From Candidatus Ozemibacter sibiricus (GTDB lineage Bacteria; Muiribacteriota; Ozemobacteria; Ozemobacterales; Ozemobacteraceae): a DNA stretch of 47,189 bases. The position numbers were made by a program, and so were the translations under genes. The DNA lies in the NCBI GenBank assembly GCA_003327425.1, contig QOQW01000033.1, positions 1 to 47,189 on the forward strand. Reading direction: 5' to 3'. The stretch's first letter is position 1, and each line of letters opens with the position of its first letter. Below, piece by piece: positions 1 through 47,189 of the stretch. The notes under the pieces were generated by a model. The model was not told the origin of the DNA. It saw nothing but the letters and a program-made list of their open reading frames with translations, and made no database searches.

Positions 1-144
1 TGATCGGCTTCGGCAAAAGCTTCAAGGCACATAGAATGGCCAAAGGATGAATTGATGAGGCATTCCGGACTTCGTTCTTGGAAATTAGCACTGGGTGATG
101 GTTTCATGAGTTGACCGATAATTGCTGCAAAAAGACTCGGTACA

Positions 145-173
145 TTGAGTCTCTTTCCTGCCTATGGTAGGAT
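145..173 (+). promoter_or_regulatory. Putative sigma70-type promoter of ftsH
   Basis: A -35-like TTGAGT (145-150) is separated by exactly 17 bases from a -10-like TAGGAT (168-173), placing transcription start near 180, about 30 bases before the ftsH ATG. Positions 1-144 show no convincing gene. Inferred from hexamer match and spacing only. Confidence 0.5.
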
Positions 174-209
174 AAATAGACTTTTCAGCTTGCTGTACAG
201 GATTGCCCC

Positions 210-2183
210 ATGAAAGAACAACCGCCCAAGATGAAGACTGTGGCCCTCTATATCATCCTGTTGATCATCTTCCTGACGGCATTCGTCAACATCGCCACCA
301 CCAAACGGGTCGAGACGATCAAGTATTCCGAGTTCGTGCGCATGCTGCGCGATAAAGACTCTTCGCGCAAGGTGATCAACGTCAAGATCAACGATCGCGA
401 GATCACCGGCCAGATGGTCACCCGCAATCTGCTGTCGGGCGACAAGGAGATGGTGCCAGCCCAGTTCCGGACCGTCATCCCTGAGGATCCCGGCCTCATG
501 GAAATCCTCCGCGAGACCCCGAACATCACCATCGACGTCGAACCGCCCGCCCAGGTGTCGTGGTGGCTGAACCTGCTGATCAACATCTTCCCCTTCATTC
601 TGCTCTTCGGGGCCTGGGTCTACATCCTGCAGAAGATGCAGGGCGGCGGGGCCAAGGCCCTCAGTTTCGGCAAGAGCCGGGCGCGCATGGTCGACTCCGC
701 CGAGAAACGCGTGTTGTTCAAAGACGTCGCCGGGGTCGACGAAGCCAAGCAAGACCTCGAAGAGGTGGTCGAATTCCTCAAGGAACCCGCCAAGTTCACC
801 AGCCTGGGCGCCAAAATCCCGCGCGGCGTGCTGCTCTACGGCCCCCCCGGTACCGGCAAGACCCTGCTGGCCCGAGCCGTGGCCGGCGAGGCCAATGTTC
901 CCTTCTTCAACATCTCGGGCTCGGAGTTCGTCGAGATGTTCGTCGGGGTCGGCGCTTCGCGCGTCCGCGATCTGTTCGAGCAGGCCCGCAAGAACGCGCC
1001 CTGCATCGTCTTCATGGACGAGATCGACGCCGTCGGCCGCCAACGTGGCGCCGGCCTGGGCGGCGGCCATGATGAACGCGAACAGACCCTCAATCAGCTG
1101 CTGGTCGAGATGGATGGCTTCGACAATACCAAAGGCATCATCCTGGTCGCCGCCACCAACCGCCCCGACGTTCTCGATCCGGCGTTGCTGCGGCCCGGGC
1201 GCTTCGACCGCCGCATCGTCGTCGACCAGCCCGATATCGTCGGACGCGAGCAGATTCTCAAGATCCATGTGCGCGACAAGCCCATCGCCGACGATGTCAA
1301 CCTGCAGGTGCTGGCCCGCCGCACCCCCGGTTTCGTCGGCGCCGATCTGGCCAACCTGGCCAACGAAGCTGCCATCCTGGCCGCCCGCCATAACCGCAAA
1401 GTCGTGCGCATGTCCGATTTCGAAGAGGCGATCGATCGCGTCATCGCCGGCTCGGAGCGCAAGAGCCGCATCATCTCCGAGCGCGAGAAAACCACGACGG
1501 CCGTGCACGAGATGGGACACGCCCTGGTGGCGGCCAGCCTGCCCGGCACCGACCCGGTGCACAAGATCACGATCATCCCGCGCGGCATGGCCCTCGGCCT
1601 GACCATGCAACTGCCCGTGGAAGACCGCCTGACCGTGTCGAAGACGCAGCTGTTCCATCAGTTGTGCATCCTGCTCGCGGGCCGCATTGCCGAAGAGATG
1701 GTGTTCGGCGAGTTGACCTCGGGCGCCAAGAACGACATCGAGCGGGCCACCAAGATCGCTCGCAAGATGGTCTGCGAACTGGGCATGAGCGAAGAGATCG
1801 GCCCCGTCTACCTCAATGACGACGAGCATACCGTGTTCCTTGGTCGCGATTTCAACCGCCGGAAGGATATCAGCGAAGAGATGGCCAAGAAGATCGACCA
1901 CGAGGTCCGCCGGCTGATCGACACGGCCTACCAGAAGGCCAAAGATATTCTGACCCAGCGGCGAGACGATCTCGAGCGCATCTCCAAGATTTTGCTCGAG
2001 CGCGAAACGATCACCGGCCAGGAACTGACCGAACTGCTCGAGGGGCGCGACCCCTTCGCCCCCGCTGCCCCGCCCCCGTCTCAGCCTCCCACAGGGTCGG
2101 TTTCATCGACCACCCCCGGAGAAAAAGGCGATTCGGCGCTGCCCCTCGAACCCTCGCTCGGGACGCCGGAACCGGCACGCTAG
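210..2183 (+). CDS. ftsH: ATP-dependent zinc metalloprotease FtsH
   Basis: Membrane-anchored AAA+ protease that unfolds and degrades damaged membrane proteins and selected cytoplasmic regulators as a hexamer. Two membrane segments (about residues 11-29 and 119-140) flank a small periplasmic domain. The AAA+ module has Walker A GPPGTGKT (211-218), Walker B with IVFMDEID (near 266-273), and a second region of homology with ATNRPD and an arginine finger in RPGRFDRR. The peptidase domain has the zinc motif HEMGH (433-437) and a downstream SGAKND segment that supplies the third ligand. At 657 residues it is family-typical; the C-terminal tail of about 40 residues is Pro/Ser-rich. The ATG at 210 follows a good promoter but has no strong Shine-Dalgarno. 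Identification is secure. Confidence 0.97.
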
Positions 2184-2218
2184 ATCGTCTGGGCCACCCC
2201 ACAACGACTGCCTGATCC

Positions 2219-3337
2219 ATGGCCAAGCGCCTGCTGTTCGTTCTGGGCACGCGCCCCGAGATCATCAAACTGGCGCCGGTCATCCGATGCGCCCGGGCCA
2301 CCCCCGGCCTGGAGGCCGTGGTCGTACACACCGGTCAACACCGCGAGCTGGCCGCCGAGATGTTCCAGGTCTTCGACTTGCGGCCCGACCACGATCTCGC
2401 CGTCATGGAACCTGACCAGACGCTGTTCAGCGTCTCGGCTCGCATCCTGGACGGCCTGGCCAGAGTGTTCCAGCAGGAAACCGTCGATCTGGTGGTCGTG
2501 CAAGGCGATACCACGTCGGCCTTCCTCGGCGCCCTTGCCGGGTATTACTCGCACATCCCGGTCGCCCACGTCGAGGCTGGTCTGCGCACCAACGACAAAT
2601 TCAGCCCCTTCCCCGAAGAAATGAATCGGAGATTGGCTGGCACCCTGGCCGACCTCCACTTTCCCCCCACCGCCCGGGCCCGGGCGAACCTGGTACGCGA
2701 AGGAGTGGCCGATCGCCGGATCCTGGTCACCGGCAACACCGTCATCGATGCCTTGCTGTGGGCCCTCGAACTCCCGCATACCCCGTCCGCTGCCATTCCC
2801 GACCTCAAACCGGGCGAACGACTGGTGCTGGTGACCACTCATCGGCGGGAAAGCTTCGGTGAGCCGCACCTCCGCGTTTTCCGTGCCCTGCGCGAACTGG
2901 TCGATCGCTTCCCCGAGGTCCGGCTGCTTTTTCCGGTGCACCCCAATCCCAATGTGCGCGCGCAGGTCGGCACCCACCTGGGCGACCATCCACGCATCCA
3001 TCTGTGTGCGCCGCTCGGGTATCTCGACTTCCTGCACGCCATGAAGCGGTCGTTCTTCCTGCTCTCGGATAGCGGCGGCGTCCAGGAAGAAGCTCCCACG
3101 TTGAAAAAGCCGGTCCTGGTCCTGCGCGACGTCACCGAACGTCCCGAGGGACTCGAAAGTGGGGCCCTGCAACTCGTCGGCACCGACCCCGAAAAGATAC
3201 TAGGGGCGGCCACCGCCTTGTTGACCGATCCAGCAGCCTACGCCGCCATGACGAAAAACCCCAACCCCTATGGGGATGGCAAAGCCTCGGAACGCATCAT
3301 CGAGAGAATCCTGGCGTTCCTGGGACCACCGGGGTGA
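2219..3337 (+). CDS. wecB: Non-hydrolysing UDP-N-acetylglucosamine 2-epimerase
   Basis: Interconverts UDP-GlcNAc and UDP-ManNAc in the cytoplasm, supplying ManNAc-derived sugars for surface polysaccharide. The N-terminus GTRPEIIKLAPV is the family signature, followed by HTGQHRE, VQGDTTS, HVEAGLRT and PEEMNRR, and late in the protein SDSGGVQEEAP, which helps bind the UDP moiety in this GT-B-fold family. The length of 372 residues is normal for WecB/MnaA enzymes. It lies 35 bases after ftsH on the same strand; a functional link with ftsH is not expected. The gmd gene about 4 kb downstream is also a nucleotide-sugar enzyme. Confidence 0.94.
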   Translation: MAKRLLFVLGTRPEIIKLAPVIRCARATPGLEAVVVHTGQHRELAAEMFQVFDLRPDHDLAVMEPDQTLFSVSARILDGLARVFQQETVDLVVVQGDTTSAFLGALAGYYSHIPVAHVEAGLRTNDKFSPFPEEMNRRLAGTLADLHFPPTARARANLVREGVADRRILVTGNTVIDALLWALELPHTPSAAIPDLKPGERLVLVTTHRRESFGEPHLRVFRALRELVDRFPEVRLLFPVHPNPNVRAQVGTHLGDHPRIHLCAPLGYLDFLHAMKRSFFLLSDSGGVQEEAPTLKKPVLVLRDVTERPEGLESGALQLVGTDPEKILGAATALLTDPAAYAAMTKNPNPYGDGKASERIIERILAFLGPPG

Positions 3338-3384
3338 ACGCCATCTCGAGCTGGCTGATCTATCTTCGAACGAGGAGCATCAAC

Positions 3385-4110
3385 ATGCGTTTTCATGTTC
3401 TGATCATGGGCGGATTCCTCTCTGTGGCCTGTCCGGCAGCCCTTTGCGCTGAACCACCGTCCGTTCCCCCTATGGACGCCCCCGCCGATGCTCGATCAGG
3501 CGATCCGGCGTATCCAGCGGCAGCGGATACCTTTGCCACGTCACCAGCCGCGACGCCACCTGCCGCCACCATCGGCAGCCAGGCCCCATTGGCCATTCCC
3601 CAGACTCCTCCGGCCTCTGGCGGCTTGGCCATTCGAGCCGCCACCCATCCTCGGGCCCACGAGTCCACCCCATTGTTGCCGACCAAAGTCACCGACGGCT
3701 GGACCCTGGGCGACCTGGCCCCCAACGAACGCCCCATCCCGTTCATCGAGGCCAAGGGGTTTCAGGCCCATTATGTGAAGCCAGGGGAAGGCGAAGCCAC
3801 CTTGACCATGGCCGTCGACATTCTGCAGGTCGCCGAGGCCAGCCAAGCCGAGGCGATCTACGACCGGCTGTCCACCATCGACCAGCTCGCCTCGACCACG
3901 GAAACCCTCGAAATGACGGGGTTGAAGAAGATCGTCTTTCGGCAGGGAACGCAGGATTCGCCAGCCGCGTCATCCCAGGCTGTGCCCCTGCAGATCCGAA
4001 GGGTGATCGCCTGGTTTCCCCCGTTCGTGGTTCGCTTCGAATCACAGAACGCTTCCTTCGGGCCTGAAGAGGTGAAATCGATCCTCGCCAGCCTGGCCTG
4101 GCGACAATAG
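3385..4110 (+). CDS. Exported protein of unknown function
   Basis: I do not recognise the family. The ATG at 3385 was chosen over an in-frame upstream start because CGAGGAG lies 7 bases before it and it opens directly on a Sec signal peptide (MRFHVLIMGG through VACPAALCA, cleavage near residue 22). The mature protein begins with about 60 residues rich in Pro, Ala and Thr, probably unstructured, followed by a compact C-terminal domain of about 140 residues (from DGWTLGDLAPN to the end) with alternating strands and one long helix (AEASQAEAIYDRL). It lies 47 bases downstream of wecB, so they may be co-transcribed. Likely periplasmic or surface-exposed; no catalytic motif is visible. Confidence 0.75.
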   Translation: MRFHVLIMGGFLSVACPAALCAEPPSVPPMDAPADARSGDPAYPAAADTFATSPAATPPAATIGSQAPLAIPQTPPASGGLAIRAATHPRAHESTPLLPTKVTDGWTLGDLAPNERPIPFIEAKGFQAHYVKPGEGEATLTMAVDILQVAEASQAEAIYDRLSTIDQLASTTETLEMTGLKKIVFRQGTQDSPAASSQAVPLQIRRVIAWFPPFVVRFESQNASFGPEEVKSILASLAWRQ

Positions 4111-4881
4111 CTCAACCCATCCCCTCGACGAGTAAGCCTCCTCATCTCTAAATTCTAGGCGACCTCAATTTCTTAATTATTCCTTGATTCGAGGGGACCA
4201 CCCAGCCTACCCTCAGCCACCCTCAGCGCAGGGCCCTTTGCTAGGAGAGGTTTAAAAAATTTCACCCCTTCCTGGAGTCTTTCACCTCAAAAGGCCTTGC
4301 CCCCTTGAAGGCGCGGTTTTTCCACGCTTTGGTTTTCAGTGCTTGCCCTTGGATACCTGATTTCTTCCCCCTGAATCCTGGCCAGCCCTCGACGCCACCC
4401 TCGACCGCCGCTCGGATTCCTTGCCGCGCGGGGAGATGACCCACCTCTAGACTGAAGCACCCGCCCCGGGCCTGACGACCACCTATCGACAAGTACGCGA
4501 ACCAACTATCCCTGCCTCAGGATGCAACAGGATCCGACTCAATCAGGCGCCTTCTAATTTCAGGCTGGTGCTTTGCGCTATAAAAATTCACGGCTTCCCT
4601 TCCGAATGAACAATCAAGCCACCCTATTCAAGCCGCCAATTGATCATTTTATAAATTATTGACCATATTTTGCGAATATTATTGATAAATTTCCACCAAT
4701 ACCAGCAATTTTCTGATGATTCTCAACTAAAACCTTAGATCCCCTCCCCCTCCCTCCCCCTTGACGCGAAGCCTTGGAAGCATTATGCTGCTCGTCCGAA
4801 CCCGCTCTTCCAGTCTTCGCCTCTATGATCAGGTGATAGGCAGGAATCAATTCCCAGGGTCTGGCTCGCCGGGGAGGGACA
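4111..4881. other. 771-bp intergenic region, no convincing gene
   Basis: Short open frames on both strands here have biased, low-complexity translations and no ribosome binding sites. The segment is pyrimidine-rich on the + strand, with an AT-rich patch at about 4610-4735, unlike the GC-rich coding regions around it. A 9-bp inverted repeat (4120-4128 and 4189-4197) has a 60-base gap and is not a plausible terminator. The only usable signal is the promoter at 4761-4789. Confidence 0.6.
4761..4789 (+). promoter_or_regulatory. Putative sigma70-type promoter
   Basis: TTGACG (4761-4766), a 17-base spacer and TATGCT (4784-4789) form a good match to the housekeeping consensus, just after an AT-rich stretch. 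It would give an approximately 85-base leader for the gene starting at 4882. Confidence 0.6.
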
Positions 4882-5652
4882 ATGCTTCGGATAATCCCGC
4901 AATGGTTCGTTCTGTATTTGATCATGGCTAGTCTGGGGGCCATCGGCTTCAATACCCCCCTATATGCCATGACCCCACAGGAGCCCTCTCACCTCTCGGT
5001 CCCTCCTTTAGTCGACACAGCAACTCGACTTCAACGCATCCTCGGTCGCCTGGAAGGCCGCCGCTCAGCCCGGGAAGAAGCAGCGAAGAAATTTGGTCTG
5101 GTTCTCCCAAGCCAGAAGGCCTCGAGCGTCAAGGAAGGGCTGGGCTTGCCGAGCGACGAACCCATTCTCGAACTCCCCTCGCAGGGCCTGGCCCCCGCCC
5201 CATCTCACACGGCAACTCCAGCGGAGCGCCATGTGCCCTCCGTTCAGGTCCGATCCCTATCCAGCATCCCGGTTGAAAAGACAACTCAAGCCTCCCATCG
5301 CAGCCCCCTGCCTGGTCATCCCCGGCAGGATTTCCCCGAATCCGCGGGACCCGGGTCCTCTGGAGGAGCCGGACGTGGAAGTTCGGCCTCAATCCAGGCA
5401 TCGGCTCCCACGCCACCAGCGACTCCCTCCTCCTTGGCGCCTCCACCTTTTGCTCGAACGCTCCAGCGAATGCTGATGAACCGTGAAGCACGGGTGCGAG
5501 AAGCCGCCCGCCTCGGGATCATCCTGCCCAGCCAAGGCGGGGAGTATCCGCAAAGTGGGCAAACGCTCAAGAAAATGGGAAGCCTGCTCAGCGAGCTGGC
5601 TGAACGGGCCCCCGATGCGACTCCCATCAATTTTGGCTTCTATCCAGGCTGA
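4882..5652 (+). CDS. Exported protein with two copies of a helical LPSQ motif
   Basis: Family not recognised. GGGGAGGG lies just before the ATG, and residues 1-29 form a signal peptide (MLRIIPQWFV...NTPLYA). The mature protein carries the same short module twice: residues 48-78 (LQRILGRLEGRR, then AAKKFGLVLPSQ) and residues 192-218 (LQRMLMNREAR, then REAARLGIILPSQ). Each is a basic amphipathic helix ending in a hydrophobic strand and LPSQ. Between them lie more than 100 residues rich in Pro, Ser, Gly and Ala with no predicted fold. This suggests a secreted linear-motif or tether protein rather than an enzyme. It has its own promoter and appears monocistronic. Confidence 0.72.
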   Translation: MLRIIPQWFVLYLIMASLGAIGFNTPLYAMTPQEPSHLSVPPLVDTATRLQRILGRLEGRRSAREEAAKKFGLVLPSQKASSVKEGLGLPSDEPILELPSQGLAPAPSHTATPAERHVPSVQVRSLSSIPVEKTTQASHRSPLPGHPRQDFPESAGPGSSGGAGRGSSASIQASAPTPPATPSSLAPPPFARTLQRMLMNREARVREAARLGIILPSQGGEYPQSGQTLKKMGSLLSELAERAPDATPINFGFYPG

Positions 5653-5917
5653 AATCGCTCTGTAGAATCCCGGGGAGTTTTGGGCAAGGCTCTAGCGAAG
5701 TCTCCCCTTCCCCCTCTTCCCCACGGTCAGCGGCCAAGGCCCACGCCCTCGAGCGCTTCCCCATTCTTCTCCTTGCCCAATCGAGGGGAGGCGGCTCGAA
5801 AAACCCGACCATTCACCCCGAATAGCCCCGGCGTTTTTCCACCGCCAAGTTGCCATGGGCCTTTCCAGCAGGCTGCTACCAGGCTGCTCCGTTGGAGAGA
5901 CCTTTTCGTGAGTTCGC

Positions 5918-7186
5918 TCAAAAATAAGCCAGTCGCTGCCCAGGCCGTGCAAACCGGTGCAGGAAGAACAAGGCAGCCCCGAGAAAGCACAGCAATCCGC
6001 TGATGGTCAGGGTCGGCTCGATGCCCAGGCGCTGAGAAACATATCCCTGAACAAGGCTCCCCAGGGGTGCCATTCCCATGAAGGACATGACATACAGGCT
6101 CATGACCCGCGCTCGCTTCCCCTCTTCAACTTCGGTCTGCAGGAGAGTGTTGCTGGAGGCCCATCCCGTAATCATCCAGAAGCCGTTGAACACCAGCATC
6201 GCCATGGCCAACGGAACCAGGCGCATTCGACAGAAAACGGCAACTCCGATTCCGAACAGACCGAAGGCGAGGGGAATTCGCCGCTCCAATCCTTCATGGG
6301 ATTTCTGGGAGGCCAGGAGCAGAGCGGCGATCAGCGCTCCCATTCCATTCGCCCCCATGAGCCACCCCAAAGTTTGAGGTCCCCCTTTCAGCACCTCTTT
6401 GGCGAAAACCGGCAGAAGAACGACATAGGACATACCTATGAAACTGGCTACGGCCAGGAGCAACAAGACCGGCCCAATGACTGGATGACGCGCACTATAG
6501 TTCAGTCCTTCCGCGAGACCAGCCAACAACGAGGGCTGCTGCCCCGTCTTCACCACCGCTTTCACTGATAATATTATCAAAATAATAATTATTGGAATAA
6601 AGGAGATCGCATTCAGCAGGAAACACATGGCCTCCCCGACCCAGGCCACCACCATGCCAGCCACGGCAGGCCCAACCAATCTGGCCATGTTGAAAACCGA
6701 TGAATTCAGGGCGATGGCATTCATCAAATCTTCTTTTTTCTCGACCAGATGAACCGTAAAGGCCTGCCGCGCTGGCATATCGAACGCGTTGATCATCCCG
6801 AGAAAGACGCTCATGACCACCAGATGAGCGAACCCGATGTGGCCCGTAGCGGTGAGGATCGCCAGTACCAGAGCCTGGGCGGCCCCCAATGACTGGGTGA
6901 TGATCAGCAACCGCCGAATGTCACCACCATCGATCAGCACGCCAGCAAAGGGCATCAACAGGAACGCCGAGAACTGAGAGGCGAAATCGATGGTCCCCAG
7001 CAGGATGGCCGAGCCGGTCAGCTTGTAGACCAGCCAGCTGATGGCCATCCGCTGCATCCAGGTGCCTACCAGAGACACCAGGTTTCCCAAAAAATACCAC
7101 CGATAGTTCCGCGAACGGAGGGAACGGAACACGAATCCTACCCGCCCCACGTGGGCTCCCACCCATTCGCCCGGCCGTTCCAGCAA
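5918..7186 (-). CDS. MFS transporter, EntS-like (MFS_3 family)
   Basis: Inner-membrane secondary transporter. The protein has about twelve hydrophobic segments and the family's N-terminal pattern: FRSLRSRNYRWYFLGNLVS, WMQRMAISWLVYKLTGSA, PFAGVLIDGGD followed by RRLLI, and NAFDMPARQAF. The last is characteristic of the enterobactin-exporter-like branch of the superfamily. The substrate cannot be inferred. The start is a TTG at 7186 preceded by AGGAAGGA at a proper distance; a later GTG is possible. The length of 422 residues is normal. It is divergent from the glycosyltransferase remnant and gmd, so export of a carbohydrate or siderophore-like compound is only a contextual guess. Confidence 0.88.
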   Translation of the reverse strand: MLERPGEWVGAHVGRVGFVFRSLRSRNYRWYFLGNLVSLVGTWMQRMAISWLVYKLTGSAILLGTIDFASQFSAFLLMPFAGVLIDGGDIRRLLIITQSLGAAQALVLAILTATGHIGFAHLVVMSVFLGMINAFDMPARQAFTVHLVEKKEDLMNAIALNSSVFNMARLVGPAVAGMVVAWVGEAMCFLLNAISFIPIIIILIILSVKAVVKTGQQPSLLAGLAEGLNYSARHPVIGPVLLLLAVASFIGMSYVVLLPVFAKEVLKGGPQTLGWLMGANGMGALIAALLLASQKSHEGLERRIPLAFGLFGIGVAVFCRMRLVPLAMAMLVFNGFWMITGWASSNTLLQTEVEEGKRARVMSLYVMSFMGMAPLGSLVQGYVSQRLGIEPTLTISGLLCFLGAALFFLHRFARPGQRLAYF

Positions 7187-7329
7187 TCTTGCTTCCTTCC
7201 TTGGAGGTTAGTAGACCGTTGAGGAGCATACCTCGGAAGGATATTGCCTGCCAAACTTCCAGAAAGCACCCTGACAAATCGGGTGCCCATGGTGTAAAGT
7301 GGCTGCAGCAACCCTGGAAAGTACCTACC

Positions 7330-7692
7330 ATGAACATCGCTCTCAAATTTGATCGCCTGGCCTCTCTGCGTGTGGAGCCAGATCAGGTCAGTCAACCGAC
7401 AGGAGGCGGACCCAGCGCAAACGAAGGCTTTGGCATCCCTCTCCAGGAAGCCATGTCCCTCGATTGTTCCGCCATCTGCAGCAAGACCAGCTCATTTTCC
7501 GAAGTCGATGGCGACGCTGCCGAATATTCCCCCCCTCACACTACGGAAGCCCTTCGCTACACTCTCAAGGCGCTCCTGCCATCTTCCAGCCGGCGACAGG
7601 AGCTGATCAAACGAGGCAGACAGCGATGCCAGCTATTCTCGTGGCAACGGTGCGCGAATGAGACGCTCGCCGTTTATCGGAGGCTTCTATGA
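7330..7692 (+). pseudogene. C-terminal remnant of a GT4-type glycosyltransferase
   Basis: From 7423 to the stop, the translation follows the C-terminal donor-binding half of GT4 glycosyltransferases: EGFGIPLQEAMSL (family EGFGLPxLEAMAxG), then SKTSSFSEVDGDAA (family SNxSSLPEVxGDAA), ALRYTLKALL, and FSWQRCANETLAVYRRL at the end. The N-terminal acceptor half, normally 250 or more residues, is missing. A short upstream stretch (LRVEPDQV) recalls the middle of such enzymes, as if an internal deletion had occurred. Glycine and catalytic-loop positions are partly eroded. The stop overlaps the gmd start as ATGA, so the pair was probably once a translationally coupled sugar-modifying unit. A small functional protein is less likely. 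Confidence 0.7.
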
Positions 7693-8654
7693 AGCGGGCT
7701 CTCATCTGCGGCATCAGCGGCCAAGACGGAGCCTATCTGGCCAAGCTGCTCCTTTCCAAGGGGTATGAAGTCTGGGGCACGTCTCGAGATGCCCAGGTGA
7801 CCTCGTTCAGTCGCCTGACCAGGCTCGGCATCTACGATCAGGTCCACCTGCTCTCCATGGCACCCAATGATTTCCGGAGCGTCCTGCAGGCGTTGTCCCG
7901 CAGTCACCCCCAGGAAATCTACTTCCTGGCGGGCCAGAGTTCCGTCGGCTTGTCCTTTGAGCAACCTGCCGAAACGCTGGACAGCATCCTTCAAGGGACT
8001 CTCAATCTCCTCGAAGCCATTCGTTTCCTGGGGGAAGGAATCCGTCTTTATCATGCCAGCTCCAGCGAGTCGTTCGGCGACCTGGCAGGGCAGCCCGCCA
8101 CCGAGGAGACCCCGTTTCGCCCCCGCAGTCCTTATGCCGTGGCCAAAGCATCAGCTCATTGGCTGGTGGCCAACTACCGAGAAGCCTATGGCCTGTTTGC
8201 CTGCAACGGCATTCTTTTCAACCATGAATCACCGCTCCGGCCCCCGCGCTTCGTCACCCGCAAGATCGTCGCCGCCGCCTGTCGGATTGCGGCCGGATCC
8301 TCCGAGAAACTGGCCCTGGGGCGGCTCGATGTGGCTCGTGACTGGGGATGGGCTCCTGATTACGTCGAGGCCATGTGGCGCATGCTCGCCCAGGATTCCC
8401 CCGGCGACTTCATCATTGCCACCGGCCAGACCCACTCTCTCGAGGAGTTTGTCCGCACAGCCTTTGCCTTGGTCGGTCTCGACTGGCGCGAGCATGTGGT
8501 TTGCTCGCCCGAGCTGATCCGACCATCTGACATCGCCTGGAGTGGTGGCAATCCGGCCCGGGCCCGCGAGCGCCTCGGCTGGACCGCCTCTCAGACCATG
8601 CATGATGTCATCCGCCTGATGATCGAGGCGGAGCGCACCACCCCATCTTATTGA
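7689..8654 (+). CDS. gmd: GDP-mannose 4,6-dehydratase
   Basis: Converts GDP-D-mannose to GDP-4-keto-6-deoxymannose, precursor of fucose, rhamnose and related deoxysugars. It is an extended short-chain dehydrogenase: NAD(P)-binding GISGQDGAYLAKLL (residues 8-21), catalytic triad region SSSESFG (124-130), YAVAK (149-153), and the GMD-specific substrate segment NHESPLRPPRFVTRKI followed by LGRLDVARDWGWAPDYVEAM. The length of 321 residues is at the short end of the family but includes all core motifs. Its ATG overlaps the preceding stop by four bases. No GDP-fucose synthase or RmdA-type reductase is beside it, so the final sugar is unknown. Confidence 0.92.
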   Translation: MKRALICGISGQDGAYLAKLLLSKGYEVWGTSRDAQVTSFSRLTRLGIYDQVHLLSMAPNDFRSVLQALSRSHPQEIYFLAGQSSVGLSFEQPAETLDSILQGTLNLLEAIRFLGEGIRLYHASSSESFGDLAGQPATEETPFRPRSPYAVAKASAHWLVANYREAYGLFACNGILFNHESPLRPPRFVTRKIVAAACRIAAGSSEKLALGRLDVARDWGWAPDYVEAMWRMLAQDSPGDFIIATGQTHSLEEFVRTAFALVGLDWREHVVCSPELIRPSDIAWSGGNPARARERLGWTASQTMHDVIRLMIEAERTTPSY

Positions 8655-8903
8655 CCGAGAGCTCGTCAATCCTGCGATGGCCAAGCTGGCGTCCTGACCT
8701 TTTTGGAGAATCAGAATTCATATGAAAAGTCACAAACCGTTCCCTGAGAGAGGGTAAGGGCATTCCGGTGATCCTGGGGCAAGGTTAGGAACTGACCTTC
8801 GCCAAATACCGATTTACAGGATCGCAAAACGCGAATGGAATGTATCCTTTCGGCACGAAAAAGCAAGGTTGGAATGACCGAGGCGGAAGGCGAGGCGTCA
8901 CGA

Positions 8904-11315
8904 TCACTCTCGCCAGGAGGGCCGCAGGATGGCCTTGCGATGGACCTTCCGGGACAGTTGCTCGAGGGTGAGGGGGCGGTCGCGGAACTGGTAGGCGCGG
9001 AAGGGTCCGATCTGGTCGATGGCATGCTGGCCGGCGGCGTCGTTGCCGGGGGGCAGGATGCCCCAGACCCGCACGCCTCTGGGGTCGAGCGCGGCGATCT
9101 GCACATCGCTGCCCCGGTTCATGAACATAGGGAAGGCGGCGGGGCCGGTCTGGGTCGAGGCCCCGCCCGGAATGGCGGCAGCGAACTCCATGCGCGGGCA
9201 GGGCAGGCGCGGCAGCGGCCGGCCGCCGGGCGCCAGCGCCTCCACGGCTTCGCGGAACACCTCGGTCACCACGTCGCGCGGCGATCGCCCCCCGAGGAAA
9301 TCGAAAGCCGTCGTGCGACGCAGGGCCCGTAGCAACAGGCCGGATCTGGTGCCGTTGGGGTCGGAAGCCACCATCCAGGTGAACGACCCGAGGGTCGGTT
9401 CCAGCACCCGCCGGTGCAGGTCGTTCCAGAAGCGGTCGAACAGGCCGGCGCCGGGGTCATCGAACAGGCCGTCGCCGTTGAGGTCGAGCCGGCGGGTATT
9501 CCAGCGCGCCATGGCGACCCAGGCCTGCTGCTGGGGGATGGTCAGCGAGGCGACATCGATCCATCTGGCCAGCTCTTCCCGATACGCGAAGGCCCGTTGA
9601 TCGGTGGTCGCCACCGCCTGCTCGAGGTCGCGGCAGAACTCGGCCGACAGATGGTCCCGATGCTTCCGCAGCTGATCGACCAGGAAGGCGGTGCGTTGAT
9701 CCGGTCCCCAGACGTTCACCAGATCGCCATTGCGAAAGCCCAGGATGGGCGGGCAGTTCCAGTTCACGAACCAGCCGTCGGGATGATCGAAGGCGGCCAG
9801 CCGTCGATCAGGATAGGGGAATGCCGTCGGCCGGGGGACAGGCAGCCGGTCATCGCCCGCCGCGCGGCGCCCTTTGGCGACCCCGGTGTGCACGCACGCC
9901 ATGGCCCCGCTCCGATCGACTGCCAACCAGTTGGTCGCAAGCGCCATGCGATCAGAGATCTCGACCCAGGCGGCCAGGGTCGTCGCCCGATTCGCATCGA
10001 ACCAGGCAACGTAGGAATCGACCACCCGGCCCTGCCAGCCACGTTGCTTCACATACCGGACCGACCCTTCGGCAGCAATGACCGGCCCCAGATCCGTCTC
10101 CTCGATCTGATGAACGACAGGCCGCGACCGGCCCCGCACCGTGATCGCCTCCTGGCGTCGGCGAAGCAGCACCGTCACGCCATCCCCGCGCAGGATGGAG
10201 GGATCGGCGGGATCGACAGTGAGCGCGAGCAGGTCGACCTGATTCCCCATGCCGGCGGTCGCCGTGAACGCCAGATGGCGAGTGGCCCCGAACGGCAGGG
10301 CCAGGTACCCGACCGGCGTCGTGCCGACCAGATCGAACTCCGGACAATGCAGCCCGACCTCGAAGAGGGCTGGCGGCTTGAAGGCTCCCATCTGAGGGCC
10401 GCTATAGAGCACCGCTCCTTTGCCGCCCAGGGCTCTGGCCGATAGAGCCACGGCATAACTGCCGGATCGGTCGGACAATCCCAGTTTTCGCAACAGTTCG
10501 TCCCGGCGGCGGGAGCGGAGGACAGGCGAGGGGGAATCCGGGAAGGGCCGAGAAAAACGCCCAACCGCCGCCCCCATCGACGATGAGGAAGCCACGGGGA
10601 GGCCGTCTTCCCAGGTTCCGGCCATCATCGCGGTGGTGGCCACCGCCTGGGCGGGCACGACCTCGTCGAAGACCGCGGCGGCACGCCTCTGGCCGTATTT
10701 TTCCGTCAGATAGCGCAGAAGATGAAGATTGTCGAGTTCCTGCGTGAAATCATTGAAGCGGACCGCCATGGTCCCGGCGAATATCTCCAGGAGGTCGATT
10801 TCGGTAAAGGGGGTCGGCGCGATCCCCACCGCGGTGAAGCCGGCCTCGAGCGACAGTCGACGGGCCCAGACGGCCCGCACCGCGGCGTTCAGTCCGGCCG
10901 TGAAAGCCGTCAAGGCCTCTCGGAACGGCGCAGGAGCCCGCGCCAGCCCCTCGGCCAGCTCGGCAGGTGAGACGCGGTCTCGGCGGGCCAGCAGATCGGC
11001 GTCGATGAACGCGGGGCCGAACACTTCGGCCAGCCGGCCCTGCACCGCCCGACGTTGGAGTTCCATCTGGAACAGGCGGGACCGCCCCAGGCTGTAGCCG
11101 AAGCCCCAATATACTCCTGCCGGGGAACTGGCGACCACATGCGGCACGCCCGCCCCATCGTACAAGATCTGAACGGTCTGACGAGCGAACGGTCCGATCC
11201 CGATGATCGAGGCGGGGGCGGGAAGGTCCCCAGACAACAACAGGATCAAGGCCATGGGCAGGATCAGCCAGCAGGAGAGCCCCGTGGGCAATGACTGAAT
11301 GCGATGACAGGACAT
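8904..11315 (-). CDS. Penicillin acylase family protein (Ntn-hydrolase)
   Basis: Exported amidase of the N-terminal-nucleophile superfamily, whose members hydrolyse penicillins, acyl-homoserine lactones or other N-acyl amides after autocatalytic cleavage into alpha and beta chains. A signal sequence covers residues 12-35. The alpha-chain signature is present: YDGAGVPHVVA, GFGYSLGRSRLFQMEL and QRRAVQGRLAEVFG (88-100). The beta chain should begin at Ser286 in SGSYAVALSA, matching the family's GSNAW-type junction, followed by a PQMG segment where relatives have DPHL. At 803 residues it is family-typical. The start at 11315 is supported by GGAGGT. Substrate unknown; acyl-homoserine lactone or peptide amides are alternatives. 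It is flanked by unrelated genes. Confidence 0.88.
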   Translation of the reverse strand: MSCHRIQSLPTGLSCWLILPMALILLLSGDLPAPASIIGIGPFARQTVQILYDGAGVPHVVASSPAGVYWGFGYSLGRSRLFQMELQRRAVQGRLAEVFGPAFIDADLLARRDRVSPAELAEGLARAPAPFREALTAFTAGLNAAVRAVWARRLSLEAGFTAVGIAPTPFTEIDLLEIFAGTMAVRFNDFTQELDNLHLLRYLTEKYGQRRAAAVFDEVVPAQAVATTAMMAGTWEDGLPVASSSSMGAAVGRFSRPFPDSPSPVLRSRRRDELLRKLGLSDRSGSYAVALSARALGGKGAVLYSGPQMGAFKPPALFEVGLHCPEFDLVGTTPVGYLALPFGATRHLAFTATAGMGNQVDLLALTVDPADPSILRGDGVTVLLRRRQEAITVRGRSRPVVHQIEETDLGPVIAAEGSVRYVKQRGWQGRVVDSYVAWFDANRATTLAAWVEISDRMALATNWLAVDRSGAMACVHTGVAKGRRAAGDDRLPVPRPTAFPYPDRRLAAFDHPDGWFVNWNCPPILGFRNGDLVNVWGPDQRTAFLVDQLRKHRDHLSAEFCRDLEQAVATTDQRAFAYREELARWIDVASLTIPQQQAWVAMARWNTRRLDLNGDGLFDDPGAGLFDRFWNDLHRRVLEPTLGSFTWMVASDPNGTRSGLLLRALRRTTAFDFLGGRSPRDVVTEVFREAVEALAPGGRPLPRLPCPRMEFAAAIPGGASTQTGPAAFPMFMNRGSDVQIAALDPRGVRVWGILPPGNDAAGQHAIDQIGPFRAYQFRDRPLTLEQLSRKVHRKAILRPSWRE

Positions 11316-11492
11316 GCCAGATGACCTCCGTTCGGGCGAGGTTCGCCATCAGGGTACCCCACCCACCGTGGTTCCCATGTTACCCCTTTTCCGCAGGAAA
11401 TCAATCCATCCGAGCGTCAGGTCGATCGGAAATTTGCCAAGGCAGAAGGATCGTGGTATTCTGCCGTGCCCCCCATGCGCTCGAGGTAGTCG

Positions 11493-12617
11493 ATGATCTT
11501 CCAATTCCTGCGGTTCCTGATGGTGATCACGGGAACCATCGTCGGAGTGACCCTGGCCTACGGGATCACCTCCACCTACGAGAACTTCCTCGAAACCGAG
11601 AATGCGGAGCTCAAACTGGCCGCGCTGCTCGGATGCATCGGCTATCTCTTCATGTCGATGGCCGGCCGGGAACTGCAAGACTGGCTTGAGAGCAAGATCG
11701 AGAACACCAACAGCTACGACCTCGCCTGGGGCGCGCTCGGCATGGTGCTGGGTCTGATCTCGGCCAACCTCCTGTTCGTTCCCCTCTATTTCCTGATGTA
11801 CCGGGGCTACGGCGACATCCATTTCCAGAACAAGTTCTTCCAGTCGCTCGTGCCGTTGTTCCAGCTGGTGGTGCCCTTTTTCTTCAATCTGCTGTTCGGG
11901 TTCCTGGGCATCCGCATCATCGCCCGCTACCGCTCGTCGCAAGAGCGCCTGCAGCCAGGCGCCATGGGGGTTCCTCCCAAGGTCATCGACACCAGCGCCG
12001 TCATCGATGGGCGGTTCGCCGATCTGTTCCGCCTGGGATTCATCGAAGGGCAACTGATGATCCCGCGGTTCGTGGTCAATGAACTCCAGTTCCTGGCCGA
12101 CGCCGCCGATGAGACCAAGCGCAGCAAGGGCCGCCAGGGCCTCAACCTCTTGAACAAACTGACCAAGGAGTTCCCCGACCAGGTGTTGATCACCAATCAG
12201 GATTACCCCGAGGTTCACGAAGTCGACGCCAAGTTGATCCAGCATGCGAAGGCCCACAATTCCACGATCATCACGCAGGATTACAATCTCAAGCGAGTGG
12301 CCGAACTCGAGAAGATCAAGGTCCTCAACCTCAACGACCTGATGAACGCCCTCAAACCCATTTTCATCAGCGGGGAGGAGGTCGAGGTCCAGATTCTCAA
12401 GCCTGGCAAGGAAGCGGGCCAGGGCGTGGGCTTCCTGTCCGATGGCACGATGATCGTCGTCGAGGATGGTGGCGACCAGATCGGCAAGAAGGTCACCACC
12501 ACCGTCACCAACATCCTGCAGACCACCGCCGGCCGCATGATCTTCGCCCGGATCCACCCGATCCAGGGCGGCGGCAGCAGCCCGGCGACCGCCGGCAAAC
12601 GCAAAGACCGCACCTAG
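11493..12617 (+). CDS. Membrane-anchored PIN-TRAM domain protein (YacL-like)
   Basis: Predicted membrane-tethered RNase or RNA-binding protein of the YacL family. Four hydrophobic segments occupy about residues 5-25, 41-57, 79-102 and 118-141. They are followed by a PIN domain starting KVIDTSAVIDGRFADLF (first catalytic Asp at 166), with VVNELQFLAD, ETKRSKGRQGLNLL and IITQDYNLKRVA supplying the remaining acidic residues. A C-terminal TRAM domain (about 305-365) contains GQGVGFLSDGTMIVVEDG. GAGGTAG precedes the ATG. It lies 22 bases before the CBS-HutP-like gene, which in turn lies 2 bases before gltX. This arrangement suggests one transcript linking RNA turnover and translation. Confidence 0.9.
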   Translation: MIFQFLRFLMVITGTIVGVTLAYGITSTYENFLETENAELKLAALLGCIGYLFMSMAGRELQDWLESKIENTNSYDLAWGALGMVLGLISANLLFVPLYFLMYRGYGDIHFQNKFFQSLVPLFQLVVPFFFNLLFGFLGIRIIARYRSSQERLQPGAMGVPPKVIDTSAVIDGRFADLFRLGFIEGQLMIPRFVVNELQFLADAADETKRSKGRQGLNLLNKLTKEFPDQVLITNQDYPEVHEVDAKLIQHAKAHNSTIITQDYNLKRVAELEKIKVLNLNDLMNALKPIFISGEEVEVQILKPGKEAGQGVGFLSDGTMIVVEDGGDQIGKKVTTTVTNILQTTAGRMIFARIHPIQGGGSSPATAGKRKDRT

Positions 12618-12639
12618 AGTCCGAAAGGGAGGATTTCAC

Positions 12640-13425
12640 ATGGGTATCCGCGTCAAAGACATCATGGATTCGAAGCCGATCACCGTCGACGAATCGCAGA
12701 CGGTGTTCAGCCTGCGCGAACTGCTCATCCTGCGCCAGCCCGAGTGCATCCTGGTCCTCGATAAAGCCAAGAAACTGGTCGGCCTGCTGACTCCTTCGCA
12801 CATGGCCACCGTTTCGAACGTCGAGGCCGACGAACCGATCGGCAAGGTGATGATCCGGCATTTCAAGCGGATCAACGAGAACATGACCATCCGGGAGGCC
12901 GCCTCGCTGTTGTCGGCGAGCGAACTCGAAGCGCTGCCGGTCATCGACAACGCCGAAAACCTCGTCGGGGTCGTCACCTACAAGGACATCGTGAAAGACC
13001 TGGTGGAAGACCATTCCGAACAGCGCTTGACGCCCGAAAGCGCCGTCGTCTACCTGGCCATGACGAAAGATCCGGAATCGGAGGAATACTGGCTGCAGAA
13101 GGTGCAGACCAGCGGCTTCCGGGCGGCCATCACACAGGTCGGCGCCACGGCTGAGAAGCTGCCCATCAAGTTGCGCGAGGCGACCATCGTGGCGGCCATC
13201 GCCCGCTCGGTCATCCGGGAAGACCCGCGCGAGAAGTTCTCGGTGAGCAATGCCGTCCGCGACATCTACGCCCAGCTCAGCATCATCAACCCCGGCCTGG
13301 GCGGCGGGTTCAAGGTCGCCATCGTGCGCGGCGAGGGCCGGATCGCGGTGGCCGCCTTCGGCCGGTGCGGCCACGCGCTGGCCAACGGCAACGAACAGAT
13401 CTTCATGGGCGGGAACATCATCTGA
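12640..13425 (+). CDS. CBS-pair protein with C-terminal HutP-like domain
   Basis: Residues 1-125 are two CBS motifs (VKDIMDSKPITVDESQTV; LPVIDNAENLVGVVTYKDIV), which as a pair typically bind adenine nucleotides. Residues 160-261 are not a standard CBS partner. They show the HutP pattern: ITQVGATAEKLPIKLREA, TIVAAIARSVI, then GLGGGFKVAIVRGEGRIAVAAFG and a C-terminal MGGNII that parallels the family's GxGHRxI/GINHI end. HutP is a hexameric, histidine- and Mg-dependent RNA-binding antiterminator. The histidines that bind metal in Bacillus HutP appear replaced here (Phe200, Asn204 and Asn251 by eye alignment), so any ligand would differ. GGGAGG precedes the ATG. The CBS part is certain; the HutP relation is inferred from recalled family sequence. 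Confidence 0.8.
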   Translation: MGIRVKDIMDSKPITVDESQTVFSLRELLILRQPECILVLDKAKKLVGLLTPSHMATVSNVEADEPIGKVMIRHFKRINENMTIREAASLLSASELEALPVIDNAENLVGVVTYKDIVKDLVEDHSEQRLTPESAVVYLAMTKDPESEEYWLQKVQTSGFRAAITQVGATAEKLPIKLREATIVAAIARSVIREDPREKFSVSNAVRDIYAQLSIINPGLGGGFKVAIVRGEGRIAVAAFGRCGHALANGNEQIFMGGNII

Positions 13426-13427
13426 CC

Positions 13428-14906
13428 ATGAGTTCGCCCATCTCATCCTCTCCGACATCGACCACCGGCCCTGTTCGGGTGCGGTTCGCCCCGTCCCCCA
13501 CCGGCTATCTGCACGTCGGCGGCGCCCGTACCGCCCTCTTCAACTGGCTGTTCGCCCGCCACCACGGCGGCGTCTTCGTGCTGCGCATCGAAGACACCGA
13601 CCTCGACCGCTCGACCGCCGAATCGGAGGAAGGTCTGCTGCGCGACCTGCGCTGGCTGGGCCTCGACTGGGATGAAGGCCCCGGCGTCGGCGGCCCCCAC
13701 GCCCCTTACCGCCAGTCAGAGCGTCGCGCGATCTACCAGAACGCGGCCCGGGCCCTGCTCGAGGCGGGGAAAGCCTACCCCTGCTTCTGCCCCGAAGAAC
13801 TGCTCGAGGCCAAGCGGAAAGCCGCCGAGGCCGCCGGAGCGCCTCTGCATTACGACGGCACCTGCCGTCGTCTGGCCGAGAGCGAGGTTCGCCGCCGCAT
13901 CGCGGCGGGCGAGCCGTATGCCATCCGCATGGCCGTGCCGCCGCACGACATGGTGCTCGACGATCTGATCCGTGGCCGCGTCGAGTGGAAGGCCGATACG
14001 CTCGGCGATTTCATCATCCTGCGGTCGAACGGTATGCCCGTCTACAACTTCTGCGTGGTGGTCGACGACGCCGAGATGGAGATCACCCATGTCCTGCGGG
14101 GCGACGATCACCTGACCAACACCCATCGCCAGCTCATCATCTACGAGGCGCTCGGCAAGCCCCTGCCACGCTTCGGGCACGTGTCGATGATCCTCGGCCC
14201 CGACAAGGCCAAGCTGTCGAAGCGGCACGGCACCACCTCGATCGGCCAGTTCGCCGCCGAAGGCTACCTGCCTGAGGCCATGGTCAACTACCTCGCCCTG
14301 CTGGGCTGGAGCGAGGGCAATGACCAGGAAGTCTACACCCGCGAAGAACTGATCGCGAAGTTCTCGCTGGAGCGGATCGGCTCTTCGGCCGCCGTCTTCG
14401 ATCAGACCAAGCTGGCCTGGATGAACGGCCTGCACATCCGGCGCCTGGCGCCCGAGCGGCTGGGCAAGCTGGTCGCCCCAATCCTGCGCGAAGCCTGGCC
14501 CCACGATGCCCGTCTCGCCGATCCGGCTTTCCTGCGCAAGGTGGCGCTGCTGCTGCAGAATCACCTGCACGTGCTGCGCGAGGCCCCGGCGCACCTGAAG
14601 CCGGTCTTCGAGGGCGGCCCCCCCGCCGACGACGAGGCCGCCGCGGCACTGGCCGTGCCCGGGGCAGACGCCCTCCATGCCGCCTTCGTCGAAGAGCTGG
14701 CCAAGATCGTCGACTGGAAGCGAGAAACGATCAACGAGGCGCTGAAGGCCGCCGGCAAGAAGACCGGCATGAAAGGCAAGAACCTGTTCATGCCGATCCG
14801 GGCCAAGCTGACCGGCCTCGCGCACGGCCCCGATCTCGGATTGATCATCGATGTGCTCGGCCTCGCCGAGGTTCGACGCCGCCTCCTGGGCCCCACCGCA
14901 GGCTGA
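13428..14906 (+). CDS. gltX: Glutamate--tRNA ligase
   Basis: Cytoplasmic class I aminoacyl-tRNA synthetase charging tRNA-Glu (and possibly tRNA-Gln in organisms using the transamidation route). The HIGH-type signature is APSPTGYLHVGGART (21-35), followed by RIEDTDLDRS. The KMSKS-type loop is KLSKRHG (262-268), and GDDHLTNTHRQ and ALGKPLPRFGH are both characteristic of bacterial GluRS. The length of 492 residues is typical. The ATG at 13428 follows the preceding stop by two bases; an earlier in-frame start would run back through the CBS gene. A non-discriminating enzyme is possible but not testable here. Confidence 0.96.
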   Translation: MSSPISSSPTSTTGPVRVRFAPSPTGYLHVGGARTALFNWLFARHHGGVFVLRIEDTDLDRSTAESEEGLLRDLRWLGLDWDEGPGVGGPHAPYRQSERRAIYQNAARALLEAGKAYPCFCPEELLEAKRKAAEAAGAPLHYDGTCRRLAESEVRRRIAAGEPYAIRMAVPPHDMVLDDLIRGRVEWKADTLGDFIILRSNGMPVYNFCVVVDDAEMEITHVLRGDDHLTNTHRQLIIYEALGKPLPRFGHVSMILGPDKAKLSKRHGTTSIGQFAAEGYLPEAMVNYLALLGWSEGNDQEVYTREELIAKFSLERIGSSAAVFDQTKLAWMNGLHIRRLAPERLGKLVAPILREAWPHDARLADPAFLRKVALLLQNHLHVLREAPAHLKPVFEGGPPADDEAAAALAVPGADALHAAFVEELAKIVDWKRETINEALKAAGKKTGMKGKNLFMPIRAKLTGLAHGPDLGLIIDVLGLAEVRRRLLGPTAG

Positions 14907-14996
14907 ACCGCACCCTTTCTCGTAGCCGCCACACGCCGGCCCGGCAACTGACGCAAGCACGAGGGAGGACAGCCCGATCGCTCGGCGGGGGCGAGT

Positions 14997-15515
14997 TCAG
15001 GTTTCTGGGAGCGGGGGAGGAAGAATGCGGACCACCGCTTGGAGGAGGTCTTCCAGGGGGAAGGGCTTGGAAAAGATATGTGCCCCCGCCTCGAGCCAGG
15101 CTTGACGGTCGGGCAGGTCGGCCAGATGGCCTGACATGAACACGATAGGCAGGGTCGGGCGGCTTTTCCGTACACGGGTGGCCAGCGCCGTACCAGTCAG
15201 GCCAGGCATCCGCTCGTCGGTCAACAGCAGAGCGAAGCGATCGGGGTCGCCTTCGAAGAATCGCCAGGCTTCCTCGCCGTCTGCCGCTGCCACCACGCGA
15301 TAGCCCTCGCGGGTCAGGAACTCGGTGATCACATCCCGCAGCAGCGGTTCATCTTCGGCCAGCAGGATGACCGGTCTGACCTCAGGATCGGGGAAAGGCG
15401 AGGGCAGGTAGGTGAGTTCGTCCCTCAAGCGAGGTTCCTCCTGGGTGGTCGCCTCTTCGACGGAAGGCCAGGGCACGTTCGATGGAGGGTCAAAGGGTAG
15501 CCGATGGTCATCCAT
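14997..15515 (-). CDS. Single-domain response regulator with N-terminal extension
   Basis: A receiver (REC) domain without an output domain. The acidic pocket is LLAEDEP, the phosphoacceptor Asp lies in LLLTDERMPGLTG, the Thr/Ser position is VFMSGH, and the conserved Lys is in FSKPF. An acidic/Pro-rich extension of about 45 residues precedes the fold. The start is uncertain: the ATG at 15515 is given, a GTG at 15533 is also possible, and neither has a clear ribosome binding site. It may act as a phosphate shuttle or protein-protein switch. The neighbouring gene on the same strand is also a response regulator; no histidine kinase is in the window. Confidence 0.85.
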   Translation of the reverse strand: MDDHRLPFDPPSNVPWPSVEEATTQEEPRLRDELTYLPSPFPDPEVRPVILLAEDEPLLRDVITEFLTREGYRVVAAADGEEAWRFFEGDPDRFALLLTDERMPGLTGTALATRVRKSRPTLPIVFMSGHLADLPDRQAWLEAGAHIFSKPFPLEDLLQAVVRILPPPLPET

Positions 15516-15640
15516 GGCCCAACAAATCGTCACAAAAAGGTGGTCATCCCGGCGGGGTCACCTCTACTTTGAGACTACCCGATTTCGCCCCCCCCCAGGA
15601 AATCGGTCTTTGGTTGTAAGGGAAATCCCCTACATGACGT

Positions 15641-16345
15641 TCAGGGAATTTTCCTAGGCTGGGTAGGGGCCGGGGTCTGATGATCCTGTCTGTTTTCGAG
15701 GCAGTACCGGCAGGGCCATCGGGAGGATGGCTCTGGCGAGGCAGGCCAGGGGAACCGACATTCGACCCACAACCGCACCAGCTCAGGCAGAGAACGTACA
15801 TTCAGCTTCTCCATGAGCCGGCCGCGGTGGATCTTGGTGGTCTTTTCGCTGATGCCGAGGCGAAGGGCGATCTGCTTGTTGAGCAGGCCATTCAAGATGC
15901 CCTCCAGGACCTCACGTTCCCGCGGGGTAAGAGTCAGCAGGCGCTGGCAGAATGGCTGGATGCGACGACTAAGATCGATGGCTTCGCTGATCGATCGCTG
16001 CAATTCTTCCCGCTCGATCGGCTTGGTCAGGAAATTCAGGGCCCCGTTCTTCAGGCTTTGGACTGTAGCCGGGATATCCCCATTCCCCGTCAAAACGATG
16101 ATCGGCGTGCACAACGGCCAGTCCCGCAGAGAATCCAGGAGGGAGGTGCCAGAAAGCCCAGGCAGGACGAGATCGAGCAAAATGCAGCCAACACCATGAT
16201 AGGGAGGCCGCGCCAGGAATTCTTCGGCACTGGCGGACATCTCGACGACGTACCCCAACTCCTGAAGGAGGCTTGAGGCCATGCTGGAGAAAAACGGATC
16301 GTCATCGATGAGGAAGACCCTTGGCTCAGCGCCTTTTTCCTCCAA
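15641..16345 (-). CDS. Response regulator with LuxR-type HTH (FixJ/NarL class)
   Basis: Two-component transcription factor. The REC domain has RVFLIDDDPFF, phosphoacceptor Asp in CILLDLVLPGLSG, VLTGNGD with the switch Thr, and the Lys in LTKPIEREEL. The C-terminal DNA-binding domain is LTPREREVLEGILNGLLNKQ followed by IALRLGISEKTTKIHRGRL, close to the FixJ type. The GNGD/TKP pattern also matches FixJ-like regulators. A start at TTG 16345 is preferred because GGGAAGGG stands 9 bases before it and the domain begins shortly after; a longer form from 16480 would add about 45 residues of unlikely sequence. A C-terminal tail of about 30 Pro/Arg-rich residues follows the HTH. Confidence 0.88.
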   Translation of the reverse strand: MEEKGAEPRVFLIDDDPFFSSMASSLLQELGYVVEMSASAEEFLARPPYHGVGCILLDLVLPGLSGTSLLDSLRDWPLCTPIIVLTGNGDIPATVQSLKNGALNFLTKPIEREELQRSISEAIDLSRRIQPFCQRLLTLTPREREVLEGILNGLLNKQIALRLGISEKTTKIHRGRLMEKLNVRSLPELVRLWVECRFPWPASPEPSSRWPCRYCLENRQDHQTPAPTQPRKIP

Positions 16346-17263
16346 TGCTTTCGTCCCTTCCCTGTTAATGGACTGGACCAGGCTCGCCCTCGTGGAAGAA
16401 GACGGTCCGGTCAGTGGCTCGCAACAAAGATGCAGGAGAGGGCCAGTCACCCCATGGATGGGGAGGGCTCTCCCTGGCACGGCTGAGCTTCCCCGGCCTC
16501 AGCCACCATCGCCACCATGAAAAAATTCTACACCCTGATGGCCAGGAATCAAGTAGGCCTTTGGTCGTAATGGTCCCCAGGAGGCCCACCTGTTCGACCA
16601 TCCTTCTCCCCGGTTCAGAAAGGCTCACGCAGCGTTCCCACTGCTCAGCATCGGAGGGCCACTCGCGCCGGATGTTCCACAGGAAACAGTGGCCGGGGGT
16701 GATCGATGCTTGGTTGATGGAGCCATCGCCAATGGGGAGAACATTGGGGAGGACAAAGGCCAGCCAATTCTCAAGCCCAGGAGCTTTCGTTCAATGTTCA
16801 GGCGGTTCCACACGCCAGCCAGGCAAGAGCATGAGAGCGGGGCACCTCGCCACCCGCCTGCACAGGGTTTGTGAACCTGATTCTGACCGCCAATCAGGTG
16901 TTGCCTATAGGACGTCTCGTGGTGACCCCACTGGCTTGAAAGATCATGTACGTCTGCTCGGGCCTTCCCCGCGCCCACATCTGATCGGCATGGAGAACCG
17001 CAATGCCAGAAGTGCGGTGGGCGTTCCGCAAGGCATTGCCACCGTCCAGATGGTTCATCGCACACTGTACGTCAGTTGCGGCGACAGATGTCACGGCCGG
17101 TCGTCGATCGGCAAGGGCGCGCCCATGGGTTCAGGCTGGGAGCAGCACTTCGGCCAAGTGCGGGGCCGAAGGCGGCGTCTCATCCTTCGAGCGAATGACT
17201 CACGGCGAGACCGACGCGCCTGGCTCGCCGCCGACCATGAACCGGGAGAGCACCTCCCGGGGA
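16346..17263. other. About 0.9 kb without an assignable gene
   Basis: Several frames stay open here on both strands, including one of more than 900 bases on +. Their translations lack any recognisable motif, periodicity or hydrophobic core, and run antisense into the regulator and superoxide dismutase genes. They look like GC-driven open frames. I see no repeats, hairpins or mobile-element ends. A strongly decayed gene cannot be excluded. Confidence 0.5.
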
Positions 17264-18025
17264 TCAGGGTTCGGATGGTTTCTGCTTGGGTTCGGCCGAT
17301 GGTTCGAGCGGGGCGTAGGGTCCGGGGCGTGCGAAGTTGGCCGCGACGAACTCCCAGTTGATGAGGTGGTCGAGCACGGCCTTCACGAAGGCGGCCCGCC
17401 GGTTCTGGAAATCGAGGTAGTAGGCGTGTTCCCAGACATCGATGGTGAGGAGCGGCTTCAGCCCCTGGGTCACCGGGGTCTCGGCGTTGCCGGTCTTCAC
17501 GACCTTGAGGGTGTCCCCATCGGCGACGAGCCAGGCCCACCCGCTGCCGAACTGGCTCAGCGCCGCGGCCTCGAGTTCTTCCCGGCATTTGGCCCAGCGG
17601 CCGAAGCTTTTTACGATGGCCTCGGCCAGGGGCCCCGCCGGCGGTTCGCCTCCGCCATTGGGTTTGAGGCACAGCCAGAAGAACTCGTGGTTGATCGCCT
17701 GGGCCAGGTTGTTGAAGAGATTGGCCAGGGCCGGATCTTTGGCCGCCATCAGCATCACTTCCAGCGGCTTCTTGCCCTGGAATTGGGGGGCGGCCATGAG
17801 TTCGTTGGCCTTGTTGACATAGGCCGCATGGTGCTTGCCATGATGGAACCCGATGGTGGCCGAGGAAATATGAGGTTCGAGGGCATTCTGGGCGTAGGGC
17901 AGAGGCATCAGGACGACCTGAGGAGCGAGCGCCTCAGCCCGCAGGCCAGCCGGCAACAGCACCGCTCCTGAAATCAAAATGAAGAAAACGCCCACTTTGA
18001 ACCAGGAACTGTTCGACGAACGCAT
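17264..18025 (-). CDS. Exported superoxide dismutase, Fe-type
   Basis: Dismutates superoxide to peroxide and oxygen. The start at ATG 18025 is fixed by GGAGG 8 bases upstream and opens on a Sec signal peptide (MRSSNSSWFKVGVFFILISG...GLRAEA), so the enzyme is probably periplasmic, unlike cytoplasmic SodA/SodB. Family residues present: LEPHIS (first His ligand), HHGKHHAAYV, NHEFFW (second His), and DVWEHAYYLDFQN (Asp and third His). The pattern NLAQ-x-NH plus NAETPVT agrees with the Fe-dependent branch, where the second-sphere Gln sits before the second His. An Asp/Ser/Pro/Glu-rich tail follows the fold. Metal preference is inferred, not certain. Confidence 0.93.
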   Translation of the reverse strand: MRSSNSSWFKVGVFFILISGAVLLPAGLRAEALAPQVVLMPLPYAQNALEPHISSATIGFHHGKHHAAYVNKANELMAAPQFQGKKPLEVMLMAAKDPALANLFNNLAQAINHEFFWLCLKPNGGGEPPAGPLAEAIVKSFGRWAKCREELEAAALSQFGSGWAWLVADGDTLKVVKTGNAETPVTQGLKPLLTIDVWEHAYYLDFQNRRAAFVKAVLDHLINWEFVAANFARPGPYAPLEPSAEPKQKPSEP

Positions 18026-18064
18026 GACGCAATCCTCCGGATCGAGATGGATGACGGTTAGTCC

Positions 18065-18094
18065 GGCCCAAGGGATCTCATCCCTGGGCCTTTT
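18065..18094 (+). terminator. Hairpin with T-run in the sod/phosphatase divergent region
   Basis: Arms 18065-18075 and 18081-18090 pair as GGCCCA(A)GGGA/TCCCTGGGCC with one bulge and a 5-base loop, followed by TTTT. On + it looks like an intrinsic terminator, though no + strand gene precedes it. On - it would lie in the sod leader. It may block antisense transcription from the sod gene into the phosphatase gene. Confidence 0.4.
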
Positions 18095-18170
18095 GCGCAA
18101 GACTCTTCATCACCGGACCAGACTAGAATGGTAACATACTGTTAGCTATCCATACGAAAGAAGGTTGCGT

Positions 18171-19190
18171 ATGCGCCATCGCGGCCGCCCGTTCGCTCCG
18201 ATCCTCAAGGCGATGCCATGGGCCTTCCTGTGCATCATGGTCGTGGCGATCAGGCTCTGGGGGGCGGCGACACCACCCGACGCCTCGGGATCGGTCACGG
18301 TGGTTCTCATCTCCGATCTCAACGAGGCCTACGGTGCGACCACCTACAGCCGTGACGTCGAGGCGGCGCTGCGCCGCATCGAAGAGATGCGTCCCAATCT
18401 GGTCATCTGCCTGGGCGACATGGTCGCGGGGCAGAAAGCCCAGTTGAGCGAGGCGACCGTGCGGGCCATGTGGCAGGGCTTCGAGACCGCCATCTGGCAG
18501 CGGTTGGCGCGACAAGGCCTGCCGCTGGCCTTCACCTTCGGCAATCACGACGGCCCCAATTCCCCCGCCTTCGCCCACGAGCGCCGGATCGCTCGCGAAT
18601 TCTGGCTGGCGCGGCGCCCGCCGCTCGCCTACGTGGATGCCACGCGCTTCCCAGAGAATTACAGCTTCACGCTCGGTGGTCTGTTCATCGCCGTGCTCGA
18701 CGCCTCGACCGCGACCATCGTTCAGTGCCAGCGCGACTGGCTGGCCGCGCAGATGGCCACCGAGGCGGCCCGGGCCGCCCGGGTGCGGGTGGTGATCGGT
18801 CACCTTCCGCTCTACGCGCTCGCTGAGGGTCGCAACCGCCCCGGCGATGTGCTGGCCGGCGCCGACGAGCTACACGCCTGGTTCACCCGTCTGGGCATTG
18901 ATTACTACTTGAGCGGCCACCATCATGCGTTCTTCCCCTCTCGCAAGGGGGCCCTGGGCATGATCGGCGCCGGGGCCCTCGGGGGCGGCCCGCGCCGACT
19001 CCTCGGTTGGCACCAGCCGCCCGCGAAGACGCTCACCGTCCTGCATCTGCCGCCCGGGGAAAGGCGATTTCGGATCACCACCTATGATGTCACTCACGAT
19101 TTCCGGGTGCTGTCGCCATCCGATCTGCCGCGCCTCATCAAAGGATGCAATGGCCTCTCGGTCCGCGACGATCCGCCCGTTGATCGCTGA
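18171..19190 (+). CDS. Calcineurin-like metallophosphatase, exported or membrane-anchored
   Basis: Binuclear-metal phosphoesterase. An N-terminal hydrophobic segment (MPWAFLCIMVVAIRLWGAA) follows an Arg-rich start, indicating export or membrane anchoring. Metal motifs in order: SDLN (in place of the usual D-x-H), CLGDMVAGQ, GNHDGPN, GHLPLYA and GHHHAFF. The D-x-N variant of motif I together with GHHHAFFPSR marks a recognisable subfamily rather than a damaged site. The ATG at 18171 was chosen because GAAAGAAGG lies 6 bases upstream; an in-frame TTG 6 bases earlier is possible. Substrate unknown. It is divergent from the superoxide dismutase gene. Confidence 0.87.
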   Translation: MRHRGRPFAPILKAMPWAFLCIMVVAIRLWGAATPPDASGSVTVVLISDLNEAYGATTYSRDVEAALRRIEEMRPNLVICLGDMVAGQKAQLSEATVRAMWQGFETAIWQRLARQGLPLAFTFGNHDGPNSPAFAHERRIAREFWLARRPPLAYVDATRFPENYSFTLGGLFIAVLDASTATIVQCQRDWLAAQMATEAARAARVRVVIGHLPLYALAEGRNRPGDVLAGADELHAWFTRLGIDYYLSGHHHAFFPSRKGALGMIGAGALGGGPRRLLGWHQPPAKTLTVLHLPPGERRFRITTYDVTHDFRVLSPSDLPRLIKGCNGLSVRDDPPVDR

Positions 19191-19254
19191 CGAAAACTGA
19201 CGCGCCTGGGCCATTCCGCAGCGATCGGCCCCCAGGACTGGCGAAAGCCATACC

Positions 19255-22200
19255 TCAGACGCTGGGGCCACCAACCGAATCGCCGGCCGGGGAAGGCTCC
19301 ACCGGAAGGTTGACACGGCTCGTCAACCATTCTCTGGCTTGAGCGGCGAGGTCATCGAGGCGCGCGCGCGGCCAGCTTTCGATCCAGGGCAGCAAGGGGA
19401 TCTCCCGCCAGACGAATTCTTCTCGGAACGATTCAAGGTAATGCCCGATCGCCATCACTTTCCCGACATCGTGCACCGAACCTGGGGGAACGCTCATCTG
19501 GAGCCAAGCTGCCACCACGCGAGCCAGAAGCTGTTGATTCGCCAGATCACTGGGAAGCATCTCCCATGCCAGTTCGACCACTTCCGACCAGCGCCCGGCG
19601 CGGTAGGCCTCGTCGAGGCGCGCTTGGAGCGCCAGCTCCGGCCACGGGCCCGCTCGGCCATGATCGCGCAATTCCAGCACCTCCTCGGCGAATTTCACAT
19701 ACTTCGCCAAGGGGCAGGCGTCGGCAGAAACCAGGTGCTGCCCGGCCTTCCAGGTCTCGATCGCGGCTTCGATCTGGCCGAGGCGGAATTGCGCCATGCC
19801 CAAGAGATGATACGCATGCTGCGGGAGAGCGGCGGGGCGTTCGGCCACCATCTCATGCAAGAGATGCCGGACCATTTCCCATTCGCCCTTTTCTGCCGCC
19901 TTGCTGGCGACCTGGAGACGAGCCCAAGGATGATCAGGAAACCTCTGGCCGAACCAATCCGCCACTTCTTTGAGCTGATCGAAAAGGAAGGTTCGGTACA
20001 AGGCGCCACAGAGGGGCAGGATCCGATCGGGGTCCTGCTCGGCGGCGCGCTTCCCTGCCTGGATCAGGTCGCGCAGCTGAGCATGGTGGGAGGATTTGAT
20101 GGTTCGGACCAACTCAGGATCGACGGTGATCCCAGAGGCGAAACTGCCGCACCCGAAATTGAAATGCTCATTGAAACCTGGCATCGCAAGACGGTCATCG
20201 ACCCAACTCCGGGGGCATTCCACCGGTGGCTTATCGCCCAGAAGAGTCACTTGAAAGGCCGTCGACGAACACTCGACCAACCAGACGCGTTGGGTGGCCT
20301 GATCGGTCAGCAAATGCCATCGCTCGGCCACTCGCGAGCGAAAGACCTCCTGCCAGCCTTCCCCTTCTTGTCGCAGAGCGACCAGTTCGAAATGGGGCGG
20401 ATCCTCGGCAAGGCTCCAGTAGACCACGTAGATCATTCCCGTGGACAAGGCGGTCGCCACTTCATGGGGAGCCTCGGCATCAGAATCATGCAAGGTATAC
20501 CCAGGAAGTTCGGACGCTGGTTTCCCGCTCACATAGAGGGTCAATTCGGACGTTTCAAAATCGTCGAGGTCGCCCTCGATTGAATGGCCCAACAGGAGGA
20601 AATCACGGCCGTTGGGATGTATGGCCACCTCGAACACCGACTCTTCGGGTATGGAGCAGGAAGCGACAGAGCGACCCGTCGGGGTGTAGAGCGTCAATTC
20701 ATCCCTTTTCCCTTCCCGTCGGAAGGCGATCAGGGGTTCACGACCGGTCCGAATGACGATGGAACAATCCCTGGCCCCGGAAAGTCTTCTGGGAGGTTTG
20801 TGTCGATCGATATCGTAGACCTCGAGAATCCATTCGCCGCTTCCTCGAATTTGATGGTGTCCCCAGAAGATACGCTCTTGTGGGAAGACCAGAAGGTCCT
20901 CGAGGGTGTGACTGGGAGGGAGCCAGTCGGAGCGACGGATCCAGGTACGAATGGCCAGAGGAGCCAGCGCCAGCTCGAACAGCCCTCCATTGTCTCCGAC
21001 GACCCAGAGGCTGTTTTCTCCAGCCGTGACCTGCATGAACGAAAAAGGCTCGGGGACTCGCAGGACCACGACCCGCCGGAAATTTCCGGCATCCATATCG
21101 AAGAAACGCAGAAACACCCATTCATCGTATGAACTGGCCAGCACGACCGTACGCTCCTCGGGAAGGCAGCAGAGATTGTCTTCGAGAGTGACGCCCAAAT
21201 CGGCCCTGACCAGATAAGGAGGAAGTCCGTCGACTGAACATTCGAGCAGGCCCCAAGCCCGATTCACCGCCCGCTGATGCTCGGCGGCCCGGGCCCGCCA
21301 GGTCGCGGCCCCCGCCTCATCACCAGCTTGCTGGCAGGCGGCCGCCAGTTCGTCGGCCGCCTGCCGGGCGGCGAGCCAGTCGGAGCCATGGCAGGCCGTC
21401 GCATGGCGTTGTTCGAGCCGCGCGAGTTCTTGAGTCTGCGCCTGGCGGCTCTTGAGCGCGCGCAGACGCTGGCGGTCGGGTTCAGCCAGCGCGGCCTCGT
21501 GATCGGCGCTCAGGCGGTCGAGGGCGGCCCTGGCCTCGTCCAGCCGCCCGTGGTCGAGATGTCGGCCGGCTTCGTCGAGCAGGGCGATCGCCTCCTGTTT
21601 CCGCTGCTCTTGTCGCTGGGCGGTCGCGGTCTGCCAGGCGTCGCATGCTGCAGGCAGGGCGCGCAGAAGATCGTAATGCGGTTCGAGCAGGGCGAGCCAG
21701 CGGTCAGCCGGTTCGCCGGCGGCCCGCGCCTGCTCGACGGCGGCGAGCGCCTCCACGGCGGCGATCAGGTTCTCCGGACGAGCGGCCGGGCGGGGGAAGG
21801 CCAGGGTTTCCAACCAGACGCACCGCCGATCGGGCACCGCCTCCCGCACCTGCCGCCGTCCTTCGGCGGGCAGCTCGAGGTAGGCGCGCAGAGCGGCCGT
21901 GGTCGGCCGCTGGTCGAGCCCGACGATGACCTGCCGGACCGCCGCGGCGGCGCGCCGGTCTCGATCGCGCGCCTGGGCCGCCTCGAGGCGCGCCCGCAAC
22001 GGTTCGGGCGCCGCCCCGGCCGCGATCGCCTTGCGCAGGCATTCGGCCTCCCGCCCGGGATCGTCGCTGGCCGCCGCCTCGTCGGCGCTGGCCAGCCAGG
22101 TCTGGATGCGCTCCTGGCGCTGGCGCGCCTTGATCTCCTGCAAGGCGTGAAGCGCCGTCGGGTTGCCGGGATGGGCAGCCAGGAGCGACTCGGCCAGAGC

Positions 22201-23232
22201 TTGCGCCTCGGCCAGCCGTCCATCGGCCAACGCCTGGCGCACCGGCCGCTCGAGCGGGGCGAGCCGATCGGCCTCGGCGGCCCTGATCGCCTGCCGCAAG
22301 GCCGCCACCTCTTCTCGATGTTCCAGCGCCGGCAGCTCTTCCAGGTCGTGCAGACATCCCTTCGCCCGTTCCAGCTCGCCCTGGGCCAGGAAGGCGCGGC
22401 CAGCCGCCAGCAGGGTCTCGGCAGGCACCGCTACCCCGGCCCGGCGGGCCCGGGCCAGCGCCTCGATCGCCCGACCCAGGCGGGTCTCGGCCGCCACGAG
22501 ATAGGAGACGACCCGCGCTTCGCTCGCTACCGCCGCCGGCAACGATGCCGCGAGAGCCAGCGCCTGTTCATCGTCGGCCAGGTGGTCGACGAACAGCTCG
22601 AGCAGCAGCAGAGCGGGGGCCGGATCGTTTCCGGCGCGAGCCAAGGCCGCCCGGGCGCATTCTTCGCAAGCCGCATAGTCATACTCGGCCAGGGCCTGAC
22701 GGCCGCGCGCCAGGATCTCGGCCAGGCTGCCGGCCCCGGCGTCTTCGCTCCGGCGCAACGATGCCGACGAGCCCTGCGCCAAAGAGGGCTCGCCGGTTTG
22801 GGCGGCGAGGGGGGCCGCAGCGTCGCGAGAAGAGCGCCCCATTCCCCCATCGGTGCGACCCCGGCGAGGCGATTGGCCTCTGGCCGCCAACTGCCGGTTC
22901 ACCCAGTCCTGCGCTTCGTGGTCGAGTTCGCCGACCAGGGCGTGGCACGCGTCATCGTCGAAAAATCCGGTGCGCCGCAAGCCGATCAGCTCAGGATTCT
23001 TCGGATCGGGACATTCGATCGTCAAAGCATCGGCGAACCGCCGGATCAGCAGGCTCTGCAACTGGGCCTTCAACCGATACCGGGTCGCCGCTTCTTGCGC
23101 CGGTAGGTCTTTCCCCGAAGGATTGACCCGATGGATCAGGCGGATCAACTCGTCGAGCGTGACGGCCTTCTTCCCTTCCAGGATGTCTTGGAGGTCGCGG
23201 TCGAGTGGCGAAGCGCGAGACGGTCGGACCAT
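19255..23232 (-). CDS. Giant helical/beta-propeller/TPR-like protein
   Basis: 1325 residues, no signal peptide, no recognised enzyme family. Visible architecture: a compact N-terminal domain (1-120), a disordered Arg/Gly/Ala linker, then about 500 residues of Ala/Arg-rich helical repeats that resemble degenerate TPR-like units (for example AGRAFLAQGELERAKGCLHD). Residues about 655-1005 are strand-rich with repeated hydrophobic-aromatic blades (LWVVGDNGGLFEL; WILEVYDIDR; VFEVAIHPNGRDFLLLGH), likely a beta-propeller. The C-terminal 280 residues return to TPR-like helices (HAYHLLGMAQFRLGQIEAAI). This looks like a large cytoplasmic scaffold. CGGAGAAG precedes the ATG. It is alone in its transcription unit or follows the 23626-25587 gene after a 393-base gap. 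Confidence 0.82.
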   Translation of the reverse strand: MVRPSRASPLDRDLQDILEGKKAVTLDELIRLIHRVNPSGKDLPAQEAATRYRLKAQLQSLLIRRFADALTIECPDPKNPELIGLRRTGFFDDDACHALVGELDHEAQDWVNRQLAARGQSPRRGRTDGGMGRSSRDAAAPLAAQTGEPSLAQGSSASLRRSEDAGAGSLAEILARGRQALAEYDYAACEECARAALARAGNDPAPALLLLELFVDHLADDEQALALAASLPAAVASEARVVSYLVAAETRLGRAIEALARARRAGVAVPAETLLAAGRAFLAQGELERAKGCLHDLEELPALEHREEVAALRQAIRAAEADRLAPLERPVRQALADGRLAEAQALAESLLAAHPGNPTALHALQEIKARQRQERIQTWLASADEAAASDDPGREAECLRKAIAAGAAPEPLRARLEAAQARDRDRRAAAAVRQVIVGLDQRPTTAALRAYLELPAEGRRQVREAVPDRRCVWLETLAFPRPAARPENLIAAVEALAAVEQARAAGEPADRWLALLEPHYDLLRALPAACDAWQTATAQRQEQRKQEAIALLDEAGRHLDHGRLDEARAALDRLSADHEAALAEPDRQRLRALKSRQAQTQELARLEQRHATACHGSDWLAARQAADELAAACQQAGDEAGAATWRARAAEHQRAVNRAWGLLECSVDGLPPYLVRADLGVTLEDNLCCLPEERTVVLASSYDEWVFLRFFDMDAGNFRRVVVLRVPEPFSFMQVTAGENSLWVVGDNGGLFELALAPLAIRTWIRRSDWLPPSHTLEDLLVFPQERIFWGHHQIRGSGEWILEVYDIDRHKPPRRLSGARDCSIVIRTGREPLIAFRREGKRDELTLYTPTGRSVASCSIPEESVFEVAIHPNGRDFLLLGHSIEGDLDDFETSELTLYVSGKPASELPGYTLHDSDAEAPHEVATALSTGMIYVVYWSLAEDPPHFELVALRQEGEGWQEVFRSRVAERWHLLTDQATQRVWLVECSSTAFQVTLLGDKPPVECPRSWVDDRLAMPGFNEHFNFGCGSFASGITVDPELVRTIKSSHHAQLRDLIQAGKRAAEQDPDRILPLCGALYRTFLFDQLKEVADWFGQRFPDHPWARLQVASKAAEKGEWEMVRHLLHEMVAERPAALPQHAYHLLGMAQFRLGQIEAAIETWKAGQHLVSADACPLAKYVKFAEEVLELRDHGRAGPWPELALQARLDEAYRAGRWSEVVELAWEMLPSDLANQQLLARVVAAWLQMSVPPGSVHDVGKVMAIGHYLESFREEFVWREIPLLPWIESWPRARLDDLAAQAREWLTSRVNLPVEPSPAGDSVGGPSV

Positions 23233-23625
23233 GTGGCTTCTCCGAAAAGAACGTTCATCTTCAGGGCGCGAGCCAGGGAAGTTCCTGTCTGTAGCCCAAC
23301 GCCGCGTGCCGGTAAGGTCCTGGCGGTCGCCAACAGCCGCCTTCGGCGGTGGCGCCTGGCGATGGGAAACAGGCTGATGGTCGCTCAGACGACGACGATC
23401 TGCCCTTCGCCCTTCCCGCGCAGCATACCAGAAACTCTCGACGAATTGGTAGGCCGAAGGTTTCCCTGAGGTGAAAGGCGGGCCGCGGCGGAGATGGGCA
23501 GAAACCGCTCACCGATTGTCAAATCGGTGGTGCAGGCCTGGTTCGCTTGATGCGATCGGTGGGCGGGAAACCCCGCCATCACTGGTCGCCTCGGCCTCGC
23601 TCGTTCAGAGCGATGCGGCGCGATC
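23233..23625. other. 393-bp gap between two - strand genes, with hairpins
   Basis: No gene is supported. Two perfect inverted repeats are visible: CACCGATT/AATCGGTG (23510-23517 and 23522-23529, 4-base loop) and GGCGGG/CCCGCC (23562-23567 and 23572-23577). They lie within 120 bases after the stop of the upstream - strand gene, so they could form its transcription end, but neither is followed by a T-run on -. The remainder is leader for the 1325-residue gene. Confidence 0.4.
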
Positions 23626-25587
23626 TCAATCCACGCGGCCGGGGTTGGCCAGGCCTTCGGGGTGGTGCGTCGCTTCGAGATGGCGCACCAGGCGCGAGGC
23701 CCGATTCAACCGCCCCGCCCGCACCACTTCTTCGGTCGAGCCATCGGCCAGCTTCACCGTGATGGTCAGCATCGGATCGCAAGGAATGGGGCGGAAGCCC
23801 TCTTCCTCGAGCTGGAACGCCTCGACCAGCTCGTTGCGCCGGGCCAGCAGCTTCTCGGTGAACAGCCGTTGCACGAACACCGGCCAACCGCTATCGGCCA
23901 GGATGTCTTCGAGATGGGAGCGCGTCAATCGCGCGATCTGCCGGGCCATCCAGCGCCCATCGGCCCACGTGACCTGCTGCCAGGGTTTGACGGGGAACAA
24001 GGGCCGATAGCGGAACCGGATCTGGCGGTCGGTCAGGGTGAGCATCGACGCCCCGAACGCGCTGGGATCGCCTTTCCGGTATTTCAGAGCGGCGGATCCT
24101 CCGCCGGCGCCCAGGGAACAACCGAGATCGCAGAGGTATTCGACCACGCGATCCCAGGCCCCGGTCGCCGGGTTCGGCAGGAGGGCGACGCGGGCATTGT
24201 CTTCTTTGATGTCGGGGTTGTCGATCCAGGCGTTGAAGACCAGAGCGCCCCGGGCCACCCGGTCGGTCTCGGCGCCCAGACCGTTGATCGGCGCCCCGCT
24301 CAGCCGATGGACGGTGGGATCGAACAAACTGAGCTGCAGTTCATGGAAGAGGGCGTAGTAGGCCCCGATGTATTCTTCTGGAATCCCTTCCTTGGCGGCC
24401 AGGTCGGCATCGATGCGGCCCGAGCCGAGCAGGGTGCCATCGGAGGCCACCAGGCGAGGATGTTCGAGCAGATAGGGCGTCGGGTCGAACCGGAACATCG
24501 AGCGCTGGAACACCGCGGCGAACTGGGCGAAGGTGCGGATGGCCGCCGGATCTTGATCGCGGGGCGGGGCGAAGACCAGCAGAACGGCTCCCGGAGCGGT
24601 GGGCAGGGTCAGATCGGCGAAGGGACCGCCGACTTCGAGCATGAGACGGGCAGCGACCGGGTCGGTATGCACCTCGCGGCCCCACTTGCCCTTCCATTTC
24701 ACGCCGTAGCGGTCGGTCGATTCGAATTTCGGCGTGGAGCCGCTTTCCCGGATCTTCCGAAGGAATTGCACCCGGGTGGCCCGTGTCAGATCGAAGCTCT
24801 TGGTTTTCTTGCCCTGCTGGCGCAGCCGCTGGGTCAGGTCATACAGGAACGCCCGATAGCGGAACCCCGGCATCCCGCCGGGGGCGAACCCGGGATGGCC
24901 GGGTCGAGGCTGCAGCCGCGACACTTCGAAATGGTTCATGGCGGCCAGCTCGGCCACGGTCACCGGACCGCGACCGTCGGGGTAATACAGCCAGGCGGCC
25001 TCGCGGCGGGCGGCTTCCAGGCCGAGCGGGCGCCGCGGGTCGACGGGTCGCGCGATGGTCGAGTAGGCACCCGGTTGCAAAATGGCCGGCGCCCCCCGCC
25101 GGATGGTACCGAGCAGCGGCTCGGGAATATCTTCGAGATCGGCCTCGATGCTGAAGGCCAGGCGTTGCAGCTCGACGAAGCGGCGCTGCGCCTCAGACCC
25201 CGCCGTCGCCAGATCGGCGGCCGCCAAGGCCTTTCCCTGGTCGAGGATCAAGCGGCAGGCCACGATCACGCCGTCCTGGGCGATCTTGTCGGCCGCCTGG
25301 CCTTTGGCCTGCAGGGCGGCCCGCCGCTGTTCATGGAACCGACTCACCCGCCCGAGCAGTTCGGCCAGGGAAGCCTTGGTCAGCGGCCCCTCGCGGTAGC
25401 GCGGCACGATCGATTCCCGGGCGGCCGCCAGCCAGGGGCCGGCGGTCAGCCAGCCGACGAGCGCCAGGCCCCACACCCACCGCGGCACAAGCGTCGGTGC
25501 CGCCAACGATGCCCCGCCACGGGTCACCCGCTCAGCGCCGGCAGGCCTTCGCCCCAACGTTTGGTTTTCTTGGCAAACTGATGTCAT
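23626..25587 (-). CDS. Exported protein of unknown function with kinase-like D..N/DLG signature
   Basis: 653 residues from the ATG at 25587, which follows GGAGGG and a signal-anchor segment (VPRWVWGLALVGWLTAGPWLAAA). The N-terminal 120 residues after it are helical. The central and C-terminal part carries FNAWIDNPDIKEDN (about residues 448-463) and, about 20 residues later, EYLCDLGCSLGAGG. The spacing of an Asp-x4-Asn-like loop and an Asp-Leu-Gly motif recalls HipA- and PI4K-like kinases, where they bind metal and ATP; a glycine-rich nucleotide loop is not evident. The end (GRWMARQIARLTRSHLEDIL; FTEKLLARRNELV) is helical. Upstream by 101 bases is the YiiX-like lipoprotein on the same strand. 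Function is unknown. Confidence 0.75.
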   Translation of the reverse strand: MTSVCQENQTLGRRPAGAERVTRGGASLAAPTLVPRWVWGLALVGWLTAGPWLAAARESIVPRYREGPLTKASLAELLGRVSRFHEQRRAALQAKGQAADKIAQDGVIVACRLILDQGKALAAADLATAGSEAQRRFVELQRLAFSIEADLEDIPEPLLGTIRRGAPAILQPGAYSTIARPVDPRRPLGLEAARREAAWLYYPDGRGPVTVAELAAMNHFEVSRLQPRPGHPGFAPGGMPGFRYRAFLYDLTQRLRQQGKKTKSFDLTRATRVQFLRKIRESGSTPKFESTDRYGVKWKGKWGREVHTDPVAARLMLEVGGPFADLTLPTAPGAVLLVFAPPRDQDPAAIRTFAQFAAVFQRSMFRFDPTPYLLEHPRLVASDGTLLGSGRIDADLAAKEGIPEEYIGAYYALFHELQLSLFDPTVHRLSGAPINGLGAETDRVARGALVFNAWIDNPDIKEDNARVALLPNPATGAWDRVVEYLCDLGCSLGAGGGSAALKYRKGDPSAFGASMLTLTDRQIRFRYRPLFPVKPWQQVTWADGRWMARQIARLTRSHLEDILADSGWPVFVQRLFTEKLLARRNELVEAFQLEEEGFRPIPCDPMLTITVKLADGSTEEVVRAGRLNRASRLVRHLEATHHPEGLANPGRVD

Positions 25588-25688
25588 TCCACCCTCCTGC
25601 GGCGGCAGGCCCATTCGCGCTCTGGCAGGCAGGAACACCCAGCCGGCCTGCGGAAGCAGGCCAAGCCCGCCGCGCTCGAGCAAACGAT

Positions 25689-26741
25689 TCACCGTTGACC
25701 GTTCACCAGCGTCTGAATGTGATTCCAGAGCTTCTGACAAACGGCCTTGAAGTTGAGGTCGACCATGCGGCCCAGGGCCTCCCGCACCGGGGGCGGCGGC
25801 TCGTTCTGGTAGATCACGGTTCCGGCTTGTTCCAGCAGGTCGGCCGTGACGAAGGCGGCATCGAGCTTCTGCACGACACTGCGCGGCATGCGGGGAATGC
25901 GGCCGACCAACCCCGCCAGCCCGCGCCGGATCTGGGTCGTCGGCACCTGCAGGCCGGCCTCGCGCAAGCCCCGCCAGACCAGCTCGGTGCAATAGAGCGG
26001 CACGGGATTGGCAGTCAGGTCGAACCACAGCTCGCCATCGCGCTGCCGCACGATCGCGTCTTCCTTTTCGCTCAGATCGAAGCCCATGTCATAGGTGGTG
26101 CCTTTCCAGACATGGTAGGCCAGGTATTTGGCGAGCGCCCGAACCATCTGCTGCGAGCCCAGACGGGGCCGAATGATGCGAATGTGCTTGGTGGGGTAGC
26201 CGATGGCGGGGTCGCACAGATAGTTCACCAGATTGAGGGCGACCACCCGACTGATGGTAGTGTTGATCGTCACTTCCGGGGTGATGACATAGGTCCCGTG
26301 GGGGTCGATCGGGTACGGCAACCAGTTGAACACCCGCTTCACCTTGTTGTTCTCGATCTTGGGAAGGCCGACCCGATAATAGGCCTGGGTCGTGATCACC
26401 GAATCGGTGGGGCGGAGTTCCTGGATCAACTGTTTGAGGACATGCCCCTTCACCACTACCCCGGCATGGACGAACCGACAGGCTGGCACCAGCCCTCCGA
26501 TCACCGCGTACCATTGGGGGAAGGCCCGGTTGTTCTCGATGATGATATCGCCGGTCTCGACGAGCCGTCGCACCTGCACCTCATCGATGTCGATCTTGGG
26601 AGGATTGGGAACGGACGACGTGTAGAACTTGATGAGGGCATCGAGGGGGGAAGCCAGGGCCGCCGCTCCGGAGCAGGCCAGGAGAAGAAGGGCCAGAATG
26701 CTTCCCTTGGGCCATGAGCAGAGTTTCTGTGAATCACACAT
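25689..26741 (-). CDS. YiiX-like permuted papain-fold lipoprotein
   Basis: Predicted periplasmic cysteine hydrolase or acyltransferase of the circularly permuted NlpC/P60 (YiiX/YebB, formerly DUF830) group. The ATG at 26741 follows GGAGGAG, and the signal ends in a lipobox LLAC with Cys23, so it is probably a lipoprotein. GDIIIEN (64-70) and FVHAGVV (catalytic His92) form the first half; the nucleophile is Cys251 in PLYCTELVWRGL. The segment KGTTYDMGFDLSEKED before it also fits the family. Total length is 350 residues. It is divergent from a DUF4105/Lnb-like gene that also has a papain-type His/Cys pair, suggesting a shared envelope-lipid or peptidoglycan task; that link is inferred. Confidence 0.8.
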   Translation of the reverse strand: MCDSQKLCSWPKGSILALLLLACSGAAALASPLDALIKFYTSSVPNPPKIDIDEVQVRRLVETGDIIIENNRAFPQWYAVIGGLVPACRFVHAGVVVKGHVLKQLIQELRPTDSVITTQAYYRVGLPKIENNKVKRVFNWLPYPIDPHGTYVITPEVTINTTISRVVALNLVNYLCDPAIGYPTKHIRIIRPRLGSQQMVRALAKYLAYHVWKGTTYDMGFDLSEKEDAIVRQRDGELWFDLTANPVPLYCTELVWRGLREAGLQVPTTQIRRGLAGLVGRIPRMPRSVVQKLDAAFVTADLLEQAGTVIYQNEPPPPVREALGRMVDLNFKAVCQKLWNHIQTLVNGQR

Positions 26742-26826
26742 GGTCACGCTCCTCCTTGTGAAGGTCGTAGGAAAGGGACCAGGAAGATCATGGTCACATG
26801 GTTGCACCTTCCAGACGGTTTTGCGC

Positions 26827-26854
26827 TTGGTTTTGTTACAAATCGTGGTAGGAT
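26827..26854 (+). promoter_or_regulatory. Putative sigma70-type promoter of the DUF4105 gene
   Basis: TTGGTT (26827-26832), a 16-base spacer and TAGGAT (26849-26854). The -10 with its flank (GGTAGGATA) is the same as in the proposed ftsH promoter. It would yield a leader of about 45 bases. Confidence 0.42.
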
Positions 26855-26904
26855 ATTGTCAACGGTATCGAAAGACCTTTGTGTACGCAAGGAGACAGCC
26901 GCCC

Positions 26905-27981
26905 ATGAACCGTCGCTTGGTGCCCTTCGTCCTCATGATGTTGATGCTTTGTCTGGGGCAAGGGCAGCCCGGCCTGGCCCAGGTCAACTACCGTCTCACC
27001 GGCATGCTCGAAATCGTGCGCCACTCCAGCGGCACCTATCCGATCCTGCGCACTGGCGACGGCCGTCTGTTCAATCTGACAGGCATGCCCCTCGCCAAAT
27101 TCACTCCTTTGGAAGGCCAGAACGTGGTGGTCGAAGGCTCGGCTCGTCAAGGCGATCAACTGACCGACCTGAAGGTGACCAGTATCGCCGCCGCGCCTAT
27201 CGATCCCAAAGCGGTCGTGCTGCCGCCGATGAAACCGCACCAGACCCCGGTCAAGCTGGTTTCCCAGCGCCCCCCGCTCTATCAGCTGGCCAATGTGCGC
27301 TGGGGGTACATCCCTGGGCAACCCCGCAACAACGACAACTTCCGCTTCGTCAAAGCCACCCTCGATACGTCGAAGGTCGAGCAGGCCTACTTCGTCATCA
27401 AACCGTTCCCGCCGGAATGGATCGCGGCCCATTCGCTGATGTACTGGTCGCTCAAGCCGGGCGGTCTGGTCAGCGAGACCGGCGAGCAGGCCAGCGGCAT
27501 CTTCCTCAGCATCGAGGCCTACCAACGGAAAGACCAGTCCTATTCCCTGATCGGTGGGTTGAAGAACACCTTCGGTTCGGCCTGGATCATGGGCGCCTGG
27601 GAAGACTACACCACGCAATCCTGCGAGGTGCAGAACGAGAAGCTCTTCCTCTATCCGCTCAAGCTCACCCAGACCCAGATGAGCACGTTGCTGGCCGAAG
27701 CCGTGCTGCAGGCGTCGGTCGATCGCACCGGCGAGTTCTACCACACCATCACCAACAACTGCACCAACAACCTGATCATCCTGATGAACCGGGTTCTGCC
27801 CGCCGAGCGGCGCATCAACCTGTGGACCATCCCCTCGATGGTCTACAACCTGCGGGCGACCATGCCCATCATCGTGCCCAAGATGCTGATGAAGAAAGGG
27901 CTGGTCGGCGAGCCGCTGCCCGAGGTCAACGCCCGCAATTTCCGCCAGACGTTCGGCTTCGCCGCCCCGCCCTCGCGATGA
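26905..27981 (+). CDS. Exported DUF4105/Lnb-like protein
   Basis: Periplasmic protein with the DUF4105 (Lnb N-terminal-type) papain-like fold; the Bacteroides member Lnb N-acylates lipoproteins. The ATG at 26905 follows AAGGAG and begins a signal peptide (MNRRLVPFVLMMLMLCLGQG, cleaved near QPGLA). Residues 28-95 form an OB-like beta domain. The DUF4105 core has IAAHSLMYW (candidate catalytic His176), LSIEAYQRKDQSYS, LFLYPLKLTQTQ and FYHTITNNCTNNL (candidate nucleophile Cys286), in the family order. The C-terminal membrane part of true Lnb is absent, so acyltransfer to lipoproteins is only one possibility. 358 residues. Confidence 0.8.
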   Translation: MNRRLVPFVLMMLMLCLGQGQPGLAQVNYRLTGMLEIVRHSSGTYPILRTGDGRLFNLTGMPLAKFTPLEGQNVVVEGSARQGDQLTDLKVTSIAAAPIDPKAVVLPPMKPHQTPVKLVSQRPPLYQLANVRWGYIPGQPRNNDNFRFVKATLDTSKVEQAYFVIKPFPPEWIAAHSLMYWSLKPGGLVSETGEQASGIFLSIEAYQRKDQSYSLIGGLKNTFGSAWIMGAWEDYTTQSCEVQNEKLFLYPLKLTQTQMSTLLAEAVLQASVDRTGEFYHTITNNCTNNLIILMNRVLPAERRINLWTIPSMVYNLRATMPIIVPKMLMKKGLVGEPLPEVNARNFRQTFGFAAPPSR

Positions 27982-28329
27982 GCTGCGGTCGCTCAGGCCT
28001 ATCGAAGTGAGGCTGACCGGCCGCGACGATCATTCAACCCAGATGTGATACGCAGCCGGGAAGCATCTGGTGTTTGTCACTGGGTCTGCATGGCTCAGGG
28101 TCGCTTGGTGGGCGCCGACCAACCTGCACGCCTTAGTCCTGCGCACGGGGCGGCCCCCTCGCGCGCCTGATCATTCTCATCCCCTTCCCTTCTGATGAGT
28201 CTTGCCCCCTCATCACAACACCCCCCGCCCGGCGGTCGAAATCTATGGTGTAACGCAGGGTGGCTGGCCTTCGTCTGCATTGGCGAGAATCGCTCCTGAC
28301 AGCGAATTCCCCACCAGACGGAGGAACTT
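27982..28329. other. 348-bp intergenic region with a TGTCACT element
   Basis: No gene is visible. At 28075-28081 stands TGTCACT, followed after 17 bases by GGTC (28099-28102). This is close to the bipartite element found before the four duplicated genes at 38-41 kb, but one base wider and about 230 bases from the next start. The last bases before the next gene carry its ribosome binding site ACGGAGGA. Confidence 0.4.
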
Positions 28330-29553
28330 ATGAACGGCCGCCAGATCCATTCCGAGATTCGTCGTTTCCGATTCGGCCTGGGTGTTCTCGTCTTCCCCAT
28401 TCTTTTGATGAACCTTTGGTCGCCTTCCCCCGCGGCGGGGGCGGTGCCCATCGACGTTGTGATGGGGCGCGCCGGCAAGGGCATCGTCGCCACGTTGCAT
28501 CGCGCCTGCGCCATCTTGAGCCAGATCGGCGGCCAGACCTTCTCGGCCGCCGTCGCTTCGACCGCTTTCGCGCCGGGCAACCGGAAGGTGCGGGTGACGA
28601 TCACCGGCGTCATCCTGGTGCCCGGCCGCTATGTGCGAGGCCGGGTGCTCGCCAGCCTGAACCAGGACTGCCCGTTGCCCAGCCGCCCCGAATGCCAGGG
28701 GCTGTTCCGGCTCGAGCTGCCGGCCAATGCCGCCCAGGCCGATGCACGCACGAGCTATCGGGTCCCGTTCCGGCTCGACCTGGCCGTCGACGTCGAGGCG
28801 ACCCTGAAAGTGCTGACGATGATGGGACTGGGGTTCGGCCTCAAGCAGGTCGACCTGTTCCCCGACGAGGCGTTCCTGCGGCAGCTCAACCATCTTCCCG
28901 CGTCGAATCTGCACACGGTGCTGGGGCGGTTCTTCCCCAGCTTCGTCTCCTTCCTCGAGAAGCGCACCGTCTCGCGCGCCGTCGACGAGATCCTGGCCGA
29001 CGGCCGGCTGACCGGCACCCGGGCCTTGCAGGGGCTGGGTCTCGACGAGCTGGTCGGCTTCGGGATCAACTTCGGCCTGGGCTTGGCCCAGATGGCCGCC
29101 ACCACCTGGGTCAAAGAGGCGGTCGCCCTCGGCGCCGGCAGCGCCGCCCTGGCCATGCCAGGCATGGCTCCCATCGCAGTGGGGGCAATCTTGCAGGTGG
29201 TGGCGGTCAAAGCCACCGGCATGCTGATCGACATAGGCAAAGAGCAGTTCCAGGCCGGCATCTATCGCGACCGATTCGCCAAGATCGAAGCCTTCTTCAT
29301 GGGCACCTGGTCGCCCGGCGAGCACCACATTCCCTGGCTGATCGACACGGTCACCGCCGAGGCGAAGAAAGACCGCTTCGACACCATCCAGAAGCTGATT
29401 CTCTATTTGCGAGCCCAGGCGCCCGCCAGGCGCGGCTGGTGGAACCCCCTCCATCCGAAGCTGCGCGCCCCGCTCGCCTTCCGCGCCCAGCAGGAAGGCT
29501 CGTGGCTGGCCGAGCGTTACCTCGCCATGTGGGACCTGCTCTTCGCCCGCTGA
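28330..29553 (+). CDS. Exported protein of unknown function with glycine-rich hydrophobic hairpin
   Basis: Family not recognised. CGGAGGA lies 6 bases before the ATG. Residues 15-38 form a signal sequence (FGLGVLVFPILLMN...PAAGA). A strand-rich part with a Cys pair (QDCPLP and PECQG) follows at about 115-130. Residues about 235-300 form two hydrophobic Gly/Ala-rich stretches (VGFGINFGLGLAQMAA; MPGMAPIAVGAILQVVAVKA) that could insert in a membrane as a hairpin. The C-terminal 90 residues are helical with many aromatics (FMGTWSPGEHHIPWL). It could be a periplasmic or outer-envelope protein; no enzyme motif is visible. It ends in an Arg/Trp-rich helix before a 200-base convergent gap. Confidence 0.72.
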   Translation: MNGRQIHSEIRRFRFGLGVLVFPILLMNLWSPSPAAGAVPIDVVMGRAGKGIVATLHRACAILSQIGGQTFSAAVASTAFAPGNRKVRVTITGVILVPGRYVRGRVLASLNQDCPLPSRPECQGLFRLELPANAAQADARTSYRVPFRLDLAVDVEATLKVLTMMGLGFGLKQVDLFPDEAFLRQLNHLPASNLHTVLGRFFPSFVSFLEKRTVSRAVDEILADGRLTGTRALQGLGLDELVGFGINFGLGLAQMAATTWVKEAVALGAGSAALAMPGMAPIAVGAILQVVAVKATGMLIDIGKEQFQAGIYRDRFAKIEAFFMGTWSPGEHHIPWLIDTVTAEAKKDRFDTIQKLILYLRAQAPARRGWWNPLHPKLRAPLAFRAQQEGSWLAERYLAMWDLLFAR

Positions 29554-29751
29554 CCGCCCCACGCGCTGACCGGATCGCTGGCGCTGCGGCCTGAGCGAAG
29601 CCTCCCCCTGGCGCTCCCCCGCGCGCAGCGACAGGGCAATCCAACGGCAAAGTTTCTGGGCGGAAGGGCAGCGTGCAGCTTCAACGCAGATCCGAAGCAC
29701 GAGGAATTCCTCCGCCTCTCCTGAACATCGGCGACCTGAGCAAGGCGATGC

Positions 29752-30966
29752 TCAAGGCAAGGCGGAAAGGAAGCGATCGGCTGAAACGACCCAGGCGTAG
29801 CCGCCTTCTGTCTTTCGCCGGAAACAAACCCCGGGGGTATGTATGACTTGAATGCCGAACGGAACGTGCAGCGCCTCTTGAAAATGTACCAGGCTTTTGG
29901 CCAGGGTCTGATCGTGGAGCTTGCTTTCGATGAGGCAGATGGGGCGGTTCCGGTCAGCGATGAGGAAATCGACTTCCCGCTTTTCGAGGTCGCGTAGATA
30001 GTGGAGCGTCACCTCGGCCTGGCCCATCGCCCGCCACAAGGCGACAGCCTTCTTCAGATGCAGGGCGAGCAGGTTCTCGAACCGACGTCCCTCATCAGCC
30101 AGTTCCGCCCAATCGTACGAGTAGACCTTGGCTTCTTTCCTGATCGCTCGTTTGATCGACGGCGCAAACGGTGGAATCCGGAAAATGACGTAGAACTGCT
30201 CGAGCACCGCCAACCAATCCTTGACCGTATCGAAGGCGACCTGGAGGTCTTCACGAAGAGAGTTGAGTGAAAGGGGCGCACCTACCCGTTCGGGCAGAAG
30301 CCGGGAAAGAGTTTCGACGCCGCTGATCTGGCGAATGGCGGTCGCATCGCGGATATCCTCACGCACGAGAAGCTTGCGCCGCTCCTCCGACCACCGGCGA
30401 TAGAAGCCGATCTGGGCACGCTTGAGAGGCTCGGGAAACCCTCCGAAGCGAAACAAAGCTTCGTAGTGCGGACAGGCGGGAAGGTCGCCCGGCGCTTCCA
30501 GAGCTCGAAGAAATTCCTGCCACGAACTGCTTCTCTCCTGAAGTTCACCGACGGTCAACGGATAGAGAGGAAGATGGAAATACCGACCAAGGAGGCTGTC
30601 GCCGCCTTTCTGGAAGAGATCGAGGCGTCCGCTGCCGGTCACCAGGATCGCCATCTCGGCCTCGAACTGGTCGAACACCCCTTTCAGGTAGTTCTTCCAT
30701 CCCCTGAGTTTGTGGATCTCGTCAAAGATGACCAAAAAATCGCGGCGAGGGTCGCGGCGGTCCTTCTCGAAGAAAGCCGGGTCGACGCGAAGTTCGCTCT
30801 GGTGGGCCGGAATGTCCCAGTTGAAATAGCGTCGCTGGGGGAAGCAATCACCGATCTTCTTGGCCAAGGTGGTCTTGCCGACCTGTCGAGGCCCTGAAAT
30901 GAAGGCCATTTTTCGGAAATCGCGCAGAATCTCTAGAACAGGGGCCACCAAGGTCCTGGGGAACAT
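29752..30966 (-). CDS. AAA+ ATPase with DUF4143 nuclease-like C-terminus
   Basis: Common bacterial/archaeal accessory ATPase of unsettled function, often in variable regions. The N-terminal AAA+ core has Walker A SGPRQVGKTTLAK (24-36), Walker B FLVIFDEIHKLRG and sensor 1 VTGSGRLDLF. A winged-helix region (LSLNSLREDLQVAF) follows. The C-terminal DUF4143 part has RRFENLLALHL, KREVDFLIA and ICLIESKL, the E...D...ExK pattern of PD-(D/E)xK nucleases. The ATG at 30966 (AGGAG 12 bases before it) fits the domain start; an in-frame extension to 31197 would run through a set of inverted repeats and is rejected. The 404-residue length is normal. Its 5' region holds a striking AT-rich operator-like array. 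Confidence 0.9.
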   Translation of the reverse strand: MFPRTLVAPVLEILRDFRKMAFISGPRQVGKTTLAKKIGDCFPQRRYFNWDIPAHQSELRVDPAFFEKDRRDPRRDFLVIFDEIHKLRGWKNYLKGVFDQFEAEMAILVTGSGRLDLFQKGGDSLLGRYFHLPLYPLTVGELQERSSSWQEFLRALEAPGDLPACPHYEALFRFGGFPEPLKRAQIGFYRRWSEERRKLLVREDIRDATAIRQISGVETLSRLLPERVGAPLSLNSLREDLQVAFDTVKDWLAVLEQFYVIFRIPPFAPSIKRAIRKEAKVYSYDWAELADEGRRFENLLALHLKKAVALWRAMGQAEVTLHYLRDLEKREVDFLIADRNRPICLIESKLHDQTLAKSLVHFQEALHVPFGIQVIHTPGVCFRRKTEGGYAWVVSADRFLSALP

Positions 30967-30969
30967 ATT

Positions 30970-31031
30970 GATATTTTTCTCCTGATGTCGAAAAAAATCA
31001 AGATATTTTTCGACATCGGTCGAAAAATATC
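30970..31031 (-). promoter_or_regulatory. Alternating inverted-repeat array before the DUF4143 ATPase gene
   Basis: Four related AT-rich half-sites (core GATATTTTTCGA) alternate in direction: 30970-30980 (+), 30984-30999 (-), 31002-31017 (+), 31018-31031 (-). The second and third pair over 15 bases with one mismatch (arms 30984-30998 and 31003-31017); the third and fourth pair over 12 bases perfectly (31002-31013 and 31020-31031). The hairpins are mutually exclusive. The block abuts the ribosome binding site (30979-30983) and contrasts with its GC-rich surroundings. An operator or attenuator-like switch is inferred. Confidence 0.6.
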
Positions 31032-31206
31032 GAATCGGTCGGGCGGTCGGTTCCCTCGCGCGGTGGTGAGGCGGCCATGGGCCGGCCGGCGTCTGCCAAG
31101 GCATTCTGGCGCCGGGAATGGGGCGTTGGCACGGCCAGGCATCGAGCTTGGCAGGCCCGGGGAACCATGGTAAGGTCGAGGCGATCAGCGGTTCCACCGG
31201 TGGAAC

Positions 31207-33399
31207 ATGACCAGTTCAGGCGCTATCTGCTTCTCGATCTTGCACACCAATGACCTCCATTCCCTCTTCGAGGGGCTGGGGCCAGACGGGTGCCTACGCC
31301 TGGCAACCGGGAGCGGCGATCCGGTCAAGGGGCATTACGCGAGGCTGGCCACCCTGATCAAGACCCTGCGCGCCGAGCGGGAGGCTCGCGGCGAGACCGT
31401 CTTCCTGGTCGATGCCGGCGATGCCGAGTTCGGCTCTCTCTTCCACCTGCTGGGGCCGCGGCCCGATCATCCCGAGATGCCCGAGTACCGGTTCTTCCAT
31501 GATCTCGGCTACGATCTGCTCGGCATCGGCAACCACTTCTTCGAATCAGGGCATGCCGGGCGGGCCAATGCCTGGCGCAAGGTCGAAGCACAAGGCCTGC
31601 GGGTGCCGTTCCTGATCTCGAATGCGATCCTGCCATCGGCGACCGACGGGCCGGACGCGGGGTCGCCACCGGCAGCGAAGGCCGCGTCGACGCTCGATGA
31701 CGAGATCGACGGCGCCGACGGCGAGCCGCCGGGGGCGTTTGTGGCCCGGCGGTTTCGGGCCGGACTTCTCACCGATCGCACGACGGGGTTCCACCGGCTG
31801 GCGGTGCGCGAGATCGCCACGCCGGCCGGCCCGTCCCTGCGAATCGGCTGGCTGGGTCTGCTGGGCCCCTATGGGGCCAAGGTGTCTCTGGCCAATCGCC
31901 CCGACCTGCGGTTCGTGGGGTACGATGACGAGACGGGGAAGGAGCGGCCGGCCGACCTGCACGCGCTGGCGCGGCGGCTGGTCGATGAGCTGCGCCAGGT
32001 GCATCGCGCCGAGGTGGTCGTGGCCATCTTCCATGGCGGGCATCCCGAGGATCAGGCGCTGGCCCGGGCGGTGCCGGGCCTCGACGTGGTGATCGCCGGC
32101 CATACGCATGCCACCTACGCCGAGACGGTCGGACGCACGGTGATCGCCCAGGCCGGCTATGGCAGCGCCTGGCTGGGCTGCCTCGATTTCGCCTGGGAAG
32201 GAGGCCGCTTGACCTGGCTGCATCAGGCAACCGCCCTGCGGCCGGTGACCAGTGCGCTGACCGCCGACCCCGCCGTGGCCGCCCAGATCGACGACTACAA
32301 GTGGGCCATCGACCGTCTGCTGGCCAGGCCGAGACCGCCAGTCGCCGCCGGCGGCCGCAGCGACACGCCAGCCGCGATCGCGGCTTCCCGCGCCACCGAC
32401 GCGGCCGCTTCCACATTCCAGCCGGTCGCTCGAGCCGCCATGTCAGGTGGCCCTCGCGACCGCGCCCAGGCCGGCCCCCCGCTGGGCGCCCAAGCCGAGG
32501 ACGGCGCCGACGCCCAGGTCGGCACCCAGGCTGGTGGTTGGCCCAATCCCAAGGGCGATGCCCAGGCCCACCCTTCAGCCGGCGCCGCCCCAGGCAGCAC
32601 ACCTGGCGGCACATCCGGCGGCTCACCTGGCGACGCCGCTGGCCCCCCGATCGGCGACGAGGCGGCTTCCGATCTCGAAGAACCGGCCTTCACCTACGCC
32701 ACGCCCGTCTTCCGGCTCGAGCGCGACCTGCCCCGCCGCCGGTTCCCCGACAATGCCGCCGGGCGGTTCGTCGCCAGCGCCCTGCTGGCCGAAATCAACC
32801 GCCGCCTCGCCCCGCCGGTCGACGTGTTCTTCTCGAGCTACGGCCTGGTGCGCTCCGAGTTCCTCTGCGTGAACGGCCAGCCTACCACCTTCCAGTATTC
32901 CGACATCTTCAAGTTCTTTCCGTTGGGCCTCAGTCCAGACTTCCGCGTCGGCACCCCCATCCATACCTTCTTCCTGACGCGATCCGACCTGCGCAGCCTG
33001 CTCGAGGGCATGGCCGCCGTCGGCATGGTGTTCCCGGTCTTCGAGCCCGTGACCTCGGATTCGCTGACCTTCGGCATCGCCTGGTGGGGCGTGCCCTTCT
33101 ACAACAAGATCCGCGATCTGCGTCTGCACGGCGAGCCGTTCGTCGCCGACGAGCGGCTGGTCCATGTCGCCACCGACGAGTATTTCGCCCGCCACCTGCG
33201 CCGCATCAAGACCTTGAGCATGGGCCTGGCCCGGGCCGTCCCGCGCGATGCCGCCGGCCGCGAGCTGGAGCGCTTCCCCCCCAGCCCCCTGCCGCCCGAG
33301 CACGACCTGCTGGCCTGCCACCTACGCCGTTTGTTTCCAGATCCCTCTCGCCCCACGGTGGAAGGACAAAAACCGCCCGAATGTAGCCAAGCGCCTTGA
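31207..33399 (+). CDS. 5'-nucleotidase/2',3'-cyclic phosphodiesterase family protein
   Basis: Two-domain metallophosphoesterase of the UshA family. The N-terminal catalytic domain has LHTNDLHS (metal Asp16, His18), DAGDAEFGS, GIGNHFFE (family GNHEFD, so the motif is altered), FHGGHPED and VVIAGHTHATY. The C-terminal substrate domain starts near residue 495 and shows FPDNAAGRFVASALL, PVDVFFSSYGLVRSEF and YSDIFKFFPLG, where relatives have the N-S-G-x-R nucleoside-binding segment. Between them lies a linker of about 120 residues rich in Ala, Gly, Pro and Asp (about 375-495). No signal peptide is visible, which is unusual for this mostly periplasmic family. 730 residues. It precedes the three-gene cassette by about 170 bases, on the same strand. 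Confidence 0.86.
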   Translation: MTSSGAICFSILHTNDLHSLFEGLGPDGCLRLATGSGDPVKGHYARLATLIKTLRAEREARGETVFLVDAGDAEFGSLFHLLGPRPDHPEMPEYRFFHDLGYDLLGIGNHFFESGHAGRANAWRKVEAQGLRVPFLISNAILPSATDGPDAGSPPAAKAASTLDDEIDGADGEPPGAFVARRFRAGLLTDRTTGFHRLAVREIATPAGPSLRIGWLGLLGPYGAKVSLANRPDLRFVGYDDETGKERPADLHALARRLVDELRQVHRAEVVVAIFHGGHPEDQALARAVPGLDVVIAGHTHATYAETVGRTVIAQAGYGSAWLGCLDFAWEGGRLTWLHQATALRPVTSALTADPAVAAQIDDYKWAIDRLLARPRPPVAAGGRSDTPAAIAASRATDAAASTFQPVARAAMSGGPRDRAQAGPPLGAQAEDGADAQVGTQAGGWPNPKGDAQAHPSAGAAPGSTPGGTSGGSPGDAAGPPIGDEAASDLEEPAFTYATPVFRLERDLPRRRFPDNAAGRFVASALLAEINRRLAPPVDVFFSSYGLVRSEFLCVNGQPTTFQYSDIFKFFPLGLSPDFRVGTPIHTFFLTRSDLRSLLEGMAAVGMVFPVFEPVTSDSLTFGIAWWGVPFYNKIRDLRLHGEPFVADERLVHVATDEYFARHLRRIKTLSMGLARAVPRDAAGRELERFPPSPLPPEHDLLACHLRRLFPDPSRPTVEGQKPPECSQAP

Positions 33400-33566
33400 C
33401 ACTCCAGCGCCAAGAGGGTTGAATGATGGGCGGCGATTTGGGTTCAGCATTGCCAGCCCCAGGCTCACCGCCCCGTCGCGCTGGCAGGTCGGGCACGATG
33501 CGGGCTTTCTTCGACCCAAGGCGCGATGGCGGGAATCGATCCTCGAACAAAGCGGAAGGAGGACTC

Positions 33567-33982
33567 ATGGGGTAGATTTTCTCGACGCTCATGACCGGCA
33601 CTAGGAAGATGCCGAACTCCTGTTCGCCCAGAGGCGTTGGGCCAATGTCGACCATCTCTACGGTCTGGCGGCTGAATGTGGTCTGAAACGGCTGATGCAA
33701 GCCTTCGGCATGCGTCTCGACAAAGCCAACACCCGCCCTGTCTCCCCAGAAGACAGGGTTCACATCGAGAAAGTTTGGACACGCTACGAAGCCTATCAGT
33801 CTGGACATCGGGCGGGAATCGCTTACCCGCTGCCCCCGAAGAATCCCTTCGATGACTGGGAGATCGCTCAGCGCTATCAGCATCGTTCGACATTCGACCA
33901 GACGCGCGTCGAAACGCATCGCACCGGGGCCAGAGCCGTCCGAACCCTGGTTGCCAAAGCCCACAAGGAAGGATTGGTATGA
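33567..33982 (+). pseudogene. Broken small helical (HEPN-like) gene, first member of a three-gene cassette
   Basis: AAGGAGG precedes an ATG at 33567, but GGG TAG follows at once. One base out of phase, the reading continues VDFLDAHDRH, TAG, EDAELLFAQRRWANVDHLYG, then LAAECGLKRLMQAFGM to a stop at 33982. This reads as a real protein of about 137 residues whose start has lost one G from a G run (33569-33572), and in which a codon, probably TGG, has become TAG at 33602. The helical AAECGLK pattern recalls HEPN-type proteins. An internal ATG at 33695 could still yield a 95-residue C-terminal piece. Its stop overlaps the next ATG as ATGA. A sequencing error in the G run could account for the frameshift but not for the amber. 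Confidence 0.68.
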
Positions 33983-35295
33983 CCACCTTCGATGGCATCC
34001 TTCCCCACCTGCGCGAAGTTCTCGGTTCCCATCGTCAGACCCTCGAAGAACTCGACTGGTTCGTGGTCAATCGCGACCTCAACGGTCGGGTGCGACTGAT
34101 CGTCCCTGAAGCCACCGCCTCCAATCCCGATGTTCGCGCGCGGCTCGAACAACTCTATGCCGAACTCGCAAGACAGATCGCGCCCCACCACCACTCTGGC
34201 GGCACTGGCCTCCTCTATGAACCCGACCTCGACATCAGCCTGGAACATGGATCGCGCACCCCTATCGAAGGGTTTTCCAACGGGTGGATGGTCGATCGTC
34301 TGGCTGTCGACAGCCATTGGACCGACATCGCCCCCGAGCATGGCGACCCACCCCGCATCGTTTTCGCCTCCCTCAAAGGGGGGGTAGGACGCTCGACCGC
34401 CCTCGCCGCCTGCGCCTGGAAGCTCGCGCAGCACGGCAAGCGGGTGCTGGTCCTCGATCTCGACCTCGAATCGCCGGGGCTCTCGAGCAGCTTGCTGCCG
34501 GAGGATCGCCAGCCTTCCTACGGAGTCACCGATTGGCTGGTCGAAGACCTGGTCGATAATGGCGGGTCTGTTTTGCAAGAAATGTTCGCGGCCAGTCCCT
34601 TGTCGCACGACGGCGAGATCTACGTCGTGCCAGCCCACGGCCGCGACCCTGGCGAATACCTGGCCAAGCTCGGCCGGGTCTGGATGCCGAACGTCGGCGC
34701 CGACGGTTCGCGCGAACCATGGACAGCCCGCTTGCGCAGGCTGCTGGCCGAGCTGGAAAAAAACCTTCGCCCCGACGTCACCCTGATCGATGCCCGCGCC
34801 GGCCTCAGCGAGATCGCCTCGAGCTGCATCGCCGGCCTCGAAGCGCGGCTGATCTTGCTGTTCGCGATCGATGGGCATCAGAGCTGGAGTGGGTATCGCC
34901 TCTTGTTTCGCCACTGGCAGCGGGCCGGAATCGCCGAGTTGATCCGCGATCGGTTGCAGATGGTGGCGGCCATGGTTCCCGAGATCGACCCGGCGAGCTA
35001 TCTCGCTGCTTTCCGGGAAGAAGCCCATGATTTGTTCCTGGATACCCTCTATGACGAGATTCCTCCGAACGGCGAAGGATGGAACTTCGATCTGGCCGAT
35101 GACACCGCGCCGCACCACCCCTGGCCGGTGCGTTGGCATCGCGGGTATGCCGCCCTCCGCACGCTGCACGGGAAACTGGCCACCGTCGACGATGACGAGA
35201 TCCGCCACACCTTCGGCGGATTGATCGATCCCCTGGAGCGGAGTCTGGGGTGGGGCGATGGCGACGAGATCAGGCCGCCAGGAGGGAACCGGTGA
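33979..35295 (+). CDS. ParA/MinD-like deviant-Walker ATPase of an unassigned cassette
   Basis: 438 residues. The first 120 residues are a domain I do not recognise (FVVNRDLNGRVRLIVPE; RLEQLYAELARQIAPHHH). Then comes a SIMIBI ATPase: deviant Walker A KGGVGRST (133-140), where ParA has KGGVGKT-like sequence, LVLDLDLESPGLSS (157-170, A' region), and DVTLIDARAGLSEIAS as the Walker B/switch II segment. The signature Lys at the start of the P-loop is kept, implying dimerisation over ATP. It is coupled to the broken upstream gene by ATGA and to the downstream NTPase by GTGA, so the three were one operon. No ParB or centromere-like repeats are nearby, so plasmid-type segregation is unlikely. Confidence 0.85.
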   Translation: MTTFDGILPHLREVLGSHRQTLEELDWFVVNRDLNGRVRLIVPEATASNPDVRARLEQLYAELARQIAPHHHSGGTGLLYEPDLDISLEHGSRTPIEGFSNGWMVDRLAVDSHWTDIAPEHGDPPRIVFASLKGGVGRSTALAACAWKLAQHGKRVLVLDLDLESPGLSSSLLPEDRQPSYGVTDWLVEDLVDNGGSVLQEMFAASPLSHDGEIYVVPAHGRDPGEYLAKLGRVWMPNVGADGSREPWTARLRRLLAELEKNLRPDVTLIDARAGLSEIASSCIAGLEARLILLFAIDGHQSWSGYRLLFRHWQRAGIAELIRDRLQMVAAMVPEIDPASYLAAFREEAHDLFLDTLYDEIPPNGEGWNFDLADDTAPHHPWPVRWHRGYAALRTLHGKLATVDDDEIRHTFGGLIDPLERSLGWGDGDEIRPPGGNR

Positions 35296-36713
35296 CCGAA
35301 GCCCCGACCAATGTTGAAGCCCGCGCCCTGCGCGAGGCGATTCTGCAAGCGCCGCTCGAGACGAGCCAGGATCCTCTGGCCATTCCCTCGCCGGAAACGC
35401 TGTATCTTCCCCCCTCGCATGGCAAAGTCCTGAACTTGGATGCACAGGTGGTCATCGGCGGTCGAGGCACCGGAAAATCGTTCTGGACAGCGGCGCTCCA
35501 GTCTGATCTGATACGACACCGCCTGGGAACCACGGTTCACGATCTGGCGAGTCTCTCGGTGCACATCGGCTTCTCGAGCGCCGCACGGTTCAACGATTAT
35601 CCGAATGCCGATGTGTTCGCGGCTTGCTTCGACCAGCGACGCGAACCGTTCGATCTCTGGCGAGCCGTGATCGTTCGCTGGATCGCCGCCAAAGAAGGCG
35701 AAGCCATCCCTCGTTCGAGCTGGCAAGACACGATCGACTGGATGAAGGCTCGCCCCGAAGAGGTCGCCCGCGTGATGGAGCGACCGCGTCACTGGCGGGG
35801 CCTGATTCTGTTCGACGCCCTCGATCGCACCACCACTGTCTGGGAACGCATGGATACCATCGTCCGCGACCTCTTGCGCGCCGTGCTGTGGTTGAAAGGG
35901 TTTGCCGGGCTGTATGCGAAGGTATTTTTGCGCGAAGATCAAGCCGAACGCCAGGTTTTCAATTTCCCCGACGCCTCCAAGCTGGTTCCCACCAAGGTCG
36001 AGTTGTCCTGGGCCCGCCATGACCTGCACGGCTTGCTCTGGCAGCGCCTGATCAATGCTCAAAACGAGTACGGCGAGCGGCTTCGCGCCATTTGCCCGCA
36101 TCGCTCTCGCGGGCAATACTGGGAAGTCGACGAAGAAATGAAACGAGAGAGCCCTGCCCAACGCCAGGCCTTCGAACGCCTGGCCGGCCCCTGGATGGGA
36201 CGCGATCGTCGCCGCGGCGTTCCCTACACCTGGGCGATCAGCCACCTGGCCGACGGCAAAGGGCGCACATCGCCTCGTTCATTTTTGGCGGCGATTCGAC
36301 AGGCGGCCGAGGACTCCCGCGACCGCTATCCCCAACACGAGTTCGCCCTCCATTTCGAGAGTATCAAGCGCGGCATCCAGAAAGCATCCGAGATCCGGGT
36401 CGCCGAGATCGCCGAAGATTACCCCTGGGCGACGGCACTGCTGTCGCTCCTACGGGGAATGAACGTCCCCTGCGAATGGCGCGAAGTAGAGGCGCGGTGG
36501 GCCGCCCAGTTTCCCGAAGGCCCCGACCACATTCACGTCACCGCCCCACAACTCCCGCCCCCGCATGCTCGCCAAGGGTGGGAAGGCGTCCGGGACGACC
36601 TGCTGCGCCTCGGCCTGCTCGACCGCAAGAAAGACGGGCGCCTCGACATGCCCGATCTGTATCGGGTGGGGTTCGGCCTGGGCCGGAAAGGAGGCGTCAA
36701 GCCCCGGGCCTGA
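35292..36713 (+). CDS. P-loop NTPase partner of the ParA-like ATPase
   Basis: The start is a GTG at 35292 overlapping the previous stop (GTGA), with AGGAGGG 6 bases upstream; an earlier in-frame ATG at 35250 lies inside the neighbour. The 473-residue protein has Walker A IGGRGTGKSFW (55-65) and a Walker B-like GLILFDALDRTTTVW, followed by helical blocks (DTIVRDLLRAVLWLKG; VFLREDQAERQVFNFPDASK). The C-terminal 250 residues are helical, with a likely winged helix (WEGVRDDLLRLGLLDRKKDG). The layout recalls STAND-like or AAA-type signalling NTPases but I cannot name the family. No nuclease motif is evident, so an effector, if any, may be the broken HEPN-like gene. Confidence 0.82.
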   Translation: MTEAPTNVEARALREAILQAPLETSQDPLAIPSPETLYLPPSHGKVLNLDAQVVIGGRGTGKSFWTAALQSDLIRHRLGTTVHDLASLSVHIGFSSAARFNDYPNADVFAACFDQRREPFDLWRAVIVRWIAAKEGEAIPRSSWQDTIDWMKARPEEVARVMERPRHWRGLILFDALDRTTTVWERMDTIVRDLLRAVLWLKGFAGLYAKVFLREDQAERQVFNFPDASKLVPTKVELSWARHDLHGLLWQRLINAQNEYGERLRAICPHRSRGQYWEVDEEMKRESPAQRQAFERLAGPWMGRDRRRGVPYTWAISHLADGKGRTSPRSFLAAIRQAAEDSRDRYPQHEFALHFESIKRGIQKASEIRVAEIAEDYPWATALLSLLRGMNVPCEWREVEARWAAQFPEGPDHIHVTAPQLPPPHARQGWEGVRDDLLRLGLLDRKKDGRLDMPDLYRVGFGLGRKGGVKPRA

Positions 36714-36858
36714 GGGTTGTTGCCTGGCCGGCCCGTTGGAACGAAGCATACGCTTCGGCCGACTTCGCTGCGCCATGCCTGCCTTTCCCGGCGCAGACCC
36801 CCGCCAGGGCCACGCCGCTGCCGAATGCCGTAGCCGTTCAGTGAACGGGTACGCTTCG

Positions 36859-36879
36859 CTGGCGATAAATCGCCAGTTT
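36859..36879 (+). terminator. Hairpin between the cassette and the toxin-antitoxin pair
   Basis: Arms CTGGCGAT (36859-36866) and ATCGCCAG (36869-36876) are perfectly complementary, followed by TTT on +. A second palindrome, CCGTTCA-G-TGAACGG, sits just upstream (36834-36848). They separate convergent transcription units. The T-run is short, so efficiency is doubtful. Confidence 0.45.
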
Positions 36880-37307
36880 CATGGCCTCTTCGAAAAGGGA
36901 TGTTTTTCAAGCAGATAGTCTTTAATTGAGCAGGAGATCTTTGGAAACGCTTTAAGAATCTCTCGGTCTGTCGTAACCAATGGGGCCCCAATCTCTTCGG
37001 CAATCGCGACAAATTCAAGGTCGTAGGCGGTGCACGTGGAACTCTCGATCAACTCTACAACTTTCGCTGGTTGAGCCGACAATTCGCGATTAAGAAAAAA
37101 CAGCTCAGCCTCTTCAGCAATCCGTATTGCATTGATCGAAGAAACGAGTTTTTTTCGAAGGTATTCAGCTATGACATTGCGAAATTCATATCGCCAAAGG
37201 TGGGAGGTAAACCACTGAGGGTCTTTGAGAAATAATTCATTGGTTAATTCAGTAAATTGCCCGGGCAGGAAATGGTAAACGATTACTTGAGTATCAACGA
37301 CAATCAT
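36879..37307 (-). CDS. PIN-domain toxin, VapC/FitB-type
   Basis: Predicted endoribonuclease toxin. The PIN active-site acids are visible: Asp5 in MIVVDTQVIVY, Glu41 in LWRYEFRNVIAEYL, Asp96 in TAYDLEFVAIAEE, and Asp114 in LVTTDREIL. The length of 142 residues is family-typical. The start overlaps the antitoxin stop by four bases, the usual VapBC/FitAB order with antitoxin first. The gene is more AT-rich than its neighbours, which fits horizontal acquisition. It acts in the cytoplasm and is held inactive by the partner. The RNA target cannot be deduced. Confidence 0.92.
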   Translation of the reverse strand: MIVVDTQVIVYHFLPGQFTELTNELFLKDPQWFTSHLWRYEFRNVIAEYLRKKLVSSINAIRIAEEAELFFLNRELSAQPAKVVELIESSTCTAYDLEFVAIAEEIGAPLVTTDREILKAFPKISCSIKDYLLEKHPFSKRP

Positions 37308-37543
37308 TTCCTGCCCTTGCTGATCATTTTCGTCAAATCTTCCTCTTTGAGGAAGCCATTAACCAATTTTCTCAATTGCTTTACCTTCTCAAGTTCGGCC
37401 TGAGGATCGATCTTTCGAGGGAAGAGGATCTCGTGCAAGCACGCGATGATCTCGTTGTTTACGCTACGGAAGTTTCTCTTCGCCCGCTCCTTGATGGCCT
37501 CGTGAATGGCTGGGGGGATGTTCTTCACCAGAATGGAAGCCAT
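37304..37543 (-). CDS. Ribbon-helix-helix antitoxin, FitA/VapB-type
   Basis: 79 residues. The N-terminus MASILVKNIPPAIHEAIKER is the strand-helix of an Arc/MetJ-type DNA-binding domain typical of FitA-like antitoxins, followed by a second helix (RSVNNEIIACLHEIL). The C-terminal half (KVKQLRKLVNGFLKEEDLTK) is charged and probably wraps the toxin. AAGGAGGTG precedes the ATG. Like other antitoxins it probably represses its own operon, and a small inverted repeat lies over its ribosome binding site. Composition is AT-rich relative to neighbours. Confidence 0.9.
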   Translation of the reverse strand: MASILVKNIPPAIHEAIKERAKRNFRSVNNEIIACLHEILFPRKIDPQAELEKVKQLRKLVNGFLKEEDLTKMISKGRK

Positions 37544-37552
37544 GGCGCACCT

Positions 37553-37568
37553 CCTTATACCAATAAGG
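37553..37568 (-). promoter_or_regulatory. Candidate operator of the toxin-antitoxin operon
   Basis: CCTTAT and ATAAGG (37553-37558, 37563-37568) form a perfect inverted repeat with a 4-base spacer, overlapping the antitoxin ribosome binding site. This fits a dimeric ribbon-helix-helix repressor site. Inferred from position and symmetry. Confidence 0.45.
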
Positions 37569-37575
37569 TAGCATA

Positions 37576-38034
37576 ATGGTCCTTTTCTTCCAAGCCGGAA
37601 GGCTCTCCAACCCCGTAACGCCAGCGATGTTGCGCTCAGCTCAAGTCCTGATCCAACGGACTGGAAAGGTCAGCCCCCTGGGCCTCTCCATCTTCGAGGA
37701 CAAGGTCGTGCCGCGGGCGGTCCGCATTATCCTCAGTTCCATCTACGAGCAGGGCTTCTTCGAGGTGTCGTTCGAGCTCCGAAAAGGCCACAGCCCTCAT
37801 GCGGCGATCCGGGAGTGGCACAAACGTCTGGCGGGCCTGAAGGCGACGTGGGTCAGCGACGCCAACATCAGTGGATCCCTCGCCTCCATCAACCACTGGA
37901 TGCTGATCGACCTGCTCCGGCAACGGCGCCACGGCGACACGCTCGTGCGTCTGGTCGGAAAATGGCGCAAGGCAGGATCACAACTACCATCGAGCACACG
38001 TGAGTCCCGCCGGTATTCCAACCCCCGGGCATAA
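37576..38034 (+). pseudogene. Group II intron reverse transcriptase fragment
   Basis: From about residue 26 the 152-residue translation follows the N-terminal RT blocks of group II intron proteins: TGKVSPLGLSIFEDKVVPRA (family GKxRPLGIPTLEDKIVQRA), IYEQGFFEVSFELRKGHSPH (family IYEPDFLxxSYGFRPGRSxH), then ATWVSDANISGSLASINH (family xWVLDADIxGFFDNIDH) and LVRLVGKWRKAG. It stops before the YADD box and lacks maturase and endonuclease parts. The first catalytic Asp is replaced (Asn97), so it is dead. No intron domain V hairpin was found nearby. It directly abuts the toxin-antitoxin promoter region, as if the pair or a deletion had cut the element. Confidence 0.82.
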
Positions 38035-38174
38035 AACTGCACCTAGCGAGGGCCATATTTCCGCATGGGCGGCGGAAGATGCCAGAACCTTTTTCTGATG
38101 AGGGTTGGAAGGGCGGTTGGAGGTGGCTCGAGCCGCCAAGGGTACGGCGAACGGTAAAAAAGAATGCAAACAAC

Positions 38175-38201
38175 TGTCACAGATCGGCGCCGCGTTCGGT
38201 C
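38175..38201 (+). promoter_or_regulatory. ECF-like promoter element, copy 1 (gene A1)
   Basis: TGTCACA (38175-38181), 16 bases, GGTC (38198-38201). The same pattern with the same spacing precedes each of the four duplicated genes, ending about 50 bases before the start. It resembles the ECF41-type consensus TGTCACA-N16-CGTC as I recall it. Confidence 0.6.
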
Positions 38202-38249
38202 GTTTCAGGCAAGAAATCCGAACGAAATTCGCAGAAGGAGAGATAAGCC

Positions 38250-39104
38250 ATGAAAGCCTGGATGAGCACTCTGGTGGCGGTGGTTCTGGTTCTGAGTGGT
38301 AGCGCGATGCTACTGGCGGCGGACGAGCCGGTCTCGCTCAAGGCGCAGGAGGCGGCGGTCGCCGTGCAGGCCAAGTGGGGCCTGATCAAGATGGCCATCG
38401 ACGACCTGGCCGACGAGCGCATGGCCAGGAACAACGATTCCCTGCAGGCGTATGAGACGGTCCTGGTGCGGGTAAAGGAGTTTGTGCCCCAGGCCCTGTC
38501 CCGCTATGTGCTGGCCAAGGACGCCAAACGGCTGGACCCCGTGGTCGTGCAGAAGATCGAGGCGGCCGCCCAGACTCTGGCTCGCATCGACTACGGCGTG
38601 AATGCGAAGAACGATCCGGCCAAGGCGACCGACCTCGTGATCGCCCGCGCCCGCCAGATCGGCCAGGATCTCGAGAAGCTGTTCGCCGAGCTGCCGCAGC
38701 CCCGGCTCCGGCTCTCTTACGAGCAGGCTCGCCAGATCCTCGATGACGAAGTCTACGCGGTCTTCGATTTCCTGCATGTCCACTACCGGCTGGTCGATCC
38801 GCCGATCGCCGCCGATGGCCCCACCGCTTCGCGCCTGGGCCTGCTGCACAGCCTGGCCTTCGCTACCGCCTCGCGGATGTTCGAATACCTGGTCTCGAAC
38901 CGGATGATCGTCACCACCAGAACCACCCCGATCATCCGCGAGATCAACGAACTGTTCTCCCTGACGGTTCGCGTGACCCAGAAGTTCGCCGAGAACACCA
39001 GCGCCACCTGGCCCTGGAAGGAGTTCCAGGCGAAGCTGGCCGACCGCTACCTCGAAATCCTGGAAAAACTGGGCAACCTGCGCCTCGAGGTGCTGGCCCT
39101 GTAA
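38250..39104 (+). CDS. Secreted helical protein A1 (duplicated family)
   Basis: Family not recognised. AGAAGGAGAG precedes the ATG, and residues 1-24 form a Sec signal (MKAWMSTLVAVVLVLSGSAM...LLAA). The 260-residue mature protein appears all-helical: EAAVAVQAKWGLIKMAIDDL, LSRYVLAKDAKRLDPVVVQK, DLVIARARQIGQDLEKLF, ILDDEVYAVFDFLHVHYRLV and ASRLGLLHSLAFATASRMFE. It lacks Cys and any catalytic signature. It has a close paralogue 2 kb downstream, and each is followed by a smaller secreted helical protein. This suggests a periplasmic or surface structural or binding role. No similarity to known toxins or adhesins was recognised. Confidence 0.82.
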   Translation: MKAWMSTLVAVVLVLSGSAMLLAADEPVSLKAQEAAVAVQAKWGLIKMAIDDLADERMARNNDSLQAYETVLVRVKEFVPQALSRYVLAKDAKRLDPVVVQKIEAAAQTLARIDYGVNAKNDPAKATDLVIARARQIGQDLEKLFAELPQPRLRLSYEQARQILDDEVYAVFDFLHVHYRLVDPPIAADGPTASRLGLLHSLAFATASRMFEYLVSNRMIVTTRTTPIIREINELFSLTVRVTQKFAENTSATWPWKEFQAKLADRYLEILEKLGNLRLEVLAL

Positions 39105-39128
39105 AAATCTGGTCCCCCCCATCGTTGG

Positions 39129-39156
39129 AGCGGGCCGCCGGCAACGGCGGCCCGCT
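39129..39156 (+). terminator. GC-rich hairpin copy 1 (after A1)
   Basis: AGCGGGCCGCCG (39129-39140) and CGGCGGCCCGCT (39145-39156) form a perfect 12-bp stem with loop GCAA. No T-run follows. Identical stems occur at 39952 and 41207. Termination or mRNA 3'-end protection is inferred. Confidence 0.6.
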
Positions 39157-39202
39157 TGCTGTACAAAAAGCTCTCGAGCTACTTCGGTTAGAGGCGAGTG
39201 CT

Positions 39203-39229
39203 TGTCACAAAAGCCTCGACGTTTTGGTC
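39203..39229 (+). promoter_or_regulatory. ECF-like promoter element, copy 2 (gene B1)
   Basis: TGTCACA (39203-39209), 16 bases, GGTC (39226-39229); the ATG of B1 is about 48 bases downstream. Having its own element indicates B1 can be transcribed separately from A1. Confidence 0.58.
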
Positions 39230-39276
39230 CTTCATTTTGACATTTGGTACCACCAGAAGAGGGAGGGAAAAGGGCG

Positions 39277-39750
39277 ATGCGAATGCACACCAACTGGCGC
39301 ACTCCGGCCATCATCCTGGGAATGTGGTGGGTGCTGGCAGTCACGCAGGCAGTGGCCGCGGGCGTTTCGCCGCAAGACCTATTCCAGGCGGCGGCCCAGA
39401 TCAAGGTGGCAGCCAAGGACGTCAGGGAACTGGCTCACCGCCTCGAGGGCATCCGCCCCAACCCCACCATCATCGACGCCGCCCTGGCCAAGGTACGAAC
39501 GCTCAGTACGAAGATCCAGAACGCCAAAGCGGTCATCATCCGCCGCATGCAGGAACTATCCGGAAAGACGCACGTCTGGTTGCCGAATGAATTCAAACAG
39601 ATCGACCAGATCCTCGATCAGCTCCCCTTCCTCCTGACCACCGATCGCAATTTGAGCGCAACCTGCGACGCCTTGCATACCCTGAACAGTCATCTCAAGT
39701 GGCTGCACGGGGAAGCGCTCTACTTCGCCCGCTCGGCGCCTCGCCAGTGA
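39277..39750 (+). CDS. Secreted small helical protein B1 (duplicated family)
   Basis: 157 residues from the ATG at 39277 (GGGAGGG upstream); a TTG 33 bases earlier is in frame but less likely. Signal peptide: MRMHTNWRTPAIILGMWWVL...VAA. The mature part begins VSPQDLFQAAAQIKVAAKD and is helical throughout (VRTLSTKIQNAKAVIIRRMQ; IDQILDQLPFLLTTDRNLSA). One Cys is present late in the protein. B2 shares the signal, the PQDLFQAA start and the QLPF-LxTDR block but differs widely elsewhere. Function unknown; probably a partner of A1. Confidence 0.8.
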   Translation: MRMHTNWRTPAIILGMWWVLAVTQAVAAGVSPQDLFQAAAQIKVAAKDVRELAHRLEGIRPNPTIIDAALAKVRTLSTKIQNAKAVIIRRMQELSGKTHVWLPNEFKQIDQILDQLPFLLTTDRNLSATCDALHTLNSHLKWLHGEALYFARSAPRQ

Positions 39751-39951
39751 CCTCATGGCCATCGAGCCAATTCCAGAAATGATGGGCCGGCCGCTCTCTC
39801 GGTACCGAGGCGAAGCTGGGCACACTGCGCCACGCGGTGCTGATCATGGCCATCCGGCGAAGAAAGAGACCAGGCGCGATGTGAACCCGGGAGAATGGGG
39901 CCACGAAGGGACGCCCCCTTGAAGAGATCGAATCCTCCCCTTCATCGTCGG

Positions 39952-39979
39952 AGCGGGCCGCCGGCAACGGCGGCCCGCT
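39952..39979 (+). terminator. GC-rich hairpin copy 2 (after B1)
   Basis: Same 12-bp stem (arms 39952-39963 and 39968-39979), loop GCAA, about 200 bases after B1. The wider 500-base gap between B1 and A2 holds this hairpin and the third promoter element and no gene that I can support. Confidence 0.58.
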
Positions 39980-40175
39980 TGTCATTCGAGGAAGGGAGCT
40001 TCGCCTTGGCACGCAGCCAGGAGCTGGCGATCGGAGCGCTTGGTTCCGTGGAAAATGAGGTTCATCTGTTATTGGCACCCAAGACCGATGCCGACCGCCG
40101 ATTCATGAGGGGCCCGGGCCCGATGCGCCGTTCCGGCCACACCCGCACCAGCGTACAACCCACGAACCAAATAAT

Positions 40176-40202
40176 TGTCACGTTTCAACGGCGATTTCGG
40201 TC
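40176..40202 (+). promoter_or_regulatory. ECF-like promoter element, copy 3 (gene A2)
   Basis: TGTCACG (40176-40182), 16 bases, GGTC (40199-40202). The N16 spacer differs from copy 1 at many positions while both boxes are kept, which supports selection on the boxes. Confidence 0.6.
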
Positions 40203-40250
40203 GTTCCAAGCAAGAAACCCGAACGAAATTCACAGAAGGAGAGATAAGCC

Positions 40251-41117
40251 ATGAAAGCCTGGATGAGCACTCTGGTGGCGGTGGTTCTGGTACTGAGTGG
40301 CAGTGCGATGCTGCTGGCGGCGGGCGAGCCGGTCTCGCTCAAGGCGCAGGAGGCGGCGGTCGCCGTGCAGGCCAAGTGGGGCCTGATCAAGATGGCCATC
40401 GACGACCTGGTCGACGAGCGCCTAGCCAAGAACAACGATTCCCTGCCAGCGTACGAGACGATTTTGGTGCGGGTGAAGCAGTTCATGCCCCAGGCCCTTT
40501 CTCGCTATGTGCTGGCCAAGGACGCCAAACGGCTGGATCCCGCGGTCGTGCAGAAGATCGAGGCGGCCGCCCAGACTCTGGCTCGCATCGACTACGGACT
40601 GAACGCCAAGAATGATCCCGCCAAGGCGGCCAGCCTTGTGATCGCCCGCGCCCGCCAGATCGGCCAGGACCTCGAGAAGGTCTTCGCCCAACTGCCGCAG
40701 CCTCGGCTCCAGCTCTTTCCCGAGCGGGCCCGCCAGATCCTCGATGACGAGATCTACGCGATCTTCGATTTCCTGCATGTCCACTTCCGGCTGGTCGACC
40801 AGCCGATCGCCGCTGATGGCCCCACCGCTTCTCGCCTGGGCCTGCTGCACAGCCTGGCCTTCGCCACCGCCTCGCGGATGTTCGAATACCTGGTCTCGAA
40901 CCGAATGATCGTCACCCCTAAGACCAACCCGATCATCAGCGAGATCAACGAGATGTTCTACCTGACCATCCGCGTGACTCAGAAGTTCGCCGAAGAGCAC
41001 ACCAACACCGTCTGGCCTTGGGATAAGTTCCAGAAGCGGTTGGCCGAGCGCTACCTCGAGATCAAGGGGAAGCTGGACAACCTGCGCGGCGAGGTGCTGT
41101 CCTGGGCCATCCGGTAA
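40251..41117 (+). CDS. Secreted helical protein A2 (paralogue of A1)
   Basis: 288 residues with the same signal peptide, start context and helical plan as A1. The first 75 codons and the segment PTASRLGLLHSLAFATASRM are nearly unchanged; differences cluster in the last 60 residues (A2 ends with LSWAIR where A1 ends LEVLAL, and has an extra residue near EEHTNTVWPW). Substitutions are mostly conservative, indicating that both copies are under selection as functional proteins. Location is presumably periplasmic or extracellular. Function unknown. Confidence 0.82.
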   Translation: MKAWMSTLVAVVLVLSGSAMLLAAGEPVSLKAQEAAVAVQAKWGLIKMAIDDLVDERLAKNNDSLPAYETILVRVKQFMPQALSRYVLAKDAKRLDPAVVQKIEAAAQTLARIDYGLNAKNDPAKAASLVIARARQIGQDLEKVFAQLPQPRLQLFPERARQILDDEIYAIFDFLHVHFRLVDQPIAADGPTASRLGLLHSLAFATASRMFEYLVSNRMIVTPKTNPIISEINEMFYLTIRVTQKFAEEHTNTVWPWDKFQKRLAERYLEIKGKLDNLRGEVLSWAIR

Positions 41118-41206
41118 GGAAAAGGGCCCTGCGCAACGTGAAGCGTGACGAACTGGGCCGCAACGCCCTGGCCCCTTAAGAAGTGAATCCTCCCCCCCAT
41201 CGTTGG

Positions 41207-41234
41207 AGCGGGCCGCCGACACCGGCGGCCCGCT
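41207..41234 (+). terminator. GC-rich hairpin copy 3 (after A2)
   Basis: Same 12-bp stem (arms 41207-41218 and 41223-41234) but loop ACAC instead of GCAA. Loop change with an unchanged stem suggests the stem is what matters. Confidence 0.6.
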
Positions 41235-41278
41235 CGTCGTTCGAAGAACAGCGCCTGCCGTCAGGGGCGACAGGCATC

Positions 41279-41305
41279 TGTCACAAAATCCCCCGTCCGT
41301 CTGTC
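41279..41305 (+). promoter_or_regulatory. ECF-like promoter element, copy 4 (gene B2)
   Basis: TGTCACA (41279-41285), 16 bases, TGTC (41302-41305). It is the most divergent downstream box of the four; the spacing is still exact. Confidence 0.52.
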
Positions 41306-41347
41306 GGTTTGATTGAACAACACCGAAAAGAACAGGAGGACCTTCCG

Positions 41348-41827
41348 ATGCGCACGATCTCGACCTGGCGAACGCTGGCGATGGTGGCGGGAATGATGTG
41401 GGTATTGGCAGCATCTCAGGCGGTGGCGGCGAAAGTCACCCCCCAGGACCTGTTCCAGGCCGCGAGCCAGCTGAAGCTAGCGGCCAAGGAGGCCAAGGCT
41501 CTGGGCCAGGCCCTCAAACAGGCGCAGCCTGATGAGGCCACCATCGAATCAGCCGTGTCGCAGGTGAAAACCCTGAGCAGCCAGATCAAAAACGCCCAAG
41601 CAGTGGTGGCGCGCCATTTACGCACCCTCCCTTGGAAAACCCAATTCTGGTTTGAAGGGCCGCTCACGCACATCGACCTGATTCTAGAGCAGCTGCCGTT
41701 CATCCTGGCCACCGATCGGGATCTCATCAATGCCAGCGGCACGCTGAAAACCCTGTCCGAAGTTCTCGAGAATCTCCAGGGGGAAGTGAGATACATGGCG
41801 CAACGCGCTGCCGACTATGCCAGCTGA
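41348..41827 (+). CDS. Secreted small helical protein B2 (paralogue of B1)
   Basis: 159 residues from the ATG at 41348, which has AGGAGG 7 bases upstream; the in-frame ATG at 41183 is rejected because it lies before the hairpin and promoter element. Signal peptide MRTISTWRTLAMVAGMMWVL...AVAA. The mature protein begins VTPQDLFQAASQLKLAAKEA and stays helical (VSQVKTLSSQIKNAQAVVAR; LEQLPFILATDRDLINASG). Only about 40-45% identical to B1 by eye, much less than the A pair. No Cys. Function unknown. Confidence 0.8.
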   Translation: MRTISTWRTLAMVAGMMWVLAASQAVAAKVTPQDLFQAASQLKLAAKEAKALGQALKQAQPDEATIESAVSQVKTLSSQIKNAQAVVARHLRTLPWKTQFWFEGPLTHIDLILEQLPFILATDRDLINASGTLKTLSEVLENLQGEVRYMAQRAADYAS

Positions 41828-41908
41828 GGCTACTCCCTTCCCGTCAGCCGGCAGGCTCACCTGACAGAACGCAGAATCCTCTGGGAATCCCCCCCTCCCA
41901 GACTACCG

Positions 41909-41942
41909 CCCGGGGTTCCAGCCTATGGAATCCCGGGTGTTT
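41909..41942 (+). terminator. Rho-independent terminator after B2
   Basis: A 12-bp stem (41909-41920 and 41926-41937) reading CCCGGGGTTCCA/TGGAATCCCGGG with one G-U pair and a 5-base loop, followed by TGTTTT. It is about 80 bases after the B2 stop and unlike the three GC hairpins of the array. Confidence 0.75.
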
Positions 41943-42070
41943 TCATCAAGCGCCCTGTTTTTCCGCTGGACGTTTCATGGCATACTCCCATGAGCCTTGC
42001 GAAGTGACAAGACCCACCTGCTGCTCGGTTGGCTGTGGTCACACCGATTTCCCGAGGAGGGCTCAGAGGT

Positions 42071-45000
42071 ATGCCAGTCTCTCGACCCCTGGTGTTCGTG
42101 TTGTTCATCGCCATGCTCTCGACCGTTCTGGGGGCGAATGCCGACGTCGGCTCTCCTACCGTGCACCCCTCGGATCCTCCTGCCTCATCACCTCTCCCCG
42201 GCTTCGTGCGAATCCATTACCAGAGAACCGACGACGCGTATGATCGATGGGGACTGTGGCTGTGGGATGACGTACGGAGCCCTTCGAGTCCGTGGCCGAG
42301 CGGGGCGCAACCCTTCACCGGGCGCGACGCCTTCGGCGCCTGGGCCGACGTACCTCTTGCCGCCCATCCCCGGAAGATCGGATTTCTGATCATCGATCGC
42401 ACCACCGGCGACAAAGAGGGTGGCAACAAAGGCGCCATCCTACAGGCGGGCATTTCCCATCTGTACGTGAAAGAAGGCGACGATCGGGTCTATCTTTCGC
42501 CCGAGCTGCGGGTGACCCCCGCCCTGCAGGCGGCGACCGTCATCGGCACGGGCACGGTTCGGGTGTTGATCGCCGATGCGGCGGCGCTCGGCGATGCCTC
42601 GCCGGCGCCCGGGCTCGCTCTCACCGACGTGCATGGCCGGACGGTTCCAGTGACCGAGGTCATCGCCTCCGGCCCAGATACTTTCGTGGTCAAGGGGGAG
42701 TTCGCGCTGGCGTCTGACACGCCGCTGACCGTTTCCTATGAAGGGAAAAGCGTAACGGCTCCCCTGGCCTGGCAGGTGATCGACGAACTCTATGCCTACG
42801 ACGGCAACGACCTGGGCTGCATCTGGCACCATGGGCAGGCGCATCTCGCCCTCTGGGCGCCGCTGGCCACGCGCGTCGACCTCATCGTCTTCGACCGCCA
42901 CGATCAGACCCGCGAAGTGGGCAGGATGCCCCTGACGCGCACCGACCGCGGCGTGTGGCGCGCCGTGGTCATCCCGGGGGCGCTCCGCCCGCCCGGGCCA
43001 CCGGCGCCCGAGCCTGCTGCCGCCCCGAGGGGTGGCCTTCCCGAAGGCCAGGGGGCCCACCCCGATGGGAACCTCGGTTCTCCGGCGACCAGCCTCGCCA
43101 GTCCTACCGACCCTGCTGGCCTCAACACCGCAATGGCTCCCGCCCCCGCCTTCGATTCGTCTTCTCTCGGCACCGCGACGACCAGCGCCCCTCCAGGCTC
43201 GGAGGCACTGGCGCTCGGCTCGGCCGTTCCCCCTACGGCGAACGCCACGCCACCGAGCCATCAAGCCGATCAGGGGCACTCCTCGACCGGCGACAACCGC
43301 CCCTCTGCCGTTGAACCACCGGCCCCGCCGTCTCCGCCTCCCCCGCCGCCGCCACCGCCGCCGGCCGACATCCGCGGCTATTTCTACCAGTTCGAGGTGA
43401 CCAACCCGGGCCGCCCTCCCAAGCGCGTGCTCGACCCCTACGCCCGCTCGATGGCGCCGGTCACGGTCGATCCGACGGGGGCTTCGCCGGGCCCGAGCGG
43501 CGATTGGGTGGGCAAGGCGGCCTTCGTCGACCCTGATGCGATCGGCCCAGAGCCTTCCCCGGCCCGCCTCGAAGGCTATGCGAAACGCGAAGATGCCATC
43601 ATCTACGAAGTGCATGTGCGCGACTTCACGTCCGACCCCAATATCGCCGGCGAGCTGAAAGCGCGGTGGGGCTCGTTCGCCGCTTTCCGCGAACGGCTGG
43701 GGTATCTCAAAGATCTCGGTGTGACTCACATCCAGCTGTTGCCGGTCATGGCCTGGTATTTCGGCGACGAGACGCGCATGCACGAGCGCGAACTCGAGTG
43801 GTCGACCCGCGGCAACCAGTACAACTGGGGCTACGACCCGCAGTCGTATTTCTCGCTCGACGGGGCGTATTCCGAACGCCCGGAAGATCCCGAGCTGCGC
43901 ATTGCGGAATTCAAAGAGCTGGTCGATGCGATCCACGCCGCCGGGATGGGCGTCATTCTCGACGTGGTCTACACCCACATGGCGAAGGCCGATTTCCTCG
44001 ACGATATCGTGCCCGACTACTTCTTCTTCAAAGATCCGCGCGGGACCCTGCTGGGCGACTTTGGCAACAACCTCGCCACCAATCGGAAGATGGCGGCCAA
44101 GCTGATCACCGACTCGGTGGCCTACTGGTTCCGACAGTACAAGATCGACGGCATGCGCTGGGACATGATGGGCGACGCCACCCGCGACGCCGTGGAACAA
44201 GCCTATGCCGTGGCGGCCGCCATCAACCCGCGCGCTTTGTTCCTGGGCGAGGGATGGCGCACCTTCAAAGGGCATCTCGAGGATCCCGCCCTGGCGGGGC
44301 TGGGCGCCGACCAGGACTGGATGGCCCACACCGACCGCGTCGGCGTCTTTTCCGATGAATTCCGCAACGAGCTGAAATCAGGCTTCGGTTGCGAGGGGCA
44401 ACCCCGGTTCCTGACGGGCGGGCCGCGCGATCTGGGGCGGCTGTTCAACGCCCTCAAGGCGCAGCCCTCGAACACCCCGAGCACCGCGCCCGGCGATATG
44501 GTGCAGTACATCGAGGCCCACGACAACCTCACCCTGCACGACGTCATCGCCCAGGCCATCCGCAAAGACCCGGAGGTGCCGGCCCACCAGCTCGAGATCC
44601 AGCGCCGGATCAGGCTCGGCAATGCCATGGTGCTGCTGGCGCAGGGCACCGCCTTCCTGCATGCCGGGCAGGAATGGGGACGCACCAAGCAATGGCTCGG
44701 CCCCGGCCGGCCCGAGCAGAAGTTCCATACATTCGTCGATGCGGCCGGCCAGCCGTTCCGGCATCCGTATTTCATCTATGACTCGTATGATTCGTCTGAT
44801 GCCGTCAATCGCTTCGACTGGACGCGCGCCACCGATGCCGCCCGCTTCCCCGAGCAGGCGACGACGCGAGCCTTCACCCGCGGACTGATCGCCCTGCGCC
44901 GGTCGAGCGACGCCTTCCGGCTCGGCAGCAAAGAGCAGGTCGACCGCCAGGTCATCCGCCTCGAAGCGCCCGAACTGGCGGCAGAAGATCTCGTCCTGGC

Positions 45001-45226
45001 CTGGCGCTGCACCGCCACCACCGGCGAGACCTACCGCATCTTCGTCAATGCCGACACCCGGCCGCGGTCGCTGACACCGCCGGCAAGCGATCTGCCCGCC
45101 GGGCATGACGTGGTGGTCGACGCCACCCGGGCAGGAACCGCCCCGCTGGAGGCGCCCGCCGGCTTCACCATCGAGGGAAGCACGATCACCCTCGACCCGC
45201 TGACCGTGGTGATCTTCCGCCGCTGA
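42071..45226 (+). CDS. pulA: Secreted type I pullulanase (CBM41-CBM48-GH13)
   Basis: Debranching enzyme cutting alpha-1,6 bonds of pullulan, starch or glycogen. The ATG at 42071 (GAGGAGGG upstream) opens on a signal peptide (MPVSRPLVFVLFIAMLSTVL). An alpha-glucan-binding CBM41/PUD domain follows (VRIHYQRTDDAYDRWGLWLW). A CBM48-like domain begins at DLGCIWHHGQ and is interrupted by about 130 Pro/Ala-rich residues. The GH13 barrel has the pullulanase signature YNWGYDP, region I DVVYTH, region II GMRWDMMG (nucleophile Asp), region III FLGEGW (acid/base Glu) and region IV YIEAHDN (third Asp). A C-terminal beta-sandwich completes the 1051 residues. It stands as a single gene after the terminator at 41909-41942. 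Confidence 0.93.
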   Translation: MPVSRPLVFVLFIAMLSTVLGANADVGSPTVHPSDPPASSPLPGFVRIHYQRTDDAYDRWGLWLWDDVRSPSSPWPSGAQPFTGRDAFGAWADVPLAAHPRKIGFLIIDRTTGDKEGGNKGAILQAGISHLYVKEGDDRVYLSPELRVTPALQAATVIGTGTVRVLIADAAALGDASPAPGLALTDVHGRTVPVTEVIASGPDTFVVKGEFALASDTPLTVSYEGKSVTAPLAWQVIDELYAYDGNDLGCIWHHGQAHLALWAPLATRVDLIVFDRHDQTREVGRMPLTRTDRGVWRAVVIPGALRPPGPPAPEPAAAPRGGLPEGQGAHPDGNLGSPATSLASPTDPAGLNTAMAPAPAFDSSSLGTATTSAPPGSEALALGSAVPPTANATPPSHQADQGHSSTGDNRPSAVEPPAPPSPPPPPPPPPPADIRGYFYQFEVTNPGRPPKRVLDPYARSMAPVTVDPTGASPGPSGDWVGKAAFVDPDAIGPEPSPARLEGYAKREDAIIYEVHVRDFTSDPNIAGELKARWGSFAAFRERLGYLKDLGVTHIQLLPVMAWYFGDETRMHERELEWSTRGNQYNWGYDPQSYFSLDGAYSERPEDPELRIAEFKELVDAIHAAGMGVILDVVYTHMAKADFLDDIVPDYFFFKDPRGTLLGDFGNNLATNRKMAAKLITDSVAYWFRQYKIDGMRWDMMGDATRDAVEQAYAVAAAINPRALFLGEGWRTFKGHLEDPALAGLGADQDWMAHTDRVGVFSDEFRNELKSGFGCEGQPRFLTGGPRDLGRLFNALKAQPSNTPSTAPGDMVQYIEAHDNLTLHDVIAQAIRKDPEVPAHQLEIQRRIRLGNAMVLLAQGTAFLHAGQEWGRTKQWLGPGRPEQKFHTFVDAAGQPFRHPYFIYDSYDSSDAVNRFDWTRATDAARFPEQATTRAFTRGLIALRRSSDAFRLGSKEQVDRQVIRLEAPELAAEDLVLAWRCTATTGETYRIFVNADTRPRSLTPPASDLPAGHDVVVDATRAGTAPLEAPAGFTIEGSTITLDPLTVVIFRR

Positions 45227-45320
45227 TCGGAGATCTGAGCCAGGCGGCGGGCGATGTCAACCACCGCAGAAGGAGGATCGATCGACAGGCCCTGCGTAGG
45301 GCTCCGCCCATTCAGTAGGA

Positions 45321-46412
45321 TCAGTAGGACTGGTGGAGCGAATCGGCCGAGGAATCGCCCGCAGAGCCCGGCCCTGGGTCGGTTCGCGGCGGGAGGGGCG
45401 CCGAGCCGAGCTCGCCCGTTTCGATCCCGCCCGAGGAGTGGAGGCGAGCCCGCTGGCGGCCGGTCACCATCGCGCTGTCACGGGCAGTCGAGAGGCGGAG
45501 CCGGCCTTCTTCGAGCTGGACGATCGCCTCGCCGGGCCGGATCTCGACCCGGAACCGAGTGCCCAGAGCTTCGATCTTGCCATAGGGGGTGGTCACCGTG
45601 AACACCGGATGGGCCCCCCGGAAGGTGCAAACCATCGCGCCGGTCTCCAGGCGCAGGCCTTCAGGGCCGGGAATGAATCGAGCCGGCCCCGTCAGGGCGA
45701 TGTCGAGATCGAATCTGTCGAGCGAACCTGCTGGCGCCTGGGCGGGGGCCGTGCCGATCGCCGCGGTCCTCCCTGGCCCTGGGCCGGAGAAGGTACCGGC
45801 CAGCAGAATCGCGCCGTCTTTCACCTCATAGCGCTTCCCGGAGCGCAGGATCCCGGCTTCCCCAGCGAGGAAGGGTTGGCCTTCTTCGAGGAGCCCCTCG
45901 CGACTCGTGCTTGGCGAACCAGACGTCGGTTTCACCACGAAGCGGAACCCCTGCTCGGGCGGGGCCAGGGCGATGTCGGGGGCGGGGACCGAAGAACCCG
46001 AGCGCGACGGCAAGGCCGAGGGGCCGCGCCCGACCCAGAGCACCGCGATCAGCAGCACCGCGGCGCCCAGCCCCGCCATAGCTGGCCAGCCCTGCAGCCA
46101 GCCGGTCAGAGTTTCCCAGAAGGTTGGCGAACCAGAAGTCGAGACCGGGGTGACAGGCACTCCGGCGGGAGTGCCGAGAATCCGGGACATCACACGATCG
46201 ATGCGGGCGGGGGACGGACGATCTTCAGGCCCCGGGCGGCAGGCGTCGGCCACCAGCCCATCGATCCGCCGCATCGCCGCCAGCGTAGCAGCGCATTGGG
46301 AGCACGTTCCGAGGTGGCGTTCCAGGTCGGCCCGCACCGTGGGCGACAGCTCGCCATCGAGATAGGCCTGGAAATCGACCGAGCGGAGACAGGGAGTGCT
46401 TCGTTCCTTCAC
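45321..46412 (-). CDS. Transmembrane anti-sigma factor with FecR-like domain
   Basis: Predicted regulator of the adjacent ECF sigma factor. The cytoplasmic N-terminus carries a zinc anti-sigma motif: ELSPTVRADLERHLGTCSQC with His33, Cys37 and Cys40. A single membrane span lies at about 109-128 (WPAMAGLGAAVLLIAVLWVG). The outer part has a Pro/Ser-rich stretch and a FecR-type beta domain (VTTPYGKIEALGTRFRVEIR; AIVQLEEGRLRL, about 265-320). Start and sigma stop overlap by four bases (ATGA), so they are co-translated. Unlike classical FecR systems no TonB receptor is nearby. 363 residues. Confidence 0.88.
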   Translation of the reverse strand: MKERSTPCLRSVDFQAYLDGELSPTVRADLERHLGTCSQCAATLAAMRRIDGLVADACRPGPEDRPSPARIDRVMSRILGTPAGVPVTPVSTSGSPTFWETLTGWLQGWPAMAGLGAAVLLIAVLWVGRGPSALPSRSGSSVPAPDIALAPPEQGFRFVVKPTSGSPSTSREGLLEEGQPFLAGEAGILRSGKRYEVKDGAILLAGTFSGPGPGRTAAIGTAPAQAPAGSLDRFDLDIALTGPARFIPGPEGLRLETGAMVCTFRGAHPVFTVTTPYGKIEALGTRFRVEIRPGEAIVQLEEGRLRLSTARDSAMVTGRQRARLHSSGGIETGELGSAPLPPRTDPGPGSAGDSSADSLHQSY

Positions 46413-46999
46413 GGCGTAGCCCCCTCGGCGACGAGTTGGGGCCGGGACTCGGGTTCGCCCACGGCCTGTTTCAACAGCTCACGAGCCCGGTAGAGATTGC
46501 CTTTGACGGTGCCCACCGGTTCGGACAGGAAATCGGCCATTTCTTCATAACTGAGATCGAGCGCGTAGCGCATCAGGAACAGCAACCGGAACGACTCGGG
46601 CAACCGAGCCAGGAATTCATCGACGATCATGGCGCCGACCACCCGCTCGCCCGGCCCCGGCAGCCACTGCCGGATCTCGTTCTCGTCATAGGGGGTCACC
46701 ACGACCTGCCGCCCTGTTTTCCGACGGTGCATCAGGGCGGTGTTGACCGCCACGCGGCTCATCCAGGGGCCGAAGGGCCGGGTCTCGTCGAAGGTATCGA
46801 GCGAGGTGAACGCCTGCAGGAAGGCTTCCTGGCAGAGGTCTTCGGCCAGGTCGGGGTCTTTGAGGAAGCGCCGCAAGAGGTTGTGGATGCGCTCCCAGTG
46901 GTTTTCCACCAGGAGCCGGAAGGCGTCCTTCCTACCTCGGCGAACCATCTGTATCGCCTCCTGTTCCGCGGGCACCGGAACGTTCTGACGGTCGGTCAT
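46409..46999 (-). CDS. ECF RNA polymerase sigma factor
   Basis: Sigma70-family group 4 factor. Region 2 contains DAFRLLVENHWERIHNLLRR, DPDLAEDLCQEAFLQAFTSL and the -10 recognition helix RPFGPWMSRVAVNTALMHRR. Region 4 is LPESFRLLFLMRYALDLSYE followed by EMADFLSEPVGTVKGNLYRA. Length of 196 residues is normal; there is no long C-terminal SnoaL-like extension as in ECF41 proteins. It is translationally coupled to its anti-sigma. Upstream on -, a loose TGTCAA...CGTC pair (47061-47066 and 47042-47045) recalls the element found before the duplicated genes, so autoregulation is possible but weakly supported. Confidence 0.93.
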   Translation of the reverse strand: MTDRQNVPVPAEQEAIQMVRRGRKDAFRLLVENHWERIHNLLRRFLKDPDLAEDLCQEAFLQAFTSLDTFDETRPFGPWMSRVAVNTALMHRRKTGRQVVVTPYDENEIRQWLPGPGERVVGAMIVDEFLARLPESFRLLFLMRYALDLSYEEMADFLSEPVGTVKGNLYRARELLKQAVGEPESRPQLVAEGATP

Positions 47000-47083
47000 G
47001 GGCGGGACATCCTGATCAGGCTCTCCCCTCTCTGTTCTTGTGACGATTTCTCTTCCAAGGTTGACACTCTAGCATGGGTACAG

Positions 47084-47189
47084 ATGGCCTTTACCAAGAA
47101 ACATGAGTCGCTGCCGACTCAGGCTCCGAAGTATCTCGAATCTCGTGGCCAGATGGGCTTCCCTCAGGAGGTCGAGGGCAACACGTTTA
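47084..47189 (+). CDS. Possible partial gene running off the window
   Basis: An ATG at 47084 opens a frame without stop to the window end (begins MAFTKKHESLPTQ, later GQMGFPQEVEG). No clear ribosome binding site precedes it, though a TTGACA hexamer lies at 47061-47066. Too short to assign; it may be chance. Confidence 0.3.
   Translation, partial: MAFTKKHESLPTQAPKYLESRGQMGFPQEVEGNTF

Follow-up and report, generated by a model that had tools for sequence, protein, structure and literature searches.

A predicted four-half-site operator in the putative leaderless promoter of a PDC-S01 (AAA_14-DUF4143) ATPase gene of Candidatus Ozemibacter sibiricus

The window analysed here, the 47,189-nucleotide contig QOQW01000033.1 of Candidatus Ozemibacter sibiricus, carries on its minus strand (29752-30966) a gene encoding a protein of 404 amino acids, which matches the Pfam families AAA_14 (3e-24) and DUF4143 (3e-23), both above the cut-offs, and the PADLOC model PDC-S01 (6.4e-49). 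By profile match the gene is a PDC-S01 / AAA_14-DUF4143 ATPase and a candidate anti-phage gene. The protein itself gave no helix-turn-helix or nuclease match in Pfam with E values up to 1. An AlphaFold model computed from four sequences had a mean pLDDT of 57, and Foldseek returned mainly AAA+ ATPases among the matches listed, from which the rest of the fold was not read. A search of solved structures by sequence yielded no significant relative of the protein, and none was found on viral contigs. The gene belongs to a variable region of 12.6 kb (29554-42197); in G017, a genome of the same genus, the homologue of 28330-29553 directly joins sequence similar to 42198-44046. The same region (33979-36713 and 36879-37307) also holds a ParA/MinD-like ATPase gene, a gene without Pfam match that it overlaps, and then a PIN-domain gene.

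PDC-S01 is a phage defence candidate of PADLOC in which an ATPase is fused to a domain of the PD-(D/E)XK superfamily; according to a 2026 survey it ranks fourth among defences across prokaryotes, with 9986 systems in Archaea and 29494 in Bacteria, and most such defence candidates await validation (PMC12988326). In rumen genomes PDC-S01 was the most frequent individual locus (PMC13356809). The gene TT_P0211 of Thermus thermophilus HB27, with AAA_14 and DUF4143 motifs, was 6.6-fold up with a plasmid in an Argonaute-bearing strain, and in the strain devoid of Argonaute no gene exceeded the threshold (PMC4406477). The induction of TT_P0211 hints at regulation, without a tie to an operator.

Upstream of the window gene, and ending 3 nt before its ATG (30966-30964), lies a 62-bp block (30970-31031, minus strand) composed of two 30-bp inverted repeats with 2 bp between them, each repeat consisting of a 10-bp half-site, a 10-bp spacer and a second 10-bp half-site. 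The minus strand reads GATATTTTTC-GACCGATGTC-GAAAAATATC-TT-GATTTTTTTC-GACATCAGGA-GAAAAATATC-AAT-ATG, the elements being half-site F1 (31022-31031), spacer 1 (31012-31021), half-site R1 (31002-31011), the 2-bp junction (31000-31001; TT in 37 of 49 loci), half-site F2 (30990-30999), spacer 2 (30980-30989) and half-site R2 (30970-30979). The entire block is also a single dyad, with 30-nt arms that are 87% complementary and stand 2 nt apart. The symmetry score, obtained from the six pairwise comparisons among the four half-sites and having a maximum of 60, was 57 for the block; the maximum among 5000 dinucleotide shuffles of the 100 bp at 30951-31050 was 39, that among 30 shuffles of the whole window was 38, and the best non-overlapping position of the window scored 37.

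Four related half-sites of alternating orientation had been proposed at this place in the original prediction, and they were confirmed, the block being larger than first noted. The perfect inverted repeat, given before as 12 bp, extends over 13 bp (31002-31014 / 31019-31031), and the repeat with one mismatch, given as 15 bp, over 16 bp when read from the sequence (30984-30999 / 31002-31017). The AT-richness of the block was borne out as well, with 31% GC against 52%-73% in the 1-kb bins of the window. The statement that the block ends at the ribosome binding site was wrong: the block itself contains the AGGAG word (30979-30983, minus strand), which is 12 nt 5' of the ATG.

The same layout was sought before homologues taken from the phylum of the window itself (20 loci), from the phyla of two related loci titled Syntrophaceae and Elusimicrobia, and from plasmids. 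The best 90 of 99 matches were taken in one search (L231 was among the nine lowest omitted) and 66 of 67 in another; L027, L075 and L161 were left out as duplicates, being taken as equal to L030, L029 and L028, as were the loci fetched by DNA pattern only (L007-L026, L044-L062). With a symmetry score of 36 as the threshold, the layout was called upstream of 72 of the first 111 loci, a score reached by 0.14% of 2220 shuffles, and when alternative layouts were compared in these loci only those with a 32-bp period stood out. The enlarged set, in three groups representing three phyla, gave the layout upstream of 104/176 loci (10/20, 61/90 and 33/66 in the individual groups) and in 0/176 coding controls, and the 32-bp period was the peak in each group. 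The remaining 72 homologues fell under the threshold, some of them because they have another layout or a start that was misplaced. Of 421433 positions lying outside the upstream windows, 11 reached 36, two of which are located at -250 and -275 of L119 and L122. One chlamydial locus, on a plasmid of Candidatus Rhabdochlamydia and counted apart from the 176, has the same layout. The original prediction had been made to depend on conservation of the half-sites before close homologues; the check showed the geometry to be conserved and the half-site letters not.

A block score of at least 36 near a start was found in 91 of 177 loci. Forty-one diverse proteins were picked from these 91 block-bearing loci, and 40 of them (L124 was omitted) were aligned, a sample that represents block-bearing genes only; all 40 of the block-bearing proteins scanned matched PDC-S01 models. 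Pfam matches with E values up to 1 among them included HTH_11 (8/40), HTH_36 (6/40) and HSDR_N (13/40).

The specificity of the motif was followed in 297 genomes. The 16-bp junction motif AATAGTCTTGACTATT occurs in them exactly eight times and its reversed control not once, and all eight occurrences are directly before a DUF4143 gene or its remnant. The motif was derived from DUF4143 loci, so their recovery is expected and the informative part is that it was met at no other place. In one locus (L226) the DUF4143 gene is decayed and the junction motif is still exact; in another (L225) the DUF4143 match spans residues 1-280. The exact 22-bp centre of the window's block had two matches in viral contigs, neither with a DUF4143-type gene in the stretch searched, which were taken as chance.

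The position of the block coincides with promoter-like elements. Before the window gene a -35 element, TTGATT (30996-31001, minus strand), is predicted to begin 35 nt and a -10 element, AAAAAT (30973-30978, minus strand), 12 nt before the ATG, both hexamers being weak with 4/6 matches each. The comparison was extended to the 60 of the 91 loci in which the start (59 ATG, 1 GTG) is 2-4 nt past the block. TTGA is present at the junction in 52 of these 60, it being noted that TTGAC in part overlaps the half-site itself, and among the 50 loci whose -35 element has at least 5/6 matches, 46 have its first base at position -35 or -34 relative to the start codon. The best -10 element (at least 4/6 matches in 60/60) begins at -12 or -13 in 47/60, an uncontrolled count that picks the best match out of several positions in AT-rich DNA. 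Shine-Dalgarno words occur before 6/60 relatives and 5.4 were expected from shuffles, showing no enrichment. The TTGA at the junction together with a -10 element in the last half-site places the predicted transcription start at about the ATG (+1). By these predicted positions and the lack of Shine-Dalgarno enrichment the gene is predicted to be of the leaderless kind, with a putative start, and the dyad-symmetric sites overlap the gene's own promoter as its elements are predicted.

The original prediction left the choice between paired DNA sites for a protein and a leader RNA switching between hairpins; the data fit the first option and not the second. A switch in which alternative hairpins of the 5'-leader control translation is very improbable. 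The block does have a strong RNA fold (-27.9 kcal/mol, z -5.44), as would be the case for any such palindrome, and folded as RNA it forms one long nested hairpin. The switch was judged by whether pairs in a transcribed leader covary and tolerate G-U; this was not observed, since the dyad mismatches contain no excess of G-U (42 G-U against 46 A-C). The half-sites agree as direct repeats (F1=F2, R1=R2) as well as inverted ones, the promoter-like elements inside the block would start the transcript at about the ATG, and every Rfam match was under the gathering score, far below it. That the block is a DNA-level operator within a leaderless promoter is, in our judgement, very probable.

Alternatively, the block might have no regulatory function and mark where a mobile gene cassette ends, or serve as a site for recombination or for a nuclease, which we regard as improbable. 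The nearest homologue (L030, 76%) is similar in DNA from the outermost base of the block onward, up to 19 bp before the end of the gene, and the gene sits in a stretch missing there in G017, as such a reading would have it; that stretch, however, is about 12.6 kb long and not a single gene. No further copy of the half-site, with up to 2 mismatches, was detected elsewhere in the window, no recombinase family is recurrent in the flanks of the homologous loci, and the block coincides with the promoter positions. Of the two marks of a mobile-element terminus that were looked for, an adjoining recombinase and a second, matching copy at the opposite end, neither was found.

The letters of the half-sites are alike within a locus and different between loci. 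Half-sites among the homologues include GACTATTTTT, GGCTATTTTG, GACTTTTTTC, GACAATTTTC and GAGTAAAATC; the nearest homologue, L030, has the half-site GATATATTTA and the spacers CACAGTAGTC and GACTACTGTG, which are exact inverted copies. The frames neighbouring L030 resemble by eye what we take to be AbiE-type toxin-antitoxin genes. Across the 91 loci the half-site identity was 0.706 within a locus and 0.511 between loci, and it was 0.667 in the 195 pairs whose protein identity was at least 0.6. In a comparison of the first repeat with the second, the position of the block was set by the second repeat alone, with at least 7/10 matches, which was possible in 49/110 loci. The half-sites of the first repeat agreed with the second repeat of their own locus in 13.67 of 20 letters and with those of other loci in 11.17, the maximum of 10000 permutations being 12.37, and the agreement was better with the own locus in 39/49 cases. 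The spacers of a locus likewise resemble each other, whether they are compared inverted (4.73 against 3.34) or direct (4.51 against 3.20); inverted copying of spacers in general is not claimed, since the direct agreement almost equals the inverted one.

The letters of the half-sites were further compared with the regions of the protein. With 57 loci the nuclease region gave the peak of co-variation, r being 0.417 and the permutation maximum 0.351; with 91 loci that peak was gone and the highest value was found at residues 89-97 (r 0.293, permutation maximum 0.277). The unstable co-variation singled out no DNA-reading region of the protein. The helix-turn-helix region showed no co-variation with the half-site letters in either set and is for this reason not favoured as the reader of the letters.

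Ten further distant loci, a small hand-picked sample, were compared with 200 shuffles each. Dyads reached by at most 1/200 shuffles are present in L004, L246, L247 and L250. In L003, L245, L248 and L249 the dyads are weaker (equalled by 8 to 29 of 200 shuffles), and no dyad was found in L006 and in L244, the relative from the Thermus HB8 plasmid. Several of these dyads abut or overlap the start codon. The distant plasmid relatives (L245, L246, L248, L249, L250) have a different, single dyad situated at or near the start codon, the arms sharing CCTTG in all five and CCTTGCA or a close form in four. In the CCTTGCA subfamily letters are thus common to different genomes, and private letters are not universal. 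By eye, the dyad of L250 extends into an ATA where its relatives have ATG. A distant DUF4143 gene of the window's own genome, L004, has a perfect 12-bp dyad, the right arm of which crosses the start codon and extends into the gene (0/200 shuffles). Inspection by eye of five loci from plasmids or phages (L154-L158), kept outside the counts, showed only a short match at the junction in L154 and nothing clear in L155, L156 and L158. L157, from a Sulfitobacter plasmid, contains three 22-bp direct repeats at 1418-1500 before the ATG, without dyads, beside a restriction endonuclease gene and a gene annotated QatA.

It is usually a dedicated regulator that binds a dyad-symmetric operator in a promoter, and this speaks for an operator serving a separate regulator encoded elsewhere, such as a global or defence-wide repressor. 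Half-sites of the GACTATTTTT type do recur in many genomes, and the missing co-variation in the helix-turn-helix region of the ATPase points in the same direction. On the other hand, paralogues of the same genome differ in their half-sites: in 27 such pairs the half-site identity was 0.476, compared with a mean of 0.542 when the labels were permuted (a fraction of 0.008 of the permutations gave this value or a lower one), although against comparisons matched for protein identity it was lower in 16/27 pairs, which is not significant. With at most 1 mismatch allowed, the window's 14-bp half-site turned up at only one site of its own genome besides the three in the block, and that one lies, by eye, in a coding stretch. 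The survey of the flanks, covering flanks of about 1.5 kb at 66 loci and frames of at least 80 residues, revealed no recurrent regulator gene; the most recurrent family, by eye another P-loop ATPase of the same kind, was present in 5/66 loci with long flanks. A separate regulator appears on this evidence rather unlikely.

The ATPase itself is the most economical candidate for the binder, because the sites are private and the genes stand alone. We consider it probable that the control is gene-specific and that the ATPase represses its own gene, binding and repression being deduced from sequence. The block would be a gene-specific transcriptional operator inside a leaderless promoter of the sigma-70 type. 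Its two tandem 30-bp inverted repeats, with a period of 32 bp or about three helical turns, would offer four half-sites; the 2-bp junction between them would form the -35 element, the -10 element would lie in the last half-site, and transcription would start at or next to the ATG. A protein sitting on these sites would cover the -35 element, the -10 element and the start together and turn the gene off. The likeliest protein to do so would be the gene's own product, the AAA+ ATPase, given the helix-turn-helix and nuclease-like matches of its block-bearing relatives. Paralogues whose half-sites differ in their letters would then not interfere with each other.

Comparable arrangements are known from other systems. 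RepA of individual repABC operons binds its own operator, made of imperfect palindromes, and represses its own operon (PMC4492784). It resembles the present case in being an ATPase with palindromic operators, which there are replicon-specific, whereas binding is here only proposed; it differs in being a ParA-family partition protein of a three-gene operon, while the present gene stands singly, belongs to another ATPase family and is preceded by four half-sites (PMC4492784). The AbiEi/Rv2827c antitoxins likewise have a defence-linked promoter with inverted repeats, bound there by the own product, and the Rv2827c promoter contains two sets of inverted repeats, as does the block; unlike these two-gene toxin-antitoxin systems, the locus described here has just one gene, preceded by the 30+2+30 layout, and the letters differ from locus to locus (PMC7319586). 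Repeated sites in a defence promoter are shared with the RptR-controlled phage defence island, but there the control is by RptR, a small regulator separate from the defence genes, and a conserved 6-bp palindrome is present in three direct repeats, whereas here no separate regulator gene is recurrent and the letters vary (PMC12255303). A literature search, with few subscription papers in reach, recognised no description of an operator before DUF4143/PDC-S01 genes.

It is tempting to speculate further that an oligomer of the ATPase guards its own operator of four half-sites, in a fixed geometry and with a private code, and that it is dislodged by an infecting phage or by foreign DNA, allowing a burst of leaderless mRNA, a possibility that we advance tentatively from the sequence data. 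An operator in the promoter of a very common candidate defence gives a handle on the protein, the DNA, the mRNA start and the separation of paralogues. If the speculation is true, diversifying codes would keep the many paralogues of a cell independent, and specificity throughout the family could be read from the operator, as from a key.
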